Shown here: positions 1 through 64,000 of the stretch, piece by piece | How positions within the stretch are numbered: the first letter of the stretch is position 1 | Layout of the letters: each line of letters begins with the position of its first letter | Virus record (IMG/VR): IMGVR_UViG_3300020020_000029 | Span: 1 to 64,000 of that record | Origin: a virus | DNA length: 64,000 nt | Reading direction: 5' to 3' (one strand) | The notes under the pieces: model-generated | What the model was told of the DNA's origin: nothing | What the model saw: the letters and a program-made list of their open reading frames with translations, nothing else | Databases searched by the model: none | Position numbers and translations under genes: made by a program

Positions 1-35
1 AGCGTATGGTAATTTCATAGTTGCCTATACAAGGT

Positions 36-126
36 GGAACGGGCGGCCCCCTCGGATGCTGCGAGTTCACCAGGAGGAAGCGGCTAACGCAGTGAGAACC
101 TCCCGTTCCCCGCTTGACTTGGGGGC
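36..126 (+). ncRNA. possible pseudoknotted structured RNA
   Basis: No gene covers the first 177 bases. Three perfect helices can be drawn: GGAACGGG (36-43) with CCCGTTCC (102-109), CTGCG (59-63) with CGCAG (88-92), and GCCCCC (46-51) with GGGGGC (121-126). The last crosses the first, which makes a pseudoknot. The stretch is much richer in G and C than the genes after it and lies just upstream of a gene with an AGGAGG ribosome binding site. It could be a cis-regulatory leader or a free RNA. I could not match it to a known class, and covariation has not been tested. Confidence 0.35.
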
Positions 127-177
127 TAGAAAGTGCCATAGTCAACAGGGAAAAGAAGTATCAAGCAGGAGGCCCAC

Positions 178-360
178 ATGCCTATGCGCCACCTCTATGT
201 GAATGAAACTATGTTTGAAATTTCAGAAACAAAAGCAAAAGAATTTATCAAAGATGGTTTGTTATATGAATGTGAAGAACACGATCTTCACTTGACTCCT
301 GACTATAAATGGAACTTTCTAGCAGTAGAGAGACTTCTCTTAGCCACTTCGTCGGAGTAA
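178..360 (+). CDS. small hypothetical protein (60 aa)
   Basis: A 60-residue acidic protein with no motif I recognise. The start is well supported by AGGAGG eight bases upstream of the ATG. It opens a run of very small, closely packed plus-strand genes typical of a phage early or accessory region. Function unknown. Confidence 0.6.
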   Translation: MPMRHLYVNETMFEISETKAKEFIKDGLLYECEEHDLHLTPDYKWNFLAVERLLLATSSE

Positions 361-365
361 AAAAG

Positions 366-677
366 ATGCTCAAGATAAAAGACAAGTACGACTACCGCCG
401 TGAATTAATTGAGGCGCTTAGGAGTGGGAAGTATAAACAATGTAAATCAGCATGGAAAAAAGGAGATTCCTATTGTTTCTTTGGGCTATTTTATCATATA
501 AATGGTATTCCTGACGATTTTTTAGAAAATCGCTATGGTAGGACTTACCTACCAAAGGAAGTAGAAGAAATTAAAAGATTAAGAGAATTAATTAATATTT
601 CTTGTGAATACGCTTCCCTCAACGACGATGGTTTTACGTTTAGAGAGTTAGCAGACCTTCTAGAGAAACAGGTATAG
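366..677 (+). CDS. tandem paralogue 1 of a widespread small phage protein family
   Basis: A 103-residue protein. It begins MLKIKDKYDYRRELIEALRS and ends in a YASLNDDGFTFRELADLLE-type helix. The pattern EALRSGKYKQ, then a Cys/Gly-rich strand, then LNDxxxxTFxxLADxLE matches an uncharacterised family found in many phages, usually as ALRSGxYxQ...CCLGVLC...LND. An upstream ATG at 309 is in frame, but that start would overlap the previous gene by 52 bases; the start at 366 aligns with the other two copies. Seen: three neighbouring copies. Function unknown. Confidence 0.75.
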   Translation: MLKIKDKYDYRRELIEALRSGKYKQCKSAWKKGDSYCFFGLFYHINGIPDDFLENRYGRTYLPKEVEEIKRLRELINISCEYASLNDDGFTFRELADLLEKQV

Positions 678-680
678 ACC

Positions 681-968
681 ATGCTCAAGGTAAAAGACAA
701 ATACGACTATCGTCGTGAACTAGTTGAGGCGCTTAGGAGTGGGAAGTATAAACAAGTATCTGGGTTTACTAGTATATGTGATAGGTATTGCGCATTAGGA
801 GTATTCGCACTAATAAACAATATCACGATTAACAGTATTGTATACGACATATCATTATACGAAAAATTAGGGATGAACTTCGATCAAATTAATTATATTA
901 TTAATATGAATGATAGATTAAAACTTAATTTTAATCAAATAGCGGACTGGATCGAGAGACTGGAGTAA
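681..968 (+). CDS. tandem paralogue 2 of the same small phage family
   Basis: A 95-residue protein sharing MLKVKDKYDYRRELVEALRS at its N-terminus with the next gene. Its first 75 bases are identical to 973-1047. The remainder is clearly different (YCALGVFALINN, then MNDRLKLNFNQIADWIE) and lacks the FYHING segment that copies 1 and 3 share. Only three bases separate it from copy 1. Function unknown. Confidence 0.75.
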   Translation: MLKVKDKYDYRRELVEALRSGKYKQVSGFTSICDRYCALGVFALINNITINSIVYDISLYEKLGMNFDQINYIINMNDRLKLNFNQIADWIERLE

Positions 969-1047
969 AGCTATGCTCAAGGTAAAAGACAAATACGACT
1001 ATCGTCGTGAACTAGTTGAGGCGCTTAGGAGTGGGAAGTATAAACAA
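681..1047 (+). repeat. 75-bp direct repeat at 681-755 and 973-1047
   Basis: The two 75-base stretches that begin copies 2 and 3 of the tandem family are identical by eye. The last 30 or so bases of the unit also occur unchanged in copy 1 (about 412-440). Perfect identity at synonymous positions in genes whose 3' halves have diverged points to recent duplication or gene conversion. Confidence 0.85.
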
Positions 1048-1323
1048 TGTAAGGGCAATTACACTAATAAAGAAGGTGCCCTCTGTTTTTATGGAGTTTT
1101 TTATCACATAAATGGTATGGATTTAAAAAGACACCATGAATTAATGACGAATACAGATAGTTCAGATTTAGAACTAGAACTCATAGAAATTAATATGTTT
1201 TCTAATAGAATGATCGAGTTAAATAAAAAACTTGAGTTATTTGACTGTGATTATGCATGTTTGAACGATGTAGATAGATTAACATTTAAACAGTTAGCAG
1301 ATAGGTTAGAAAATGAGAAATAA
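973..1323 (+). CDS. tandem paralogue 3 of the same small phage family
   Basis: A 116-residue protein. Its first 25 codons are identical in DNA to copy 2, but its middle (CFYGVFYHINGM) and end (YACLNDVDRLTFKQLADRLE) are closest to copy 1. It therefore looks like a recombinant of the other two, or a duplicate that received a converted 5' end. The next gene starts inside its last codons. Confidence 0.75.
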   Translation: MLKVKDKYDYRRELVEALRSGKYKQCKGNYTNKEGALCFYGVFYHINGMDLKRHHELMTNTDSSDLELELIEINMFSNRMIELNKKLELFDCDYACLNDVDRLTFKQLADRLENEK

Positions 1324-1543
1324 ATTGATTAGTCAGCTCAATAGATTTATAATCGGTACATGGAGAAAGAGAAATTATGTAGAAGTTATTCGACTAGATT
1401 CAAAGAGATACGCTCTGCTGGACGAGTATTTAAGAAAACATAATTTAAATTTCTATGGTGAAGATATTATGTATCAGCACAGAGACGGCAAGTGGGGTAG
1501 AAAATTCATGAACGTAGACATCAAATGCCATGACACGTTATAG
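1313..1543 (+). CDS. small hypothetical basic protein (76 aa)
   Basis: A basic 76-residue protein with no recognised motif. Its ATG overlaps the end of the preceding gene by 11 bases, the usual arrangement here and consistent with translational coupling. It overlaps the next gene by 14 bases. Function unknown. Confidence 0.5.
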   Translation: MRNKLISQLNRFIIGTWRKRNYVEVIRLDSKRYALLDEYLRKHNLNFYGEDIMYQHRDGKWGRKFMNVDIKCHDTL

Positions 1544-1727
1544 AATCAAGACCTATTCTTTTAGAGATGGTTCTTCTTGCTATGAGGCACAGAAAAAATA
1601 TAGTTGGTGGCCTTTTTGGGTAAGCGTAAATTCTATAGCTAGGCCCACTAAAGAGTTGGCTCTTAGAGACATACAAATAAGAAACCCAAAGGTGTCTTAT
1701 GAGGAAATCAATGAAAAAAAGAACTAG
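1530..1727 (+). CDS. small hypothetical protein (65 aa)
   Basis: A 65-residue protein, aromatic-rich in the middle (YSWWPFWVSVNS), with no family I recognise. It overlaps both neighbours, so it probably belongs to the same transcript. No signal peptide or clear membrane segment. Confidence 0.5.
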   Translation: MTRYRIKTYSFRDGSSCYEAQKKYSWWPFWVSVNSIARPTKELALRDIQIRNPKVSYEEINEKKN

Positions 1728-1893
1728 ATATCCTGTATTCGAGGCCAGAAACAAACTTAGAGAGATAGTAGAGGCTGTAAATTATACAAAAGAGCCTGTT
1801 ATTCTCACCAAGTACGGTACGGGAGTGGTAGCAGTTATCCCTATCGAGCATCTTCCTACCTATAAAAAAATAATAGGTATGCTTAATGAATGA
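1699..1893 (+). CDS. Phd/YefM-like antitoxin, no obvious toxin partner
   Basis: The 64-residue protein has the Phd/YefM layout: an ARNKLREIVEAV helix, then EPVILTKYGTGVVAVIPIEHL. That corresponds to the family's A(K/R)xxLxxLxxxV...PVxITxxGxxVAVLVPxExY. Such antitoxins bind their own promoter and block a partner toxin through a disordered C-terminus. Here the C-terminus is short and the next gene encodes a small membrane protein, not a RelE, YoeB or Doc toxin. An orphan antitoxin could neutralise a host toxin or act as a regulator. A second ATG at 1711 is a possible start. Confidence 0.65.
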   Translation: MRKSMKKRTRYPVFEARNKLREIVEAVNYTKEPVILTKYGTGVVAVIPIEHLPTYKKIIGMLNE

Positions 1894-2122
1894 ATCACCA
1901 CTGACTTCGGCAGCGCTTCTGCTGCCTTGGATCATCTCTTTTACAACTATATTTATGTCTCTTATGGCGGGGAACAAACACCCAAATGCTTGGCTTGTAG
2001 GTTTGTGTAACCAAGGTTTATGGCTGATATGGATTGTATCAGCTTCGGCGTGGGGATTTTTGCCATTAAATTTTGCGTTATGGGCTGTGTACTTCAGGAA
2101 CCATGTAAAATGGAAAGAGTAG
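1886..2122 (+). CDS. small membrane protein with two or three TM segments
   Basis: A 78-residue protein with hydrophobic helices around residues 6-27, 36-52 and possibly 54-70. The segment HPNAWLVGLCNQGLWLIWIV followed by WGFLPLNFALW resembles a small PnuC-like membrane family seen in other phages (from memory). It overlaps the antitoxin gene by 8 bases. Its position invites comparison with small membrane toxins, but nothing in the sequence shows toxicity. Confidence 0.6.
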   Translation: MNESPLTSAALLLPWIISFTTIFMSLMAGNKHPNAWLVGLCNQGLWLIWIVSASAWGFLPLNFALWAVYFRNHVKWKE

Positions 2123-2298
2123 AGATAACTGTGACTGTCAAAGCAAAGACAGAGAAAGCAATGTTAGTGAACGATGGAGGTAAAAAAGATGTATGGGTGC
2201 CACTTTCTCAAATACAAACAGAAAATGAGATAGAAATAGGGAACGTAATAGAGATAGACATACCTGAGTGGCTGGCTAGGGATAAAGGGTTTATTTAA
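2110..2298 (+). CDS. small conserved phage protein, possible OB-like fold
   Basis: A 62-residue protein starting at the ATG at 2110, inside the end of the previous gene. It reads KAMLVNDGGKKDVWVPLSQI, then IDIPEWLARDKGFI. This matches a small phage family with the pattern K(A)xLVxDGxxxxWxPxSQI...IPEWLAxxKGxI, of unknown function. Upstream in-frame ATGs lie deep inside the preceding gene and are unlikely starts. Confidence 0.6.
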   Translation: MERVEITVTVKAKTEKAMLVNDGGKKDVWVPLSQIQTENEIEIGNVIEIDIPEWLARDKGFI

Positions 2299-2420
2299 TG
2301 GACTCTAGGGTTATAGTCGTAATTAGTTTGTCATTTATAGTTATTGCTGCTATGTATTTTGAGGCTTGGGTTATAGCTGGTGCTATGTGTTTTTTGATAT
2401 TTTTGGTGGTAGGTGGGTAA
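2298..2420 (+). CDS. very small single-TM protein (40 aa)
   Basis: The reading frame MDSRVIVVISLSFIVIAAMY... encodes 40 residues, nearly all hydrophobic. Its ATG overlaps the stop of the previous gene by one base (TAATG-type coupling). It is too short for most gene finders. It could be a small membrane peptide; no function can be assigned. Confidence 0.5.
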   Translation: MDSRVIVVISLSFIVIAAMYFEAWVIAGAMCFLIFLVVGG

Positions 2421-2462
2421 CTGATTATTGTGTTAGAAAAATAGTATCAGGAGGGGGATGAC

Positions 2463-2597
2463 ATGCCAGAAAAAGAAATTAACATTATTGGTCAGAAACT
2501 CATGGAAAAATTTATTAAGGATAAACCCTATAGTAAAGCTTTGAAGAGATATATTGAGGAATTGAAGAAGAAAAATAGTATCAAGAGGGGGAAGTGA
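2463..2597 (+). CDS. very small lysine-rich protein (44 aa)
   Basis: A 44-residue, strongly charged protein (MPEKEINIIGQKLMEKFIKD...) preceded by a strong AGGAGGGGG site. A near copy of the upstream sequence (GTATCARGAGGGGGA) recurs at its own 3' end around 2577-2592. It is the last gene before the non-coding repeat region. Function unknown. Confidence 0.5.
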   Translation: MPEKEINIIGQKLMEKFIKDKPYSKALKRYIEELKKKNSIKRGK

Positions 2598-3110
2598 GGG
2601 AGTTAGATTTGTAGTCGGGGGGGTCTAAGGGGGGGTGCCGGGGTCTACCTTTTTTCCAAATGCTGCTTTCTGTTGTATATACAACTGTGATATAATTACA
2701 TCTTGACATAAAAATAAATTCTCGCCGAGTTGTATATACAACTCATGTCAAATCACAATTACGTGAAGTTGCAAATATGTCACGCGCAAGAGAATATTAT
2801 CTTGTATGTACATTAGAATGCTGCGTTCTCTTGTATATACAACTAAATGCTGCATTGTGTTGTATATACATCTAACATAAAGTAATCTCGCACCGCAACA
2901 TACTTTCCATAACAGATATTATGCGATTATGTTGTGCTGCAACATCACAAAGATTTGATTTGACACGAGTTGTATATACGATTGCGTAACTACAGCTATG
3001 CGTCCAGCGCATGTCAAATCACAATAATTTGATTTGACATTGGTTGTATATACAAATGTGACATTTGAATCACACTTTGAGTTGATACCTCAACCAATTA
3101 ATAACTAGTT

Positions 3111-3130
3111 AAACTCTTTGTAGAGAGTTT
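3111..3130. repeat. inverted repeat AAACTCT/AGAGTTT
   Basis: AAACTCT and AGAGTTT are separated by TTGTAG. The hairpin lies inside the non-coding repeat region, without a following T-run, so it is not an obvious terminator. Confidence 0.6.
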
Positions 3131-3182
3131 AGTTCACACTTTGTCTAGCCCAAATTTGGCCCGTGGCGAGCGTTTATGGTTT

Positions 3183-3200
3183 AAGCTACCATGGTAGCTT
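3183..3200. repeat. perfect 18-bp palindrome
   Basis: AAGCTACCATGGTAGCTT is its own reverse complement. A perfect palindrome this long with no spacer suits a dimeric regulator or replication protein site. It lies between two GTTGTATATAC boxes in the candidate origin region. Confidence 0.8.
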
Positions 3201-3510
3201 GATAGTGATTCGAGTGTGTCAAGTGAAATATATATCACATTATTGTGATTTGACATAGGTTGTATATACGAGCTTCTGCGTTATGAGATTGCTGCGGAAC
3301 ACTGTTCAGTCACCATGACGCATGTCCAAAAAAGTTCTGTCATAGTGTGTACACGAAGTGACATGCCTCAATCTAGCGTAGGTTGCAGAGCACCCCCCCT
3401 GCACGTCTCAGCTGAATGTGCGCGTGTACGGAGAATGACGCATCGCGTCAGCACCCCTCCCAAAGTTGCGTCATGGCAAAAGAGCCCGTAGACTGGGCAT
3501 TTCAAAGAAG

Positions 3511-3666
3511 AACAAAAGGAGTGCATGTCAGATTATGACACTCAAGTATATATAATAGGGGAAAGGAATGTTAATAATATTAACATATAGAACAAATCAA
3601 GAATATCATCACATTTGGGTATTATAGGCCAAGTAGCGTCATAATCTGACATGGTACCCTTTTGTT
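3511..3666. repeat. long inverted repeat around an AT-rich core
   Basis: ATGTCAGATTATGAC (3525-3539) is perfectly inverted at 3638-3652. The similarity extends imperfectly outward to AACAAAAG (3511) and CTTTTGTT (ending near 3666), giving arms of about 31 bases. The roughly 95 bases between are AT-rich and hold TATATAAT and a 19-bp palindrome. An inverted repeat flanking a melting-prone core is a classic origin or regulatory loop design. Role inferred. Confidence 0.75.
3568..3586. repeat. AT-rich 19-bp palindrome
   Basis: ATGTTAATA and TATTAACAT flank a single central A. The palindrome lies near the centre of the long inverted repeat at 3511-3666, which strengthens the case that this is a functional binding or unwinding site. 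Confidence 0.7.
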
Positions 3667-3822
3667 CCACAATTGCACCGTACACATCCCATCCCCCACA
3701 TCAATCCCTCATTTCTCTATTTGTACATACATTAATACACAATAACGCTATTGCTCTATCTTGTTAACCTAATCTTAATACCTGTTTGCTATTCTATCTA
3801 TACAACAAGAGGAGATCGAAAA

Positions 3823-4044
3823 ATGCAACAGCTACACAAACTGATCGCATGGCGCCTGATCGGCCCTGATAAAATAATCAGGGATATCTGGACGGTCTCA
3901 GATTTCTCTAACATTTCCATTTGGGGCGATCCTGCACTAGCCAAATGGACGCTAACCGAAGCTATGGAGCATCTACAACAAGACTGCGGTGACGGCTATA
4001 CAGCCGAATGCAGAATTATATCCTGGCCAGCTAACGCAATCTAA
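3823..4044 (+). CDS. small hypothetical protein (73 aa)
   Basis: A 73-residue protein starting MQQLHKLIAWRLIG, preceded by an AGAGGAGA ribosome binding site. A longer in-frame start at 3751 would add an AT-rich leader with no ribosome binding site, so the internal ATG is preferred. First gene after the repeat region. Function unknown. Confidence 0.55.
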   Translation: MQQLHKLIAWRLIGPDKIIRDIWTVSDFSNISIWGDPALAKWTLTEAMEHLQQDCGDGYTAECRIISWPANAI

Positions 4045-4058
4045 CCGGAGCAACTACA

Positions 4059-4340
4059 ATGGCACGCGCAAAAGGCATCAGCAAATCCACCGGCTATCTC
4101 GCCCGCGTCTTCACCGTCGAATACGATCTCAACGGCGCAATCCAAGCTTATGGCCCTGACTTCCTGCATTGGCTAATCGATGAGATTAGCGCCGGCCGCG
4201 TTAACTGCAAACAAGACGTAGACCGTTGGTCCGCTCATTTAGCTTTGAACGCCTCTGGCAATTGGGAGAACTACAAAGCCGAACACAACATCTCCAATTA
4301 CGAACCAGACGAGTTTGCAGACATAGAGGAAGCGGCATGA
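4059..4340 (+). CDS. small hypothetical protein (93 aa)
   Basis: A 93-residue protein with a basic N-terminus (MARAKGISKSTGYLAR) and an acidic end (EPDEFADIEEAA). Its codons are more GC-rich than those of the genes left of the repeat region. A ribosome binding site (CCGGAG) precedes the start. No family recognised. Confidence 0.55.
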   Translation: MARAKGISKSTGYLARVFTVEYDLNGAIQAYGPDFLHWLIDEISAGRVNCKQDVDRWSAHLALNASGNWENYKAEHNISNYEPDEFADIEEAA

Positions 4341-4393
4341 GTCTTGACTTTGGTAATGCGTTATCAACTCTCAACTCAACTAGGGAAACGAAA

Positions 4394-4780
4394 ATGGCAC
4401 ACCTTAAATCAGTCAAGACTATCCGTTGGTCCGATCCAACAAACTTAGTCAAGATCGGCCACAATACCTATGCGTGGCGCAACCATGAAGGCAACTACGC
4501 AGTCCAATATCATAGCACATGGGTTGTACAATTCAGACGCGCAATCGAGGACGATAGTTTTGATTATCTAATCGTCAATACCGGCGGATGGTTCAGCCAA
4601 ACTACCGCAGAACGTATACACCATGCGTTAGACGGTTTTCGCCTATCAACTCGAGACCTGCCAGGGCGTTGGCGCGTTATGGATCATTTTGGCAACGCTT
4701 GGACTATCCGAGGTAATCAACTAATCTTGCGCCGCAGTGTGTCGTCAAAGGGCGCAGGCGAGTGGACACGCTACATCTAA
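4394..4780 (+). CDS. conserved phage protein of unknown function
   Basis: The 128-residue product carries LVKIGHNTYAWRN, then a strand ending HSTWVVQF, then VNTGGWFSQTTAERIHHAL. This resembles a family in many phages with the pattern (L)GxNTYxxR...LHxTxVVxF...NSGGWxTxTTxxRIN (from memory). I prefer the ATG at 4394 because its leader resembles those of neighbouring genes. An in-frame ATG at 4337 overlapping the upstream stop (ATGA) is the alternative. Function unknown. Confidence 0.65.
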   Translation: MAHLKSVKTIRWSDPTNLVKIGHNTYAWRNHEGNYAVQYHSTWVVQFRRAIEDDSFDYLIVNTGGWFSQTTAERIHHALDGFRLSTRDLPGRWRVMDHFGNAWTIRGNQLILRRSVSSKGAGEWTRYI

Positions 4781-4825
4781 ACCAGTGACCTATACAACTC
4801 AACTCTAAACCAAGGGGAACACACC

Positions 4826-4963
4826 ATGTTTGTATATACGCGCAAAATCGCACAGTCTAGCCTATTCGCTTGGATTGGCCACAAGCATCGGGAGCACAGA
4901 CGAGTAAATTTCACTGCGTTATATATGCAACTCAGGGAGTACGACTTGACTGGCAACGCCTAG
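4826..4963 (+). CDS. very small basic protein (45 aa)
   Basis: A 45-residue reading frame beginning MFVYTRKIAQSS, with an AAGGGGAA ribosome binding site and the same kind of leader as neighbouring genes. It is rich in His and Arg (IGHKHREHRR). No family recognised. The start and signal are good but the length is marginal. Confidence 0.45.
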   Translation: MFVYTRKIAQSSLFAWIGHKHREHRRVNFTALYMQLREYDLTGNA

Positions 4964-5053
4964 CCATTTGTCTTGCTCTTGTCATTCACCCACGTTATAC
5001 TGAGAACGCGCAAGCTAACCACTTGTCGCGTTCTCTTGCTTTGGAGGCAGCCC

Positions 5054-5245
5054 TTGTCACTCACCAGCGCTCTATCATCCCACATCAACCACACAGCTCT
5101 GTGCGAAATCGCGCAAACTTTTGCAGGCTACAAGCTAGACCAGCTAACGGTAAAAGAGTTAGTTGTAGTTAAACATCTATTAAAGACTAATTTCATATAC
5201 ATCCATCAAGATGTCATATACAAGGTTTTGCACAGCTCTGCATAA
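5054..5245 (+). CDS. small hypothetical protein with TTG start (63 aa)
   Basis: The open frame can be read from 4973, but no ribosome binding site precedes that ATG. A GGAGG at 5043-5047 lies six bases before an in-frame TTG at 5054, giving a 63-residue protein with the core AQTFAGYKLDQLTVKELVVV. I therefore favour the TTG. Function unknown; the gene could also be spurious. Confidence 0.4.
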   Translation: MSLTSALSSHINHTALCEIAQTFAGYKLDQLTVKELVVVKHLLKTNFIYIHQDVIYKVLHSSA

Positions 5246-5304
5246 TACTTTCTTAATCTATTTGTGAGACGCTGCTAAAAGCATCTAACACAGGAGCTAC
5301 AACT

Positions 5305-5541
5305 ATGACCGTGCGTTATAGGTTCAAGGGAACGTGGATGGGCCAGCAGAATACTAGTACATACCACTTGCTACCATCTATAATTGCTGTATATGCACTC
5401 TATCCAAATGTAAATAGGAAATATGCGTGGGTGGCAAACGATATAGAGTTTAAACGCTCACTCCACGGCGAGTCACGCTCTAAGAATTGGGCGCGACGTA
5501 GCGCAGCCGACGCGGCGCACAAGCTCCGGGCAATAAGATGA
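5305..5541 (+). CDS. small hypothetical protein (78 aa)
   Basis: A basic 78-residue protein (C-terminus SKNWARRSAADAAHKLRAIR) preceded by ACAGGAGC. It ends four bases into the next gene, an ATGA overlap. No recognised domain. Confidence 0.5.
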   Translation: MTVRYRFKGTWMGQQNTSTYHLLPSIIAVYALYPNVNRKYAWVANDIEFKRSLHGESRSKNWARRSAADAAHKLRAIR

Positions 5542-5855
5542 TACAAGTCATCTCTATCATGGGCCTAGTATTTCTTGTTTGGTATGCAGGGAATGCTCTG
5601 CGTCGAAACTACAGAGAGAATAAACCAATGACCGACATGGTGCATCCTATATACACTCTCTTGTTGCTCGGGACGCGAGATAAGATTGAGAGTGATTCAT
5701 TAACTTACCTAATAGGTCTTGCGAACAATAGCAGCCATTCTTGTCTTATATACAAGACGAGTACGCGCAGAGTCCTCTATAGGAATTTTGAACAACATTC
5801 AATTCCTATCGGTTATATAGACAACTCCGACACAGATCACAAAAATGTTACTTGA
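5538..5855 (+). CDS. small membrane-anchored protein (105 aa)
   Basis: The 105-residue protein has one N-terminal hydrophobic helix (residues 3-19, VISIMGLVFLVWYAGNAL) and then a polar domain. Translationally coupled to the previous gene through ATGA. No family recognised. Confidence 0.55.
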   Translation: MIQVISIMGLVFLVWYAGNALRRNYRENKPMTDMVHPIYTLLLLGTRDKIESDSLTYLIGLANNSSHSCLIYKTSTRRVLYRNFEQHSIPIGYIDNSDTDHKNVT

Positions 5856-5867
5856 CAACCTATTTCC

Positions 5868-5897
5868 TTGACTGTGGCTTGTTTGCTACGTTATTAT
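5868..5897 (+). promoter_or_regulatory. sigma70-like promoter before the AAA+ ATPase operon
   Basis: TTGACT (5868-5873), an 18-base spacer and TATTAT (5892-5897) lie in the gap between the membrane protein gene and the ATPase gene. A second TTGACA occurs at 5852-5857. This would give a leader of about 75 bases before the ATG at 5982. Confidence 0.5.
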
Positions 5898-5981
5898 TTC
5901 TTATCTATTTTAATCCTTTCTTAATACATTTAGTCTACTATTTCCCTTGAGAGCAAGACTAAAACTTCAAGGGGAAGAACC

Positions 5982-7403
5982 ATGCGCGGCTCAGAATACG
6001 TGAGGCAGCCATATCTCACAGAGAAAAACTATACCCATATGCGGTATATGCTCAATCATCTGTGGGATATTACTCACAAAATGCCGGCAGAGCGATTTAT
6101 CATCGATGAGAAGTTTAGGCGCGATCCTAGGGCGTTGGCCTTATACATCATAACTTATTATAATACGCCACAAGTGGACGAATCGCATCATCGCGCTATA
6201 AATGAGCTTCGCAACCGTGGGCGTGGCCGCCCGCGTGGCGCTCTCAATAAAGATCGCGTTACGCCTAGGGATAATCAAGCCGTTGTAGACAACAATGAAG
6301 ACCCGTTTGGCGTTGATATGGAGAATGAAGGGAAAGCAGAGTTAGAAGGCTTTGAGCCGGATAAGCCGAAAGCGCAGCCCAATAACGTAATCGATCTAAA
6401 GAACTACGTTACACATAGGCAATTACAAGACTTCAACTATGCACAGGTGTCAACTGTTAAGCAGTTCATTGCAGACGCATCTATTAAGACGCACCAAACA
6501 ATCAACGCCATCGAAGCACGGCTTACTTCTGCACTCAATAAGATAGAACTATCTAAGCCTACCGTTGTCCATATCAAGCGTTACGATCAAGAGGCAATTG
6601 TTAACGTAGGTGTGCAGCATAGAAACTTTGTTCAACTCATGCTCAAGTGTAATTCTCGCACACCAGATGGGAATAGACTAAACATTTGGCTCTATGGCCC
6701 TGCGGGAACGGGCAAGTCAACTGCGGCGTATTTCATCGCTCAAGCTCTAGGCCTCAACTTCTATACGCTTGGCGCACTAGAGAGCGGATTTCAAATCCTC
6801 GGATACAATGACGCCCATGGCGTGTATCAAACTACACAGTTCCGTCTAGCCTTTGAAAATGGCGGAATTATTATGCTAGACGAGCAAGATAGTTATTCGC
6901 CTAGCGCCAGCCTTGCGCTTAACGCTGCACTAGCTAGTGGCTGGTGCGCCTTTGGCGATAGTAAGCTAATCAAGCGTCACAAAGACTGTATTGTAATCGC
7001 TGGCGCTAATACAACTGGCCTCGGCGGGACAATGGAGTACTCTGGCCGTGCCAAACAAGACGCAGCTTTCCTCAATAGGTTTGTAAAGCAGCACTGGCCC
7101 ATAGACGACGCATTAGAAGAGCATCTTTGCCCAAACAAACCTTGGCTGGCAATTGTGCGTAATTGTCGCCATCGCGTTAAGGAAGTCCAACTCAAGAATG
7201 TAATGATTACCCCGCGTGCATCGCTTTATGGCTGCGCGTTGCTGCAGGCTGGCGTCGATTTAGATGAAGTAATCGAGGCTACAATCAAATCTGGCCTCAC
7301 AGATGCACAATGGGGGCAAATTAAACCTCCGCAGGCATTGCTTGATAACGCAAAGCGTGCTATGGAAGAGGCTCAATCGGAGGTTCAAGCCAATGCCGAC
7401 TAA
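5982..7403 (+). CDS. MoxR/CobS-like AAA+ ATPase
   Basis: A 473-residue ATPase. It has a variable charged N-terminal part (about 1-200), then Walker A GPAGTGKST (239-247), Walker B IIMLDE (296-301) and a sensor strand ending in AGANTTG, as in the CobS/MoxR group. Family members remodel protein complexes with a von Willebrand-type (CobT-like) partner. The next gene overlaps this one and may encode that partner. Phages often carry such pairs, with unknown targets. A ribosome binding site AAGGGGAAG precedes the start. The N-terminus has an AT-hook-like patch (RGRGRPRG, about 80-87), a hint of DNA binding. Confidence 0.85.
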   Translation: MRGSEYVRQPYLTEKNYTHMRYMLNHLWDITHKMPAERFIIDEKFRRDPRALALYIITYYNTPQVDESHHRAINELRNRGRGRPRGALNKDRVTPRDNQAVVDNNEDPFGVDMENEGKAELEGFEPDKPKAQPNNVIDLKNYVTHRQLQDFNYAQVSTVKQFIADASIKTHQTINAIEARLTSALNKIELSKPTVVHIKRYDQEAIVNVGVQHRNFVQLMLKCNSRTPDGNRLNIWLYGPAGTGKSTAAYFIAQALGLNFYTLGALESGFQILGYNDAHGVYQTTQFRLAFENGGIIMLDEQDSYSPSASLALNAALASGWCAFGDSKLIKRHKDCIVIAGANTTGLGGTMEYSGRAKQDAAFLNRFVKQHWPIDDALEEHLCPNKPWLAIVRNCRHRVKEVQLKNVMITPRASLYGCALLQAGVDLDEVIEATIKSGLTDAQWGQIKPPQALLDNAKRAMEEAQSEVQANAD

Positions 7404-8223
7404 TATCAAACACTTCGACAGCCCAGAAGCCTATGCGGATTGGCTTGAGACTATCCCAAGCCATCTTGTGTCGGATAGCGGGGAAGGTTTTTCTGGCACT
7501 CAACTATCAGTTGGTGTTCGTATTCTTCGTGAAGGCGATACATCTAGACTGGCCCAGGCCCAAGAAATAATGGATAAAGTCTTAACTGAAGGCTTGGTTA
7601 CACAACATATGCAAGTACTTCAATCTAGCCTTGTGGGTTTTGTTCCTAATATCCCTGCCGCGTTAGCAGGGCATCCAGAAGCTATGTTCAATCGTGGATA
7701 TATGGAGTCGCCGACAGTTAATTCTCCGTTAAATATATATGTAGAGACAACTGTTAGTGCTGGCGTATCACAACAAGAGTTAATTAATCGTGGTGTTTGT
7801 ATTCTTGCGTTTGTGTTGGCGATGGAGCAAATCAGGCCAGTAGACTTGTTCATCGCGCTTCCACATTCGCACTCTAGACGCCCTGGCGTGTATTGCCCTG
7901 TTATCAAGATAGCGTCTAGGCCAATGGATTTAGGTCGCGCAGTATGGATGCTAACAGACCCGTGTTTTGCGCGTCGATTGTTTCATACTGCAATTAATCA
8001 GCTTAGTGGCGCTGGCGTGCGTTGTGGCGTCGGCCCGTGGTGTTGGGGCGATCCGCAATCCGCGAACTATGAAAAGAATTTCAGAGAACTATTGGAGATG
8101 CAACCTGATGATTTGCTGTTCAAAGGTGGCTATCTCTATGACGAACTAATGCGCACCAATCCAGTAGCGTGGGTTCAGAAAATGGTCAATGAACACCTAC
8201 ATACACAACAAGGAGACCACTAG
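7393..8223 (+). CDS. putative CobT-like partner of the AAA+ ATPase
   Basis: A 276-residue protein starting at the ATG at 7393 and overlapping the ATPase gene by 11 bases. Its centre (LNIYVETTVSAGVSQQELIN, then LAFVLAMEQI and VDLFIAL) has the strand-helix-strand pattern of a vWA-like CobT domain, where the usual text is IYVDxSGSxGV. The metal-binding DxSxS is not intact: it reads ETTVS. I also recall an uncharacterised phage family (DUF7192) with this layout, but could not confirm membership. Likely a complex with the upstream ATPase; target unknown. Confidence 0.55.
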   Translation: MPTNIKHFDSPEAYADWLETIPSHLVSDSGEGFSGTQLSVGVRILREGDTSRLAQAQEIMDKVLTEGLVTQHMQVLQSSLVGFVPNIPAALAGHPEAMFNRGYMESPTVNSPLNIYVETTVSAGVSQQELINRGVCILAFVLAMEQIRPVDLFIALPHSHSRRPGVYCPVIKIASRPMDLGRAVWMLTDPCFARRLFHTAINQLSGAGVRCGVGPWCWGDPQSANYEKNFRELLEMQPDDLLFKGGYLYDELMRTNPVAWVQKMVNEHLHTQQGDH

Positions 8224-8248
8224 CGCAAGCTAGTAGGGGAATAGCGCT

Positions 8249-8374
8249 ATGCACATAATACCATCTAAATACGTCTGTCGCGCCTCACCATGTAAACAGT
8301 GTAGGATTTTGCGTTGGCTGCTACTAATAAGCATACTTTCTAACTTGTGTTTTGTAGCTGCTAAATTTATGTAA
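8249..8374 (+). CDS. very small Cys-containing membrane protein (41 aa)
   Basis: A 41-residue reading frame with cysteines clustered at residues 10-18 (CRASPCKQC) and a hydrophobic C-terminal helix (about 21-38). AGGGG lies upstream. It fills the gap between the CobT-like gene and the next conserved gene. Function unknown. Confidence 0.4.
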   Translation: MHIIPSKYVCRASPCKQCRILRWLLLISILSNLCFVAAKFM

Positions 8375-8454
8375 CCTATACGACAAGAAAACACTTGACA
8401 ACCGTTGTGTTATGTGAGAGTGTGCGTTAACCTATTTCCAAGGAGCTACAGCCT

Positions 8455-8664
8455 ATGGCTAAAGAAGTGTATATAGGAGACGGGCTCTACGCCTCCTATG
8501 ATGGATTTCAAGTACAACTTATAGCGCCAAGAGAAGATGGCGACCATGTTGTATATATGGACGCTGTTGTTCTTAGTGAATTTTTAACTTTTTTAGAGCA
8601 CACTTACGGTAAGAAGCTAGTGTGGAGTGACAAAGATGTGCCCGAGGAGGATACAGAAAGTTAA
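8455..8664 (+). CDS. conserved small phage protein (69 aa)
   Basis: The 69-residue product has GDGLYASYDGFQVQLIAPRE, then DHVVYMDAVVLSEFLTFLE. This matches a small family in phages of Alphaproteobacteria with the pattern GDGLYASFDGxQIxLxAPRExGDHxVYL (from memory). Preceded by CAAGGAGC. No known function. Confidence 0.65.
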   Translation: MAKEVYIGDGLYASYDGFQVQLIAPREDGDHVVYMDAVVLSEFLTFLEHTYGKKLVWSDKDVPEEDTES

Positions 8665-8803
8665 TGTCTTGTTAACTTTCCTTGTCTTTATGCTTGCGAG
8701 CACAATCATCTCGCTTGCATATACGAACAAGGTTCGCAAGGCTACACAACTAGAATCCGATAGAGCGTGCGTCTCTATCTTATCGAGGAATGGAGGGGAT
8801 TAA
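8636..8803 (+). CDS. small single-TM protein overlapping both neighbours (55 aa)
   Basis: An out-of-frame 55-residue frame inside the end of the previous gene, with GGAG ten bases upstream of its ATG. It has a basic start (MCPRRIQKV), a hydrophobic helix at residues 9-29 and a charged tail. Its stop falls at the start of the next gene. Overlapping TM proteins like this are common in phages; the role is unknown. Confidence 0.45.
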   Translation: MCPRRIQKVNVLLTFLVFMLASTIISLAYTNKVRKATQLESDRACVSILSRNGGD

Positions 8804-8804
8804 A

Positions 8805-9233
8805 GTGACAGTGTCGTCTAAGGAGCGCGACTGGCTTGACAACGATATTACATCGCAGGATGTAACTGAGATACGGATTGCCATTACTGCTATAGGGCAA
8901 GTTTTCTATCTATTAAAGATAGATACAAAACTTGGAGTGATTGCTTTATCTAACCTAATCTTGGCTGTTATATACAATAGGAACAGAACAAAATCTAAGG
9001 AAGAGTATGACCAAGAATTTAAGAAATACGCAGATTGGTTAATTGATGTGTCAAATGTAATGTATAATCACAACAAGCAGAGAGATTCGAGTGACCCTAT
9101 GAAAAATTTTATCTCTAAACTAGAGAACATATTAGGCGTTAAAGCCGTAGTGTTGCCTATAGACGGAGTAATGGAATTTCCAGACATGCTTGCAGGGAAA
9201 AAGACAGACGAGCCTGGGCCAACAAAACACTAG
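8805..9233 (+). CDS. hypothetical protein with GTG start (142 aa)
   Basis: An ATG at 8790 is in frame, but the GGAGGGG that would serve as ribosome binding site lies at 8792-8798, inside that frame and properly spaced for the GTG at 8805. I therefore choose the GTG, giving 142 residues. The protein has a helical core with a short hydrophobic stretch (LGVIALSNLILAVIY) and a polar tail. No family recognised. Confidence 0.55.
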   Translation: MTVSSKERDWLDNDITSQDVTEIRIAITAIGQVFYLLKIDTKLGVIALSNLILAVIYNRNRTKSKEEYDQEFKKYADWLIDVSNVMYNHNKQRDSSDPMKNFISKLENILGVKAVVLPIDGVMEFPDMLAGKKTDEPGPTKH

Positions 9234-9243
9234 GGGAAGTACT

Positions 9244-9627
9244 ATGGACGAATTTGCAGATGATATGCTTGACGCGATGGGTCTAACTCCCAACTCGCCA
9301 GAAGAAGACTTTATGGATTATCTTACTTCTGATAAGCATCCTAAGTTGTATAACTTACAGTATTGGTTTAAACATCAACTATTTGTATATACCTCTCTAG
9401 AGGCAGAGAACAATTGGTTTATGACTAAATCGCATGGTAATTCGCGTATACAAGTCTCCCGCAGGGAGTTATCTTGTAAGTTAATTAAATACTACTTGCA
9501 GATGCACTATTTAGTAAAGTTCAATAACGAGCGCGGCAAAGTATTAGATTTGAATAAAGTTGTAGAGTTAATCTCTGTTCACCAAGAAATCAAAAAGTTT
9601 ATAGACAACCCGAACTTAACTATGTGA
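9244..9627 (+). CDS. hypothetical acidic/helical protein (127 aa)
   Basis: The product starts MDEFADDMLDAMGL, with an acidic N-terminus and a helical basic remainder. The start at 9244 has GGGGAAG upstream; a longer in-frame version would run into the previous gene. No recognised domain. Confidence 0.55.
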   Translation: MDEFADDMLDAMGLTPNSPEEDFMDYLTSDKHPKLYNLQYWFKHQLFVYTSLEAENNWFMTKSHGNSRIQVSRRELSCKLIKYYLQMHYLVKFNNERGKVLDLNKVVELISVHQEIKKFIDNPNLTM

Positions 9628-9637
9628 GGTATAGACA

Positions 9638-9874
9638 ATGATAGAATTAGAGTTAGACTATCCTCCCAGCTATCAAGATGGGTTTCTTGATGTTACTGGC
9701 GCTAAGGACATAGAAATAACAGTATGCGACGGCCCTAACAGTCAAGCTGTTATGCACATAACTGTCGGACGCGAAACCTACATAGCTGCTAGTATGCGAA
9801 TTTGTCGCATTTCAGGACAAATAAATTTCACAGACACTAGGAAGTCTATTGACCGCCGACGCAAATCAATGTAG
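9638..9874 (+). CDS. small hypothetical beta-rich protein (78 aa)
   Basis: A 78-residue protein of alternating strands (VTGAKDIEITVCDGPN, VMHITVGRETYIAAS) with a basic end (SIDRRRKSM). Ribosome binding site GAGG lies upstream. No family recognised. Confidence 0.5.
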   Translation: MIELELDYPPSYQDGFLDVTGAKDIEITVCDGPNSQAVMHITVGRETYIAASMRICRISGQINFTDTRKSIDRRRKSM

Positions 9875-9929
9875 GGTGGCTCTACTGAGAAAGAGAGAAC
9901 GTCAACCCAACATTGAAGGAACTAAGAAC

Positions 9930-10541
9930 ATGGCAGTCGCAGAAAAGACGCGCAACGAAGGGCCGATGGTGGTCACTTACGTTAGCGCCGATGGCAAGGA
10001 CGATCACAAGCGCGTTCCTGCTGACGTTACTGGCGTTAAGGTACTCCAGCGTAGCGACAATACTGCCAAGGTGTACAACCTTGCAGATTTGCCCGAGGCT
10101 ATCAAGATGGGCCTCGCAGCAAAGGCACTCGCTGGCCAACAGAAGATTTTTGTTGCCAATCACGCCGATGGCGACAACGTGATTTCTCTTGCCGACAAGA
10201 TTTATAGTGATTTCGTGTCCGGCAAGCTGTACACTAGGGCCGAAGGTGGCGAAAAGCCCGGTAAGAAGTTCGATGCAACGATCTATGTCCATGCTGCTGT
10301 GGCTGCATTCGCGGCTATGGCGAAGAAGAAAATGACATACAAGTCGGGTAAGGCCATCGAGCCGATGGACGAAGCAAAGACGGAGGAGCTTACTGTTAAG
10401 CTCACTTCGATGAGCCCCAAGGATCGCGGCCTCTACATCAAGACCCTCAAGAAAAACAAGTTTTTCGACAAGGCGCTGATGGAACTACAGGCGAAGGCTA
10501 AGAAAGTTGACGCAGACGAGGAGATTGAGGAGCTGTTCTGA
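9930..10541 (+). CDS. putative abundant early protein with acidic C-terminal tail
   Basis: A 203-residue protein. Its codons are much richer in C and G than those of the genes around it (AAG, GCC, GGC, CTC dominate), and a strong terminator follows directly; both suggest high expression. The body is Lys/Ala-rich (AAVAAFAAMAKKK). It ends VDADEEIEELF, an acidic tail with terminal Phe reminiscent of single-stranded-DNA-binding proteins such as T7 gp2.5, but no such fold is evident. A much better SSB candidate is at 28919-29782. Other roles, such as a nucleoid-like or host-takeover protein, are possible. Confidence 0.6.
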   Translation: MAVAEKTRNEGPMVVTYVSADGKDDHKRVPADVTGVKVLQRSDNTAKVYNLADLPEAIKMGLAAKALAGQQKIFVANHADGDNVISLADKIYSDFVSGKLYTRAEGGEKPGKKFDATIYVHAAVAAFAAMAKKKMTYKSGKAIEPMDEAKTEELTVKLTSMSPKDRGLYIKTLKKNKFFDKALMELQAKAKKVDADEEIEELF

Positions 10542-10576
10542 TAACTAGTGCATCAGTAAACAGTTCTTTGGTGGAG

Positions 10577-10613
10577 CGCCCTAGCATCAACGTCCCCGTT
10601 GCTAGGGCGTTTT
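10577..10613 (+). terminator. rho-independent terminator
   Basis: CGCCCTAGCA (10577-10586) and TGCTAGGGCG (10600-10609) form a perfect 10-bp GC-rich stem with a 13-base loop, followed by TTTT. It lies 36 bases after the stop of the abundant acidic-tailed protein gene and ends that transcript. Confidence 0.9.
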
Positions 10614-10649
10614 CCTATTTAATAGGGGCACAAGAAGGAAGAAAATAAC

Positions 10650-10910
10650 GTGAAGATCGAGCTAGACGCGCATATACGACAATGCGATCATTGCTCAGTT
10701 AAAAATTTAAAAAGAACTTTTCATATACAGCTAGAAGATGATGACGGTAGAGAATTAGACTTGTATATAGGACGAGTATGCATTGGAAGAATGCTTGCAG
10801 TGGATACATCTGGCAACCCTCACAAGGCTCTAGAGAGACTTATTCGCAAAGTTAATAAAGTTGGCGAGGAAAATGCTATAGACTTTATACAGTCTGAGAT
10901 GAAAATATAA
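10650..10910 (+). CDS. small zinc-ribbon-like protein, GTG start (86 aa)
   Basis: The 86-residue product begins with a GTG preceded by AAGGAAG. It holds CDHC (residues 12-15) and a later GRVCIGRML, a half zinc-ribbon layout seen in small phage proteins. Only three Cys are evident, so metal binding is uncertain (a His could be the fourth ligand). First gene after the terminator. Confidence 0.5.
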   Translation: MKIELDAHIRQCDHCSVKNLKRTFHIQLEDDDGRELDLYIGRVCIGRMLAVDTSGNPHKALERLIRKVNKVGEENAIDFIQSEMKI

Positions 10911-10928
10911 TATAATATAATATAATAT
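10906..10928 (+). repeat. TATAA microsatellite
   Basis: TATAA is repeated four times and continues partially, starting inside the stop codon of the zinc-ribbon-like gene. The run contains several perfect TATAAT hexamers, so it could act as a set of -10 elements or simply as a slippage-prone tract. Confidence 0.8.
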
Positions 10929-10953
10929 ATTAACTCTTATGTTGTACTTACAC

Positions 10954-10980
10954 TTGACAAACTGATACTCACAGTATAGG
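10954..10980 (+). promoter_or_regulatory. possible promoter before the HTH gene
   Basis: TTGACA (10954-10959) is followed after 15 bases by TATAGG (10975-10980), just 10 bases before the ATG at 10991. The -35 is perfect but the spacer is short. If used, the transcript would have almost no leader. It may also drive the sugar-biosynthesis operon downstream. Confidence 0.4.
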
Positions 10981-10990
10981 ACAAGCGTAG

Positions 10991-11269
10991 ATGACAGCCC
11001 AAACCGTCCGTTCTCCGGGGCTCACCCTGCAAGAGTGGCTAGACCTCACACAGACCTCCTACAGCGCGTTCTCTCGGCAAGTGCCGTGCTCTATATCGTA
11101 CCCTCGCAAGCTCGCCACAGGGGCCTCCTGGCCCTCCTACCGCATGGCGTGCCGGATAGAACGCCTGACCGACGGTGTAGTTCCCCGAACTATGTGGTAT
11201 CCCCCCGAAGACGAGCGAGACGAAGATGAAAATAGCGATAGCGACGAAACAGAGGATTTGAAACTATGA
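10991..11269 (+). CDS. putative Cro/YdaS-like HTH DNA-binding protein
   Basis: The 92-residue protein has LTLQEWLDLTQTSYSAFSRQ, then SYPRKLATGASWPSYRMACR and IERLTDGVVP. This follows the Cro/YdaS layout xxxFAxxxGxSxxxxSRxxxGxxxPSxxxAxxIExxTxGxVP. The end is very acidic (DERDEDENSDSDETED). Its DNA is clearly more GC-rich than flanking genes, as if acquired separately. Sitting just before the sugar operon, it is a candidate regulator of it, but the target is unknown. Confidence 0.6.
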   Translation: MTAQTVRSPGLTLQEWLDLTQTSYSAFSRQVPCSISYPRKLATGASWPSYRMACRIERLTDGVVPRTMWYPPEDERDEDENSDSDETEDLKL

Positions 11270-11511
11270 ACCTAACAAGAGTAGACCCTGAAATTCAAAA
11301 AGCGTTAGATCATTTTCTTAAATTAATTCATGAAGATATTTATAAGATTCTAGGCGAAGGTTTTGCGATGCAAATACTATTTAATATAGGTATCCCAAAA
11401 GAAAGAGAACAAGAGTTAGGATTAAAGTTACAAGAAGCAAAAATGGTTGTACAACATATGTTAGATAATACACCAAAGTTTCAACCGCCGAACGTGGGCA
11501 GCATTAAATGA
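11266..11511 (+). CDS. small hypothetical protein (81 aa)
   Basis: An 81-residue, helical, AT-rich gene joined to its neighbours by four-base ATGA-type overlaps on both sides, so it is translated together with the sugar operon. No recognised domain. Confidence 0.55.
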   Translation: MNLTRVDPEIQKALDHFLKLIHEDIYKILGEGFAMQILFNIGIPKEREQELGLKLQEAKMVVQHMLDNTPKFQPPNVGSIK

Positions 11512-12536
11512 AAATATTAATCACTGGTGGCACAGGCTCTATAGGCAGAGCGTTAATAGAGAGATTATTACCTCTATCTTGGGTAGAGAAATTATGTATA
11601 TACAGCAGAGATGAGCACAAGCAAGAACAAGTAAGAGAACAATTTAATGATAATGAGAAACTAAGATATTTCATAGGAGACGTTAGAGATTTTGATAGGT
11701 TGTCTCTTGCGCTAAGAAATATAAATTTAATAATACACGCTGCCGCGCTCAAGATAGTCCCAACGGCAGAGTACAATCCATTTGAAACTATAAAAACTAA
11801 TATAGTCGGCTCCCAGAATGTGTGCTTAGCTGCCATAAATAATAAAGGTATTAATTTTGGGTATATGGCAACGAACCATCCTAAAGTATTATTGCTCTCT
11901 ACAGATAAAGCAGTAAGACCTATAAACCTATATGGCGCTACTAAGCTGTGCGCAGAGAAATTATTTATTAGTTCTAATAATATACTAGGACCCGCTGGCC
12001 CTACTTTTTCAGTCGCTAGATACGGAAACGTAGCTAACTCCAATGGTTCAGTTATACAAAAATTCAAACAACAGGCCGAGAAAGGCGAGCAGCTAAAGAT
12101 AACAGACGATAAAATGACTAGGTTTTGGATCACTATAAGCGAAGCTGCGGAGTTTATTATAAAATGTGCAGAACATATGCAAGGTGGAGAAACTTTTGTC
12201 CCTGCCATGCCTTCATTTAGGATTAAAGATTTAGCGCTCGTTATGATGAAAGATTACCCATTAGAGAAACAATGGGTTAGGGTAATTGGTATTCGTAAAG
12301 GTGAAAAACTTTATGAAGAGATTATTACTCCAGAAGAATTTAGAGGGTGTGATTTTGACCAAGACAGAGGCATGTTTGTTATAAACCCGCCTAAGAGCGA
12401 AGCACACAAGAGAGATTTATCCGACCAAGCGTTGAGAATAGTAACTGATGGATTAAACAGCGACTCAGAGCCGGTTCCTAAACTAGGGCAACCAGAACTT
12501 TATGAAAAACTAAAAGACTTAGGAGTAATAGAATGA
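11508..12536 (+). CDS. PseB/FnlA-type UDP-sugar 4,6-dehydratase
   Basis: A 342-residue short-chain dehydrogenase fold. It has the nucleotide-binding GGTGSIG (7-13), catalytic STDK (131-134) and YGATK (142-146), followed by ARYGNVANSNGSV and TRFWITISEAAEFI, which are typical of the PseB/CapD/FnlA branch. PseB converts UDP-GlcNAc to UDP-2-acetamido-2,6-dideoxy-L-arabino-hexos-4-ulose, the first step to pseudaminic acid. Related enzymes feed L-FucNAc, so substrate is inferred from neighbours. Length is normal (about 330-340). The start overlaps the upstream gene by four bases. Confidence 0.88.
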   Translation: MKILITGGTGSIGRALIERLLPLSWVEKLCIYSRDEHKQEQVREQFNDNEKLRYFIGDVRDFDRLSLALRNINLIIHAAALKIVPTAEYNPFETIKTNIVGSQNVCLAAINNKGINFGYMATNHPKVLLLSTDKAVRPINLYGATKLCAEKLFISSNNILGPAGPTFSVARYGNVANSNGSVIQKFKQQAEKGEQLKITDDKMTRFWITISEAAEFIIKCAEHMQGGETFVPAMPSFRIKDLALVMMKDYPLEKQWVRVIGIRKGEKLYEEIITPEEFRGCDFDQDRGMFVINPPKSEAHKRDLSDQALRIVTDGLNSDSEPVPKLGQPELYEKLKDLGVIE

Positions 12537-13165
12537 ACGCTTTCAAAATAGTTAAAGATTTTGAGCAAGCTGTATGTGAGTACACTGGCGCACCTTTCTG
12601 TGTGGCTGTTAATAGCTGCACTAATGCTCTCTTTCTTTGCCTAAAATTCTATGCTAGGAGGTATGGCGGTACTGCTGTATTACTTCCCAAGAAAACCTAT
12701 TTAAGCGTACCTATGCAAGTAATGCATGTAGGGGGTAAACCTATGTTTGAGGATTTAGAATGGTCAGGCATGTATCAATTAAAGCCACTTCCTATATACG
12801 ACTCAGCTAGAAGATTTACCTCTAAGATGTATGTACATCCCATGTATAATAATGGCGGGCCGGATAGACCGCTTTTTATCTGTTTGTCTTTCCATTGGGC
12901 TAAGACATTAGGCATTCAACAAGGCGGCGCTATTTTACACAATTCTAGAGTGGACGATGATTGGTTTAGACGTATGCGCTTCGATGGTCGTACAGAAGGT
13001 GTTGCGCCTAAAGACGATAATATAAGAGAAATCGGATACCACTGTTATATGTCTCCAGAGATAGCCGCAGAAGGATTAGTTAGACTAATGCACTTACCAA
13101 AAGTAAACGAAGACTTACCAAACGATGACTACCCCGATCTATCTCAATTGGAGGTATTTAAATGA
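12533..13165 (+). CDS. miniature DegT/DnrJ/EryC1-family (PseC-like) aminotransferase
   Basis: A 210-residue PLP enzyme, about half the usual 370-400. N-terminal CVAVNSCTNALFL (about 23-35) is the cofactor-phosphate segment. YDSARRF provides the pyridine-binding Asp (D90). SFHWAKTLGIQQGGAI contains the Schiff-base Lys (K124). The spacing between these is compressed and the C-terminal domain is largely missing. In context it should aminate the 4-keto sugar made by the PseB-like enzyme. The catalytic core is conserved, so it may be a streamlined enzyme and not a relic. Coupled by ATGA on both sides. Confidence 0.75.
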   Translation: MNAFKIVKDFEQAVCEYTGAPFCVAVNSCTNALFLCLKFYARRYGGTAVLLPKKTYLSVPMQVMHVGGKPMFEDLEWSGMYQLKPLPIYDSARRFTSKMYVHPMYNNGGPDRPLFICLSFHWAKTLGIQQGGAILHNSRVDDDWFRRMRFDGRTEGVAPKDDNIREIGYHCYMSPEIAAEGLVRLMHLPKVNEDLPNDDYPDLSQLEVFK

Positions 13166-13599
13166 AACTCAGTCGCAGGAAGGCAATAGGCGCAATGGTA
13201 GGCGGCGTAGCCGCTGCGCCAGAAGCTATAAAGGGAGCTGGCGAGACATTTAGAGAGCCTTATTATGGAGGAGAGCCGAACGAGGCAAGTAATTATTATG
13301 AGGCGAGTAAAAATAGTTCATCTCAAGTGGACCTTGACTGGTTAAGTGCTAGAAGAAAGGAATTAGAAGATCAGGCTAACGGCATATTCGATGGGGTTTG
13401 TTTGGAAAGAATTGAAGAATCAAGATATCATGTTAATAATCAAATAGCTCAAATCAATATAAATTCATTAGTGTCGGTATCTAATGTAAACAAGCAAAGG
13501 ATGCTGGAGGAGCGGCGATTCAGGAATGAAAGATTAAATTACATTAAGTCTGGAAAAAGGCAGTTAGCCCTTTTCTTAAAACAGCATGGGTTAGTATAG
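13162..13599 (+). CDS. hypothetical protein with Tat-like N-terminus
   Basis: A 145-residue protein starting MKLSRRKAIGAMVGGVAAAP, a short twin-arginine-like signal (SRRKA, then a weakly hydrophobic Ala/Gly stretch). The rest is polar, with helical, charged segments. Tat-like signals are rare in phage proteins; this one may be exported or may simply imitate the motif. It lies inside the sugar operon, overlapping the aminotransferase gene by four bases. Function unknown. Confidence 0.55.
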   Translation: MKLSRRKAIGAMVGGVAAAPEAIKGAGETFREPYYGGEPNEASNYYEASKNSSSQVDLDWLSARRKELEDQANGIFDGVCLERIEESRYHVNNQIAQININSLVSVSNVNKQRMLEERRFRNERLNYIKSGKRQLALFLKQHGLV

Positions 13600-14619
13600 A
13601 TGAACTTTCATCGCGAAGACGGATCGCCCTTTCCTTTTATTGTAGCCGAGCTAGGCTGCAGCCACAGTGGCGGGCTAGAGAACGCTAAAGAGCTTATACA
13701 TGAAGCTAAAAGAGCTGGGGCAGACGCAGTTAAGATACAAGTATATACACCTGACGATATGACTTTAAATCTAGATACAAAAGATTTTATAGTGAAAGAC
13801 GGTTTATGGAAGGGGAAGAAACTTTATGACTTATACGAAAAAGCTCAAACGCCCTATAAGTGGGTGGGGCCTCTGTTTGACTACGCTAAATCTATAAATA
13901 TACCTATATTTAGTAGTGTGTTCTCCGAGAAAGGTTTAAAACACTTAGAAAAGCATAACTGTCTTGCGTATAAAATAGCTTCTTTTGAGATAACTGATCT
14001 TTATCTAATAGAAAAAGTAGCCAAAACAAGAAAGCCTATTATAGTATCTACTGGAATGGCTAGCGCAAAAGACATTAAAGCAGTATTAGACATCACTTAT
14101 GCATCAAGTGCGCATTATCCAATATTGCTTCATTGTATAAGTGCATACCCAGCAAAACAAAGTGAGCTTAGCCTATCAAGAATACCATATTTAAAGAAGT
14201 ATTTTGGTGTAGACGTCGGCTTTTCAGACCACACAGACTCAATTAATACTGGCGCGTACGCTGTTGTAGCTGGCGCGTGTATGATAGAAAAACATATTAG
14301 GCTGATAAATTCACAATCTGAAGATGATAAATTCTCCTTAGACCCTCTCAGGTTTGAGGAGTATGTGGGGAACTGTAGAAATGCCTATGAGTCGTATTTA
14401 CAGGTGCAGCCCAAGGGAGAAGAAAGCTCTAGGCAGTTTAGACGCTCTCTTTATGTAATTAAAGACATAAAGGAAGGTGAAAAGATAACAAACAAAAACG
14501 TAGCAGCTATAAGGCCCGGCTACGGCACGTCTCCCGGCTTTCTTAGGGGCGTGCTGGGGAAGAAAGCTAAAAACGACATAAAGAAGGGAACACCATTTAT
14601 AGCGGGGTTAGTAGAATGA
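13600..14619 (+). CDS. pseudaminic/sialic-type nonulosonate synthase (PseI/NeuB)
   Basis: A 339-residue protein with the NeuB TIM barrel: FIVAELGCSHSGG near the start, GADAVKIQVYTPDDM, YEKAQTPYKW, YKIASFEITD, PIIVSTGMAS and GFSDHT. It ends in a SAF (antifreeze-like) domain (about 278-339; RRSLYVIKDIKEGEKIT, then RPGYG). It condenses a hexose with phosphoenolpyruvate to make a nine-carbon nonulosonic acid. The YEKAxTP motif favours the PseI (pseudaminic) branch over NeuB. Full length. Confidence 0.9.
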   Translation: MNFHREDGSPFPFIVAELGCSHSGGLENAKELIHEAKRAGADAVKIQVYTPDDMTLNLDTKDFIVKDGLWKGKKLYDLYEKAQTPYKWVGPLFDYAKSINIPIFSSVFSEKGLKHLEKHNCLAYKIASFEITDLYLIEKVAKTRKPIIVSTGMASAKDIKAVLDITYASSAHYPILLHCISAYPAKQSELSLSRIPYLKKYFGVDVGFSDHTDSINTGAYAVVAGACMIEKHIRLINSQSEDDKFSLDPLRFEEYVGNCRNAYESYLQVQPKGEESSRQFRRSLYVIKDIKEGEKITNKNVAAIRPGYGTSPGFLRGVLGKKAKNDIKKGTPFIAGLVE

Positions 14620-14918
14620 AAAGAGCTAAAATAGGCCGGAAAGCCAAAATCAATCCTGAAATGGCAAAGGTAGCAGAAAAAGAGAAACTTAGGAGGCTAT
14701 ATACAATACCCTCTCACGCAGTAAATGGCGCTTTTATAACAGATTTATTATTCCCCAAGTCTACTCTAGTTAGATTAACCTTTGTAGAGAGCGCTATGGA
14801 CCTGCAAGAGTCTTTCCCTGTGGCAGCTGTTAATATGCCTATAGAGAACTTACAACAATTATATAATCTTATGGGGGTGGTGCTTCAAAAAGCGCGAGAA
14901 AATAGGAGGTTAGATTGA
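14616..14918 (+). CDS. hypothetical protein in the sugar operon (100 aa)
   Basis: A 100-residue protein. Residues 48-95 (STLVRLTFVESAMDLQESFP, then PIENLQQLYNLMGVVLQKAR) weakly resemble the DUF3467 layout. Its neighbours overlap by four bases, so it is co-translated with the synthase. Function unknown. Confidence 0.5.
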   Translation: MKRAKIGRKAKINPEMAKVAEKEKLRRLYTIPSHAVNGAFITDLLFPKSTLVRLTFVESAMDLQESFPVAAVNMPIENLQQLYNLMGVVLQKARENRRLD

Positions 14919-15154
14919 ATAATGACCTAGATGAGTTTGAACAGTATCTATATAAGAAATTAGCAGATTTACAAGCCTCCTATAAAAAGGCTTCTGAGCC
15001 TATTATAAAAGAGTTAATTTACTTAGAATCTTTGAAGCCGCCTAAGCCTGTAATAATTATGCTTACAGAGGAGCAACAAGAAAAAATGAAGGAAAGAATG
15101 AAGGAAAGAATAAAGGAAAGAATAAAGGAAAGAATAAATGCGATACTGCGTTAA
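14915..15154 (+). CDS. small coiled-coil protein with TTG start and repeat tail (79 aa)
   Basis: The start is a TTG overlapping the previous stop (TTGA), with AGGAGG ideally placed at 14905-14910. The 79-residue protein is helical and charged. It ends in four near-identical copies of (M/I)KER, encoded by a 12-bp tandem repeat. Repeat number may vary among relatives. Function unknown. Confidence 0.5.
   Translation: MNNDLDEFEQYLYKKLADLQASYKKASEPIIKELIYLESLKPPKPVIIMLTEEQQEKMKERMKERIKERIKERINAILR
15086..15133 (+). repeat. 12-bp tandem repeat, four copies
   Basis: ATGAAGGAAAGA occurs twice, then ATAAAGGAAAGA twice, in frame in the 3' end of the coiled-coil gene. The repeat purine tract also carries AAGGAAAG sequences just upstream of the ATG at 15138, so it may double as the ribosome binding site of the amidotransferase gene. 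Confidence 0.85.
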
Positions 15155-16253
15155 GTGCCTTTATCCTAATACTAAGCCTGATCTTTTCTTCAATGACAAA
15201 GGTGTATGCTCTGCGTGTACAGCATTTGAAGCTCGTGAGAAAACAGATTGGGGTAAGCGAGAAAAAGAATTTGAGCTTTTGTGCGATGGTTTAATCCAAG
15301 AAGATTGGCGATACCACTGCATAGTTCCCGTTTCTGGAGGCAAAGATTCCCACTATCAAGTTATAAAGGCTAAGGAATATGGGCTTAATCCATTGGCTGT
15401 GTGCGCCGTTACTGACGATTTATCCTCTATTGGTAGAAAAAATCTTAATAATATATCTACATTATGCGATACAATCGAAATTAATCTCAATAGTGTGGTA
15501 AGGAGAAAAATAAATGCCTACACCCTCAAAGAAATTGGAGATATCAGTTGGGCTGAGCATATTACTATCTTTACTCTGCCTGTGTATATTAGCAATGCTT
15601 TTGGTATCCCTCTTATAATATGGGGTGAAAACCCTCAAAATGAGTATGGCGGGCCTTATAAATCTCAAACTACGCATAACTTAGATAATAGATGGCTTCA
15701 AGAGTACGGCGGGTTGAATGGGCTCAGAGTCTCCGATCTCATAGACCAGAAGCTATTTACCGACAAAGAACTAGCCATGTATAAGTACCCTTTGAATATC
15801 GGCCAGACCAAGGGCATTTTCTTGGGGCAGTATTTCCCTTGGCACGGCGACGAAAACGCGCGTATAGCTATGCAGCATGGGTTTAAAACATTCTATGGCC
15901 CTGTGGAAGGGATCGGTTATGACTACGAGAACATTGATAACTACCAAACAGGTATTCATGATTATTTTAAATATCTCAAATTTGGTTTTGGTAGGTGTAC
16001 TGATTTGGTTAATAACCATATTAGACGAGGCCACATCAGTAGGGAGGAGGGTAAAGAAATTGTTATGATATATGATGGGGTATTCCCCAAGACTTATCTA
16101 GGAACAAGCCTAGAAGATATACTCTCTAAAATAAACATGAGCGTTAGTGAGTTTTTAGTAGTATGTAATAAATTCGCGAATAGGGAGTTATTTGACTGTA
16201 CCTCTGGCAGACCCCCGTGGCCTCTATTCAGGAGGAATATAAAAGATGTATAA
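15138..16253 (+). CDS. N-acetyl sugar amidotransferase (WbuX/PseA/WbpG family)
   Basis: A 371-residue PP-loop ATPase. It has a Cys4 zinc site (C4, C7, C24, C27: CVKC...CSAC) and the pyrophosphate loop SGGKDS (66-71), followed by GENPQNEYGG and LGQYFPW, characteristic of the WbuX/PseA family. Members convert an N-acetyl group of a sugar to an acetamidino group, using ammonia passed by HisH/HisF-like partners. PseA makes the acetamidino form of pseudaminic acid. A HisF-like partner follows, but no HisH-like glutaminase was found here. Normal length. Confidence 0.88.
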   Translation: MRYCVKCLYPNTKPDLFFNDKGVCSACTAFEAREKTDWGKREKEFELLCDGLIQEDWRYHCIVPVSGGKDSHYQVIKAKEYGLNPLAVCAVTDDLSSIGRKNLNNISTLCDTIEINLNSVVRRKINAYTLKEIGDISWAEHITIFTLPVYISNAFGIPLIIWGENPQNEYGGPYKSQTTHNLDNRWLQEYGGLNGLRVSDLIDQKLFTDKELAMYKYPLNIGQTKGIFLGQYFPWHGDENARIAMQHGFKTFYGPVEGIGYDYENIDNYQTGIHDYFKYLKFGFGRCTDLVNNHIRRGHISREEGKEIVMIYDGVFPKTYLGTSLEDILSKINMSVSEFLVVCNKFANRELFDCTSGRPPWPLFRRNIKDV

Positions 16254-16437
16254 GGAATTTATAACTGTAGAGATGAAATACCTGATAAAAGATACTAATA
16301 TTAAACTACAAATAAGTACAGTAATTGATCCATTCGAACTTGATAAACAATTAATAGATAAAACTTTGTGTCTATTAAACACAATGTTTATGAGCATGAA
16401 AAAAGAAATAGAGAACAGATGCTCAAATCTAGAATAA
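16246..16437 (+). CDS. small hypothetical protein (63 aa)
   Basis: A 63-residue protein overlapping the amidotransferase end by 8 bases and the following gene by 19. It has alternating hydrophobic and charged residues and no recognised motif. Overlap on both sides supports coupling but reduces certainty. Confidence 0.45.
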   Translation: MYKEFITVEMKYLIKDTNIKLQISTVIDPFELDKQLIDKTLCLLNTMFMSMKKEIENRCSNLE

Positions 16438-17117
16438 TCCCGACACTATTATGGGATGGAGTACAGTGTGTGAAGCCTGTAGCCTTTGAAAGGCCCTATC
16501 GTAAATTAGGCCCAATAGAGCAATATATACAAGTCATAGAGCGCCGTAACGTAGATGAATTAATTCTTATAGACATAGAGGCGACAAATGAAGGAAGAAA
16601 ACCGAAATTTGAAGCTATTAACCGCTTTGCTTCTAATCTTTATTGCCCTCTTACTGTTGGTGGTGGAGTATCATCTTTGGACGACATCAAAGAATTGCTC
16701 GCTAATGGAGCAGATAAAGTTGCCATACGATCGATACCCGGATTAATCCCAGGGGCTGTAAAAAAATTTGGAGCACAGGCTATTGTATCTGTGATAGACT
16801 ATCAAGAAGGAGATAATCCTTGGGTTACTGCTGTGTATAATCAAAATTTAGGGGCAGGAGAAATATTATTAACTTCTATGTTTAGAGATGGAGGGTTCCT
16901 TGGATATGATCTGGATACTATTAGACTTGTTTCAAACGCCGTTCGTATTCCTGTCATTGCTAGCGGTGGCTGTCGCTATTCTTCTGATATGTTGGCGGCG
17001 ATAAGAGCAGGCGCTAGCGCTGTAGCTGCTGGAAGTATGTATTTATATACCGATATAACGCCTAGAGACTCCGCTAAACTTTTGAAAGAAAAAGGCGTGA
17101 ATGTGCGCTATGAGTAA
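16419..17117 (+). CDS. HisF-like cyclase homologue, WbuZ type
   Basis: A 232-residue TIM barrel. The start at 16419 gives MLKSRIIPTLLWDGVQCVKP; a longer in-frame start runs deep into the upstream gene. It keeps DELILIDIEA, LTVGGGVSSLDDI, GADKVAIRS and IPVIASGG. True HisF has Asp11 in RIIPCLD; here the matching residue is Leu, as in the WbuZ branch, which does not make imidazole glycerol phosphate. WbuZ-type proteins pair with WbuX/PseA amidotransferases, the gene two places upstream. Ammonia channelling would normally also need WbuY/HisH. Confidence 0.82.
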   Translation: MLKSRIIPTLLWDGVQCVKPVAFERPYRKLGPIEQYIQVIERRNVDELILIDIEATNEGRKPKFEAINRFASNLYCPLTVGGGVSSLDDIKELLANGADKVAIRSIPGLIPGAVKKFGAQAIVSVIDYQEGDNPWVTAVYNQNLGAGEILLTSMFRDGGFLGYDLDTIRLVSNAVRIPVIASGGCRYSSDMLAAIRAGASAVAAGSMYLYTDITPRDSAKLLKEKGVNVRYE

Positions 17118-17829
17118 GATAATATATCTCAAAGACAAAAAGAAAGAAAAACCTATTAACATAGGTATAGTCATTCAAGCTCGTATGACAAGTGAGCGCT
17201 TTCCTGGAAAATCTATGGCGATCCTTCATGGAAAGCCCGTTATACAGTGGACAATGGAGCGCGCTAAGAAAATTAGAGCAGGTAAACGGTTTGTTAACCC
17301 TTCTGTGATATTAGCTGTACCTGACACAGACGAAAGCGAGCCTATGCTCGTGCTGGCAGAAAGCTTAGGCGTGAGCAACTTCGTTGGAGATGAGCTAAAT
17401 GTCCTTAAACGATATTATGACTGTGCAAGATTTTTTGGATTTGATGTTATTATGCGTCTTACTGGCGACTGTCCTTTCATTGATAGCCGTGTTTGTTCCG
17501 AAGTTCTTCAACTTCTTCTTTGGCGTAAGCTTGATTATTGTTCTAATATTTTTCCTAGACGTACATATCCCAGAGGTTTGGACTGCGAAGTTTTCACGAT
17601 GGATTGTTTAGATGCAGCTTATCAGCTAGCAGAAACAGACTACGACAAAGAGCACGTTACGCCCTGGATGCAGAATACAAAAGAGCTGCTAAAAGCAAAC
17701 GTGGAACAGAAAGAAGATAAATCTAGTGAAAACTGGTGCATAGATTATCCTTGGGATATATCTAGGATCGAAACAGCTATAGGTACGAGTAAGTTTAAGC
17801 TCATACTAGTAGATGGAGACAAAAAATGA
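17101..17829 (+). CDS. cytidylyltransferase-family protein (PseF/SpsF-like)
   Basis: A 242-residue nucleotidyltransferase: IGIVIQARMTSERFPGKSMA (about 21-40), then MRLTGDCPFID and RRTYPRGLDCEVF. This is closest to the SpsF/CMP-KDO synthetase group (cytidylyltransferase family). In context it would activate the nonulosonic acid as its CMP sugar, the role of PseF/NeuA. SpsF-like proteins are less well characterised than PseF, so the substrate is inferred. ATGs at 17101 and 17110 both work; the first has AAAGG upstream. Confidence 0.78.
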   Translation: MCAMSKIIYLKDKKKEKPINIGIVIQARMTSERFPGKSMAILHGKPVIQWTMERAKKIRAGKRFVNPSVILAVPDTDESEPMLVLAESLGVSNFVGDELNVLKRYYDCARFFGFDVIMRLTGDCPFIDSRVCSEVLQLLLWRKLDYCSNIFPRRTYPRGLDCEVFTMDCLDAAYQLAETDYDKEHVTPWMQNTKELLKANVEQKEDKSSENWCIDYPWDISRIETAIGTSKFKLILVDGDKK

Positions 17830-18278
17830 GAGAGTTATACTTAGACACTGAATTTAATGGGTTTAAGGGTGAATTTATCTCTATGGGCATTCACGACCCA
17901 AAAGGGGCAGATTTTTATGCAGTTATTGATAGTCCGTATAGGCCAAACGAGTTTGTGACTAAGCATGTTTTACCTAATTTAAAGGACACTCCGATTGATT
18001 CAATTCTCTTCAGAAAAGAGCTAACATATTACTTTAGTAGTAAATTCGATGAATGTTGTGTATACGCAGACTGGCCAGAAGATTTTACCCATTTACTGAG
18101 TTTCTTTTGTGGGCCTAAAGGTAGAAAATATATTAAGAGAATGACTTTTAAACTAATTACTACTCCAGATATTCATATATCTAAGACACCTCACAACGCT
18201 CTTGAAGATGCTATAGCATTCTATAAGAATCATCAAGAGATGCTGAAGGAAGAGAGTCAAAATGACCAAACAAGTTGA
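17826..18278 (+). CDS. DEDD-type 3'-5' exoribonuclease-like protein
   Basis: A 150-residue protein. LYLDTEFNGFKGEFISMGI supplies D7 and E9 of Exo I, YADWPEDF carries the Exo II Asp, and PHNALEDAIAF the Exo III His and Asp. This matches the small Rv2179c-like exoribonuclease group found in phages. It lies in the middle of the sugar operon with ATGA coupling, an odd position for a nuclease. It may help degrade host RNA. Confidence 0.72.
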   Translation: MRELYLDTEFNGFKGEFISMGIHDPKGADFYAVIDSPYRPNEFVTKHVLPNLKDTPIDSILFRKELTYYFSSKFDECCVYADWPEDFTHLLSFFCGPKGRKYIKRMTFKLITTPDIHISKTPHNALEDAIAFYKNHQEMLKEESQNDQTS

Positions 18279-18894
18279 GTTGTGGCGTGGACCATTTGGT
18301 GACCAATATCATGAGCGCAATAAAGCTACTGACGAAGAGATAGAGAAGAGAGTCTCTTTCTGGAAAGGCGCTCTACAGCTTATATATACAAGGTGCGATG
18401 GTGCTGTGCCTAGAAGTATCTTAGAGATAGGCGCCGGTAATGGAGCCAACTTGTTGGCGTTGGGAAAGATATTCGGAGAAGGGTTAGGTCCTTATGAATT
18501 GTATGCTACTGAAATAAACGAAGAGGCTAAGGTTAATCTAACTACTATACCAAAGGTAACTGTACTTAATGAAATACCGACTGGTAAATCTATGGATTTA
18601 GTATTTACTTACGGTGTGTTAATACATACTCATCCTGCACATTTACTTAGTTTACAAACTAAGATATATAACTCTTCTGCTAGATTTATTATGTGTGCAG
18701 AGTATTTTTCTCCCTGCACAAGGCCCATAGAATACAGAGGCGAGAAAGAAGCCATGTGGGCAGATGACTTTGGGGGCCGTTGGTTGGATAGTTTTAAATT
18801 ACGACTTTTAGGGTGTGTATTCTGTTGGAAGCGAACAACAGGTTTAGATAATGTTACCGTATGGGCCTTCGAGAAAATGGAGTCAATGCAGTGA
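18262..18894 (+). CDS. pseudaminic acid biosynthesis-associated methyltransferase
   Basis: A 210-residue SAM-dependent methyltransferase. The N-terminus (ELWRGPFGDQYHERN) and ILEIGAGNGANLLAL (about 53-67) match the methylase family that accompanies pseudaminic acid clusters (pattern FGxxYxxRN). DLVFTYGVLIHTHP is the post-motif strand. In context it should add a methyl group to the nonulosonic acid or a precursor. Overlaps the exonuclease gene by 17 bases. Confidence 0.82.
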   Translation: MTKQVELWRGPFGDQYHERNKATDEEIEKRVSFWKGALQLIYTRCDGAVPRSILEIGAGNGANLLALGKIFGEGLGPYELYATEINEEAKVNLTTIPKVTVLNEIPTGKSMDLVFTYGVLIHTHPAHLLSLQTKIYNSSARFIMCAEYFSPCTRPIEYRGEKEAMWADDFGGRWLDSFKLRLLGCVFCWKRTTGLDNVTVWAFEKMESMQ

Positions 18895-19067
18895 TAGAAG
18901 TATGGGTGCTTGTATTAAATATCTCATATGGATCGCCACAAATACTACAAGTGCCCGGTTTTGTCTCTAATCTTGAGTGTCAAGACGCTGGAAAGAAAAT
19001 AAAAGAGAGCTTCTATGCACCCCATTGGGTAAAATACACCTGTGTCAGCCAAGGAGGAATTAAGTAA
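18891..19067 (+). CDS. small conserved protein with GTG start (58 aa)
   Basis: A GTG overlapping the methyltransferase stop (GTGA), with GGAG upstream, gives 58 residues. An ATG at 18861 is in frame but lies inside the previous gene. The protein has a hydrophobic start (VIEVWVLVLNIS) and a C-terminal DAGKKIKESFYAPHWVKYTC, a pattern I have seen in small proteins of phages and Rhizobiales. Possibly periplasmic. Function unknown. Confidence 0.55.
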   Translation: MIEVWVLVLNISYGSPQILQVPGFVSNLECQDAGKKIKESFYAPHWVKYTCVSQGGIK

Positions 19068-19585
19068 TGCTAAATATCGCTCTTGTAGATGTCAGAAACG
19101 TGGGGGAGCCTACTAAAACTTACTATGAGGCATTTTTATATGAGCTTCTGAAAGAGCGTAAGCCCTGGCAGAACATTTCTCATATAAGCCTACCGCCTTA
19201 TGAAGAGCACGTTACGCACGTGAGAACTTCAGACCATAAAGATTGGTTCTTGATCCAAGACATAGATACTAGGAAGTTAATAGGTAGTATTTACTTAGGC
19301 GTAGATAATAATATAGGTATACATATTAAAGAAGAATTTTATAGAATGGGCTACGGTAGAGTAGCCATAAGAACGCTTATGGCGCATAGGCCCGAGGTAG
19401 TGCGCTTCAAAGCGCATATAGCTCCAAACAACAGCCCTTCGCTCTGTTTCTTTATTAACTTAGGGTTTAGGTACGTCAGAACAGACATAGGCCCCGACGA
19501 GGATGTAACTCAGTTTGTATACTCTATTTTAAACCCGACTTACGACGAGGCGGCTGCGTCTGGTGAATCATCCGAACCGTCTTAA
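19067..19585 (+). CDS. GNAT-family N-acetyltransferase, possibly PseH-like
   Basis: The 172-residue protein has the GNAT core: LIGSIYLGVDNNIGIHIKEE, then RMGYGRVAIRTLM (acetyl-CoA pyrophosphate loop, Q/R-x-x-G-x-G/A relaxed) and NNSPSLCFFINLGFRYV (motif B). It ends the nonulosonate operon and could perform the N4-acetylation done by PseH between the aminotransferase and the hydrolase, or acylate another amine. The start has AAGGAGGAATTAAGTA before the ATG. Its 3' end overlaps the convergent gene on the other strand. Confidence 0.75.
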   Translation: MLNIALVDVRNVGEPTKTYYEAFLYELLKERKPWQNISHISLPPYEEHVTHVRTSDHKDWFLIQDIDTRKLIGSIYLGVDNNIGIHIKEEFYRMGYGRVAIRTLMAHRPEVVRFKAHIAPNNSPSLCFFINLGFRYVRTDIGPDEDVTQFVYSILNPTYDEAAASGESSEPS

Positions 19586-19868
19586 TTACCTTTGGTCTAC
19601 TATTAATAACAAGGTCTAATCTATTAGATAACTCTTGAAGACGCGAATCTTGTGCGTTCATTCTCTCGTCTTGTCTAGCAATATCTACTGTGGCATTAGA
19701 AAGAATAGTTATTTCTTGGTCCATTTTCTCTAGCGCCTTAGAGAAGGCCGACTGATGAGAATGAACAACTGCTAGCTCTGCTTTCATCTGCCAAAGGAAA
19801 TACCCACCGCCAATAATCATAGTGAGTATTTGTAAGATAGTACCCATATTAATTGTCGTGTCGAACAT
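19524..19868 (-). CDS. TM plus coiled-coil protein, possible lysis accessory
   Basis: A 114-residue protein: one N-terminal hydrophobic helix (about 8-26, MGTILQILTMIIGGGYFLW) and then a long coiled coil (about 28-92) with DIARQDERMNAQDSRLQELS, ending in a basic tail. The layout is that of an i-spanin or holin-associated protein, and holin and endolysin genes lie just upstream on this strand. No lipobox partner was found, so spanin identity is not supported. Confidence 0.6.
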   Translation of the reverse strand: MFDTTINMGTILQILTMIIGGGYFLWQMKAELAVVHSHQSAFSKALEKMDQEITILSNATVDIARQDERMNAQDSRLQELSNRLDLVINSRPKVIKTVRMIHQTQPPRRKSGLK

Positions 19869-20175
19869 TGGTTGACGCCTTTTTTAATATAAAATTATGT
19901 ATGGCCAACAGGCCACCAAGCGACGCTACAAAAACAGCGGACATTATCCAGTGTTGATTGGGGGAATAGTTGCTTAAGAACATATCCCGCATGGAAATTC
20001 CGCAAGCCAATAAATTAATAAAAATAACTGTCCAAGCGCCAACTACCCATAGGAGTTCTATGTATCTTTGTGTTGGATTACCATTAACTGTATGTGTATG
20101 TACAACCCTGGGGGGTAAATCATTATCGGGAATAGCGTCTCTTACTTGAAAATGTTGTCTCGGTTGTTCGTTCAT
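19849..20175 (-). CDS. two-TM membrane protein, possible holin
   Basis: A 108-residue protein with a soluble N-terminal part, TM helices at about 42-62 and 78-96, and a charged C-terminus. It overlaps the downstream coiled-coil gene by 20 bases. Size, topology and position fit a class II-type holin or antiholin, but no family match was recognised. Confidence 0.55.
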   Translation of the reverse strand: MNEQPRQHFQVRDAIPDNDLPPRVVHTHTVNGNPTQRYIELLWVVGAWTVIFINLLACGISMRDMFLSNYSPNQHWIMSAVFVASLGGLLAIHNFILKKASTNVRHDN

Positions 20176-20435
20176 TTAAACGCTCCAGTGAGGTTATCAT
20201 CGTCTTCTATTATATCACTGAATACGCCTTTATCTTCAAATATATCTTCTTTAGTTAGACCGTTACTTTCTTCTAGCTCTTGTACTACTTTATCCAATTC
20301 GTTTACTCTATCCTCCCAATCTGAATATTCATTCTCTAGACGCTTGAAGTGAGATATTATTTTCTTGCCTTCGGCCATTAGCTCTTTAGCAGCCTTGCGC
20401 ACATCGTCCAGAGTGTCAAGCGTCTTTGCTGCCAT
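20172..20435 (-). CDS. coiled-coil acidic protein (87 aa)
   Basis: An 87-residue helical protein (LDDVRKAAKELMAEGKKIIS, then LENEYSDWEDRVNELDKVVQ) with a strongly acidic end. First gene after a strong promoter and a GC-rich leader. No purine-rich ribosome binding site precedes the ATG at 20435; an in-frame ATG at 20378 is an alternative. Function unknown. Confidence 0.55.
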   Translation of the reverse strand: MAAKTLDTLDDVRKAAKELMAEGKKIISHFKRLENEYSDWEDRVNELDKVVQELEESNGLTKEDIFEDKGVFSDIIEDDDNLTGAFK

Positions 20436-20580
20436 GCCGTTTGCCGTGCCTCAGCGGGGGGGAAGGAAGGCCCGGAGCACCTGGGGAGCCATGGCCTGGG
20501 GGAAAGGCCGGGGGCGCTCGCTATCCGTCCTGCCAGGGATGCTGGGCCTTCCGAGTGGGGGATCATCACTCAGCAGAACG
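20436..20580 (-). other. GC-rich structured 5' leader
   Basis: The transcript from the promoter at 20586-20614 would carry about 145 bases of unusually C-rich leader. Two nested helices are visible in plus-strand coordinates: GGAAGGCCC (20465-20473) with GGGCCTTCC (20544-20552), and GGCCT (20493-20497) with AGGCC (20505-20509). Composition differs sharply from the AT-rich genome. It could be a regulatory or stabilising RNA structure. Confidence 0.55.
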
Positions 20581-20585
20581 GAAAT

Positions 20586-20614
20586 AGTATAGCGCATAGA
20601 GCCTCCGGTGTCAA
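20586..20614 (-). promoter_or_regulatory. strong sigma70-like promoter
   Basis: On the minus strand TTGACA (20614-20609), a 17-base spacer and TATACT (20591-20586): a consensus -35, ideal spacing and near-consensus -10. It drives the three-gene lysis-accessory block ending at 19524. A GTTGTATATAAC element lies just upstream of the -35, between it and the stop of the holin gene. Confidence 0.85.
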
Positions 20615-20627
20615 GCGTTATATACAA

Positions 20628-21026
20628 CTATCTATTAGCGAATACTTTAGAGATTTTCTCTAGCGATCTGCCGCCAACATAAGCAACAACTACCCATCCG
20701 GCCCATTCTCCTACCATGCCTAGAATAGGATCAGTTGTTCCCCAGCCTAGTACTTTATCGTATACAATAACTTTCCAGAAATAAATAATTACAGGAAAAG
20801 CCAATAGGGGTCTAATTATAGCTGTGTACCATCTACCCTGCTCGGCTATAATTAATTTATTAGCTTCTGCGCGAGCTAGTATTTCAGCGTTTATCTCCGC
20901 GATAGCTAGCTCAGTAGCTTTAGCGTCTTGTGTATTAGACGCTTCTATCTTTAGTTTGTAAGCGTCTACAAGCCCTTTTATTACAGAACCACCTAAGAAA
21001 TTAAGCAGTATCGTCAGGAACGGCAT
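20628..21026 (-). CDS. GTA-type 3-TM holin
   Basis: A 132-residue protein: an N-terminal hydrophobic helix (FLTILLNFLGGSVIKGLV), an amphipathic Ala-rich middle, then RWYTAIIRPLLAFPVIIYFW and VGEWAGWVVVAYVGGRSLEKI. This matches the three-TM holin family known from gene transfer agents and many alphaproteobacterial phages. It releases the endolysin by permeabilising the inner membrane. Overlaps the endolysin gene by 26 bases. Confidence 0.78.
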   Translation of the reverse strand: MPFLTILLNFLGGSVIKGLVDAYKLKIEASNTQDAKATELAIAEINAEILARAEANKLIIAEQGRWYTAIIRPLLAFPVIIYFWKVIVYDKVLGWGTTDPILGMVGEWAGWVVVAYVGGRSLEKISKVFANR

Positions 21027-21966
21027 TTGTAGTATCTCCTATAGGAGGATTACCCTCAGAAGGTGTTGCTCTACCTTCGACTATATCTTTCTTCATAAGA
21101 TACTGCATATAGATACAGAATGCAATCGCAGCAATCGCGACTGCTATAATACCCCATGCGCCTACTGTGTCCGCTGTTTGTTTAATAGTGTCTACTGCGG
21201 TCTTAGTAGACTCTAAACTCATGCTATCCGCGATCTTATAAGTGACAGTACCTCCTAAGCCTAGCCAAGTAGCTATGCGCTGTATCCAATTAGTCGCATA
21301 GGATTTCCTAGATACTTTAGTGAGTTCCTTTGTAGTTGGAGGCGCGGGGATAGCTTTTGGCGCTTGGGCTGCGACTACGCTCATATCTTCTTCTGGAACA
21401 GCCTCGCCTGTCTTCTCTAATATAATCTTAAATACAGGCATAACTCCAGGCTGAACGTCTGCAACGCTAGGATCAAATACATGATCCGCTACATATTTGC
21501 CTCTAACATACTGGTTAGTTCCAGACCAAAGATAGGGCGAAGGTATTCCTCTCGCTTGGTAGCCAAACCCATTAAACTGCTCGCTTCTATAGGCGCATTG
21601 CTCAATAGTCCAATTTTTAACTTTATCATAGCCCTTCATCTTTAGAGCGTCTATAGCGCTCTCTTCAAAAGAGAAAGGTGGTTTTCCTAATGGGCGACCA
21701 GCGGGAACTCTATAGGTTCTACCACTAAGAGGATCGCCATTATGTAAGTGTCTATTGAAGTTACAGTTTGACTCTCTAAGATGTAGCATACCTATGAAAT
21801 ACCAAGGCACACCTGTCTTGGATTCTAAATCTTTGTATATATCTTTGTGTTTGATTATTTTATCTGCTACTTGCTCTAGGCCAGGGCGTCTCGAAGAATG
21901 AATAACCATATTATCCCACTTAGTGGAATAATTACCCCTAAGACGCTCATATGTATAGTTAGCCAT
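21001..21966 (-). CDS. endolysin (COG5526-type lysozyme family) with C-terminal membrane helix
   Basis: A 321-residue protein. The N-terminal 185 residues hold GVPWYFIGMLHLRESNCNF with the likely catalytic Glu (E65), HLHNGDPL and GFGYQARGIPSPYLWSGTN, typical of this lysozyme group. A Pro/Ala linker (about 195-215) leads to a TM helix near 272-292. A C-terminal anchor is unusual for a soluble endolysin and could keep the enzyme membrane-tethered. It cleaves peptidoglycan at lysis, next to the holin. Confidence 0.8.
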   Translation of the reverse strand: MANYTYERLRGNYSTKWDNMVIHSSRRPGLEQVADKIIKHKDIYKDLESKTGVPWYFIGMLHLRESNCNFNRHLHNGDPLSGRTYRVPAGRPLGKPPFSFEESAIDALKMKGYDKVKNWTIEQCAYRSEQFNGFGYQARGIPSPYLWSGTNQYVRGKYVADHVFDPSVADVQPGVMPVFKIILEKTGEAVPEEDMSVVAAQAPKAIPAPPTTKELTKVSRKSYATNWIQRIATWLGLGGTVTYKIADSMSLESTKTAVDTIKQTADTVGAWGIIAVAIAAIAFCIYMQYLMKKDIVEGRATPSEGNPPIGDTTNAVPDDTA

Positions 21967-22233
21967 TTATTTTACTCCTAAATACTCTCTGAGTTCTTCT
22001 TTAGTTAGACCAAGTGAATTTAATTTAGTCTCTGTAGTTGGTAGCTCTTCTAGTTCAGCAGGATTAAATTCTCTTATTTTTATTTTGACTAGCTCGTAGT
22101 CTACAGTTTCTGCAACAGCGCTCCAAGTTGCTCTATTATTTATGTCTACGATAGACACACTTTTTATGTGTGGACCAAGCGCTTTTTGTAGATACTTGTG
22201 TAATTTAAATGCTGTGTTATTAAAAGGGTTCAT
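21967..22233 (-). CDS. small hypothetical protein, possible tail-fibre accessory (88 aa)
   Basis: The ATG at 22233 overlaps the stop of the tail-fibre-like gene (TAATG); a GTG at 22242 is an alternative. The protein ends ETKLNSLGLTKEELREYLGV. It could be a chaperone or adaptor for the fibre encoded just upstream. No family recognised. Confidence 0.5.
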   Translation of the reverse strand: MNPFNNTAFKLHKYLQKALGPHIKSVSIVDINNRATWSAVAETVDYELVKIKIREFNPAELEELPTTETKLNSLGLTKEELREYLGVK

Positions 22234-23279
22234 TACATCCACAAGCCCACGTATAAACCGTTTTGAACAATCGGAGGTACGCCACTATCCCCAAAGAAAG
22301 TGGCAACAGATACACCCCCAGTAGCAAACCCATAGTACTCTAAAGCTTGTATAAATCCAAATCCCAAATAAGTAAAAGTATAAGAGCCGAAAATAGGTGC
22401 TGCTCTTTGCGCGGGCGCAGGAGTGTTTATGTTTGTAAATCCAGTTCTGCCTGAGAATATAGTAATTGAGTTAAGGCCCACTCCGCAAGCTATGAAACCA
22501 TTAAGTGTAGCAGAATCCACTATGCCGTCAGTAGCGTAATCAGCGAATAGAGGACTCTCTTGTATGCCTTGAATAAATGAGACTCTATTCCCTGTGCTGT
22601 TATTTACTGAGTGACCTGTACCAGGAGATGGATTTTCAGTAGCCAATGTCCAAGTGTTTGTTGCTTCTGTTATTAAACAAGAATGCTCTGCTCTATTAAA
22701 ATAATTAAATAAGAGCAAAGATGCTGGATCGCCACCAGCAGCATTTCCACCAAAATCCATTTCTGTTTGACCGTCGGCAGAGGCTCTAAACGAGCCTAAA
22801 TAGAGTGCATCGCCTGCTGCAACTGTAAGAGTATCACTTGCACCGTTGCCATATCTAAACAGCATAGAAGATGTGTTTACAAGGGCGGTATTTGCGAATG
22901 ATCGCCCTGTGGCTGGTAATATATCAGTAGTCCAAGCGGGACCGCTGCCTATGCGGTTTACAGGAGGGGATACGGTTTCATCTTTAACATACCAAATGTC
23001 AAAGTTTTTGCCTGATTGGTGATACCCTGTGTGGGCGGGATTACTATCTAGATTAAGCGATAACCCAAGAGGTAGCCAATAAATAATCGTAGCTGCGTTT
23101 ATGGTAGACGTAGGAATTAATAAAGTTGAGCTTAGAGACAGCCTAGCCTTAGTTAGACTTAAAATTAATTCATTAGTATATAGACCAAGAGTGCCTACTC
23201 CGCCAATACTATTAATGGCGTCTTGAAGAGCTATGGGCACTCCAGTTTGATATACAACAAATCTTTCTGCTTCAGCCAT
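22233..23279 (-). CDS. putative tail fibre / receptor-binding structural protein
   Basis: A 348-residue protein rich in Gly, Ser, Thr and Asn with no long helices: the N-terminus (GVPIALQDAINSIGGVGTLG) and beta-rich remainder fit a phage fibre or surface-decoration protein. It lies apart from the other virion genes, beside the lysis genes. A GTTGTATATA element immediately precedes its start. Host recognition is inferred from composition only. Confidence 0.5.
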   Translation of the reverse strand: MAEAERFVVYQTGVPIALQDAINSIGGVGTLGLYTNELILSLTKARLSLSSTLLIPTSTINAATIIYWLPLGLSLNLDSNPAHTGYHQSGKNFDIWYVKDETVSPPVNRIGSGPAWTTDILPATGRSFANTALVNTSSMLFRYGNGASDTLTVAAGDALYLGSFRASADGQTEMDFGGNAAGGDPASLLLFNYFNRAEHSCLITEATNTWTLATENPSPGTGHSVNNSTGNRVSFIQGIQESPLFADYATDGIVDSATLNGFIACGVGLNSITIFSGRTGFTNINTPAPAQRAAPIFGSYTFTYLGFGFIQALEYYGFATGGVSVATFFGDSGVPPIVQNGLYVGLWM

Positions 23280-23301
23280 AGTTTTATATACAACTTTGAA
23301 A

Positions 23302-23326
23302 CAAAAACCCTATCGTTTAGATAGGG
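23302..23326 (-). terminator. rho-independent terminator of the replication operon
   Basis: In plus coordinates CCCTATC (23308-23314) and GATAGGG (23320-23326) form a stem with a GTTTA loop. On the minus strand the stem is followed by TTTTTG. It lies just downstream of the last gene of the minus-strand replication block and separates it from the fibre and lysis genes. Confidence 0.85.
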
Positions 23327-23363
23327 GGAGTGCAGCAGTTAGTCAATCGATACTTAGTGTATC

Positions 23364-23870
23364 TTACTTCTTAGTAAAGGCTGCCGCTGGGATTAACTTT
23401 CCAATAGAGATTAGCGCCTGTTTATATGCTTCGATTTCATGCTGTTGTTTTGCTACAAGCTCATTTAGTGATGCTGTTGTTTTTTGGACCCCTTTAATAG
23501 TATTTTCAAGCTGGGTATTTCTCACGACTAATTGATCCATCTCAACTGTGCTTATAACCGCAGAAGGCTCTGGAAACTTACCTGTCAGCTCACAGATTTC
23601 ATTGAAAAACTCTACTGAGCTTTTAATGTGGTGAAGCTTGAGAACAGGCATACCTTCTATGTTCTCTTTATTTATTTCATTAACTGTTTGTGTTACAGTT
23701 ACTCTCCAAAGATCATGCGGATAGAATTTATCAGGGCTTATTTTTTCCTTTGGGTCAATATCTTGAATAACACACCTATGCTCAATGCAATAAGATGCGA
23801 CTTCCCACTTTTGCTTGTTAGATAAGTAGGTCTGCTTGCGGGTCTTCGGGTTTTCTGTCTTCGTTAGCAT
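23364..23870 (-). CDS. coiled-coil hypothetical protein (168 aa)
   Basis: A 168-residue protein. The N-terminal 80 residues are mixed; the last 60 (RNTQLENTIKGVQKTTASLN, then ELVAKQQHEIEAYKQ) form a coiled coil. Last gene of the replication operon; it overlaps the helicase gene by 53 bases. Function unknown. Confidence 0.6.
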   Translation of the reverse strand: MLTKTENPKTRKQTYLSNKQKWEVASYCIEHRCVIQDIDPKEKISPDKFYPHDLWRVTVTQTVNEINKENIEGMPVLKLHHIKSSVEFFNEICELTGKFPEPSAVISTVEMDQLVVRNTQLENTIKGVQKTTASLNELVAKQQHEIEAYKQALISIGKLIPAAAFTKK

Positions 23871-25326
23871 CTTTCATCTCCTTGGCTAGTGTATTAGGTC
23901 TTAGACCTAGTTCGCGAGAGTAGCCCATTAATGCCATGGCCCCCTCTTCCTTCTTAATCAAAGCTTGGATCATGTATCGATCCATCTTTGAGGCATACAT
24001 ATCAAAGTAGCTAATAGGGAAGTCTCTCCCAAATTTCTCTGGTCTGCTTTCAGATTGCATTCTATTGAGCAAACTAAAATCATTCTCATAGAATATCATA
24101 TTAGTGCAAGGGTTGTCGTCTGGCCCGCATAGTGTGTGCCCAAATGAGAGTGTCTGTAATTGTGCGATCATTACATTATGATCGGAGTTAAACTTTGCTT
24201 TCTCTTGCTCCGGAGTAGTGTGCAGCTTAGATAAAGGCCCTTGGCCCAACAAGAGTGCGCATTTATATCCATCGCGCTCTAGTACTCTCTTAATGTTAAT
24301 CGCGCTAAGAACAAACCTACAGGGGATAATTACCTTATCGCTTACTTCGCTGTCTAGTATCTCTCTAACGATACGAATGCGAGGGTTGTCCGCAGGGTCA
24401 ATAAGATTGTGTTGGTTGCCCTCAATGTCCCCCGCGATGCCGCTGGATATTTGTTGAAGCCTTAGATACCTAGTGAGTGCGATAGGCGCTGAGATTTTAA
24501 CATCGTTAGCGAGTTCAAATATAAGCTCGTCTTCCATTTGTTTGTATTGCTTCTCCAGCTCTCTTGTGAGCCTAACTCTACGCATAGGCTCATATATTTT
24601 CTCAAAGCCCTTAAGATATTTATCTGGAGCTATGTAACAAAACGGCGCCATGCTAGCGCGAAGATGCTCAGTGTTTACGTTATTTAATACTTGCTTGCCG
24701 AGGTATCCACCATACTGCACATAGTAGTGTCTAAAAGAGTAGTAAGTTAATTTAGTAGCCCCTATAGCATTAAGCTGCGACCACATATCTGCGTTACTAT
24801 TAGCAGAAGGCTTTCCTGATAGTATTCTAACATAGGCGCAAAGGTGCGCTACAGAGTGACAAGCTTTAGCTGCTTTTGTAGAAGGCTCCTTAATTTTAGT
24901 GCTTTCGTCTAACACTAGAAAAGTAATGCCAGGGTCGAATAGAGGAAAATCTTCGTCTTCTACAAGAGCGTTCATGCTCTCATAGTTGATAATCATAGCT
25001 CCGAATTTTTGGTTCTTTTTGTAATATTTCTTAATCTTAGCTTTGTTGGAGCTTTCATATATAATAACAGGGAACATCGGGGTCACTTCCTCGATGTCAT
25101 TCTTCCATTGCTCTTTGAGTGAATTAGGGCAAACTACCATGAACCATTTACATTTGCCCTCTTTGCGAAGTAATTGAAACTCTGCATAGGCTGTCCAAGT
25201 TTTGCCTAAGCGTTGACGCATAAAATAGGCAAAACCGGGCTTGCCGTAGCCCGCTTGTAGCGCTTCTAACTGGACCTCTCTAGGATTATTTGGAAAGGGC
25301 CAAGAGTGCATCAGGTTCTCGGTCAT
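23818..25326 (-). CDS. SNF2-like superfamily 2 DNA helicase
   Basis: A 502-residue protein. Motif I is the degenerate RLGKT (39-43), motif Ia WFMVVCPNSLKEQW, motif II LDEST (139-143), motif III ILSGKPSANSNADMW and motif VI LLNRMQSESRPEKFGRD. The layout is that of phage SNF2-type translocases, somewhat shorter than cellular ones. It probably remodels DNA or displaces proteins during replication. Neighbours are a nuclease and the DNA polymerase. Confidence 0.82.
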   Translation of the reverse strand: MTENLMHSWPFPNNPREVQLEALQAGYGKPGFAYFMRQRLGKTWTAYAEFQLLRKEGKCKWFMVVCPNSLKEQWKNDIEEVTPMFPVIIYESSNKAKIKKYYKKNQKFGAMIINYESMNALVEDEDFPLFDPGITFLVLDESTKIKEPSTKAAKACHSVAHLCAYVRILSGKPSANSNADMWSQLNAIGATKLTYYSFRHYYVQYGGYLGKQVLNNVNTEHLRASMAPFCYIAPDKYLKGFEKIYEPMRRVRLTRELEKQYKQMEDELIFELANDVKISAPIALTRYLRLQQISSGIAGDIEGNQHNLIDPADNPRIRIVREILDSEVSDKVIIPCRFVLSAINIKRVLERDGYKCALLLGQGPLSKLHTTPEQEKAKFNSDHNVMIAQLQTLSFGHTLCGPDDNPCTNMIFYENDFSLLNRMQSESRPEKFGRDFPISYFDMYASKMDRYMIQALIKKEEGAMALMGYSRELGLRPNTLAKEMKDANEDRKPEDPQADLLI

Positions 25327-25798
25327 ATTTTATGTCTTCTTCCCCGCGTTTGCTTGGGATGCGTGGTATAGGCACACCTGCAAACAGCTGTTGTATGTCG
25401 AACTTACGTTCATTGCCTTGATATTTAACATAAGAGCAATCCGTTAAGAAAGTGTTACTGAACTCATAGAATAAAGGTGTGCCGTACTTGACTAAAGCAG
25501 CTGTATATACATTTTGATATTTTAGCCCTATTAAACCCATCGCGCTATATGGAACCACGTTATCGCACGATCTAATCCAGTGGATTTGCGGCTCTGTAAA
25601 CTGTGGTTTTCTGTGAAATTTATCTCTTTTTACTTCTCCGAGCCACTTGGCCTCTAAGAGAATTGGCATATATCCTGGTAATACTACATACAAGTCGGGT
25701 AGCCCACTTATCATAGGCGCAGCAATACTAAAAGAATAGCCTTTATAAGTGGTTACAGACTTTTTAATGGCTAGTTTAAAATCTGCTTCGTTTTTCAT
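25286..25798 (-). CDS. PD-(D/E)xK nuclease (VRR-NUC / Holliday resolvase-like)
   Basis: A 170-residue protein. SGLPDLYVVLPG (PD at 34-35) and ILLEAKWL (E49-x-K51) give the active site, followed by FTEPQIHWI, which in VRR-NUC and T7 endonuclease-like enzymes carries the downstream Gln. It likely resolves branched replication intermediates. It overlaps the helicase gene by 41 bases, suggesting the two work together. Confidence 0.75.
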   Translation of the reverse strand: MKNEADFKLAIKKSVTTYKGYSFSIAAPMISGLPDLYVVLPGYMPILLEAKWLGEVKRDKFHRKPQFTEPQIHWIRSCDNVVPYSAMGLIGLKYQNVYTAALVKYGTPLFYEFSNTFLTDCSYVKYQGNERKFDIQQLFAGVPIPRIPSKRGEEDIKYDREPDALLALSK

Positions 25799-25970
25799 AT
25801 TCCTTGTCCTTTATTTTCAGTCCTCTATAAAATTTATTCAAATCTGGTACTGACTTAAGTCTTACGTTGCTTTCATAATAACTAAGAGCATCATATTCAT
25901 CGTAGCTTCTTAAAGAGCCGTCAGGCTTCCTTATTGTGTTTATATATTGGAAGTATTCAATCAGTCCCAT
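25776..25970 (-). CDS. small hypothetical protein (64 aa)
   Basis: A 64-residue protein (MGLIEYFQYINTIRKPDGSL...) overlapping the polymerase gene by 14 bases and the nuclease gene by 23. No recognised motif. Tight overlap supports co-expression with the replication genes. Confidence 0.5.
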   Translation of the reverse strand: MGLIEYFQYINTIRKPDGSLRSYDEYDALSYYESNVRLKSVPDLNKFYRGLKIKDKEYEKRSRF

Positions 25971-27765
25971 AGGTGGCCTCGCTCCAATCGTCGCCTATTT
26001 TATAGTCTACTGTGAATGGTATCTTCAAATTAAAGGGAGGTACTTGAACATTCACTAATATATCTCTTATTGTTTCTACCAGATATTTATAATCTTTGTG
26101 TATGAGAAAAGCTACGCTATCGTGAATGGTTAATATCATTTGACAGACTTCTTCGAGATTATTATTAACTAAATATTTGTCTATTTCTACTAGTTTGTAT
26201 TTAAGTATATCAGCTGAGCCACCCTGAACTATTCTATTAGCCGCCCTATAGCAGTAATCAGGATGGTCAAATCTAGAGCGCCTACCTAGGAGAGTTTTAA
26301 CGTACCCTCTAGTTTGGGCTACGGTTTCTGCTTTCTTAGTAAAATCGCTAACCCTAGAAAATGTCTTATGCCAAAGGTTGTATATATCGTAAGCTGCTTG
26401 TAGAGATATACCTAATTGAAGCGCAAGTTTCTTTGCTCCCATCGTGTATAACATACCAAGATTTAGGTTTTTTGCTACGTCTCTACTAACTCCCATATAT
26501 TCAGCAGCTATGGCGTGCATATCTATAATAGGCTCAGAAGTATATCCCTTTAAAAGCGCGGGCTCGTTAGAATAGTGTGTATATAGCCTTGGCTCAGCTT
26601 GAGAATAATCGTATTCAATGAATATATAATTATTATCAGGCACAAACATGCTACGATAGATTCTTCCAAGGATGTAATCTCTCTTAGGAACTTGTTGCAT
26701 ATTAGGATAATTAGAAGAAAGACGGCCAGAACGAGTTCCATGTGTCTCGCCTCGGGTCTGATTGAACGTAGTGTGTAGTTTATTCTCGTGGAGAAATTTA
26801 TCTAATACGTCTAAGAACATACTCTTTAGCGTGGCTATCTTTCTAACATTAAGTATATTTCTACCCTCTTCGCTTAGAGCAAGAAAATTCTTATTAAAAG
26901 ATGGTTGACCATTAGGATAAGACATAGACGGAGCTGTCATGGGCCAGTCGGTTATTTCACAAAATTCAAAGTACTCTTTGAGGTCATTTTTAGAACGTAC
27001 ATTAATAGGAGTAATAGCTCCAAATTCATCTTCATTTACAGGTATTTTAGCGAAAGCTTCCCAATACATTTCATCGACTTGTTTCTTGACTTGTTCGCAC
27101 CTATTAGGGTCTACTTTAATTCCCCTGCGCTCCATCTTTTGAAGAACGTATGTAAGCTCTCTTTCAACGCTACATACCAAATCAAGCTCTTCTCTATAAA
27201 GTGCTTTTTTCTGCGCTTCAAATACTTGCTTAGTCGTAATTGTATCCCCTGCTGCATATTCAATGGCGATGGGGTCGTCACCGCTAAGGCGATGAAAATC
27301 ACCCATAGCATTACGAGTTGGCTTGCATCCAGTTTGTCTAGATATATGCTCATAGAGCCTCTTTCCAAACTTGGGTTGAACGTCGTAGTTTTTGCACACG
27401 TTCTCTAAAGAGTAGCTGAACCTGTTCTCGTCTAAAAGGCATTCATCAACCATTGTATCAGCAACTTTATTACCAAGATTAATACCGTGGTTCTGCGAAA
27501 AATGCATATCAAATTTTATATTATGCCCAACAATACGGCCGGTATGATTATTAACGCTGCGATTAAGATTAAGCTCGAATAAATCAGGATCGCTAATGTT
27601 CCCGCCGCCAGCATGACGAACAGGAACATAAACGGCATCAACGCCATCAGACACAGAATATCCCACCACATGTTTTGTTTTCCAGTCTAGGCCGTTGGTT
27701 TCAACGTCATATGCGGGCTCTTTAGTGCTGTCTAATATTTTGAAGAATTTTTCTTCTAGGGACAT
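25957..27765 (-). CDS. polA: family A DNA polymerase with 3'-5' exonuclease
   Basis: A 602-residue replicative polymerase of phage type without the 5'-3' exonuclease domain. The proofreading domain is intact: D20/E22 in DVETNGL, N82...D86 in HNIKFD, Y170...D174 in YAAGD. Polymerase motifs are TRSGRLSSNYPNMQ, motif A YDYSQAEPRL (D386), motif B R428-K432-L436-Y440 and motif C IHDS (D549). L436 corresponds to Phe762 of E. coli Pol I. Residue 762 has been linked in viral-ecology work to lifestyle, Leu being associated with slower or temperate replication. Confidence 0.95.
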   Translation of the reverse strand: MSLEEKFFKILDSTKEPAYDVETNGLDWKTKHVVGYSVSDGVDAVYVPVRHAGGGNISDPDLFELNLNRSVNNHTGRIVGHNIKFDMHFSQNHGINLGNKVADTMVDECLLDENRFSYSLENVCKNYDVQPKFGKRLYEHISRQTGCKPTRNAMGDFHRLSGDDPIAIEYAAGDTITTKQVFEAQKKALYREELDLVCSVERELTYVLQKMERRGIKVDPNRCEQVKKQVDEMYWEAFAKIPVNEDEFGAITPINVRSKNDLKEYFEFCEITDWPMTAPSMSYPNGQPSFNKNFLALSEEGRNILNVRKIATLKSMFLDVLDKFLHENKLHTTFNQTRGETHGTRSGRLSSNYPNMQQVPKRDYILGRIYRSMFVPDNNYIFIEYDYSQAEPRLYTHYSNEPALLKGYTSEPIIDMHAIAAEYMGVSRDVAKNLNLGMLYTMGAKKLALQLGISLQAAYDIYNLWHKTFSRVSDFTKKAETVAQTRGYVKTLLGRRSRFDHPDYCYRAANRIVQGGSADILKYKLVEIDKYLVNNNLEEVCQMILTIHDSVAFLIHKDYKYLVETIRDILVNVQVPPFNLKIPFTVDYKIGDDWSEATYGTD

Positions 27766-28040
27766 TTTTGTTTACGCCATTCCATCGCTTTGGCTGACAT
27801 TTCTCTTAATGTTATAGGAACGGCACCATAAGATATAGCTAATTTTCTTTTGCTCATTGCTATATCATAGTGTACATGTCCCTGCCCTAATCCTTCATGC
27901 TGGCACCATTTACGCGCTATGCCTATTCTATTGGCCATATCATGTAATTCTTGCTCAGTATCCGCCATTAAATGAGACATTTTCATGCGGCCAAATCTAC
28001 CTATTGGATATTTATACATATCGTCTATATATACAGTCAT
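27756..28040 (-). CDS. DUF4031 family protein
   Basis: A 94-residue protein starting MTVYIDDM and continuing FGRMKMSHLMADTEQELHDM, ANRIGIARKW and HYDIAMSKRKLAISYGAVPI. This is the DUF4031 signature, common in phages and bacteria; biochemical function unknown. It overlaps the polymerase gene by 10 bases. Confidence 0.85.
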   Translation of the reverse strand: MTVYIDDMYKYPIGRFGRMKMSHLMADTEQELHDMANRIGIARKWCQHEGLGQGHVHYDIAMSKRKLAISYGAVPITLREMSAKAMEWRKQKCP

Positions 28041-28041
28041 T

Positions 28042-28117
28042 TGGTTGTCCCGGCAGGACTCGAACCTACAACCAATCGGTTATGAGCCGATGGCTCTGAC
28101 CATTGAGCTACGGGACA
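28042..28117 (-). tRNA. tRNA with CAT anticodon (Met or lysidine-modified Ile)
   Basis: A complete 76-base cloverleaf including encoded CCA. Acceptor TGTCCCG/CGGGACA, D arm GCTC/GAGC, anticodon stem ATCGG/CCGAT with loop CTCATAA (anticodon CAT) and T arm GTAGG/CCTGC with TTCGAGT. The paired first base excludes an initiator tRNA in the usual form. CAT could be elongator Met or Ile2 after lysidine modification; the genome uses many ATA codons, which favours Ile2. It lies inside the replication operon. Confidence 0.9.
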
Positions 28118-28121
28118 CCAT

Positions 28122-28198
28122 TGGTGCCCTAGGTGAGATTCGAACTCACACTGGACGGATTTTAAATCCGTTTTCTCTGCCATTTGGAATACTAGGGC
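28122..28198 (-). tRNA. tRNA with TAA anticodon (Leu), short variable loop
   Basis: A 77-base cloverleaf with encoded CCA. Acceptor GCCCTAG/CTAGGGC, anticodon stem ACGGA/TCCGT with loop TTTAAAA (anticodon TAA, reading UUA), variable loop CCAGT and T arm GTGAG/CTCAC. Leucine tRNAs normally have a long class II variable arm; this one has only five bases. The D stem is weak (three pairs). Four bases separate it from the neighbouring tRNA. Confidence 0.85.
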
Positions 28199-28543
28199 CT
28201 ATTCATGATCTGTTGGAGGACGGCTCTCCACAGGCTCTTGGCCTGCTTCCTTATATTTACTTTTTCTTTCTATGTTTAAATCATCTATATCTTTTGCTAA
28301 CTCGTAGCTCATCTTAGAGTCTATAAGCCCAGCAGAGCTGACTTTACTTAATAGTATTACTTGCTCTCCGCATGGAGCATTTATAGAATGTATATCTTCG
28401 TCCTCTCGGTAGTTTCTACCGTATTGGTCTTTACCAATTTTGGTTTTAAATTTATTTAGCTCCGCTTGAGCCTGCTCCATGTTTTCGAAAATTATTCTTT
28501 TTATGATACCGACGCCGATGGTTATTTCCATTATAACTGACAT
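28199..28543 (-). CDS. hypothetical protein (114 aa)
   Basis: A 114-residue protein starting MSVIMEITIGVGIIKRI, with a strand-rich first half and a charged helical end. GGAGTG lies before the ATG. Directly upstream of the tRNAs in the operon. No family recognised. Confidence 0.55.
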   Translation of the reverse strand: MSVIMEITIGVGIIKRIIFENMEQAQAELNKFKTKIGKDQYGRNYREDEDIHSINAPCGEQVILLSKVSSAGLIDSKMSYELAKDIDDLNIERKSKYKEAGQEPVESRPPTDHE

Positions 28544-28546
28544 GGT

Positions 28547-28792
28547 TCACTCCGCTGCTTCTGCGTATTTAAAGCTAGGGCTGTCGCTGGTAGTGTCTTT
28601 TGTTTTCCTGCCTGCCAGCCTATCTTGGCGCCAATTGTGATACTGTGAGCTGTATTTGTATGGCGTCTTTGCGTACTTGGTGTACGGTGATGGGGCGTTG
28701 CCATTGCGCATGGAACGCCCTTTAGACTTCACTCTCTTAGACATGACAACGATCATCCTTCTCAGCGTGTTTCTCAGCGTATATTTGAGCAT
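28547..28792 (-). CDS. small very basic protein (81 aa)
   Basis: An 81-residue protein rich in Lys, Arg, Tyr and Ser (SKRVKSKGRSMRNGN). GAGGG eight bases upstream supports the ATG at 28792; alternative starts are 28807 and 28744. The charge suggests nucleic-acid binding. Function unknown. Confidence 0.5.
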   Translation of the reverse strand: MLKYTLRNTLRRMIVVMSKRVKSKGRSMRNGNAPSPYTKYAKTPYKYSSQYHNWRQDRLAGRKTKDTTSDSPSFKYAEAAE

Positions 28793-28853
28793 GGTGTCAG
28801 CCCTCACTCACTCACGTTTACTTACCCCAAGAAAATTGACTAACTTAATAGGT

Positions 28854-28921
28854 GGGAGTGCGGATACGCTTCACATTTGTCCGCACTCCCTAGCGCCTAA
28901 TTAGGAGCAAATTAGGCGCTA
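28854..28921 (-). terminator. two back-to-back perfect hairpins after the SSB gene
   Basis: TAGCGCCTAATT (28891-28902) pairs with 28910-28921 (12 bp), and GGGAGTGCGGA (28854-28864) pairs with 28880-28890 (11 bp). The first includes the stop codon of the SSB gene and the second follows with no gap. Neither is followed by a T-run on the minus strand, so they may be an RNA 3'-end stabiliser or attenuator instead of a classic terminator. Confidence 0.7.
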
Positions 28922-29782
28922 AAACGGAATTTCGTCATCTACCTTCGGTGTCATCTCCTCTTGGTCGTATTCGACCTTGAAGTCGCCATACATATCGGCA
29001 ACTTTCTTGGCTTGCTCGTATGCCTCTTTAGAGGCATATCCGATTAGATTAAAAGCGGGCACCGTCCATTTATTACCGTCTTTGTGCTTTTCCTCGACGG
29101 AGGCCCTGACACCAAGGCACCAGATAGGCCGTCCGCCCTTAGCCTGCATGGCAAGTGCAGTATTGAGCTGCTTACCGTTGGGTAGCCCTGTTTTATTCAC
29201 CAACATAACACAGGGGCTCAGCTCCGGTCTAGCGGGAAGGTAACACAGATATTCATAAGAGATAACCGCAGCCGGTGCAGAATGCGGATCGTCTGGGTCC
29301 ATTGTCCCAAACTCGGTAAGTTTCGAGTTTATAACGTTGCTGCCTGTTTTCCAAATAACAGGCTCTTTCTTGCCTTTGATCTTAACCCTGAACTCTTGAT
29401 TGCCGCCGGTATCCCAATCTACAGCATTCTTGGAGAAAGCCAAGATACCACCGTTTTGATCTTCCCTTGGGCGGAAGAGAATTACTCTCTTTGCAGCCAC
29501 TGTTGGGATAAAATCGAAGGTTGTGCCTAGAGATATATTCAGTCCTGTGTGCCAATAATTGTTTGGCAAAGCCAGACCTGGGTTAGACGTAACTTGTGGG
29601 CTCAACGGCTGTAAGAGGATAATTCGAGGGGTTTTATAGTCGTCTTTCCCTAGCGCCTCTAGTCCTGTCTTACCTATATCTTTAGGTAGATAATCAGGTA
29701 CGCTATCCAACGGAACAATCAATGGGCTCGATGAAGATGTCACTAATTCTTTCGATTGGTCTTTCGCTGTTTTGGTCGCCAT
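28919..29782 (-). CDS. single-stranded DNA-binding protein
   Basis: A 287-residue protein ending PKVDDEIPF; the last six residues DDEIPF match the conserved tip of bacterial SSB proteins, which recruits partner enzymes. The body has ARPELSPCVMLVNKTGLPNG and a strand-rich central domain typical of phage SSB-like proteins longer than cellular SSB (about 170). Codon use is more GC-rich than its neighbours, fitting high expression. Placed before the polymerase in the replication operon. The OB fold itself is inferred. Confidence 0.75.
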   Translation of the reverse strand: MATKTAKDQSKELVTSSSSPLIVPLDSVPDYLPKDIGKTGLEALGKDDYKTPRIILLQPLSPQVTSNPGLALPNNYWHTGLNISLGTTFDFIPTVAAKRVILFRPREDQNGGILAFSKNAVDWDTGGNQEFRVKIKGKKEPVIWKTGSNVINSKLTEFGTMDPDDPHSAPAAVISYEYLCYLPARPELSPCVMLVNKTGLPNGKQLNTALAMQAKGGRPIWCLGVRASVEEKHKDGNKWTVPAFNLIGYASKEAYEQAKKVADMYGDFKVEYDQEEMTPKVDDEIPF

Positions 29783-30107
29783 CTTTCTTCTCCTGTTTAG
29801 ACTTTGCTGCTCGGTAGTCGTGCTCTGATAATTGTCTAACAGACGTAGGGAAATATTTTAACATTCTATAGGGTAGATTGCCACTCTTAGAGGCTTTAAC
29901 TATCATATATTCACACACTCCTATGCCTAGTCTTTTTTGAAAAAGATACCCCTTCAACCCTATAGAGGCGTCGTACGCTATTCTCCCAGCTTGCCTGCTT
30001 AGAACAGATTCACCTAAATTATATCCTATATAATATATAAATGTTTCATGTACGTTGGCTGTTTCTATGAATCTCTTGAGGTCTGCTAGGTTACAAACTG
30101 TGCTCAT
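29703..30107 (-). CDS. hypothetical protein (134 aa)
   Basis: A 134-residue protein with a mixed fold and a charged C-terminus (AAKSKQEKKDGDQNSE). It overlaps the SSB gene by 80 bases, a long overlap even for this genome, and the upstream gene by four. No recognised domain. Confidence 0.55.
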   Translation of the reverse strand: MSTVCNLADLKRFIETANVHETFIYYIGYNLGESVLSRQAGRIAYDASIGLKGYLFQKRLGIGVCEYMIVKASKSGNLPYRMLKYFPTSVRQLSEHDYRAAKSKQEKKDGDQNSERPIERISDIFIEPIDCSVG

Positions 30108-30604
30108 GCTTTCCTCACCTGTATGTAACTTTGTAGATGTATTGTCATAGCTTCTTCTGGAGGCATCTTTCCATGCTCTTGGAAGTATGTTTTAACAAAA
30201 CTACCGAGTGACTTAGAATTAACTCTAGGTAAGATAAGGTCCGGTGCGCCAGCATCGGTAAGCCATCTATGTCCAAATTCGCGCTTGTTTTCTGGAATAG
30301 ACGCATTAAGTCTCTCTGCGACTGAGAACAATTTTCCATTAACTGCAATTCTTTCAATTTTGAGCGAGTTAAGGACATCAGGTAATTTCTCCTTGTCCAA
30401 AGACTCATAGAGGCCAGAAATCAATTTAACTAAAGATTCTAACTTATCTTTTTGATCCCTCAACTGTCCAAACGCAGTTAGAGTGCGGGTTAAATTAGAG
30501 TAATCTAACTTATCAAAGAACGCTAATGTGTCATTTACAGAATTGGATAAAAGTTGTACAGCTTGAGAGAGTTTAACCTCCTCCGTGTCAATCTCGACTT
30601 TCAT
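30104..30604 (-). CDS. helical hypothetical protein, first gene of the replication operon
   Basis: The ATG at 30604 has GGGGAAGG before it; a longer in-frame start at 30673 falls in the promoter. The 166-residue protein is largely helical (SQAVQLLSNSVNDTLAFFDK) with a basic C-terminal half. No family recognised. Its position suggests a replication accessory. Confidence 0.6.
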   Translation of the reverse strand: MKVEIDTEEVKLSQAVQLLSNSVNDTLAFFDKLDYSNLTRTLTAFGQLRDQKDKLESLVKLISGLYESLDKEKLPDVLNSLKIERIAVNGKLFSVAERLNASIPENKREFGHRWLTDAGAPDLILPRVNSKSLGSFVKTYFQEHGKMPPEEAMTIHLQSYIQVRKA

Positions 30605-30644
30605 GTGCAACCTTCCCCTCGGCTTGTCGTTAGTTAGAGGCTGC

Positions 30645-30673
30645 ACGGTAGCACATGCTGGAGCCTTTGTCAA
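30645..30673 (-). promoter_or_regulatory. promoter of the replication operon
   Basis: Minus-strand TTGACA (30673-30668), a 17-base spacer and TACCGT (30650-30645). The -35 and spacing are ideal; the -10 is weak, as in activated or early phage promoters. It lies 41 bases upstream of the first ATG of the operon. Confidence 0.6.
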
Positions 30674-30688
30674 TCACGAAAACGTGAT
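30673..30688. promoter_or_regulatory. operator-like inverted repeat
   Basis: ATCACG and CGTGAT flank AAAA, a perfect 6-bp inverted repeat touching the -35 of the minus-strand promoter and upstream of the plus-strand one. Position and symmetry suit a regulator dimer acting on both promoters. Confidence 0.5.
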
Positions 30689-30708
30689 CGATACTGGAAG
30701 GATAACGC

Positions 30709-30735
30709 TTGACTTATTGTGTATATACATATAAG
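30709..30735 (+). promoter_or_regulatory. possible promoter for tRNA-Thr and the gene at 31067
   Basis: TTGACT (30709-30714) is followed after 15 bases by TATAAG (30730-30735). The spacer contains GTGTATATACA, another copy of the recurring TATATAC element. The hexamers are fair but the spacing is short. Confidence 0.4.
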
Positions 30736-30814
30736 AGCCATTCCTCCAATGCAAGAAGATATAAAACTTGCAGAGACGTAACAGCTTGTGCCCTGAATTG
30801 GCACTATCTAAACC

Positions 30815-30890
30815 GCCCTTATAGCTCATCTGGTAGAGCAACTGCCTTGTAAGCAGTAGGTGGCAGGTTCGAATCCTGCTGAGGGCTCCA
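30815..30890 (+). tRNA. tRNA-Thr (anticodon TGT)
   Basis: A complete 76-base cloverleaf with encoded CCA: acceptor GCCCTTA/TGAGGGC, D arm GCTC/GAGC, anticodon stem ACTGC/GCAGT with loop CTTGTAA (TGT), and T arm GCAGG/CCTGC. It sits in a plus-strand transcript ahead of the gene at 31067. The 176 bases between them contain no gene and no structure I could define beyond short repeats such as CCTAGG at two places. Confidence 0.95.
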
Positions 30891-31066
30891 GCTTGTGGTA
30901 AAGCTTATGGAGCACCTATAAAGGCTCAAGTCGCAAGATTTAAGACCGTAAGGATCAATAAAATCAAGTGGTTAGGCTTTAGGTGTAAGGATGCGATCAA
31001 AACGACCTAGGGTAAGTTTAGTCACGTCGAAGCAAGAACTTCCTAGGCTTCTCTTGTAGGTGGAAA

Positions 31067-31585
31067 ATGAAAATAATCGAAGCAATGAAGCGAATAAAAG
31101 CTAACAAAGAAAAGCTTAATGATCTTCAAATGAAGATCGCTCAGAACTCTGCAAACTTGAGCTACGAAACTCCTCTCTATGGGGATAAAACTAAAGAAAT
31201 TCTTGCTGCCATTGCGCAAACCTGTGAAGATATAGTACAGGACAACGCTAAGCTTCTGGTTAGAATATCTAAAACTAACTTAGCTACGTCTGTTACTATT
31301 CTCTTAGGCGAGAAAGCAGTTGCTAAATCAATTGCTGAGTGGATTTGGCGCCGCAGAGAATACGCTGTATTGGATCAGAAAACTTGGTCGCTAATGACCG
31401 ATAGAAACTTAAAAGAAGGCACTGCGCCTTCTACAATTCCCGGCGGTGAACCGACTAAAGTATCTATCGTAAGAAATTATGATGTACAGATACGCGATGC
31501 AAAAATAGCTATGTATAAGAGCGAACCGCATGAAATTGATGCTGCTCTTGAAGTAGCTAACGCAGTAACAGACTTATTAGACTAA
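31067..31585 (+). CDS. helical protein, weakly similar to the DIP1984 family
   Basis: A 172-residue protein: MKIIEAMKRIKANKEKLNDL, then LLVRISKTNLAT and the Trp-rich IAEWIWRRREYAVLDQKTW. The helical layout with xxLVxRIxxTNxAT resembles the uncharacterised DIP1984-like proteins. It is the only plus-strand protein gene between 19.6 and 34.0 kb, which suggests separate acquisition or expression. Its stop overlaps the convergent gene. Confidence 0.55.
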   Translation: MKIIEAMKRIKANKEKLNDLQMKIAQNSANLSYETPLYGDKTKEILAAIAQTCEDIVQDNAKLLVRISKTNLATSVTILLGEKAVAKSIAEWIWRRREYAVLDQKTWSLMTDRNLKEGTAPSTIPGGEPTKVSIVRNYDVQIRDAKIAMYKSEPHEIDAALEVANAVTDLLD

Positions 31586-31893
31586 ACTTCCCCGCTTAGA
31601 AATAGGCACCTTGGGCTTCCATCTTGTAATATACAAGCGTGGTTCTTTCCGTCTGGCGATGGCGTAATAGTATGATTCTTGGGGAACACTGCGCCTCGAA
31701 ACTCTCCGTCAAGAGTCTCAATTGAGATGTATTTAGAGCCGTCTTTTAAGTATTTAATCTCTTTTATTACACCGCAGTCATTGTTGCCGCAGCAGAAAAA
31801 ACTATATTTCTCATGAGCAAAACACTCACAAGGAACAAGCACCACTGGCGCAATTAGAAGGCACAGAAAGAGGCTCAATTCTCTCAGTTTCAT
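31582..31893 (-). CDS. secreted Cys-rich periplasmic protein, probably host-derived
   Basis: A 103-residue protein with a clear signal peptide (MKLRELSLFLCLLIAPVVLV, cleavage near CFA-HEK) followed by FFCCGNNDCGVI and conserved Cys later. The pattern H...CC..xDC...S.DG..H.C resembles small periplasmic proteins common in Rhizobiales and relatives. It may act in the host envelope during infection. It overlaps the end of the reductase gene by 68 bases. Confidence 0.6.
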   Translation of the reverse strand: MKLRELSLFLCLLIAPVVLVPCECFAHEKYSFFCCGNNDCGVIKEIKYLKDGSKYISIETLDGEFRGAVFPKNHTITPSPDGKNHACILQDGSPRCLFLSGEV

Positions 31894-33574
31894 CTTTTTC
31901 AGCGGATACGATAACCGCTCCTCTCAGTTTAGTTGGGCGATATACTGTAATACCTTTTAAACCCAATTTATGAGCTAATATATAGATTTTAGTATAATCT
32001 TCGTATGTACAACCAGACGCTACGTTAACTGTCTTACTGACGGCGCTGTCACAATAACGCTGTGCAGTCTCAGCTACTCTCATATGATCGTCAACTGAGC
32101 ATTCTTCTAAGGTTTTGCCTTTGAAACCATATTGTCTAATATTAAAGTCATGTAAATCTACGTTAATCTTACCTTCCTTCATATGTACGTCTCTAGATAC
32201 TTTATGATAGAAGATAGGCTCTACCCCGCTAGAAACGTTCCCTGCTGTTTGTGATATAGTCCCACAAGGCGCATAACTAATTAAGTGGGAGTTCCTTATT
32301 CCATGAATACCAATAGCTGTTTGTATGTTCAAAGGAAGAGTTTTCACAAAGTTAGAGTTTAGATATTCTTTAGTAAAAAGTTTAAAAGGCCCTCTTTTCT
32401 TTGCTAGATTTATACTAGCTATGTACGCTTCGTCTCTAAGTATTTCAGCTATTTGTTGAAACGTAGCACAGAACTCAGGCTCGCCATAATTGGGCTTACC
32501 ATGAAGATATTCTATGGCATTGGCTATGCCTGTAAGACCTAGACCTATACGCCTCTTAGCTTTGGCTTCTTTTTCGTGCTCGGGAATTGCATATACAGCT
32601 TCGTCAAAGATATTATCATATGCTTCAACCCAATTATGTATATCTTCTCTAAAGGTTTTATCATCGAAGTCTACTTTACCTTGAGGCCAGTTTCTTATGT
32701 ATCCGATTAAATTAAAAGAGCCTAACGTACACAACCCATATGGAGGGAGAGGTTGTTCTGCGCAAGGATTAGTGGCTTCTATTTGTTCGCAGTAAAAGAG
32801 ATTATTTTGGTCGTTTAATCTGTCTATGAATATAATACCCGGCTCTGCACTTTCGTAGGCGTTTCTAGTTATTTTTTCCCACAACTGCCTTGCTGGAAGT
32901 GTTTTATAAGGGCTACCCATGAATTGTAGCACCCAGTCTTCTCCCTTATGGACTGATCCCATAAATTTGTCAGTAACGCCAACACTAAGGTTAAACTGAC
33001 GATAAGTGCCAGACTCCATTTTTGCGTCAATAAACGCTTCAATGTCTGGATGATCGACATTCATAATCCCCATTTGTGCGCCGCGTCTGTGTCCACTACT
33101 TGCAATAGTGGACGCCATAACGTCAAATATCTTCATAAAAGAAAGAGGCCCAGAAGACTTAGTTTTTAATTTCTTAATTTCAGCGCCTTTAGGACGTAAA
33201 TTACTAAAATTATAACCGATACCAGTACCGAGACGAAGAATTTTTGCCGCGTTCGAGACAGCCGCCATGATGCTGTCCATACTGTCTTCAATTCTTTGAG
33301 ATACTGAACAGTTAAACGGAGATACTTCACGCTCCGTGGCTCCTATCGCGGCTTGAATACGCCCCGCAGGTAAAAATCTATTAAGTTTTAAGGAACTGTG
33401 TAATTTATCGAAGTGATTAGCGTCAGAAGATAATTTATTAGCTATTACGTCTATGTGTTCTTCTTTTGTTTGGTGTTCATCTCTGTATTTTTCTCTATGT
33501 AATTGGTCATAGTAACTAAATTCATTTTGAAATTTGGAATAATCATAGGCCAACAGTGTAGAGAACTGATTCAT
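31826..33574 (-). CDS. nrdJ: class II (adenosylcobalamin-dependent) ribonucleotide reductase
   Basis: A 582-residue reductase from the ATG at 33574 (AAGAGG upstream; an upstream in-frame extension covers the GC-rich leader and is unlikely coding). Active-site residues: C89 in FNCSV, N269-C271-E273 in NPCAEQ, and C-terminal shuttle cysteines C575 and C580 (CASGAC). RRGAQMGIMNVDHPD is typical of NrdJ. No NrdB or NrdD partner occurs in the window, consistent with class II. It makes deoxynucleotides for replication and would rely on host B12. Confidence 0.9.
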   Translation of the reverse strand: MNQFSTLLAYDYSKFQNEFSYYDQLHREKYRDEHQTKEEHIDVIANKLSSDANHFDKLHSSLKLNRFLPAGRIQAAIGATEREVSPFNCSVSQRIEDSMDSIMAAVSNAAKILRLGTGIGYNFSNLRPKGAEIKKLKTKSSGPLSFMKIFDVMASTIASSGHRRGAQMGIMNVDHPDIEAFIDAKMESGTYRQFNLSVGVTDKFMGSVHKGEDWVLQFMGSPYKTLPARQLWEKITRNAYESAEPGIIFIDRLNDQNNLFYCEQIEATNPCAEQPLPPYGLCTLGSFNLIGYIRNWPQGKVDFDDKTFREDIHNWVEAYDNIFDEAVYAIPEHEKEAKAKRRIGLGLTGIANAIEYLHGKPNYGEPEFCATFQQIAEILRDEAYIASINLAKKRGPFKLFTKEYLNSNFVKTLPLNIQTAIGIHGIRNSHLISYAPCGTISQTAGNVSSGVEPIFYHKVSRDVHMKEGKINVDLHDFNIRQYGFKGKTLEECSVDDHMRVAETAQRYCDSAVSKTVNVASGCTYEDYTKIYILAHKLGLKGITVYRPTKLRGAVIVSAEKDETERIEPLSVPSNCASGACSL

Positions 33575-33891
33575 TTGACGCCTCTTACTTACGTATTCTT
33601 GTTTTGATTGGTGGGACGCCCCCGGATCGGCGGGAAGGCTTATACCGAAGGGCGTCCCGGCCGCGCTGCCAGCCCCAACGGAGGGACCGGCGCACAGCAA
33701 GTCATAAATATGCCATAGGAGCGCTGCCCTGGCAATAGGGCACGGTTGAGCCTACGCTTGCACGTGGCGGGCCGCTGTGGCAGGGGATGGGGGAGGGGGT
33801 CTGAAAAAAAGGCCCGCTCAGCAGGGGGGTGCGAGCGGGCCAGTCAGAGGGGAAGAGAAAGCCGCGCGAGGCGTCAACCAAACGCAGATTT
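33575..33891 (-). other. GC-rich leader of the ribonucleotide reductase gene
   Basis: About 320 bases of GC-rich, apparently non-coding leader. Besides the internal terminator it contains GGGACGCCC (33613-33621) pairing with GGGCGTCCC (33650-33658), and TGCCCT (33725-33730) with AGGGCA (33737-33742). This could be a regulatory RNA. I looked for cobalamin-riboswitch landmarks and found none convincing. Confidence 0.5.
33804..33841 (-). terminator. intrinsic terminator inside the nrdJ leader
   Basis: GGCCCGCTC (33811-33819) and GAGCGGGCC (33833-33841) form a perfect 9-bp stem, followed on the minus strand by seven T (plus-strand A run at 33804-33810). It lies between the promoter at 33899-33927 and the reductase start, so initiated transcripts would end after about 90 bases unless antitermination occurs. 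Confidence 0.85.
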
Positions 33892-33898
33892 CGCACTC

Positions 33899-33927
33899 TA
33901 TATAGAGCATCAAAGAGTCATTGTCAA
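33899..33927 (-). promoter_or_regulatory. divergent promoter, minus side (nrdJ)
   Basis: Minus-strand TTGACA (33927-33922), 17-base spacer, TATATA (33904-33899). Its -35 shares bases with the -35 of the plus-strand promoter, so the two cannot easily be occupied by RNA polymerase at once. Confidence 0.75.
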
Positions 33928-33949
33928 GTTGTCCAGCTTCAGCTATAAT
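33921..33949 (+). promoter_or_regulatory. divergent promoter, plus side (primase operon)
   Basis: TTGTCA (33921-33926), a 17-base spacer and perfect TATAAT (33944-33949). It would drive the primase-helicase operon starting at 34016. Confidence 0.85.
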
Positions 33950-33966
33950 GTAAGTAAGTACAACAG

Positions 33967-33996
33967 CTTGTGTACAGCCATAGCTGCATACACAAG
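33967..33996 (+). promoter_or_regulatory. hairpin in the primase 5' leader
   Basis: CTTGTGTA (33967-33974) pairs with TACACAAG (33989-33996), with CAGC/GCTG inside. It lies between the transcription start and the GGGGAAGAGGGG ribosome binding site, so it may affect mRNA stability or translation. Confidence 0.6.
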
Positions 33997-34015
33997 ATAT
34001 GGGGAAGAGGGGCGT

Positions 34016-35092
34016 ATGAAGCATGACGCGCTGAGGGAACAGGCGTTAGCTAACTTTGAATCCCTCCTAAGTTTCTGGAAAATCGAATATAGGAAAATTA
34101 CAAATGTCGAATACGACATCATCGCAACATGGCGATCTGACAGAGATTTTGGAAGTGTTAGATTTAATATTGAAAAGGGAAGGGGTGCGGACTTTGCGGG
34201 CTGTCCCCTCGCTAAAGAGGATTTTGCGAGGCTTGGGATCGGCTTTAACAAAGACGATTTCGTCGGCTTTTCTGACGAAGGACAATCGAAAATCGGATTT
34301 GACATTATTGGCTTGTGTCAACGAATCTATAATTGCAATACATATCAGCAAGCAACAGAATATCTTAAGGACGACATTGAAGAGTTATCCAAAAGAAACA
34401 ACTTTGTCCGACCTGCTGAAGATGCAGCAGAGAGACGTAATATTGAGCTGCAACGAAAGCGAGAACTTGTTCTTAAATACGCTTCCGCCATCTGGGAAGC
34501 CTGTAGGCACCACAAATTAGAGAACACTCCTGGAGAGAGATATTTATCATCTAGAAAAATAAACATTAAAGAATACAATATGAGGTTTCATCCTCGAATT
34601 AATTACACTCCCACTAAGCAAGCGTTCCCTGCGCTTATATTCCGAGTACAAGAAAATCCTTTTGGGGCTCTAAGAGCTATACATAGAGTATATCTTTCCC
34701 ACGACGGAAAAAAAGCCGATATAGATAATCCAAAAATGGCTCTTGCGTCTATAAAAGATTGTGGGATATGGTTCGGTGAAAAAAATGAGGTTTTATTTAT
34801 AGCTGAGGGGCCAGAGAATGCTCTTTCTTTAAGAGCTATGGGCGCCAAATTTGTAGTGTCTACTGTGTATGCGACTAACTTCCCTAATATAAAAATACCC
34901 CCCTGCGTAAAGAAAATAGTTCTAGCCCCCGACGTAGATAACGCGGGCATGAATTATTACGAAAAAGCTTTGATAGCCTACAAGAGATACGTAGGCGTTC
35001 AAATTGAAGATTTTAAACTAATGAAAATCCCTCTCCCTAACGGTAAGTTTGCAGATATTAATGATGCTCTCATCGCTATGGGGGCAATTTAA
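34016..35092 (+). CDS. Toprim-domain DNA primase
   Basis: A 358-residue protein from the ATG at 34016, directly after GGGGAAGAGGGG; the open frame extends upstream into the promoter but cannot be coding there. NTPGERYLSSRKI and FRVQENPFGALRAIHRVYLS lead to the Toprim core LFIAEGPENALS (metal-binding Glu) and IVLAPDVDNAG (D-x-D). Such short primases make primers for phage replication with the helicase encoded next. Confidence 0.82.
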   Translation: MKHDALREQALANFESLLSFWKIEYRKITNVEYDIIATWRSDRDFGSVRFNIEKGRGADFAGCPLAKEDFARLGIGFNKDDFVGFSDEGQSKIGFDIIGLCQRIYNCNTYQQATEYLKDDIEELSKRNNFVRPAEDAAERRNIELQRKRELVLKYASAIWEACRHHKLENTPGERYLSSRKINIKEYNMRFHPRINYTPTKQAFPALIFRVQENPFGALRAIHRVYLSHDGKKADIDNPKMALASIKDCGIWFGEKNEVLFIAEGPENALSLRAMGAKFVVSTVYATNFPNIKIPPCVKKIVLAPDVDNAGMNYYEKALIAYKRYVGVQIEDFKLMKIPLPNGKFADINDALIAMGAI

Positions 35093-36600
35093 TGGTAAAT
35101 AAAAAAGACGACTTAAGTAATATAATACATCTGAAATACGAAGCAGATAAGCTCAAAAAACAAATAGAAGATGCTGGTAACTTAGAAGATATAGAAGCTA
35201 TTGGCTCTATACATACCTCTAGGCTTGGAGAAGAAGCGAGTAACCCTTTGCTCGCAAGAATGAACAATAACTACGCTTTTATACACTCTTACTTTGGTAA
35301 GCCTATGGTATTATCCAAAGTATATAATGAGTTCTATCAAAAACATATAAATGAATTTATCACACCTGAAAGTCTCTGCATCAGGCACTCAAACGAAACA
35401 ACTGAAGGGGTAGACCCAAATGGAAAAGCAAAAGGTATGCTGCTGGGGAAATGGTGGCTTGGACATTATCATAGGAAAGACTACGATACAGTTACCTATG
35501 AGCCAGATAAGCCACCAGGAGAATATGCTGCGTATGGTGGAAGGATGTATTTCAATACTTGGGAAGGATTTGCTTGCGAACCTAAAAAGGGATCATGGAG
35601 AAGAACTAAGAAGCATATTTGGAGAATCCTCTGTAATAGAGATAAAACTAAGTTTAAATACTTTATCAAATGGATCGCCTGGGCTGTACAAAATCCCGGC
35701 ACAAGAGCCGAGGTCGCGGTCATTTTCAAAGGTAAAAAGGGTGCGGGTAAAGGATTTATCTTCACCCAACTTGTAAACATATTTGGAAGACACGGCGTAG
35801 CCATCGCAAATAGAGAGCACCTAACAGGTAAGCATAACGCTCACTTGTACGGTACGAGCTTTCTATTCGCAGACGAGGCTTACTACCCTGGAGATAAAGA
35901 AGTAGAGGGCGTATTAAAGAACATAATAACAGAGCCGGGGTTAGCTCTTGAGCCTAAATTCAAAGACTTAAAAATTAATAGAAATTGTTTACACATAGGC
36001 ATGAGTACTAACTCAGATTGGGTTATCCCTGCCTCCGAAGACGAGAGAAGATACTTCATAAATAAAGTAGATGAAACTTACGCCAAAGGACAAACCTCCG
36101 ATAATATAAGAGAAGCCTATTTCTCTAAACTTTGGGGGGAAATGACTAATGGCGGCAAAGAAGCTATGCTCTTCGATCTGTTAAAGATCGACCTTAAAGG
36201 TTGGCACCCCAGAAATAATATCCCCGAGACAGACGAACTCAAAAACCAAATAGAAATGAGCCTCCCATTGATAAAGAAATCTGTACTTCAAATATTAGAA
36301 GAAGGTATGTTCCCTGGTATTATTACATCTGGGAACGGCGAATACGCTATAACTAATACTAATTTACTGAAGTATATACACTCTTTGGATCATAGATACA
36401 AATTAGTAACCGCCAAGGCGCTTACTAAATTACTTAAAGAGATAAAAATAGAACAAGTAAGAAACAACGCCCACGGTAGAATATACTTATTCCCTGAGCT
36501 AGGGATAATAAGAGCTATATGGGATAAATACGCTATTCGTGAAATGGATTGGGACTTGACTGAAAAGTGGTACGTCAAGACTAAGGAGTACGACATATAA
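35092..36600 (+). CDS. DUF5906/SF3-like primase-helicase
   Basis: A 502-residue protein. An N-terminal coiled segment and a middle domain precede Walker A GKKGAGKG (214-221) and Walker B FLFADEA (257-263). SNSDWVIPASEDERRYFI-like text (about 303-320) is the conserved sensor stretch of phage D5/DUF5906 helicases. It starts one base inside the primase stop (TAATG), so the two proteins likely form the replicative primase-helicase pair. Confidence 0.82.
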   Translation: MVNKKDDLSNIIHLKYEADKLKKQIEDAGNLEDIEAIGSIHTSRLGEEASNPLLARMNNNYAFIHSYFGKPMVLSKVYNEFYQKHINEFITPESLCIRHSNETTEGVDPNGKAKGMLLGKWWLGHYHRKDYDTVTYEPDKPPGEYAAYGGRMYFNTWEGFACEPKKGSWRRTKKHIWRILCNRDKTKFKYFIKWIAWAVQNPGTRAEVAVIFKGKKGAGKGFIFTQLVNIFGRHGVAIANREHLTGKHNAHLYGTSFLFADEAYYPGDKEVEGVLKNIITEPGLALEPKFKDLKINRNCLHIGMSTNSDWVIPASEDERRYFINKVDETYAKGQTSDNIREAYFSKLWGEMTNGGKEAMLFDLLKIDLKGWHPRNNIPETDELKNQIEMSLPLIKKSVLQILEEGMFPGIITSGNGEYAITNTNLLKYIHSLDHRYKLVTAKALTKLLKEIKIEQVRNNAHGRIYLFPELGIIRAIWDKYAIREMDWDLTEKWYVKTKEYDI

Positions 36601-36675
36601 CGCACTTGACAAGGTGACGAAACTATGCTAAGCGTAATCTGGCTTCACACCGATAAAGACACAGGAGAGACTAAA

Positions 36676-37035
36676 ATGAACCTCTTTACGAGGCTGTCTA
36701 AAGCCGATAAGGTCGATAATCTTTTTCCAAAAGAACAAGTTTTACGTAAGAGTAATCGAGAGGAAGTTTACGATGAGGAGATTATCCTCGAAGAGAAAAT
36801 TAAATTACTTGAGGCTAAGCTAGAATTTGCCAACCAAGTAATAGGCGCGCAAAGAGTAGAGCTAGAGGTTCTTCGTAAAAATTGCTCCGACCATACAGGG
36901 TTTCTGCACTCTACTATTTCACAGCTTATTACAAAGGCTACGGATAAATCCCCCGTGAGCCCTGGCGTGGCTGCTTATTTAGAGAAAAAGAATCTTCCTG
37001 TGCCCCTGCCGGGAGCAGATAAGAAGACTACTTAG
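36676..37035 (+). CDS. coiled-coil hypothetical protein (119 aa)
   Basis: AGGAGA eight bases before the ATG at 36676 supports this start over one at 36625. Residues 36-70 (EEKIKLLEAKLEFANQVIGA) form a coiled coil and the C-terminus is Pro-rich. A TTGACA at 36605 lacks a good -10. Last gene of the primase operon, with its end overlapping the convergent tail gene by 8 bases. Confidence 0.6.
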   Translation: MNLFTRLSKADKVDNLFPKEQVLRKSNREEVYDEEIILEEKIKLLEAKLEFANQVIGAQRVELEVLRKNCSDHTGFLHSTISQLITKATDKSPVSPGVAAYLEKKNLPVPLPGADKKTT

Positions 37036-37417
37036 GCGGGGAAATTACAACCGTAAGACAGAAAGAGAAATCTCTATCAGTGGAGACTCTATCTACTAGG
37101 GTCTCTACAACAAAATAGTGTGTGTGATTTTCTAATATATTTATAGTTCCAGGGGGTTCTAATATAGAAACACTCAGACAAGTGTTTTTATACCCTAAAC
37201 CGTGGGTAATCTTATATTTACCTATGTCTAACTTATCTAGTAAGAATCCACTATTTATTAGCCATTTACCGTCGTGGGAGACCGCTCCTTTATAAGAAGC
37301 ATCATTTACTTTATCAACCATTGCTCTTGTTACGCCCCCAAAAGGCGTAACTTTCTTGCCCTCGGGTAGCTCTGTGCTCATAACTTGAGGAATATTTATT
37401 TCTCTTAGTTTACTCAT
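37028..37417 (-). CDS. hypothetical protein at the end of the tail-fibre block (129 aa)
   Basis: A 129-residue strand-rich protein, coupled by TAATG to the fibre gene before it. Probably a structural accessory of the tail fibre or spike. No family recognised. Confidence 0.5.
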   Translation of the reverse strand: MSKLREINIPQVMSTELPEGKKVTPFGGVTRAMVDKVNDASYKGAVSHDGKWLINSGFLLDKLDIGKYKITHGLGYKNTCLSVSILEPPGTINILENHTHYFVVETLVDRVSTDRDFSFCLTVVISPPK

Positions 37418-38580
37418 TAGATGCTCGCTGACGCTGCCGCTTGGATGATAACAAAGTGAGTTATTGTAGACGTAGCCGTAACTGTGGCTCCAAATATAGA
37501 CACACCTTTAGAGCCCGATATGAGCGCAGTCTCTACAGAGGCGTTTACGCTGGCTGCTACCGTAATATCTTGCCAATTGGCGCTAGCGCCTTGCGGGTTG
37601 TATGAAGTTACTCCTGCTGTAGCTCTGCATTCTACGGGGAATTGCCACCATATGTTAGCTAATAATCCAGCTGAGGCGCCTGCAAAAGTAAGAGCGTTTT
37701 GAGAGCTAGCGCCTTGAGCAGGGGCTACTGAATAATCGAAGGTTTTTTGGTAATGCCTCTTACACCCGGCTAGCATCTCAGGAAAGGGCAATCTATCGTA
37801 CAAAGTAGGCGTCCAAGTCGATGCAGAATATTGAACGTCTAACTGTATATCATCTAAAGTAAAATCGTCTGCAACGCCCGCTGTCCCTACGGGCGTCCAT
37901 GTAAATTGTAATTCTGCCTGTGTAGCGGTAAGAGGGACTACCACAGAAGAGCTGGCTGCTACTGCTGTAATAGCCCCACCAGCAGTTAAATTAGTTGAAG
38001 TAGATATAAGAACTGTTTCGCTTGAAAATCCACCGCCTCTCTTGGCGACTGCGCCTGTTCCCACCGCTAATATTATATTAAGTGTGCCACTAGCAGGAGA
38101 CCAATTAGCTCCGGCTCTTACAGAGAAACTTAAAGTTAAAAGCTTCCCTCTCATTCTAACTATTTCATCGGTATCCAAAGGATACCCGAAAGTCATTGCA
38201 GTTACGCCTGTTTCTGCGGCATTTCTCCTAACGCGAGCAGCTATTTGTGAACGATCAGTTAGGCCCGCCTGAGCAGACACGACAGAGGCTTGGTTGGCCC
38301 CAGCAATAAGATACCATCTATCTGCTGTATAAACAGTGGTGCCCGCTGTAACAGCTATAGACGCACTCGCTCCGGCGCCACGCTGCCAGACCTCGAAGCC
38401 GCCATTCATCCATACAATATTTCTATTAGTGGGCGTGGATATAAGCTGCGACATTAGCATAGTTAACGCTGTGCCAATATCGTTGTGTATATTATTCCAG
38501 ACAGCAGATTGAATAATCTGCCCTGGAATAGCCGTAGTGGCTCCAGATACGTTTACATAAGTTGCGCCACTAAAAGACAT
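37417..38580 (-). CDS. tail fibre protein with carbohydrate-binding-like domain
   Basis: A 387-residue Ala/Thr/Gly-rich protein. MNGGFEVWQRGAGAS, TADRWYL and LDDIQLDVQYSAST followed by RLPFPEMLAGCKRHYQKTFD are typical of a phage fibre module with a CBM-like jelly roll. It probably binds host surface sugar. It overlaps the collar-fibre stop by one base. Confidence 0.7.
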   Translation of the reverse strand: MSFSGATYVNVSGATTAIPGQIIQSAVWNNIHNDIGTALTMLMSQLISTPTNRNIVWMNGGFEVWQRGAGASASIAVTAGTTVYTADRWYLIAGANQASVVSAQAGLTDRSQIAARVRRNAAETGVTAMTFGYPLDTDEIVRMRGKLLTLSFSVRAGANWSPASGTLNIILAVGTGAVAKRGGGFSSETVLISTSTNLTAGGAITAVAASSSVVVPLTATQAELQFTWTPVGTAGVADDFTLDDIQLDVQYSASTWTPTLYDRLPFPEMLAGCKRHYQKTFDYSVAPAQGASSQNALTFAGASAGLLANIWWQFPVECRATAGVTSYNPQGASANWQDITVAASVNASVETALISGSKGVSIFGATVTATSTITHFVIIQAAASASI

Positions 38581-39485
38581 TATACACCTGTGTAGATGAT
38601 TTTATTAACTATGAGCGCTGGAGAGAGTACGCTGAAAGGTGTAGTAGAGCCGGTATTGCTAATTGTTATTCCTGTAACATTAGATGTATTCGATGCTCCT
38701 GCTGAATACTGTGTAAATGGCCCTGTTCCGCCGCTAGCCGCCCCTTGCGGCGTACCCACATCGTCTATGTGTGTATGCCCAGGATCAACAACGGCGTGTG
38801 TATGCGAGACTAGTTCAGCAGAAGTCATAGTATGATTTTGTGCGCCGCCCGTGCCACCTAGTACAGTACCATCGAAGTTAGCACCTGCTACAGTAATTCT
38901 ATTGGCAGCTACGCCGCCCATATCATCTTTACCAAACCCAACTCTGCCTCTATAATCAGGCACGTTAAAAGTAGTTAATCCATCACCGGCTCCAAAGGCT
39001 GTGCCAACGGCAGCAAATAGAGCCGAATAAGTTGTTCTAGATATGGCTTGGCCAAAAGATAACAGCCATAACGCAGGTGCCGCCGTTCCGCCATAATCCA
39101 CTACTTCGCCAACGATTCTATTAGCAGCAACAGAGAAACTACCCGTAACAGTTAAGTTAGTAACAGTAAGATTAGTTATTAACCCTCCCGTAGGCGAAAG
39201 GCTCATAATAGTAGCGCCAGAGCCTATGTAAGTCCAAGTCCCCGCCGCACTTCTATACCATCCTGTAGTGGTATCGGACGCTAAAGTCAAAGATGGCGCC
39301 GCTGCGCTGCCGTCCGCTAGTTTCAGCGGACCTGTCATAGAAGAGACGCCAGTTGTCGCTAACGATTGTGTTAACGCAGTAGCTACATCGGATAAATCGC
39401 TATTCATATCTGCTGATACTATAGTAGTACCGGATACGAAAGCAGCTTCAGGTAGTGTATAAGTACCACTAGCATTACGGGGCAT
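38580..39485 (-). CDS. tail fibre with phage tail collar domain
   Basis: A 301-residue protein with an N-terminal adaptor, VVDYGGTAAPALWLLSFGQA, GDGLTTFNVPDYRGRVGFGK and LVSHTHAVVDPGHTH: the tail-collar domain and a His-rich tip as in collar fibres. A receptor-binding role is inferred. Confidence 0.8.
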   Translation of the reverse strand: MPRNASGTYTLPEAAFVSGTTIVSADMNSDLSDVATALTQSLATTGVSSMTGPLKLADGSAAAPSLTLASDTTTGWYRSAAGTWTYIGSGATIMSLSPTGGLITNLTVTNLTVTGSFSVAANRIVGEVVDYGGTAAPALWLLSFGQAISRTTYSALFAAVGTAFGAGDGLTTFNVPDYRGRVGFGKDDMGGVAANRITVAGANFDGTVLGGTGGAQNHTMTSAELVSHTHAVVDPGHTHIDDVGTPQGAASGGTGPFTQYSAGASNTSNVTGITISNTGSTTPFSVLSPALIVNKIIYTGV

Positions 39486-39495
39486 TTAACATACT

Positions 39496-40572
39496 CTAAG
39501 GGGCTATTATATTACCTATACTATCAGCAAACTTACCTGGAATAGTTCCACTGGAGCCTTCAAGCCCTTGCTGCGCCAATAGAGAATTTATAATAGCTTG
39601 TTTATTAGGAGAAGTGACTGCTTGATTTGCATGATATTTAGGGTATACGTCTTTTATTGCAGCCTTCATAGCAGGCGTACCTATATATCTGCCAGCTATA
39701 AGGCCAGTCAGAGCGCCTAATGGACTATGTAGCATACCCAACGCACCCCCCGCTAATGGCGCCATCCATTGCGCACGCTGTAGCGCTTTAGCGGTAGACG
39801 GTTCCGCTGCAGCTCCCGCTCTCATTGCGTCATTAAAGAAACTAGAAAAAGAACCGTGCGTAGCTCTTTCCTCTTTACTCATTCCCCGCCATAGATTAAG
39901 CGCTTGTTCTCTTGTAGATACCCCTGTAGCGCCTGCCAATTGAGGCGCGGTTGGGCTTATTAATTTACTAACGGCAGGGCCTAGCGAGCCAAGCACAGTT
40001 CCTGTGCCTATAGCCTTCGCTGTATCCCCTACAGAACCTTTGGGGTTTCTAATTCTTTCATCCAACCCAGAAACAACACCCCCTAGTCCACCTTGCGAAA
40101 CCATGTGCGGGAGTAATTTAGTACTATAAGTTAGCCCTTGTACACTCTTAGCTAAAGGCGTATATGCTGCTACTGTGCCAGCTACTTTTGCAGCTGTGCC
40201 GCTTTTTGGATAAGTTTTTTCAAAATAGTCTTTGTCTGCCCCCATGCTTTGTTTATTTTTCTGGTATCTTTCTTGCCAAGTATCGCCAGATTCGCCTGTT
40301 CCTAGTAAGCTATGTAACATAGACTGAGCTAGCGCTGTGCTCTTATGTATAGTTGGGCCAGCTATAGGTATATCAGTGGCTTTTCTTCCTACTCCAGATA
40401 TATATTTACGCCACTCTGGGCGATCTTTCATTTTACTATCTTTTGGATAGCTGATTTTCTCTGTCTTCTTATCGTCCTTTACAAATTCATCCCAAGGGTT
40501 AGCCGCTGAAGGCGCACTAACGCCAGGGGTAGCCGTATTGTCTTTTACAAACTCATCCCAAGGACTGGCCAT
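39496..40572 (-). CDS. internal virion (ejection) protein
   Basis: A 358-residue protein starting with two copies of PWDEFVKD (about 4-11 and 26-33) and containing Gly/Ala-rich amphipathic segments (LAGGALGMLHSPLGALTGLI). This composition and its place next to the transglycosylase protein fit a podovirus ejection protein that helps form the DNA-translocation channel. The duplicated motif may be a binding tag. Confidence 0.6.
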   Translation of the reverse strand: MASPWDEFVKDNTATPGVSAPSAANPWDEFVKDDKKTEKISYPKDSKMKDRPEWRKYISGVGRKATDIPIAGPTIHKSTALAQSMLHSLLGTGESGDTWQERYQKNKQSMGADKDYFEKTYPKSGTAAKVAGTVAAYTPLAKSVQGLTYSTKLLPHMVSQGGLGGVVSGLDERIRNPKGSVGDTAKAIGTGTVLGSLGPAVSKLISPTAPQLAGATGVSTREQALNLWRGMSKEERATHGSFSSFFNDAMRAGAAAEPSTAKALQRAQWMAPLAGGALGMLHSPLGALTGLIAGRYIGTPAMKAAIKDVYPKYHANQAVTSPNKQAIINSLLAQQGLEGSSGTIPGKFADSIGNIIAP

Positions 40573-40575
40573 GAA

Positions 40576-43125
40576 TTAAGGTGCAGTTCCTACTCTGCCA
40601 TCAGGAGTTAAGAACTTCTTTCCAGAAGGTACTAATCGTCTAACGTCTTCAGGCTTTTCTATCCTGACTGTGGATATTTCTTCGTAGGTTACTTTATTGT
40701 CTTTACCTATAGACGGTCTCTTTATGATAATAGGATTATTTAGATAGTACTCTTTTATTACTCTATTAAATTTTTCTACGTCTTCGCCTTTTAACATATT
40801 GGCAATTTCGCCAATTTCAATCTTCTGCTTAGTGCCCTGCCGCATTATGTCTAAGAGCATTTCCATACCGTGCTTAGTCTGCATTAAATCTGGATTAGCT
40901 CTCATGAAGGTTTGAAGCTCAAAATTAGAGCCTCTGTTCTGAGAAATAGCTCTAGTAGATTCAGAGGCTAGTATAGAATTAAGTTTGGATAAGACCTCTT
41001 CGTCAGAGGCGCCTTTAGTTGTCCCCGGTAAAAAGTTCTCTACAAACTGCCTAGCAAGCGTCATATATTTAGCTGTTGGGCCTCTAGATATATCGTTGCC
41101 TGCTGTCTTGGATATAGAATCCATTGCATTAATAGTTTGAATTTGTTCATGTGCAGCAGGGCCACCAGCTTTAATCGCTTCTTGTACAGTATCAGTCTTG
41201 CCCTTCATTAATTCTGCGTTGGCAGAGCCTTCCTGCTCTAATCTTTGTTTATATTTAACCCAATCCTCATAGCTATTTATTTGTGGGGGCGCACCTTCGC
41301 CAGATTTCTTACCTGCGGGGCTGCCAGAAGGCAGTTTCATTGGATACGAAGTATTGCCTTCTTTATCAAAAGTCCTAGAGAGCCCTACGTCTCCTATTTG
41401 ATCTTTACTCGGGCCATGCATAAATTTATAATCAGCGCCGCCGCCTTTACGGGGAGTTACTTCTAAGAACCCATTAGGTACTTCTACATGGTAAGGCTCC
41501 GCTTTTTCCTTCCATTTTTGGAATACCTCTTGCCCTTTATCGAGAGAGGTCATGGAGTTCATCTGCGCTCTGATTTCATCGTCTGTTTCTAAATAGGGCG
41601 CATTTGGCGCAGGACCCCGATACCCAGGTATATTAATTATTCTTCCGCCTTCGCCTGCTGGCTTGGCCGTAGGCGAATTAAATGACTGAGCTAACTCTAC
41701 ACCTTTAGGATCGCCTCTAGGCTCACCTTTTTCAAACCCAGGGGCGCCTAGTCGCATATTAGGGCCGCCTAAATCGCCTTTAGGGCCTACTTCACCAGTA
41801 GGAGGTCTTAACCCATCGCGAGCATAAAATTCTTGTTCTGCCTTATCTTCTCCTACGCCCCTAGCTCTGATCTCTTCTAAAGCCTTCCCCGCAGCTCCCT
41901 CCTCTAGAGGGTTAGGGGGTGGTTTAGGGTCCATTTTAGGCGCAAATGGATTAATTCCGCCTCTAAGCCCGTCGATGGGCCTACTAGGAGTAATAGGCGC
42001 ATTAGACGAGGGATCGACCGTCCCTGACGGAGGAGTAAGAGGAGGCTCATTAGGTATAGATTGAGTTTGAACGGGTCTAACAGGTATCCCGCTAGAGGGG
42101 CGCGGGACAGGAGATATTCCAGAAATTTTATCTTCTGGTGTTGCCTCACTAAGCTGTACTTCTGGTTTTTCTTCTGTAGTAAACGGTGTAGTAACATCTG
42201 CTTGAGCGTCAAATTTCTGAGTGTATATTTTAGAGAAATCTCCAGACTTTACTTGCCTTATAGGAATATTTTTTAGTGGATGCCCATCGGGGATATTATC
42301 TCTAATGGCTCTTATGGCCCAATCTACGCCTCTATCTCGCCCCTCTTTTGTTTTTAATAGATTTGCAACAGCAGAGCCGTTAGGATTATTTATATGTACA
42401 CTAGCCCCACCAGTCCCTTGTTGGTGCGCTAAATAAGTCTCTCCCCAAGTGGGCTCTCGACCTATATACTTAGACAGCTCTGCTCTGTTGCCCTCTGCTT
42501 TAGCTGTTATTGCTTTTATTTGTAAATCCCTATTGGCCCAATGGTTGGGTGCTTTAGGGTCTAGGCTCATGCCGTATTTTTTAATGTCCGCGTCGTTTAG
42601 CTGCCCTAGACCTTTATACCCGTATTTATTAACCAGCCCAGGATTCCCGCTGCTCTCTATATTAATGAGCGTAGGTAAATACTCCTCCATAGAAGAGACT
42701 TTACGTGCTTTAGGCGCGCCGCCTTCTACTATAGAAGACTTAGGCCCTGCTGGGCTAGTAGAATCAAATTCGCCCGGAGCGTAAGACGCTAATGGCGTCT
42801 TAGGCGTAGATGGGGTTTTAGGGGTTTTATTAGTCCCGAATAGCCCACCTAATATCTTACTCCCTAAAGTAGGAGATATTTCTGGATCGTGAGAAGGGTT
42901 GGTACGCCTATCAGAAAGAGCTTTCTCTTGCACCCCTGCTATATTTCTATAACGTAACCCTCCAACATCATCGACCATATCTGGAATAGTAGACATCCAG
43001 CCGTAAGGGGCTGTTAGCATATGCTCTTGAATGCCCTTCCTTCTTTTTAGAAGGGCTTCAGCCATTCGTCTAGAAAATTCTACTTGGCCACCAGTGCCAA
43101 ATTCTTCATCGTAAGGAGTAGCCAT
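40576..43125 (-). CDS. internal virion protein with lytic transglycosylase domain
   Basis: An 849-residue protein. Residues 145-265 form a lysozyme-like transglycosylase (LINIESSGNPGLVN with E157, GYKGLGQLN, TYLAHQQGTGG). Pro-rich linkers (about 310-400) and a helical C-terminal region follow. Such proteins are ejected with DNA and open the peptidoglycan. The four downstream genes toward the portal form the head-tail block. Confidence 0.8.
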   Translation of the reverse strand: MATPYDEEFGTGGQVEFSRRMAEALLKRRKGIQEHMLTAPYGWMSTIPDMVDDVGGLRYRNIAGVQEKALSDRRTNPSHDPEISPTLGSKILGGLFGTNKTPKTPSTPKTPLASYAPGEFDSTSPAGPKSSIVEGGAPKARKVSSMEEYLPTLINIESSGNPGLVNKYGYKGLGQLNDADIKKYGMSLDPKAPNHWANRDLQIKAITAKAEGNRAELSKYIGREPTWGETYLAHQQGTGGASVHINNPNGSAVANLLKTKEGRDRGVDWAIRAIRDNIPDGHPLKNIPIRQVKSGDFSKIYTQKFDAQADVTTPFTTEEKPEVQLSEATPEDKISGISPVPRPSSGIPVRPVQTQSIPNEPPLTPPSGTVDPSSNAPITPSRPIDGLRGGINPFAPKMDPKPPPNPLEEGAAGKALEEIRARGVGEDKAEQEFYARDGLRPPTGEVGPKGDLGGPNMRLGAPGFEKGEPRGDPKGVELAQSFNSPTAKPAGEGGRIINIPGYRGPAPNAPYLETDDEIRAQMNSMTSLDKGQEVFQKWKEKAEPYHVEVPNGFLEVTPRKGGGADYKFMHGPSKDQIGDVGLSRTFDKEGNTSYPMKLPSGSPAGKKSGEGAPPQINSYEDWVKYKQRLEQEGSANAELMKGKTDTVQEAIKAGGPAAHEQIQTINAMDSISKTAGNDISRGPTAKYMTLARQFVENFLPGTTKGASDEEVLSKLNSILASESTRAISQNRGSNFELQTFMRANPDLMQTKHGMEMLLDIMRQGTKQKIEIGEIANMLKGEDVEKFNRVIKEYYLNNPIIIKRPSIGKDNKVTYEEISTVRIEKPEDVRRLVPSGKKFLTPDGRVGTAP

Positions 43126-43652
43126 TAACCTACCATTCCTGCCATGCCATTACGAAACGAATGCGGATTAAAATTAGAATTAGTCGGCGACGGAAGCGGC
43201 CCCCCTCCTACTTGAGGTAAAGGTAAATCGCTTACAGGTGCTTGTGCTGCTGCCATATTAGTAGGCATATTTTGCATGTTAGTGTCTGGAGTATTTGTAA
43301 TAGGCACCCCCGGTGCGCCCATATTATTCGGGTCTAACGCAGAGCCTACTTGCCCTCCCGATTGCCCACTGATTTCTGGCTGTACGTACCCTGGCAAAGT
43401 AGTAGGATCGAGTGAAGTTCCTACTTGCCCCCCCGCTTGGGAGGAGACCTCTAGCATTGGGTTAGCCCCAGCGGCGCCACTAAAATTGCCCCCTGGTCTA
43501 AAGTTCATAAGACTAGAAAGAATGCTATTTAGCATACCGCTATCCCCTCCTGGCGAATTAGGAGAACTAGGCACGCCACCGCCGCTAGGGGGGCTAAAAT
43601 TAAAGCCGCCAGGGCCACCATATTTTTTAATCTTGCTGCTAGGTCCAGGCAT
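43125..43652 (-). CDS. Gly/Pro/Asn-rich virion-associated protein
   Basis: A 175-residue low-complexity protein. SQAGGQVGTSLDP and SGQSGGQVGSALDP are an internal repeat (about 70-105). Flexible, probably disordered; position suggests an internal virion component. No family recognised. Confidence 0.5.
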   Translation of the reverse strand: MPGPSSKIKKYGGPGGFNFSPPSGGGVPSSPNSPGGDSGMLNSILSSLMNFRPGGNFSGAAGANPMLEVSSQAGGQVGTSLDPTTLPGYVQPEISGQSGGQVGSALDPNNMGAPGVPITNTPDTNMQNMPTNMAAAQAPVSDLPLPQVGGGPLPSPTNSNFNPHSFRNGMAGMVG

Positions 43653-43658
43653 TTTATT

Positions 43659-44504
43659 TTATCCTATTCCAAACATAGATGTTATCGCGTTGCCCCCCAC
43701 ACTGCCCCCACCACTAGTAGGAAGCTTAGCCACAGAGCCTACTGTATTGAATATTCCGCTCATCATGGCGTTTTGAGCTTTGACTTTCTCTTGATAATTT
43801 TTAAACGCTTGTTCTTGCGCGGCTAAGGCAGCTCCTTGATAGTCAGCTGCGCCTACATTCGCTGTAGGCGTACTATCAAAACTTAAATCCCCAGGCGCTC
43901 CGTAAGAGGCTAATTTCATAGACATTTCCGCAGGGAGCGCCCATTGATCTTTAGCCATCTGATGCGCTTGTGGAACAAAATCTTGTAATAACTTACCCTT
44001 AGTTAAATTCTGTTGATTGCTCTGTGCATCTACTTGCTGTTGATAAGCAGGCGTTCCGGGAAGTATTCCTTGATTCCTCAAATGTGTATCTAGCTGCTCT
44101 CTTTCGGGAGTCATAAACCTCTCTATAAGAGGCATATGATTAGAGATGAACTGATTAGTTAGAGCGTCTGTGCCTTCAGGGCCTAGAAAAGCAGGGTCTT
44201 GCCCCATTCTTGAAGAAATATCATTCCATAAGTCAGCACCGCCACCACCCACATCACCTTTAGTACCATAGAACTGGTCAAATAACGCCTGCATAACTGG
44301 AGAATATTCTTTACTCTGTTCATAGTCGGGTAGCCCTGTGATGGGGTCAATAGTAGAACTATAGGATTTAGTCCCAAATGGATCCGATTGATTCATCGTC
44401 CCAAGCGAAAGCGACTGCTGGCCACCTTTAAGGTTATAGCCTTGCTGAGTCTCAGCTACTTGGCCCGGATTAATAGGAGGCGGAGCGTTAGGTTTGCTGG
44501 GCAT
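43659..44504 (-). CDS. putative structural/internal virion protein
   Basis: A 281-residue protein with N-terminal GYNLKGGQQSLSLGTMNQSD, a central helical part (FMTPEREQLDTHLRNQGILP) and a glycine-rich C-terminus. This type of protein accompanies the internal virion proteins of podoviruses. Function unknown. Confidence 0.55.
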   Translation of the reverse strand: MPSKPNAPPPINPGQVAETQQGYNLKGGQQSLSLGTMNQSDPFGTKSYSSTIDPITGLPDYEQSKEYSPVMQALFDQFYGTKGDVGGGGADLWNDISSRMGQDPAFLGPEGTDALTNQFISNHMPLIERFMTPEREQLDTHLRNQGILPGTPAYQQQVDAQSNQQNLTKGKLLQDFVPQAHQMAKDQWALPAEMSMKLASYGAPGDLSFDSTPTANVGAADYQGAALAAQEQAFKNYQEKVKAQNAMMSGIFNTVGSVAKLPTSGGGSVGGNAITSMFGIG

Positions 44505-44934
44505 TTCTAATCCACTTTAAACCATCTTCTTTAAAAATAGCGTAACTTAGCGCATCTACTAAGCTACCTTTATTGTCTAGGTAGTAATCTTTATGCCTAC
44601 CTTCATACTTGAAGCCTATTTTCTCTACAATCTGAGATATTTTTTCGTTGGTGCAATACACTCTAGCAGTGAGCCTTACGCAGCCTATTTGTTTAAATAC
44701 ATAGTCTGCTATATCACTAAGAGCTTTTCTATTTAAACATTTAGGTCCATTGAAGTGTATTTCTACATTAGGGCCTGTATAATTGTGGTATATAGCTTGC
44801 GCTACTACTTTGCCATTTTTGAACCAGCCCATTGCAGTATACGGCGCCTCTACAGGATGGCCTGTTTCTCTATTAAAATATCCAGCTATCATTATGCCGA
44901 CGCTATCCGTATTAGTACCATATATAAGATGCAT
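44488..44934 (-). CDS. GNAT-like acetyltransferase in the virion operon
   Basis: A 148-residue protein with VAQAIYHNYTGPNVEIHFNG, RKALSDIADYVFKQIGCVRL and EKISQIVEKIGFKYEGRHKD, the GNAT fold with a C-terminal IGFxxEG. Similar genes lie among the structural genes of other podoviruses. The substrate is unknown; it might acetylate a virion or host protein. Confidence 0.7.
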   Translation of the reverse strand: MHLIYGTNTDSVGIMIAGYFNRETGHPVEAPYTAMGWFKNGKVVAQAIYHNYTGPNVEIHFNGPKCLNRKALSDIADYVFKQIGCVRLTARVYCTNEKISQIVEKIGFKYEGRHKDYYLDNKGSLVDALSYAIFKEDGLKWIRNAQQT

Positions 44935-46616
44935 TAGATAGGCCCACCAAACTCAAGAGCTATCTCAAACATGTTCAATCTAAGAGTGGCTAGCCCTTCG
45001 CCGCTCCTAAGAGTTGCACCATTGCCATCAAATACAGCGGTATCAAATACAGCGGTATCAAATACCGAAGATTGTGCTACTTCGCTGGCAGTTCCACCGC
45101 CTGCCAGATTGACTACCATTCTTACAGCTAGCGCTGTGCCTAAAGCAGCACAGCTTTGCCAATTTAGTACTGTAACTAACCCTGTAGACCATTCAGATGC
45201 ATCCCACAGCGACACATCCCATAACGCACCGCTTGGAGTTAAGATCGTAACTGGCGCTGATGGAGAACTATCTTCAAAGTCTACATCTATCTGTATAGAC
45301 GGTGTTAAAGTACCATCTGCCACCAAGAATGGTCTAATCATTTTTGCGTGTTTTAGCCTTCCAGGTTGTTCAAAATAGTTAAACGCACACTTAACGTCGT
45401 ATAATATAGGCTCAACTAAGTCTAGAGCGCCTGCGTAAGCTAAATTTACATTACCATTATTATCCCCAAAATAAAGGCTCTCGTTAAATAATTCAAAACA
45501 ATTAGCGTTCCACCCCTCAAAAGCAGTCCAGGCCCCTGTAAGCGCGTTTTGTACTCTTTGTATTTGAGTATTGCTCTCAACCTGGGGCACATTGAGAATA
45601 AGAAGTCCTTGTTGAGGGAATGATATAAGCTGCCAGCCAAAGTTACCAGAGTAACTCTGCGCATCTGTCATCAATAAGTTCTGTATTCTATTGGTCACAG
45701 CTACCGATCTAGACGCTGCTGGATCGAACGACAAAACTTGCGATATAGGTAATATACCTTGTACCGTAATCACAAAAAGATCAGAGCCGTACTTACAGAG
45801 ACACCTTGATCCAATAGGGTCCGCTAAATCAAAAGTACCTACTAGCGCCCACATATTAGCATTAGTGGGGTCAGTGCCTTTATATTGTATAACTTGGCCC
45901 TCTGTAGTCACAAATATAGCTGTGTCGTCAGGGCCATTGCCCCCATCGAGAGTCCAAGACCCCATAGCTAACACCGACCCGCCCCTCGTCATAAATGAGC
46001 CTAAATCTAGGGCAGTAGCGGCTCCTTGTACAGCGTCAGTAGTTAAGAAGTAAACTTTAGTAGAATTATTAGGTATTAGCCACACTCTTCTCTTAAAAGC
46101 ATGTATATTAAAAAATATGTCGCTAGTCCCTGTTATTACGTTCTCTGCCCAAATTGTCCCATTCCAACTCTGTACGTTTGAATTCAGTCCATTAACTGCT
46201 AAAAGATAATTAGCTCCTAACGCAGGAGTAAAATTTATATACTGAAATTTATCCCCGCCGAACCCTGAAGCCGCTAGAGTGGGTACGCCATAAATGCTTA
46301 CGTCCCATATTTCTGTGCCCGATGCGGCAAACAATTGAGGCGATGCTAGGGGGGGTCTATACTGCATGAGGCTATTTACGGGCGAAGTAGTAAACCCTTG
46401 CGCCCAAGCGTTGTATCCCCCACGTAATTCTAGCCAGCCTGTACGAGGCACCCAATTAATCATCGATGCAGCATATTTAGGCTCCATCGCAGATAAAGGC
46501 ATAAGCGCGTCTATCCCGCCAATCGGGGCAGGGACTATTTTAACGTCTACATCTTGGTCTAAATACGCGCCTTTAGCTTGCCATTTATCCGCGTATTTTT
46601 TACGAATATATGCCAT
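44934..46616 (-). CDS. podovirus tail nozzle / stabilisation protein
   Basis: A 560-residue protein. The N-terminus has PIGGIDALMPLSAMEPKYAA and TGWLELRGGYNAWAQG, followed by repeated strand blades, as in P22 gp10-like or T7 gp12-like nozzle proteins. A short in-frame DNA repeat near its C-terminus encodes VFDTA in tandem. It follows the tail-tube gene, as expected. Confidence 0.75.
   Translation of the reverse strand: MAYIRKKYADKWQAKGAYLDQDVDVKIVPAPIGGIDALMPLSAMEPKYAASMINWVPRTGWLELRGGYNAWAQGFTTSPVNSLMQYRPPLASPQLFAASGTEIWDVSIYGVPTLAASGFGGDKFQYINFTPALGANYLLAVNGLNSNVQSWNGTIWAENVITGTSDIFFNIHAFKRRVWLIPNNSTKVYFLTTDAVQGAATALDLGSFMTRGGSVLAMGSWTLDGGNGPDDTAIFVTTEGQVIQYKGTDPTNANMWALVGTFDLADPIGSRCLCKYGSDLFVITVQGILPISQVLSFDPAASRSVAVTNRIQNLLMTDAQSYSGNFGWQLISFPQQGLLILNVPQVESNTQIQRVQNALTGAWTAFEGWNANCFELFNESLYFGDNNGNVNLAYAGALDLVEPILYDVKCAFNYFEQPGRLKHAKMIRPFLVADGTLTPSIQIDVDFEDSSPSAPVTILTPSGALWDVSLWDASEWSTGLVTVLNWQSCAALGTALAVRMVVNLAGGGTASEVAQSSVFDTAVFDTAVFDGNGATLRSGEGLATLRLNMFEIALEFGGPI
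45027..45066 (-). repeat. 15-bp tandem repeat inside the nozzle gene
   Basis: ATCAAATACAGCGGT (plus strand) occurs twice in full and once in part, in frame, giving VFDTAVFDTAVFD. It may be a recent slippage duplication in the C-terminal domain. Confidence 0.8.
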
Positions 46617-47578
46617 TAAGCCACATTTGGACCTGTGGGGCCAGGAAAGAACCCATCTTGCACATTTGCAGGTGATATAAATATGGGGCTCTGACGCTTA
46701 ACCATACTTAGAGTTTGCCTGCCCCCGTCTCTCGAAATTAATCTCTCTATGTATTCGTCGTTCTCTGAGCGAATAGGCATCCAATTAAAACCTTTCTGCG
46801 CCCAGAATCGCCATTTTATCTCATTTATAATGGCTCTATCGTTTAAAATAGGTATATCTGAGTCCGCTGTGAAAAACTCTGCCGTTGTTGTACCTCCAGT
46901 GACATATACAGAGTATTTAGAGACATATTCAAATACTATCTGTATAGGTTGAGTAATTTCAGCAGGAGGGGGCCATATTCTATAATTGTTTGCAAGAGCC
47001 CCTATCTGCCTAAAATGACGCCTCGGGCCTGTAGTCACAATTCCTGATCTATGCCATTGATCTAATTGGGGGCTGTCTGGCCCCAATAATTCCCATCTAT
47101 TAGTTCTATCCCACCACGTTCTATTTAAAAAGTGACTAAAGTCCGTAGGTTCAGGGTATGTATCTTTAGAAAAGACTAAATCTGTACCTACAGCGGCCCC
47201 AGTAGCCAACATAGTCATAGTTATTTGTGTGGGGCTATCTACAGACGCTATTCGAGCTGCTGCTGGTATCTCGCTTCCAGACACCATAAAATAGTTTGCT
47301 TGGAGAGAAGCTGTACTAGGTATATTACTAATAACAGCGGAATCTAGCGCTACGTCGCCTGTAGTTTCAACAGGAGGCGTAACTGCTAAATTATATTCTT
47401 TAGTTAAAGCAGTCCATCCCGTAGGATGGCGCTGCCTTAGTTCTTCTATGGCTTGATTGGCGAAACCATACATTTGCATAGTAGTGAGCTGCTGAGAACT
47501 CACCACTACGCTGTCTTGAACAAGCCCTAATTCTAACTGAGCTTGATTTATTATTTGTAATAATGTCTTCTGAGGCAT
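46616..47578 (-). CDS. podovirus tail tube/adaptor protein
   Basis: A 320-residue protein: LLQIINQAQLELGL, YGFANQAIEELRQRHPTGWT and RRHFRQIGALANNYRIWPPP are typical of the T7 gp11/P22 gp4-like tail adaptor. It joins the portal-head assembly to the nozzle encoded next. Its stop overlaps the following start by one base. Confidence 0.75.
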   Translation of the reverse strand: MPQKTLLQIINQAQLELGLVQDSVVVSSQQLTTMQMYGFANQAIEELRQRHPTGWTALTKEYNLAVTPPVETTGDVALDSAVISNIPSTASLQANYFMVSGSEIPAAARIASVDSPTQITMTMLATGAAVGTDLVFSKDTYPEPTDFSHFLNRTWWDRTNRWELLGPDSPQLDQWHRSGIVTTGPRRHFRQIGALANNYRIWPPPAEITQPIQIVFEYVSKYSVYVTGGTTTAEFFTADSDIPILNDRAIINEIKWRFWAQKGFNWMPIRSENDEYIERLISRDGGRQTLSMVKRQSPIFISPANVQDGFFPGPTGPNVA

Positions 47579-47603
47579 AGTAACCCTCTATTTAGAGAGT
47601 TAA

Positions 47604-48020
47604 TTATACGCTGGTCTTTACGAACGCCCAGGTGCTTGTATTTATATTTTTGTAAATTGCAACATGAGTAGTAAGGAGAGACACGCCAGTAGTGCCAGCG
47701 GTGGCTGCACCATTACCAATAAGAGTAACAGCACTACCAGCAGCATTATTAGCCGCGTATACTGCGAGCGTAGCACCTTGGTTATTAACGATAGTATACT
47801 CATCGCCAGGGAGACACCCATTCGCACCGCCTACTTGGGGTAGTTTAATGCCACTACCAGAATTAGAGGCAAGAACAAAGTAGATTCCTTGCCTGCCAGG
47901 AATCTGAGTAGCCGAGCCAGCAGAAGTGCCAGCGATAGTAACAGCTTGGATATTCATGCCCACTCGTGCAGCAAGCGGATGTGCCATACCCAAGCCCATT
48001 AAATTCTCTGACTTAGCCAT
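47604..48020 (-). CDS. small capsid-associated/decoration-like protein (138 aa)
   Basis: A 138-residue beta-rich protein (NIQAVTIAGTSAGSATQIPG, then GIYFVLASNSGSGIKLPQVG). The pattern resembles head-decoration proteins of phages. It lies directly after a DUF115/Maf-like gene and is rich in Ser and Thr, making it a candidate glycosylation target. This is inference. Confidence 0.5.
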   Translation of the reverse strand: MAKSENLMGLGMAHPLAARVGMNIQAVTIAGTSAGSATQIPGRQGIYFVLASNSGSGIKLPQVGGANGCLPGDEYTIVNNQGATLAVYAANNAAGSAVTLIGNGAATAGTTGVSLLTTHVAIYKNINTSTWAFVKTSV

Positions 48021-48831
48021 TTAATTCACCCTTTTCAATTGCTTTGGCGCGGGCTACTTTTAAAAACTCTGCTAATAGCCCGCCACCTTTTACTTCAATG
48101 TGTAGTCTAGCGGAATACTCAGTTAACATATATTTGAAATCGAACAACTGCGCTAACATATAGCTAGCTACTTTGAAAGTTTTGCCCTCTGGCTCTAGCT
48201 TTATTTCTGTTATGTCTCCTAGCGTCTCGTAATCTGGGTCCAGAAATTCATAAGCATGGTGTTTATAGTCGTCTGTAAGACAAGTGTCAAACCCAAATAA
48301 ATGTATGTTCCTAAAGCCCATCATCATGGCCATGCCGATGGCTCTTGTGCCTACTGTACAGCCACCTACTACTTTAATTTCGTCTTTTAGAAAGACTTCA
48401 TCATCGAACTCTTTACCTGACGCAGCGTGCCATATATAAGGCGAATGACAATCTAAATGCTCGAATACTTTTTCATGACACTGAGAAGCGATTAAATACG
48501 TAATTGGCCACTTAGCTTTTTGTAAATAACGCACCATAAATAGATCAGGATCGCATACTATACAATATTTAGGTATAACTCCTTGTTCTATTACATAATC
48601 ATGTGCTGATCCACACACCATTGTATCTTTATACTTATGTAAATCACCTATAGTGTGTTTTAAGGACGGCCCACCGCCAACTAGGGCGATGGGCCGTTCC
48701 TCGCGCCAGTCTGCGCAAGTATGAATAGGTGCTAGGAGATGCTTTCTGGCGTCTAAAATCTGTGCCTTTAGTGTCTCTAAAGGTACGGCAGTAGTTATCT
48801 CTACGCCTTCTATTTCTTTAAGTGAGTGCAT
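48013..48831 (-). CDS. DUF115/Maf-like glycosyltransferase homologue 1
   Basis: A 272-residue protein. RPIALVGGGPSLKHTI (51-57 the VGGGPSL loop), VCGSAHDYVIEQGVIPKYCI, IVCDPD and GGCTVGTRAIGMAMMMGFRN fit the DUF115 (MptE/Maf) Rossmann domain. Maf proteins transfer pseudaminic or legionaminic acid to flagellin Ser/Thr. The second copy is at 49609-50541. Located among capsid genes, so transfer of the phage's own nonulosonic acid to virion proteins is the natural hypothesis. It lacks the accessory domains of long flagellar Mafs. Confidence 0.72.
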   Translation of the reverse strand: MHSLKEIEGVEITTAVPLETLKAQILDARKHLLAPIHTCADWREERPIALVGGGPSLKHTIGDLHKYKDTMVCGSAHDYVIEQGVIPKYCIVCDPDLFMVRYLQKAKWPITYLIASQCHEKVFEHLDCHSPYIWHAASGKEFDDEVFLKDEIKVVGGCTVGTRAIGMAMMMGFRNIHLFGFDTCLTDDYKHHAYEFLDPDYETLGDITEIKLEPEGKTFKVASYMLAQLFDFKYMLTEYSARLHIEVKGGGLLAEFLKVARAKAIEKGELNG

Positions 48832-49612
48832 TTTGATCCTTACCGGCTAAAGGATCAGTAATTAAATCTTCTACTGTAGGCGGCGAAGTAGTTCTCTTTT
48901 TCTTTAAGACTGCCTTAGACGCCTCTTGCGTAGGGTGATTGAGATTTATTCGCTCCGATTGCGCATCGTATCCTATAACAAAAGGAGGCTGTTTAGACGC
49001 GCTGATAGGATCATTAAATTTCATCAAAAGATGATCTAGCTGCGCCTTCAATTGGCCTATCTGTTGCGTTTGTACTTGCATCTCGTTTCTTAGATTGTCG
49101 TTCTCTTGACGCAATTTAAGGAACGCAGTGCCTTTAGAGGCGCTATCTATGTATTGATTCGCTCTATTTACATACTCTTGAGCACCACGGCCAATAGAAT
49201 CAATAGCGTGCGCAGAAAGTTTAGCACACTGCTCGATGGTATATACGCCAGAGGCGCGTAAATTCTCTGCTACAGCGGGATAGTTGGGGAATAGTAAATC
49301 TATAGGAGTGCCCTCGGGTATTTGTGTCCTATTTTGAACAAAAGCAGCCCATTTAGACGCAAACCTAAGTTTATCGTTGTCATTAATAGGTCTATCGATT
49401 TTATTAAGATTCTCTCCAGGCTGCTGGATCATAATAAAGATTTTATCTTCGTGGTAAGGCCTACCATGCTCCAACGAAAGAGCTGGATTTTCTACTGACC
49501 TATTATAGAACATAACCAGAAGCTGGTCGTCGCTGCCGTACTGTGCGATACCGAAGTTTTGACCTTGCATATTTATTCTGGTTGGGCCAGAAAGATGAGA
49601 CAGTTCGTTCAT
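48818..49612 (-). CDS. coiled-coil virion-cluster protein between the Maf-like genes
   Basis: A 264-residue protein with a globular N-terminus (GTPIDLLFPNYPAVAENLRA, then ASGVYTIEQCAKLSAHAIDS, similar to a helix-hairpin-helix-like segment) and a coiled coil (about 165-200, RQENDNLRNEMQVQTQQIGQ). I have seen similar genes beside capsid genes in other phages; function unknown. Its ends overlap both Maf-like genes. Confidence 0.55.
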   Translation of the reverse strand: MNELSHLSGPTRINMQGQNFGIAQYGSDDQLLVMFYNRSVENPALSLEHGRPYHEDKIFIMIQQPGENLNKIDRPINDNDKLRFASKWAAFVQNRTQIPEGTPIDLLFPNYPAVAENLRASGVYTIEQCAKLSAHAIDSIGRGAQEYVNRANQYIDSASKGTAFLKLRQENDNLRNEMQVQTQQIGQLKAQLDHLLMKFNDPISASKQPPFVIGYDAQSERINLNHPTQEASKAVLKKKRTTSPPTVEDLITDPLAGKDQNALT

Positions 49613-50541
49613 TGTAGCGTACCTTTTTCGAGTTCTTCTATTTTCTTCTTCGCCTCCTCGTTCAATTGCATTTTAAAACTTTCTTCTTTTATCATTCCTA
49701 TTAAATCAGGTAATAGACCTTCGCCATAAAAAGTAGCAGAGAATAGATTATCATACTCTATCATGAATTTTCTAAAATTTTCTGCTTGCGCTAGATGATA
49801 GCCTAAACACCTATAGGTCTTCTCACTAGGCCCATTCCAAGACATACCTATTTTTAGTTTGTATACTTCGCCTTGATTATCTTTCTCTTCTTGAGTAGAT
49901 AAATCGTAAGCATAGCTTTCCTCTTCACTCAGACAGCTATCGAACCCGAACATATGAAGGTTTCTATAGCCAAGCGTAATTGCCATAGATACGCTTCTAA
50001 GCCCTATAGTACAGCCGCCGCCTATGCCTTGATACTCGCCGTTAGGCTCTATTTTAGCTAAGTGTTTAGTATAGTCATCACTGTGGCAGTGCCACATTAC
50101 TATGGGGCAATCCTCTAAATATTTAAATATCTTAGGATCACACGCTGAAGCTATCAAATATTTGACTTCTAAGTGCTTTAATTTTAAATAATTTATACTT
50201 ACCGGGTCAGGATCGCAAATAGCAGAATAAGTAGGAATAATCCCATTGATAATAAGGTAATCGTGAACCGATCCACAAGCTATGACTGTCCTAAATTTTC
50301 TTAGCTCTTCTAATTGGCCTTTAAGCGAAGGCCCGCCGCCTACAAGAGCTATCGGTAATTCATTCTTTACTTTTTTAAACTCTGGTAGCTCATGAAATCT
50401 AGTGTATTTAGTCTTAATGTTCTCAAATATGTTCTCTAAAGATACACTAGAAGGCGTAGCTGCTGTAGTGCCTACCCCTCCTAGTGGAGAATAATCAAGA
50501 TAGGGTCGAGATATCTGGGCAGTCTCTTGCGATACTTCCAT
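49609..50541 (-). CDS. DUF115/Maf-like glycosyltransferase homologue 2
   Basis: A 310-residue paralogue of the protein at 48013-48831. It has VGGGPSL (67-73), ACGSVHDYLIINGIIPTYSA, ICDPDPVSINYL and GGGCTIGLRSVSMAITLGYR. An extra N-terminal extension (about 40 residues) is present. The two copies are well diverged and flank a coiled-coil protein, next to a beta-rich head protein and the major capsid gene. Different acceptor or donor specificity is possible. Confidence 0.72.
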   Translation of the reverse strand: MEVSQETAQISRPYLDYSPLGGVGTTAATPSSVSLENIFENIKTKYTRFHELPEFKKVKNELPIALVGGGPSLKGQLEELRKFRTVIACGSVHDYLIINGIIPTYSAICDPDPVSINYLKLKHLEVKYLIASACDPKIFKYLEDCPIVMWHCHSDDYTKHLAKIEPNGEYQGIGGGCTIGLRSVSMAITLGYRNLHMFGFDSCLSEEESYAYDLSTQEEKDNQGEVYKLKIGMSWNGPSEKTYRCLGYHLAQAENFRKFMIEYDNLFSATFYGEGLLPDLIGMIKEESFKMQLNEEAKKKIEELEKGTLQ

Positions 50542-50574
50542 AATAAATCGACCCTACCCTTCCCTCGTCTAACT

Positions 50575-51144
50575 TTAGACAGATGCAGTTGTCTTCATGT
50601 AACCAACCATAACAAACTCGGCAGTAGTCCCCGAGCTTGTTCCAGCGGCTGTCACGATAACGATATTCTGCACCTGTAGAGCTGTCGCAGAAGCAGTAAG
50701 CGCTCCCGCCGTGGCTACGTTGATGTATAACTGAGCACCACGGGTAGCAGAGGGGTTAATCATTACACTAAATCCCCCCCTAGCTATCATAAGTGCCCAG
50801 AAATAATCACCATTACCACCCGTACCACCGTCCGCAACCGTGCTCTTAAAGTGTGCGATACCATAAGAGTACGATTGAGAGGCTGCTAACGCAGAAGTAA
50901 TGTTATTAGCCTTAAATAAATGGTCAATTGCAACCACGTTTAAAGCCGTGACCGTAGCGGATGCTTGAACAAACATCCACTGCGAGCCACCGATACCTTG
51001 TGCAGGTTCGCCCAATCTTGGCCTGCTATCGCCACCGCCCGCAGGATACTCGGGAAACGACGCAGTAGCAAAGAATTGGGTTACAAACATAAGATCGTCG
51101 CCGATCTTAGGGTCGGTAGCGTACCAGTTTGCATATAGAGTCAT
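50575..51144 (-). CDS. head-associated beta-rich protein, possible decoration protein
   Basis: A 189-residue protein rich in Thr, Ala and Gly strands (GSQWMFVQASATVTALNVVA, then YINVATAGALTASATALQVQ). It sits directly after the major capsid gene, where capsid decoration or head-fibre proteins often lie. Ser/Thr-rich, so it too could be a modification target. Confidence 0.5.
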   Translation of the reverse strand: MTLYANWYATDPKIGDDLMFVTQFFATASFPEYPAGGGDSRPRLGEPAQGIGGSQWMFVQASATVTALNVVAIDHLFKANNITSALAASQSYSYGIAHFKSTVADGGTGGNGDYFWALMIARGGFSVMINPSATRGAQLYINVATAGALTASATALQVQNIVIVTAAGTSSGTTAEFVMVGYMKTTASV

Positions 51145-51190
51145 ATTAATACCTCATTAATTAGAGCAACACATCTCACCGTGACCATTA

Positions 51191-52222
51191 TTATGTACCT
51201 AATAGGCCTTGTAAGAACGCGTTGGATAGCGTCATGTTCCCAGCCCACCCTAACAGGCGAACCATCGCATCCTGATTAACAGAGAAACGATCAGGATCGA
51301 GAGGAACCATGTTACGAGCAGCGTGAGGACGCCAGTGAATATAATTCGTGTTCAAGAAGTACATGAACGACGAAGGTACACCACCAACTGCTGTAGTTGA
51401 GCTAGAAGTCTGGAAGGGTATAGGATCATTACTAAACCCTTGGAATCCACCATCTAACACAACATCGCTATTCAGGAATTTAAGAGACGTATAACCAGCT
51501 TCAGCTAAATCTGGTGCGCCGCCCTCAGTAGTTACTCGCTGAATAGACTGCATAGCGTTCAGATAGAACGTATACATATTGTTATCGGCAACGAGTAGAT
51601 CAGGAAAATCGCGGCCTCTAACAAGCTGTACCCAAAGAGAGTTCATATACTGAATAATGTTTGCAGAGCTGGTAGCAGCGCCACCATTAGTAAGCGCACT
51701 GAAAACAAGATTCCTATAGAACGCCCATTGCGATCTATCGATACCGCCAACGGTGCCAGTGGTAGGAGATGCAGCGACTAGAAGCTGCAATCCACCAATA
51801 GAACCAGCCACGCTACCGTCGCCATATACACCATTAGAAAGTCCGTTCATGAACGTCTGTTCGCCGTTCTCAACACGACTCTCTAAGAGGTCTATAATCG
51901 CCTCTTCGCCACTATTTTGCAGTTCCTCTAGGCCAGAGATGGAAACCGCTAACGCGGCCTGGCGAATAGGAAACTCCGCAGCAGTAAATACTTGACTCGG
52001 GTTAATATTAACAGTTTGATAGCCCGAATACCAAGTGAACGTAGTGTTATTCGCATAGTTCAATTCCTGAACGATAGTGCGACCACCACTAAACGACTTA
52101 ATGCGGCCCTTCTTGTTCAAACGAGCAAGAAGCGCATTGTTACGAGATACGTTGTCTTGCAGAACTCCAGTTCTGTTACGCAACGTAGTAGTAACGACTT
52201 CTGAAAGATTAGGTGCGGGCAT
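51191..52222 (-). CDS. major capsid protein
   Basis: A 343-residue protein: TTTLRNRTGVLQDNVSRNNA at the N-terminus, QTFMNGLSNGVYGDG, FPDLLVADNNMYTFYLNAMQ and IHWRPHAARNMVPLDPDRFS. This is the HK97-fold major capsid pattern seen in many podoviruses. It lies between the scaffold gene and the decoration-like gene. More GC-rich codons than its neighbours fit high expression. Confidence 0.85.
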   Translation of the reverse strand: MPAPNLSEVVTTTLRNRTGVLQDNVSRNNALLARLNKKGRIKSFSGGRTIVQELNYANNTTFTWYSGYQTVNINPSQVFTAAEFPIRQAALAVSISGLEELQNSGEEAIIDLLESRVENGEQTFMNGLSNGVYGDGSVAGSIGGLQLLVAASPTTGTVGGIDRSQWAFYRNLVFSALTNGGAATSSANIIQYMNSLWVQLVRGRDFPDLLVADNNMYTFYLNAMQSIQRVTTEGGAPDLAEAGYTSLKFLNSDVVLDGGFQGFSNDPIPFQTSSSTTAVGGVPSSFMYFLNTNYIHWRPHAARNMVPLDPDRFSVNQDAMVRLLGWAGNMTLSNAFLQGLLGT

Positions 52223-52258
52223 TTTTAATACTCACTATAATTGGTTGATGTAATTAAC

Positions 52259-53473
52259 TTACTCGCTTAATTCCTGAAAAGCTGCTCTAATACTGTCTCT
52301 AACAGACGGAGATTTACCAGTGGCCTTACCATTTAACTTAGAAGATTGATTTGTTACGGGCGCCATCGAAGATGCAGAAGGTTTGAACCCTGAACCTGCC
52401 CTTCTGGCTCTAGCCAATCGCTCTGCTTTTTCTTTTGCTTCACGATCAGACTTAACTTTGGCTTCCTTCGCTGTCTTATCTGCGGCCTCTTTTTGAATAA
52501 GAGACGAGATATCGGAGCGAAGCCTGATTGCCGCTTCATAAGACCCGTCTAAATCTATCATTCCATCTTTTAAAGGTACTGCTCCACTAGACGACAATTG
52601 AGCCATTAATTCTCTGACTTCATCAAAGTATGGCCTCAATTTATTACCGTCTTTATCCGTTGCGGAAGCCCAGCCAAGAACTAGATTATCGGCAGCGGCT
52701 TGCTGTTGAGTAGCAAAATGCTGCTTTATACCACCTATTTCACTCTGAACTTGCCCAGAAAAGTCGTTAAACCATTCTGGCGGATCATTAGAAGCATTAG
52801 GTTGTCCTTCAGAAGGCGCGTCAGTTAATTGGCTTAAATCTACTCCAAAGTTGTCGGCCAGCTTTTTGAATGTAGCTGCCTTTTGCCTTGGATTTGAGCT
52901 GCCAAGGTTTTCCATCCATTGAAATAGTCTATCAATTGTCTGAGCTTCTGAAACGCCAAATTCTTGAATCATTTGGCGTCTTGGACCAATTACTCGGTCC
53001 AATTCATCGAAGGCGCGGACCTTCGGTGAATACTGCGCAAACCCATTAGAGACTTCTTGCTCACGGGCTGCTATAATTTTCTTATCTTCAGGAGCTAATT
53101 TATCCCAAACAGCGCGGCCTTTTACTTTCCAGAAAGGCGGCGGCTCTACTGAATCTTTATCTTGGGGCTCTTTAGGAGATTTTTCAGAAACGCGTTGTTC
53201 TTGCTTACGTTCTCTGCTAGCCACTTTCCGAAGATCTTTTTCCTCTTTTTCGTCTTTTTCTTCTTTTTCAGTATCTTTTTCATCGATAACGTCTACTTCT
53301 TTCTCTTCTTTCTCACTAACCTCTTTAAACGCAGCACGGATAGAATCACCCACGCTAGGAGGTGATTTATCCTCTACGACATCGTCTTTATCCCGCCCGG
53401 TTATAGGCTCGTCGCTATCGCCGAGCTTGCCGTCGTCTACTACTTTATCTTCAATTTCTTCGTCTTTATCCAT
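52259..53473 (-). CDS. capsid scaffolding protein
   Basis: A 404-residue, charged, largely helical protein. The N-terminal 120 residues are Asp/Glu/Lys-rich; the C-terminus is a basic helix-rich segment. PSVGDSIRAAFKEVSE (39-54) recurs as PSVRDSIRAAFQELSE at the extreme C-terminus (389-404). Scaffolds bind coat protein through short helices, so these two elements may be a duplicated coat-binding helix. Directly before the capsid gene. Confidence 0.75.
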   Translation of the reverse strand: MDKDEEIEDKVVDDGKLGDSDEPITGRDKDDVVEDKSPPSVGDSIRAAFKEVSEKEEKEVDVIDEKDTEKEEKDEKEEKDLRKVASRERKQEQRVSEKSPKEPQDKDSVEPPPFWKVKGRAVWDKLAPEDKKIIAAREQEVSNGFAQYSPKVRAFDELDRVIGPRRQMIQEFGVSEAQTIDRLFQWMENLGSSNPRQKAATFKKLADNFGVDLSQLTDAPSEGQPNASNDPPEWFNDFSGQVQSEIGGIKQHFATQQQAAADNLVLGWASATDKDGNKLRPYFDEVRELMAQLSSSGAVPLKDGMIDLDGSYEAAIRLRSDISSLIQKEAADKTAKEAKVKSDREAKEKAERLARARRAGSGFKPSASSMAPVTNQSSKLNGKATGKSPSVRDSIRAAFQELSE

Positions 53474-53525
53474 GGCTTCCGTTGTCTTATAAGAGAGGGC
53501 CTACGGTCAATTGAGACTTCCAGTA

Positions 53526-53903
53526 TCAACGCATCGGCTGATGAAGATTATTTTTTACTAGCCACAAAGCTCTCTTTATATCGTCTCTGCGCTGTTTTCT
53601 ATCTAGTTTTCTTGGTTTTCTTGGTTTTAATACGTGTTCTTTCTCATTTCCTATTTCAACGCATCCTCTAGCTCTTGTCTCGTCTCTAAATTTTTTCTTA
53701 GAAGTATAGAGCTTGCCATTGCACATATGTCTAGTTGCAGGCATTTCATCAGAAATAAATCTAAATTCTACAACTTGATTGCCTTTCATCATACGATTAT
53801 CTGGCGTAGTGAGAGATAACCAATAGTAGTACTCTTGATTTTTTTCTACCATGCCCCCCTTGTCCGCAAGAGGGCAATCAGGATTATAGAGATAAGAGGG
53901 CAT
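53526..53903 (-). CDS. small basic virion-cluster protein (125 aa)
   Basis: A 125-residue protein between portal and scaffold with a very basic C-terminus (KPRKPRKLDRKQRRDDIKRA). The first half reads PDCPLADKGGMVEKNQEYYY and is strand-rich. DNA binding or head assembly is possible. No family recognised. Confidence 0.5.
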   Translation of the reverse strand: MPSYLYNPDCPLADKGGMVEKNQEYYYWLSLTTPDNRMMKGNQVVEFRFISDEMPATRHMCNGKLYTSKKKFRDETRARGCVEIGNEKEHVLKPRKPRKLDRKQRRDDIKRALWLVKNNLHQPMR

Positions 53904-53904
53904 G

Positions 53905-56751
53905 TTAACTCGCTTTCTTAGGCTTTTGCTTGGCTTGCATCTGTGCTTTTTGTTTATTCGCTTGCATAGATTGTTTATGCTTTTGGTCCCCTTGTTGTAT
54001 TTTTTGTTGATGCGCCTGCTTATCTAAAGAGGCTTTATTCTGCATAGACTCACGCTCTAATTGATGCTTTTCTTGAGTCTGCTGCATGTCCATTTGGCCT
54101 TCCTGCTCCCGCATATCCATTTCTCTGTCTTGCATTTGTAATTCATTTTGTTGTTTTTGCCCATCCATCTGCATTTCATTGTGCTGCGACTGCATATCTA
54201 ATTGAGCAGTCTGCTGCTGATGATGTAATTTAGCTTGAAGCTCCATTAATTTCATTTGGTGTTCTTTTTCTTTATAATGGGCCTCATGACGCATTTTCGT
54301 CATTTCCATCTCATGAGACTCTTTATCTCTTTGAGCTTCCAACTGATGCTTCTGCATCTCTCTCTGATCTTTAGCTTGATCTAGCATAGCTTGGCGCTGA
54401 TCGTCTCTCTCCATATGAGCATGTTCGCGCTGATCTTCCCTCTCAGCGGCTTGATGCTCTAGTTGCATCTTTTTAACTTCTATATCATTTTTCTTATCTT
54501 CTGGGCTAGGCTGTGGATTTTCTATAGCCAATTTAGCCTTTTTAGTCATCATTTCACAGAAGTTATCTATTTCGGACTCTAAATCCCTACCTACGCGATA
54601 TTTTCTAGTACTCCATTGAAGAGTTTTAGCCATTAAAGGCATTGCGGCAGGCTCACTAGCGGCAATAGTCTCAAAACTCTTCATAAAGTTAGCCATAGAA
54701 GTAACAAATTCATTTACATCTTGGCGATCTTGATATTTATCACCAAAAATAGTAGAGTCTGTTTCAATGTCTATACGATACCAGCGAATTACATCTTTTC
54801 TAAGAAGCTCAATAGCTTTCACTACTTTAGTTAAAGCAATTACTTCTGGGTCAGGAGGCGGCTCAAACGGTTGCGGTAACTGTAATGGTCCTTGTCCCAT
54901 CGGCTGTGTTGGCTGCGGCTGTGGATTGATTGTTGGTAAGTTTGCTGGCGGACCTCCGGGGAACGATAATACATTTCCGCCTTGCTGTGGTTGAGGCATA
55001 GCGGGTTTCTGCATTCCCATTTGACCTCCAGCCATTCCAGGCGCTTGCGCGTGCATTGGCTGCATCCCCGAGGGTTGACCTCCCGGAGATTGTTGCGGCT
55101 GTCCTGGGGCTTGGTTGGGCTGTCCTGAGGGCTGTCCTGAACTGACATTCTCGCTACTCGCTTTCTCTATCTCCAACTCTCTTAGAATAGCGTCTGGCTG
55201 CATCTGTTCAAGATACATAACGCCGCTAGACTCTATTAAAGTTTCATCTTGGAAGTGTTTACATATAATTTCTGATACTAATTTAATAGCATCTCTAGCG
55301 TATCTAGCTACGTCTTCTTGAGATTCACTTAGGCGTGTGCCAGAATTGTTATTTTTCAATCTTAGACCCCCTAATGTTTCTCTACTATCAGAAGTGCCCC
55401 TTATAACATCACTTATGCCGCTGACTTGATCCATATCTATGTTAGCTTGCTGGCGAACTTTCTGTAGAGTCTCCATACAAGCCTGTATTTGATCTATAGG
55501 AATAAAATCTATAGCACTCTTTAGTCCACCACTTTCTGCAAAAGCGGTCCATTGCTCCACGGGTAAGAGTTGATTCTCGACGCTTTCATCAAATATACGA
55601 GCTATAGCGGGTTTAGAAGCGTCGTACACGCCAGCTACTTTACAAGCCATAGTTAACATAGAGAGCCTATTAGTAAGCTCGTCTATGGTAATAGCTTGAT
55701 CCTGCCACTCTAAATAATCAGCTACAGGGAAAAGACTATCGTTAGTAAGATTAGAATATAGAGGTCTTGGAACAGGAAAGAAATTTGTAAGTTCAAGGGG
55801 ATCATCTTTAACATCACAAAGATACTCATAACCTGTCGAAATCCAATATACTCTACCATCAGTCTTGTTCCATATTTCATAAATAATAATGTCCCTCTCG
55901 TTTACGTCTCTAAATATAGCGGTATCCGTGTAAGAAAGAGAATCATTATTAGTTCCTGAGTGTAAAGACGTATCTGGTTTGAGCGCATTACCTATTTTCT
56001 TACCGAATCTCTCGATGGCTTCTTTTTTAGAGATATGTACTTTCTTGCCAATAGCTTGTACTTCTTCCCACACCCTAGCTTTTGCGGGGAAATGATAAAA
56101 ATCCCTCCAGTCTAAGTAATCTACTTCTGTCTTTTCAGAGATTATTTGTTCCTGAGTTTCATCTAGCTCATCTTCTTTAGCATCATCTTCAAGAAGTCTC
56201 TTGTCTTTTGTATCTTTGCCTATTTGATAAAGAGGATTCTCTATGCCACCTATAGAAGATGCAGGTATAGATTCGCCTTTACCGAACTTAGGTACGTACC
56301 TAATCCATACGACGCCACGACCAGGGAGTAGCCTATCCATAACTGCCATATTCATGGCGTTGTGAAAATTATTAACTTCTAACTCATTTATGAGCGTTCG
56401 CTCTAACATTTGAGCAGAAAGTTTACCTGTGGGGTCTCTGTCTAAAAATTTTCTATCCACTACAGGAGTAGGGCACCTAGAATATATGGCAGGCTTCATT
56501 ACTTTAATGTTGGCCCAAAGAAGATTCATCCTCTTTTGACCTTCTTCATCTATCCTAGAGCGCTCGTCTCTATAGCGTTTAACTATAGTCGCGCCACGCT
56601 TATTAAAGCGTCTAGCCGCTTCGTCGTAAGAATTTATCTGTGCTTTCCAGAAAGCGGCTAATTTAAAACTCTCCCTACCTGCGCCGGGAGCAAGTTTACC
56701 ATCATCTTCTGGGTGCGCAGATGATTCATCTACGTCTTCGAAGTCAACCAT
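53905..56751 (-). CDS. portal protein (P22-like) with long Gln/His/Met-rich tail
   Basis: A 948-residue protein. The first 520 residues (SYDEAARRFNKRGATIVKRY, YLDWRDFYHFPAKARVWEEV, KNNNSGTRLSESQEDVARYA) fit a P22-type portal. Residues about 540-630 are a Gln/Pro/Gly-rich linker (PGQPQQSPGGQPSG). The last 200 residues form a very long coiled, Gln/Lys/Met-rich barrel helix, longer than the P22 barrel. It is the DNA gate of the head. Confidence 0.82.
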   Translation of the reverse strand: MVDFEDVDESSAHPEDDGKLAPGAGRESFKLAAFWKAQINSYDEAARRFNKRGATIVKRYRDERSRIDEEGQKRMNLLWANIKVMKPAIYSRCPTPVVDRKFLDRDPTGKLSAQMLERTLINELEVNNFHNAMNMAVMDRLLPGRGVVWIRYVPKFGKGESIPASSIGGIENPLYQIGKDTKDKRLLEDDAKEDELDETQEQIISEKTEVDYLDWRDFYHFPAKARVWEEVQAIGKKVHISKKEAIERFGKKIGNALKPDTSLHSGTNNDSLSYTDTAIFRDVNERDIIIYEIWNKTDGRVYWISTGYEYLCDVKDDPLELTNFFPVPRPLYSNLTNDSLFPVADYLEWQDQAITIDELTNRLSMLTMACKVAGVYDASKPAIARIFDESVENQLLPVEQWTAFAESGGLKSAIDFIPIDQIQACMETLQKVRQQANIDMDQVSGISDVIRGTSDSRETLGGLRLKNNNSGTRLSESQEDVARYARDAIKLVSEIICKHFQDETLIESSGVMYLEQMQPDAILRELEIEKASSENVSSGQPSGQPNQAPGQPQQSPGGQPSGMQPMHAQAPGMAGGQMGMQKPAMPQPQQGGNVLSFPGGPPANLPTINPQPQPTQPMGQGPLQLPQPFEPPPDPEVIALTKVVKAIELLRKDVIRWYRIDIETDSTIFGDKYQDRQDVNEFVTSMANFMKSFETIAASEPAAMPLMAKTLQWSTRKYRVGRDLESEIDNFCEMMTKKAKLAIENPQPSPEDKKNDIEVKKMQLEHQAAEREDQREHAHMERDDQRQAMLDQAKDQREMQKHQLEAQRDKESHEMEMTKMRHEAHYKEKEHQMKLMELQAKLHHQQQTAQLDMQSQHNEMQMDGQKQQNELQMQDREMDMREQEGQMDMQQTQEKHQLERESMQNKASLDKQAHQQKIQQGDQKHKQSMQANKQKAQMQAKQKPKKAS

Positions 56752-58187
56752 TAGTATCTACCTTGTAACGCCTTTAGTATATCTTCAGGGCCAAAATTCA
56801 TCTCAGATTGTCTAGGATCAGTAGGAATTTTAGACTGCGGCATTTCGGGTCTAGGGGGTAATTGTTTAGGCGCCATATTTGGCGGTATAAGCCAATTACC
56901 TTTATCTGGTGCTGTACTAAGTCTATACTTAAGAAAAGCATCCATTGCTTCTGGATGTGCATAACTCATATTAGACTGATTTATAAGAGAATGTTCACTC
57001 GGCGCAGATAAAGGAGCTAGATGCCCGCCTTTCTGTCCTGGCCTAGACCAAAATCGTCTAGCTGGATTCATTTGCCCTGGATGATCCATAGTAGATTGTA
57101 ACGGAGGAGCTATACCAGTATCGACTTTATTACCTATTTCTGGATTTTTAGGCGGATGGCCCATATGCTCGTCTCTGGGAACTCTGACTATAGGCTGATG
57201 CGATCTTTGCATAGGGGGATTTACAGGATTAGGCTCTATGTAGGCTGTTTGTTGCTTTCCTTTAACTTTAGTAGTGTAATTGACGCCTGCTCTTTCTAAC
57301 CAATTCTCCACCCAACGTCTATCTACAGGTTTATGTTTTTCTAGGGATTGTACTATCTCTTCTGGAGACTTAGACGGGGTAATAGATTTACCCCCAAATA
57401 CGCCTAAAGTTGACCCCCCTCCCTCTTCGCTAAAAGGTTTCCAGCCACCTCGCATTCTATATTGGTATGACCTGATAGTCGCATCTGAGCCATTAAATTC
57501 AGGGTGTCTGCCTCTAAATTCATGTAAAATACGCTTACCGCCCCCTTGGACCCCTCCAAATCGAGCATCTAGATTTTTAAGAGTACTAAACATTCTTTCA
57601 TCCCAATTAACGCCTCCAGCGGGATTTGTTTTAGACGGAACTAATTCAACTTTTGCTACTGAGGGCGCTCCCCCCGCTACATTTACGCCCCCATATAGTC
57701 TCACTCTGTTGACTTGCCCTTTTATAGTTACATCCGAACCTTGATAGTGAGGATGCGCCGCTTTAAAGTCTCTAGCTATTGCGTCAGGCCCTCCAGGTGT
57801 TCCTTTAGGATATTTTTCTGATAATTGTTTGAGAGTATTCTGCATTTCAGGAGTCCATTTAGCCTTAGCTGCTCCCCCACCTAATGCACTTAATACTCCG
57901 CTAGCTGTATTAGATAGCGCCCCCATTCCAAATAAATCTTGTGTAACTTTTGCAGAATTAACTACACCTTCTTCATCTAAATTCCCCGGTTTGTACCCAT
58001 GCTGGGTGAAATTCTTTATATTTTTATAGATATTCTGAGCTATTTCAGCAGCGCCTTTACCCAAAGTATCTAACGCAGGCACATTACCTGCCATCCCTTT
58101 ATTAAGGATAGCTAGAATACGCTCATTTTCTAGCTTTTTAGCCTGTTGAAGAGCGCCTTGAGTAGTGATTAAAGGTTCATCTTCCAT
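56751..58187 (-). CDS. protein with tandem Myb/SANT-like HTH repeats
   Basis: A 478-residue protein. Two similar units occur at about 110-168 (WTPEMQNTLKQLSEKYPKGT, then FKAAHPHYQGSDVTIKGQVN and RVR) and about 195-255 (WDERMFSTLKNLDARFGGVQ, then FRGRHPEFNGSDATIRSYQY and RMR). The Trp/aromatic spacing resembles Myb/SANT helix-turn-helix repeats. The C-terminal 150 residues are Pro-rich. Located between TerL and portal, it may bind DNA during packaging; a small terminase role is only a possibility. Confidence 0.55.
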   Translation of the reverse strand: MEDEPLITTQGALQQAKKLENERILAILNKGMAGNVPALDTLGKGAAEIAQNIYKNIKNFTQHGYKPGNLDEEGVVNSAKVTQDLFGMGALSNTASGVLSALGGGAAKAKWTPEMQNTLKQLSEKYPKGTPGGPDAIARDFKAAHPHYQGSDVTIKGQVNRVRLYGGVNVAGGAPSVAKVELVPSKTNPAGGVNWDERMFSTLKNLDARFGGVQGGGKRILHEFRGRHPEFNGSDATIRSYQYRMRGGWKPFSEEGGGSTLGVFGGKSITPSKSPEEIVQSLEKHKPVDRRWVENWLERAGVNYTTKVKGKQQTAYIEPNPVNPPMQRSHQPIVRVPRDEHMGHPPKNPEIGNKVDTGIAPPLQSTMDHPGQMNPARRFWSRPGQKGGHLAPLSAPSEHSLINQSNMSYAHPEAMDAFLKYRLSTAPDKGNWLIPPNMAPKQLPPRPEMPQSKIPTDPRQSEMNFGPEDILKALQGRY

Positions 58188-58190
58188 CTT

Positions 58191-58547
58191 TTATCTCAAC
58201 GGAGGATAAAACATATTGTGTTTAGTCCAATAGTCCATAATAGAAGGGTCTAACCCTTTTGCTCGAACTTTTTGATCTAAAATAGCATCGCTGTATTTTA
58301 GATTGTCTGATCTATTTGGGCCTCTATTAGGCGGGCCTGCATTAGGATGTCTAATACCAGGATTTTGATTAGCCTCATAAGGAAATCTCATAGTCCCATG
58401 ATTACCATGCGGGCCTAATTTAAATAAATTCTCTTGTGGTATTTGAGGTTGTGGAGTAGGCATAGAAGGCGCAGGTTTAGACTTCCCCATGAGAGATTTT
58501 AGTACCAATTTAGCTATATCGGTTAAACCTGCCTGTGGAACCATCAA
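58191..58547 (-). CDS. Pro-rich hypothetical virion-cluster protein (118 aa)
   Basis: A 118-residue protein with a short N-terminal amphipathic helix, a Pro/Asn-rich middle (GIRHPNAGPPNRGPNRSDNL) and no recognised domain. It lies close to its neighbours with matching strand. Likely disordered. Confidence 0.5.
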   Translation of the reverse strand: MMVPQAGLTDIAKLVLKSLMGKSKPAPSMPTPQPQIPQENLFKLGPHGNHGTMRFPYEANQNPGIRHPNAGPPNRGPNRSDNLKYSDAILDQKVRAKGLDPSIMDYWTKHNMFYPPLR

Positions 58548-58961
58548 TTATTGTCCTGTTTTAGTCTGTGTAGAGCCAAAATAGTATTCCCAAGGATGAG
58601 GCTGTGGTAGAGAATCTGGATTGGGTTGCTCTGGCATTACTACAGTTTCATCAGTTGGTATCTTAGAGAATTGATTCATTTGCGGCTGTTGTGTAGAAGG
58701 CTGCACTCCTTTAGGGAAAGAAGACCCTCCCGTTCTACCTATTGTAGAAGTATCTCTTCCCATAAGGGAATTTAGTATTCTTGTTAAAAAAGACTCATCT
58801 AAGTGTTGTTGATTATACTGCTCTACGTTTTTACTTTCGCGCTCCCCCGGTGTATATTCTAACTTTTTATCCCCGTGCATCATAGGCGCGCCTAGATTGT
58901 CCCAAAAAGGGTCATTGGGGGGCGGTTGTAATCTAAGCGCATTTAATATTTGTTCATTCAT
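58548..58961 (-). CDS. Pro/Gln-rich hypothetical virion-cluster protein (137 aa)
   Basis: A 137-residue low-complexity protein (PSTQQPQMNQF, MPEQPNPDSLPQPHPWEYYF), abutting its neighbours without a gap. Possibly disordered and packaging-related. No family recognised. Confidence 0.5.
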   Translation of the reverse strand: MNEQILNALRLQPPPNDPFWDNLGAPMMHGDKKLEYTPGERESKNVEQYNQQHLDESFLTRILNSLMGRDTSTIGRTGGSSFPKGVQPSTQQPQMNQFSKIPTDETVVMPEQPNPDSLPQPHPWEYYFGSTQTKTGQ

Positions 58962-59393
58962 CTAATCTGCACCAGTATAAGGCACAGGCGCCTCTGTGCG
59001 CCCCGGATGCCGCATTAGCATTAGCTGTTCTAATAATTTAGGGTCTATACCCCCTCCCATAGGTGACTGCGCCATTGGCATTTGAGGCATAGAATTAGGC
59101 GGCTGTTGCTGCTGTGGCGACATAGGTAAAGAACTCAAACTATCCCCCGGCCTACCCGCTAGGCTCTCTATTATGGCTCTGTTCTGTTGGCCCATTTTCA
59201 TTCTTAGGCCCTGTGATTTTAATAACTCGTCTTCTTGCTGTTGTATCTCTGGAAACCAAGAATGAGTATCCGATCTTGGCTGCTCCTTGTACATTTTCAT
59301 TTTAGGTAAAGTAGTCTCTATCTTACGAGGGGTAAAAGGGATATTTCTTTTCTTAGAAATATCTCTCTTATTGCCGTCTACAGGCCCGGACAT
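58962..59393 (-). CDS. Gln/Pro/Met-rich hypothetical protein before TerL (143 aa)
   Basis: A 143-residue protein with a basic N-terminus (DISKKRNIPFTPRKIETTLP), a helix (QQQEDELLKSQGLRMKMGQQ) and a Pro/Met/Gln-rich tail. It abuts the TerL gene. A packaging accessory role is plausible, but no motif supports it. Confidence 0.5.
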   Translation of the reverse strand: MSGPVDGNKRDISKKRNIPFTPRKIETTLPKMKMYKEQPRSDTHSWFPEIQQQEDELLKSQGLRMKMGQQNRAIIESLAGRPGDSLSSLPMSPQQQQPPNSMPQMPMAQSPMGGGIDPKLLEQLMLMRHPGRTEAPVPYTGAD

Positions 59394-61013
59394 TTAGAAT
59401 ATCCTCTTACTTCTAGTAGACTCTTTACCCTTACTCAAGGGTTTAACTAAATCATCTAATACATCGTGAAGAGCGATTACATTATCTCTCTTTTTAAGAG
59501 TTCTTCTAAGTATATCTATTTGAGCAGGCGCAGAATAGGGCCTACTCATACAAGCGTATCTGGTTTCATCTGGAGCGTGGTCTTCGCTGTCTGTATCTAC
59601 GTCTTCCATGTTTAATTCATGGTGCTGTAAAACAGGTAGAGTTCTTATTATCTCTGTGCAGCAATCCATAAAGAACATCATAGGTACTATGCCGTCGCCT
59701 TTTAGCCTAGCCCTTACAGCGTCCCATCCCCCCATTGCACCGGACTTAGCTGTACGCTTGTTATCTGCTCTTTGGAATCCAATGTAATAAGGAGCCGCAG
59801 ACATCCTCTCTGCAATAGATGGCCCACTGTCCCACGCAAAGATTCGAGGGTCTGCCACACGATAGGAGATCCTTGGTCTGCCAAACTCGTTCTTAGGCTC
59901 TGTAGCTTCACGTAACATAACCCCTTGTGCGACTTCTTCGGCTGTAAGCTTTAAACCTACATTCATATTTTCCGTGGTAGATATTGATTTATTAGCGGCG
60001 CCTCTTGATCCATACCATTCTTTATAACGTATGATGGCGCCTTTTGGAAGCGATGTAATGCCCGTAGCTTCAGACTGCCCGGCAAAATATTGCCATTGAT
60101 CGGGATATATCTCCAATCCTGCATCAAATTCATCAGGGACAATAGCCCACCAGCCAATTGAAAATGGGGTTGCCGTACCCCAATCCATTGACATGAATCT
60201 AGTCCAATGCTTCGGTATTTTAAAGGTTTTAATGACATGCTTTCTCGTATCAAACTCCGGAAAGTATGCTCCAAGCATAACATTCCAGTCGCCTTTAAGC
60301 CAAGCTTTAACGAGCTCAGCATTCCCAGAAAGATAAAGATTTCCTATATATTGAGGCGTATTAGTATAAGGATTATCTGTTATCTTAGAGGGGATAAATA
60401 TACGCTCTTTTATGACCACATTGCCAGTGAGGTCATCTTCAAATCTAGTAGGTAGCACCTTCATTCCGAGAGGTGCAGGATCAATATAGCGTGACTTAAT
60501 CCAAGAATGCCCAGGACCACCAGGATTTGCAGTAGCGATAAACCGACAAGGTACACCAGCGCCACTACGCAGGGTAGCCATAAGCTTAAATATAGGCTCT
60601 GGATTAGGAAATGTTCCCATCTCTTCAATATAAACTCTCGTATAGCTATGGCCTTGGTATGCTTGTGCGTCATTGTCGCTTTCTAGATATGCAAATCGTA
60701 ATCTGGCGCCGTTTGGAAAACGCCATAATTTGTCCTGCTCATTAAATTTTGCTCCCAAGGGAAGATAAAGAATTTTTGATCGTTCAACAAGCTCGAGGAG
60801 CTGAGTTCTTTCGCGACGAACGCAGAGACCAATAGCATTCTGACCATGTTCATTAGCATGCATCACCCATTCGCCGAGCACTCCATCGGATTTGCCCCCT
60901 CCACGGGCTCCCCCAAATAACGTCTCGAATACAGGACAAGAAATTAACCAAGATTGAGGCCCTGGATTTGGTTCCCATACTGTAGTATATTTAGTTTTTA
61001 CCCTGTTTGACAT
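59394..61013 (-). CDS. terL: terminase large subunit
   Basis: A 539-residue packaging motor. Walker A GGARGGGKS (34-42), motor motif VYIEE (127-131), coupling text ATANPGGPGHSW and the nuclease Asp in MSMDWG (D277). It cuts and pumps DNA into proheads through the portal. No clear small subunit was recognised; candidates are the genes flanking it. Length is in the usual range. Confidence 0.92.
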   Translation of the reverse strand: MSNRVKTKYTTVWEPNPGPQSWLISCPVFETLFGGARGGGKSDGVLGEWVMHANEHGQNAIGLCVRRERTQLLELVERSKILYLPLGAKFNEQDKLWRFPNGARLRFAYLESDNDAQAYQGHSYTRVYIEEMGTFPNPEPIFKLMATLRSGAGVPCRFIATANPGGPGHSWIKSRYIDPAPLGMKVLPTRFEDDLTGNVVIKERIFIPSKITDNPYTNTPQYIGNLYLSGNAELVKAWLKGDWNVMLGAYFPEFDTRKHVIKTFKIPKHWTRFMSMDWGTATPFSIGWWAIVPDEFDAGLEIYPDQWQYFAGQSEATGITSLPKGAIIRYKEWYGSRGAANKSISTTENMNVGLKLTAEEVAQGVMLREATEPKNEFGRPRISYRVADPRIFAWDSGPSIAERMSAAPYYIGFQRADNKRTAKSGAMGGWDAVRARLKGDGIVPMMFFMDCCTEIIRTLPVLQHHELNMEDVDTDSEDHAPDETRYACMSRPYSAPAQIDILRRTLKKRDNVIALHDVLDDLVKPLSKGKESTRSKRIF

Positions 61014-61212
61014 TTTTCTTTATATTCATAAGTATAGCTTTGTTGTCTCTATGGAGGAGATTGTAAGTACAGTCTACATTTTCAAAATGAACAAACACTT
61101 TTGGGTGACTCTTTATCCAGTTTCTATGCTCTTCTGACATAGCTAATAATTCTAGATCAGTTATTCTCTCTCGGATCATTAATTCGTCTTTCCAACGATC
61201 ATCAATAATCAT
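60991..61212 (-). CDS. small hypothetical protein before TerL (73 aa)
   Basis: A 73-residue protein (DELMIRERITDLELLAMSEE). It overlaps the TerL start by 23 bases. The N-terminal helices could be a reduced DNA-binding unit, but no HTH is convincing. Function unknown. Confidence 0.5.
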   Translation of the reverse strand: MIIDDRWKDELMIRERITDLELLAMSEEHRNWIKSHPKVFVHFENVDCTYNLLHRDNKAILMNIKKNVKQGKN

Positions 61213-61213
61213 T

Positions 61214-61420
61214 TTATTTCTTCTTGAAGAGAGTGCACCACATATTAGCTAGTACTTTACCTTTTACCTTATCGCAAGTTTCGTTCTTGTTAAAATAAAT
61301 GCAGAGGCCGCACTTAGAATTTTTGTGGCCTCCGCTGTATTTTACAGTTTCTTTAGAGACTTTCTCGCTCTCGGAAGGTCCAAAAGCTTGCTTAATGGTC
61401 TCTCTAAGCTTTGTTATCAT
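61214..61420 (-). CDS. small Cys4 protein, HiPIP/zinc-ribbon-like (68 aa)
   Basis: A 68-residue protein with C37-x2-C40, C49 and C62 (CGLCIYFNKNETC, then ANMWCTLF). This spacing resembles small phage and bacterial high-potential iron-sulfur-like proteins with CxxC...C...GWC. Metal type is not determinable here. Conserved near TerL in other phages, from memory. Confidence 0.6.
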   Translation of the reverse strand: MITKLRETIKQAFGPSESEKVSKETVKYSGGHKNSKCGLCIYFNKNETCDKVKGKVLANMWCTLFKKK

Positions 61421-61709
61421 CCTCGGGAAGCTTTATTCTTTCGGGGTTAAAAATAGCTCTGTTGAGGTCCATAAAGCCTTCTTGGAAGTGAGTTTTGGCT
61501 ATGCTGACAAACCTACCGTCTACTTCCATACTAAATTTGTGGCATTTCTCTAGTTGACGTAAAACTCGCTCTTCGAGAATTTTATTCTCGTTTACTAGAT
61601 TTTTCTTAGACTCAGAAACGTCTGTATAACCATGCACAGGAATAGGCTTGTGCATTTGCTCCTTTGGGGGGATGAGTTCACCCATCTGCGGATCGTTTAA
61701 GTCAGTCAT
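61404..61709 (-). CDS. Acb2/Tad1-like cyclic-nucleotide sponge (anti-CBASS candidate)
   Basis: A 101-residue protein: HGYTDVSE (26-33), VNENKILEERVLRQLE, then DGRFVSIAKTHFQEGFM (64-80) and LNRAIFNPERI. This closely follows the Acb2 pattern HGYxxLTxxxxxxxNxIKxL...VDxRWxAIxxTxLQxGFMxLxRAVxxP. Acb2 proteins bind cyclic di- and trinucleotide signals and block CBASS (and related Thoeris signalling). A hexamer is expected. Identification rests on this motif match only. Confidence 0.75.
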   Translation of the reverse strand: MTDLNDPQMGELIPPKEQMHKPIPVHGYTDVSESKKNLVNENKILEERVLRQLEKCHKFSMEVDGRFVSIAKTHFQEGFMDLNRAIFNPERIKLPEDDNKA

Positions 61710-61711
61710 TT

Positions 61712-61969
61712 TTACCTCTTGCCAATTCTATGCGCTTTACCGCTGCCAGATGTACGTAACTTGCCTGCTTTTTTACTGCCCCCAAATCCATGGGGCGTTT
61801 TCTCCCTAGTCGGTCTAAAAGGCCATGTATCTACCTTACCTACGGGCGGATACATTTCTTTAGAATAGCCTTCTCCGTCCCCTTTATTAGCGTAGCACAT
61901 CTCAACAAAATTCCTGTTGGGCTGCGCTGGATCGATCCCTTTCGGAACGCTTCTCTTTGGGTATTTCAT
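61712..61969 (-). CDS. small basic hypothetical protein (85 aa)
   Basis: An 85-residue protein with conserved-looking NFVEMCYANKGDGEGYSKEM and a basic, glycine-rich tail (GSKKAGKLRTSGSGKAHRIG). Possibly a DNA- or RNA-binding virion protein. No family recognised. Confidence 0.5.
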   Translation of the reverse strand: MKYPKRSVPKGIDPAQPNRNFVEMCYANKGDGEGYSKEMYPPVGKVDTWPFRPTREKTPHGFGGSKKAGKLRTSGSGKAHRIGKR

Positions 61970-62151
61970 TTTAATACTACCTTTATTCGCTCTAAAAGTT
62001 TGTCAATCTCTGTTAATACTTCTACGCCGTCACATTTATACTGCCAAGGCGAAGATGAAATTTTAGATAAGTCTCTTTTACTATCATCGCGCCACTCCAA
62101 TACAAATCCATTATCTGTTTTGTAAACAGTAAGTTGTACTGGAGTGCGCAT
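61966..62151 (-). CDS. small hypothetical protein (61 aa)
   Basis: A 61-residue protein (VYKTDNGFVLEWRDDSKRDL...) coupled by ATGA to the next gene. Mixed alpha/beta. Function unknown. Confidence 0.5.
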   Translation of the reverse strand: MRTPVQLTVYKTDNGFVLEWRDDSKRDLSKISSSPWQYKCDGVEVLTEIDKLLERIKVVLK

Positions 62152-62153
62152 GC

Positions 62154-62381
62154 CTAGCCCAACTTAGAGTAAGATTTCTTAAAGGTGCGCGTACCCTTAC
62201 CCACCATAACGCCACCAGTGGTTCGGTTCATGTTATTATCAGAGGTATTCTTACCGCAACCGTGGGAAGATTTCATCTTTCCCGTGCCTGACATACCAGT
62301 ACGCTTGCCAGACATAGATTTACCGGCTCCATAAGAGAAAGCACCCTTACCAGAACCGGGTTTACTACCGTTTACGCCCAT
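62154..62381 (-). CDS. Gly/Ser/Lys-rich basic protein (75 aa)
   Basis: A 75-residue protein almost entirely Gly, Ser, Lys and Thr (GKSMSGKRTGMSGTGKMKSS). It is low-complexity and positively charged, so nucleic-acid binding or internal head packing is plausible. No family recognised. Confidence 0.5.
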   Translation of the reverse strand: MGVNGSKPGSGKGAFSYGAGKSMSGKRTGMSGTGKMKSSHGCGKNTSDNNMNRTTGGVMVGKGTRTFKKSYSKLG

Positions 62382-62382
62382 T

Positions 62383-62517
62383 TTAATTATTCCTATTACT
62401 TTTAGAAGGGTCTCCCCCTTCTGGCCAAAACAAATACGCAGCTAAAAATACCATAAATATTATGGGGAAAATAAAGAAACTAAATAAATCAAAGTCAAAG
62501 CTGAAGATTTGGTCCAT
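62383..62517 (-). CDS. very small single-TM protein (44 aa)
   Basis: A 44-residue frame MDQIFSFDFDLFSFFIFPII followed by a hydrophobic helix and a polar end. GAGGA precedes the ATG closely. It is too short for most gene finders but fits the tight gene spacing. Function unknown; small membrane proteins like this can be holin-related. Confidence 0.45.
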   Translation of the reverse strand: MDQIFSFDFDLFSFFIFPIIFMVFLAAYLFWPEGGDPSKSNRNN

Positions 62518-62657
62518 TGTTCCTCGAAGTTTTAGAAATAGACGCTCTCATTGCTCTTTAAAGAGAAGGTTGCGTCCTCTAATAGTTGGTTCGTCATTGC
62601 AGCATTGCCAAGGAGACTTGCACGGGGAATCTACCAACTACCAGGGATTTCTAACTT

Positions 62658-62837
62658 TCACCTGTGTGCGTTTAGGGGGTTGATAAGCTCCCATAATTGG
62701 AGGAACCAGCCTTTAACAGATGAAAAATACCCTGATGCGTCCCACTGATCCCTCTTTACTAGATGATAGAGCGACTTCATGGTCCACCAAATTGGTTGCC
62801 AAAAGATAAGAAGGAGCAAGAGCCACGGAGTAATCAC
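62658..62837 (-). CDS. small TM protein with GTG start (59 aa)
   Basis: A GTG overlapping the upstream stop (GTGA) opens a 59-residue frame with a hydrophobic N-terminal helix (ITPWLLLLLIFWQPIWWTMK) and an amphipathic Trp-rich remainder. The stop is at 62658. The region 62518-62657 below it holds no convincing gene. Function unknown. Confidence 0.45.
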   Translation of the reverse strand: MITPWLLLLLIFWQPIWWTMKSLYHLVKRDQWDASGYFSSVKGWFLQLWELINPLNAHR

Positions 62838-63106
62838 TTTTTATCTCCCTTATTTTTCTGATGTATCCCTTGATGCTTCCAAGCTTTGGCCCAATTATTA
62901 AGCTCCTGATCTACTATTATATTTATATCCCCTATGCGGCCCTGTCGTACCCATTTATGAAGAGCTTTTTTGAAGACAAATTCGGAAAAACCTTTTACGT
63001 TAGGGTGCCCATTGCACCCATCATGTTTCTTCGCCTTTTGATGGCAATTATCTTTTATCTTTTCTAAGTCGGCGTCCATGTGCCTATGGTAGTCATAGCT
63101 ACCCAT
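62834..63106 (-). CDS. small hypothetical His/Lys-rich protein (90 aa)
   Basis: A 90-residue protein with several His and two Cys residues (CHQKAKKHDGCNGHPNVKGF) and a charged end. It overlaps the spike gene by 43 bases. A metal-binding role is possible but not shown. Function unknown. Confidence 0.5.
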   Translation of the reverse strand: MGSYDYHRHMDADLEKIKDNCHQKAKKHDGCNGHPNVKGFSEFVFKKALHKWVRQGRIGDINIIVDQELNNWAKAWKHQGIHQKNKGDKK

Positions 63107-64000
63107 TCAGTTCCATTGATACATTTAATCTCAATGGTATCTCCTATAACGTTAGCGTCTATTCGTCCGCCTGCAGCAGACGCTACGCCGCCAACTTCTA
63201 TAGTATCTCCTCCTGCAGCTATAACTCTAATCCCATCTGTGTCGCGAACCATAAATTTAAACACAAGATCAGCTTGCCCAGAAGGTAAATTAAAATCTAC
63301 TCTTGCAGTTGCTCCAGTATTAGTATAGGTTCTTCCAGAATTTAAATTAGTTAAATTAGTAGTCGCAGCAGTAATATTAGTTATATAATCATCTCGCTTA
63401 ACAGTTCCGCCAAATACGCTATCAGAGCCTGTATAGAGCGCAAACCCTGTGCTGTCTACTGTGCCATCTAAACTGCCTGGAATGCCACTAAGGTCTGGAG
63501 AAAATAATTCACCCCCTTCTTGGACTTGAAATTTCTTACCTGTAGTAGAAGTACCCGCAAAAGTAGCGAAATTAGAAAGCGCAGAGCGTTCATTTACAAC
63601 AAAAAACGAAGTAATCGCTGGAGTATCTTGAATAGTTATAGTAGACCCTAAGAAAGGCGCAGAGTTAGTGAGAGTATTTAAAAATGCTCCGCAGTTTGTT
63701 AACTCAGAGCCATCTATTATCATAGTATTCCCGCCATCAAAGAAATTACCAGCGATTATGGAGCCAAAGTTTCCATTACCGGCAAATTCTATATTAGCGG
63801 TTGTAAAATTTTCTAAATCTCCAAATATAACTTGTTGATCCCCACAAGAAGATGGGTCCGGGTCTATACAAGGCCCTGCTGTAGGCGCAAATCTAAACCC
63901 ATTTACCCAAATTTCTGTGTCTGTACGTTGTAATACATTAAAAGAACCTTGATTAAACCCAAAAAATGGGTTTACAGCATTCAGTAGAATCGTATTAGAA
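63064..64000 (-). CDS. tail-spike-like structural protein, 5' end beyond the window
   Basis: The reading frame is open from 64000 to its stop at 63064; the first ATG (63723) is internal, since codons upstream of it continue without a stop (SNTILLNAVNPFFGFNQGSF... to ...FFDGGNTMIIDGSE). At least 312 residues are visible. Repeated short strands rich in Asn, Gly, Thr and Ser fit a parallel beta-helix or trimeric spike. It probably recognises or degrades a host surface polymer. Incomplete. Confidence 0.65.
   Translation of the reverse strand, partial: SNTILLNAVNPFFGFNQGSFNVLQRTDTEIWVNGFRFAPTAGPCIDPDPSSCGDQQVIFGDLENFTTANIEFAGNGNFGSIIAGNFFDGGNTMIIDGSELTNCGAFLNTLTNSAPFLGSTITIQDTPAITSFFVVNERSALSNFATFAGTSTTGKKFQVQEGGELFSPDLSGIPGSLDGTVDSTGFALYTGSDSVFGGTVKRDDYITNITAATTNLTNLNSGRTYTNTGATARVDFNLPSGQADLVFKFMVRDTDGIRVIAAGGDTIEVGGVASAAGGRIDANVIGDTIEIKCINGTEWVAMTTIGTWTPT

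Follow-up and report, generated by a model that had tools for sequence, protein, structure and literature searches.

Maf-like DUF115 genes in the head operon of an uncultured soil phage and a distant pseudaminate-type sugar operon: a putative system for virion glycosylation

The genome of an uncultured soil phage encodes two Maf-like DUF115 proteins among its head genes and, at a distance, an operon for a pseudaminate-type sugar. We consider it probable that the phage glycosylates its own virion, with the Maf-like proteins as transferases of a phage-made pseudaminate derivative. The observations behind this reading are gene content, protein family, predicted fold, conserved position, co-retention in relatives and signs of purifying selection, and from these we infer the sugar, its acceptor and the transferase activity. 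The DNA analysed (the window) is a stretch of 64,000 nt that makes up the greater part of a 66.5-kb virus record. A wider proposal, that a whole phage lineage makes its own modified pseudaminic acid and fixes it to the capsid with Maf-like enzymes encoded in the head operon, as one case of a general glycan slot after the coat gene that DUF115 enzymes and glycosyltransferase fusions occupy in several unrelated head lineages, has about an even chance of being right.

The head module lies on the minus strand in the order portal, scaffold-like protein, major capsid protein (MCP; 51191..52222; phrog_9953, 9e-105), p189 (50575..51144), maf1 (49609..50541), cc (48818..49612), maf2 (48013..48831), p138 (47604..48020) and tail proteins, with one tail protein (46616..47578; phrog_6013, 2.5e-26) marking the downstream edge of the cassette. 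The genes maf1 and maf2 encode Maf-like proteins of the DUF115 family (PF01973), cc encodes a 264-aa coiled-coil protein that belongs to the core of Mx8-like phages (Mx8 p50; phrog_20268, 5e-12), p189, next after the capsid gene, encodes a decoration-like protein, and p138 encodes a small protein. According to the coordinates, the ORFs overlap by 4 to 14 bases at the maf1-cc, cc-maf2 and maf2-p138 junctions, and because of these overlaps the four genes are probably translated from one transcript. The preliminary description had reported two DUF115 ORFs with the motifs VGGGPSL and GGxTxGxRxxxMAxxxGxRN, their position around a coiled-coil ORF in the head module, and nonulosonate-type sugar genes 30 kb off. 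All three statements were borne out: both ORFs are present and contain the motifs (GGCTVGTRAIGMAMMMGFRN; GGCTIGLRSVSMAITLGYRN), the MCP gene is upstream and the tail genes are downstream, and the sugar cluster occupies 11508-19585(+), about 30-39 kb away, with a PseI that exceeds its equivalog cut-off. Elsewhere on the minus strand, a GNAT-like gene (44488-44934(-)) follows the stabilisation protein; it is conserved in the clade, and Mx8-like isolates have an annotated acyltransferase in the corresponding position.

Both DUF115 proteins exceed the PF01973 cut-off of 34.6 bits (maf1, 79.3 bits, 4e-22; maf2, 75.3 bits, 6e-21) and are paralogues with 34% identity. A single-sequence search of the PDB with maf1 returned the Magnetospirillum Maf structure 5MU5 as the top match (2e-7), and a profile of 20 phage DUF115 sequences matched 5MU5 at 4e-9 and archaeal MptE at 1e-4. 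Structure prediction, which the preliminary description had proposed as a check for a Maf fold, gave a maf1 model (AlphaFold, pLDDT 87.7) that is closest to 5MU5 (3e-11), followed by MptE (8SD5) and then by the sialyltransferases ST8SiaIII, CstI and CstII. MptE is an archaeal 6-hydroxymethylpterin diphosphokinase, and the Pfam label of the family is MptE-like. Together with the second rank of MptE in the fold search and the loss of the HH motif in maf1, this label is what speaks for the idea that the DUF115 proteins are pterin kinases, or structural or assembly factors without transferase activity, and that the sugar operon is unrelated to them. This is very improbable, as 5MU5 ranks above MptE in both profile and fold searches, on which ground identity with the pterin kinase was rejected, and the phage genes stand in a sugar-gene context, with glycosyltransferase-like domain fusions at the same slot, and within the clade they are strictly retained together with the sugar operon.

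The alignment of the 20 sequences has GGGPS, CDxD, GGCT and GxD among its invariant segments. The histidine of the HHAY motif is present in 9/9 maf2 and in 9/11 maf1 sequences, the maf1 of the studied phage and that of L008 having SYAY. With SY in place of the HH, the maf1 of the studied phage may be altered or inactive, and maf2, in which HHAY is intact, is the likelier active copy of the two. NG86 estimates of dN/dS, where computable and with dS saturated, are about 0.07 to 0.23, which is well under 1, and the genes thus look maintained. Because the proteins are much shorter (310 aa for maf1 and 272 aa for maf2) than the 666 residues of 5MU5, they are called Maf-like here and not Maf. Judging from this length and from the weak match of maf2 to the PseD domain model (NF050051, 2e-7, far under cut-off), the large multi-domain build with extra flagellin-recognition regions is absent in both. 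There is also no linkage to flagellin genes, as both flanks consist of phage head and tail genes.

The sugar operon is encoded on the plus strand and begins with a PseB-like UDP-GlcNAc 4,6-dehydratase (11508..12536; best match TIGR03589, 344 bits, under the cut-off of 408) and a short, PseC-like DegT-family aminotransferase of 210 aa (12533..13165; PF01041, 5e-20). These are followed by the pseudaminic acid synthase PseI of the NeuB family (13600..14619; TIGR03586, 386.5 bits, over the equivalog cut-off of 340.3), a WbuX-type N-acetyl sugar amidotransferase (15138..16253; TIGR03573, 288 bits, over the cut-off of 203), a HisF/WbuZ-like amidation partner (16368..17117; TIGR03572, 180 bits, under cut-off), and a KdsB-like cytidylyltransferase, or CMP-sugar synthetase (17101..17829; PF02348, 7e-22). 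The last two genes encode a pseudaminic acid biosynthesis-associated methylase (18262..18894; TIGR03587, 118.8 bits, over the cut-off of 112.1) and a GNAT-like protein, possibly a PseH-type acetyltransferase (19067..19585; PF13302, 2e-4, under cut-off), which stays with the operon in relatives. The product is probably a pseudaminate-type sugar with acetamidino and methyl modifications. It is named only to this level because PseB, WbuZ and PseC are all matched under the respective equivalog cut-off and the proteins scanned gave no family match to PseG or PseH; the missing steps may be supplied by the host. The bacterial CMP-pseudaminic acid pathway (PseB-C-H-G-I-F, with acetamidino and methyl modification) is matched over cut-off by PseI, WbuX and the TIGR03587 methylase, whereas the short DegT protein, the KdsB-like cytidylyltransferase, the unfound PseG and the sub-cut-off PseB differ from it. 

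Two proteins of the operon are unusually built. The short length of the DegT protein (12533-13165(+)) is conserved, at about 202-270 aa, in nearly all of the relatives as well as in other phages with the operon, and the lysine motif SFHWxK-LGIxxGGAIL is conserved in nine records; ordinary DegT-family aminotransferases have about 360-390 aa, and the short form is possibly a minimal PLP enzyme. A short NeuB/PseI of about 218 aa, in which the SAF domain and some of the barrel are missing, occurs in G013, G016 and G022 (L071 9477-10124; L072 8023-8685; L234 2911-3567).

Relatives were collected by a capsid-protein scan of viral contigs, which gave 20 loci. Apart from the studied phage, eight distinct records (L007, L008, L009, L011, L012, L014, L015 and L016) have the genes maf1, cc, maf2 and p138 at the same place and in the same order, and an order kept in eight distinct relatives makes this a cassette far beyond chance. 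L014 has an extra maf1, and L019 and L080 have maf1 alone. The DUF115 tree separates maf1 (99/93) from maf2 (100/99), a topology consistent with a single duplication, after which the L019/L080 branch lost maf2. The other two genes of the cassette were considered as partners of the Maf-like proteins. A role of cc as a Maf-specific helper is ruled out, since its profile matches in 8/8 Mx8-like isolates tested (e.g., Mx8 p50 at 1e-34) and it is a core gene in these Maf-less phages. For p138, which is kept after maf2 across the clade, a Maf-specific role is weakened by a weak homologue in the Maf-less L021. In G016, the MCP gene is split into two ORFs about 2 kb apart (L019 7914-8126, 10118-10768) with an HNH-like ORF downstream, possibly by an intron or intein. 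A search for DUF115 relatives in isolate phages and plasmids found none, and a genome scan for the host returned only two distant MAG contigs.

Of the distinct clade records, all nine that reach at least 38 kb (G000, G005, G006, G009, G011, G012, G013, G016 and G022) encode NeuB/PseI, with the same eight operon genes. Where NeuB is missing from a clade record, the record is a fragment no longer than 34 kb, and two of these fragments duplicate the studied virus and G009. Both DUF115 and NeuB are absent in eight complete isolates whose capsid proteins are related (including Mx8, Mx9, ppBjS10J-1, BUCT555 and 45A6) and in the 40-kb contig G018. Given their shared ancestry, the clade pattern represents one co-acquisition kept by all sampled members and not nine independent events. 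The background of PseI among isolate phages is low, as relatives were found in 3/50,697 records at 1e-10. The combination occurs again in G124, which has the unrelated capsid family phrog_334 and encodes the operon. In G124 the capsid gene and a 176-aa gene are followed at once by two DUF115 genes with a 348-aa ORF between them. A cytidylyltransferase and an epimerase accompany NeuB in G029, where DUF115 lies a short way downstream of a capsid gene of the phrog_9953 type. The G124 DUF115 proteins fall on another branch of the tree, where the long-branch placement of both G124 and G029 is uncertain. In addition, an 88-kb viral contig (G083, 55707-56189; L216) that may be host sequence has an 871-aa DUF115 ORF near a NeuB gene.

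Across phages in general, an obligate link between DUF115 and nonulosonate synthesis is ruled out from both directions. Outside the clade, 15/16 phage records that have DUF115 and are at least 30 kb long lack the synthase (NeuB/PseI), and these 15 are also without PF02348 and PF01370 (CTP_transf_3 and Epimerase). Conversely, DUF115 was undetected by profile in about 20 phage contigs with much the same operon, and another transferase must therefore serve there; phrog_4603 was negative for this role, and no glycosyltransferase was found among the few proteins scanned. These DUF115-less phages (G087, G092, G098 and others; L158-L195) have a Head-tail_con portal where checked. The preliminary description had suggested examining the co-occurrence of DUF115 and PseI in other phage genomes and regarded an equal presence of DUF115 in phages without nonulosonate genes as evidence against its proposal. 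Co-occurrence holds in the nine long clade records, G124 and G029; the contrary pattern is half realised, with the synthase lacking in 15/16 DUF115 records outside the clade and with the operon present in about 20 phages in which DUF115 was undetected.

The same records bear on whether the DUF115 proteins glycosylate the virion with a host-derived donor while the operon serves another purpose, such as a change of the host surface or supply of a different transferase. Phages that have DUF115 in this head slot but no nonulosonate or epimerase genes of their own would fit such an arrangement, as would the operon in about 20 phages without DUF115, but we regard it as unlikely given the joint retention of DUF115 and the operon in 9/9 distinct long clade records and the recurrence of the combination in G124 and G029.

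Use of the phage-made sugar, the reading preferred here, would be embedded in a wider pattern at the same genomic position. Many NeuB-less Mx8-like contigs have a single DUF115 gene between capsid/p189 and cc/tail, at the identical place, and in phages with phrog_283 coat proteins DUF115 comes soon after the coat gene. As these NeuB-less records indicate, DUF115 can occupy this slot in a phage that makes no nonulosonate of its own. That the slot handles glycans is argued most strongly by the DUF115 fusions found there. Among ten long DUF115 forms scanned, three (L086, L092 and L101) have GT2-like matches, mostly under Pfam cut-offs, with L086 over the cut-off for Glyco_transf_7C, and four (L095, L100, L110 and L114) have Methyltransf_24 over cut-off. 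From sequence comparison, the DUF115-nonulosonate pairing thus appears to be one configuration of a broader head-module glycan slot and not an obligate one. The fusion in L092 (7769-10771) is a 1000-aa head-slot protein that combines two DUF115 domains and a GT2-like region; the middle part of this protein resembles PmgQ of phage P1. Citrobacter phage phiNP (L239, 3484-4669) has an annotated alpha-2,3-sialyltransferase beside a glycosyltransferase-like gene, just upstream of terS/terL.

The position of the slot also bears on the target of the DUF115 proteins. They might act on host molecules, either flagellin or the glycans of the envelope, perhaps as a block to superinfection; location in the head operon would then only set late expression. 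Flagellins are known Maf substrates, and serotype-changing phage glycosyltransferases exist; nevertheless, a host target is improbable, because in at least three capsid families the genes come directly after those for capsid and decoration proteins, and late expression would allow little time for a change of the host surface.

For a virion target, p189 is the best candidate acceptor and p138 the second. p189 is preferred because it follows the capsid gene, varies strongly, and has a model weakly like decoration proteins. Its relatives mostly share 32-41% identity, compared with 80-90% for the capsid protein, and its model (pLDDT 75.6) has a weak likeness to decoration or cement chains of Pam3, HFTV1, BB1, T1 and others, the best fold match having an E-value of 0.018 and none being under 0.001. 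Profile searches of the PDB with p138 and p189 gave nothing significant. Ser/Thr content was uninformative as a pointer to the acceptor (p189, 18.0%; p138, 17.4%; MCP, 16.3%; tail fibres, 21-25%).

In the proposed mechanism, the sugar operon (PseB, short DegT, PseI, WbuX/HisF, cytidylyltransferase, methylase and GNAT) would produce a CMP-activated pseudaminate-type sugar. The Maf-like proteins maf1 and maf2 of the late head operon would be the glycosyltransferases that, while particles assemble, attach this sugar to Ser/Thr residues of head proteins exposed at the surface; the decoration-like p189, p138 or both are the likeliest acceptors. The benefit may concern the charge of the particle surface, adsorption or shielding. 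Evasion of restriction, also suggested in the preliminary description, is an unlikely benefit on general knowledge, since glycans on proteins give DNA no shield from nucleases. The central proposal of that description, that the phage glycosylates its own capsid, gains from the Maf family and fold, the sugar operon, the head position and the fusions, and loses the exclusive link to nonulosonates.

Among known systems, the closest are the Maf nonulosonate transferases of flagellin (Magnetospirillum 5MU5, Campylobacter PseD), which share the DUF115/PF01973 family, the top fold and profile match and a nearby pseudaminate-type operon. The phage proteins differ in that they are much shorter, lie in a head operon, have a putative virion acceptor and score low with the PseD model. 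For flagellin, two-Maf systems, which likewise have two paralogues, are known in which site specificity differs, according to work cited in PMC13317340. In mycobacteriophages, virion glycosylation is established (Freeman et al., 2023, as cited in PMC12619734 and PMC11256854), and phage-encoded glycosyltransferases are thought, in the accounts given there, to modify capsid and tail proteins. The soil phage resembles them in the linkage of a putative phage-encoded glycosyltransferase to virion genes, which is present by family, fold and head-operon position. Unlike those of mycobacteriophages, the putative transferases here are Maf-like, stand inside the head operon and would use a phage-made nonulosonate-type donor. 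A search of open-access papers, with subscription ones largely missing, found none that connects phage heads with DUF115/MptE-like proteins or with nonulosonate synthesis; within this scope, the earlier remark that the exact Maf/nonulosonate pairing is undescribed stands.

Phage capsids are usually regarded as bare protein. If the proposal is true, a nonulosonate coat attached by a flagellin-type transferase would represent a new virion chemistry and would place the Maf family at work outside flagella. DUF115 genes located right after coat and decoration genes would then be a sequence signature that predicts glycosylated phage heads.
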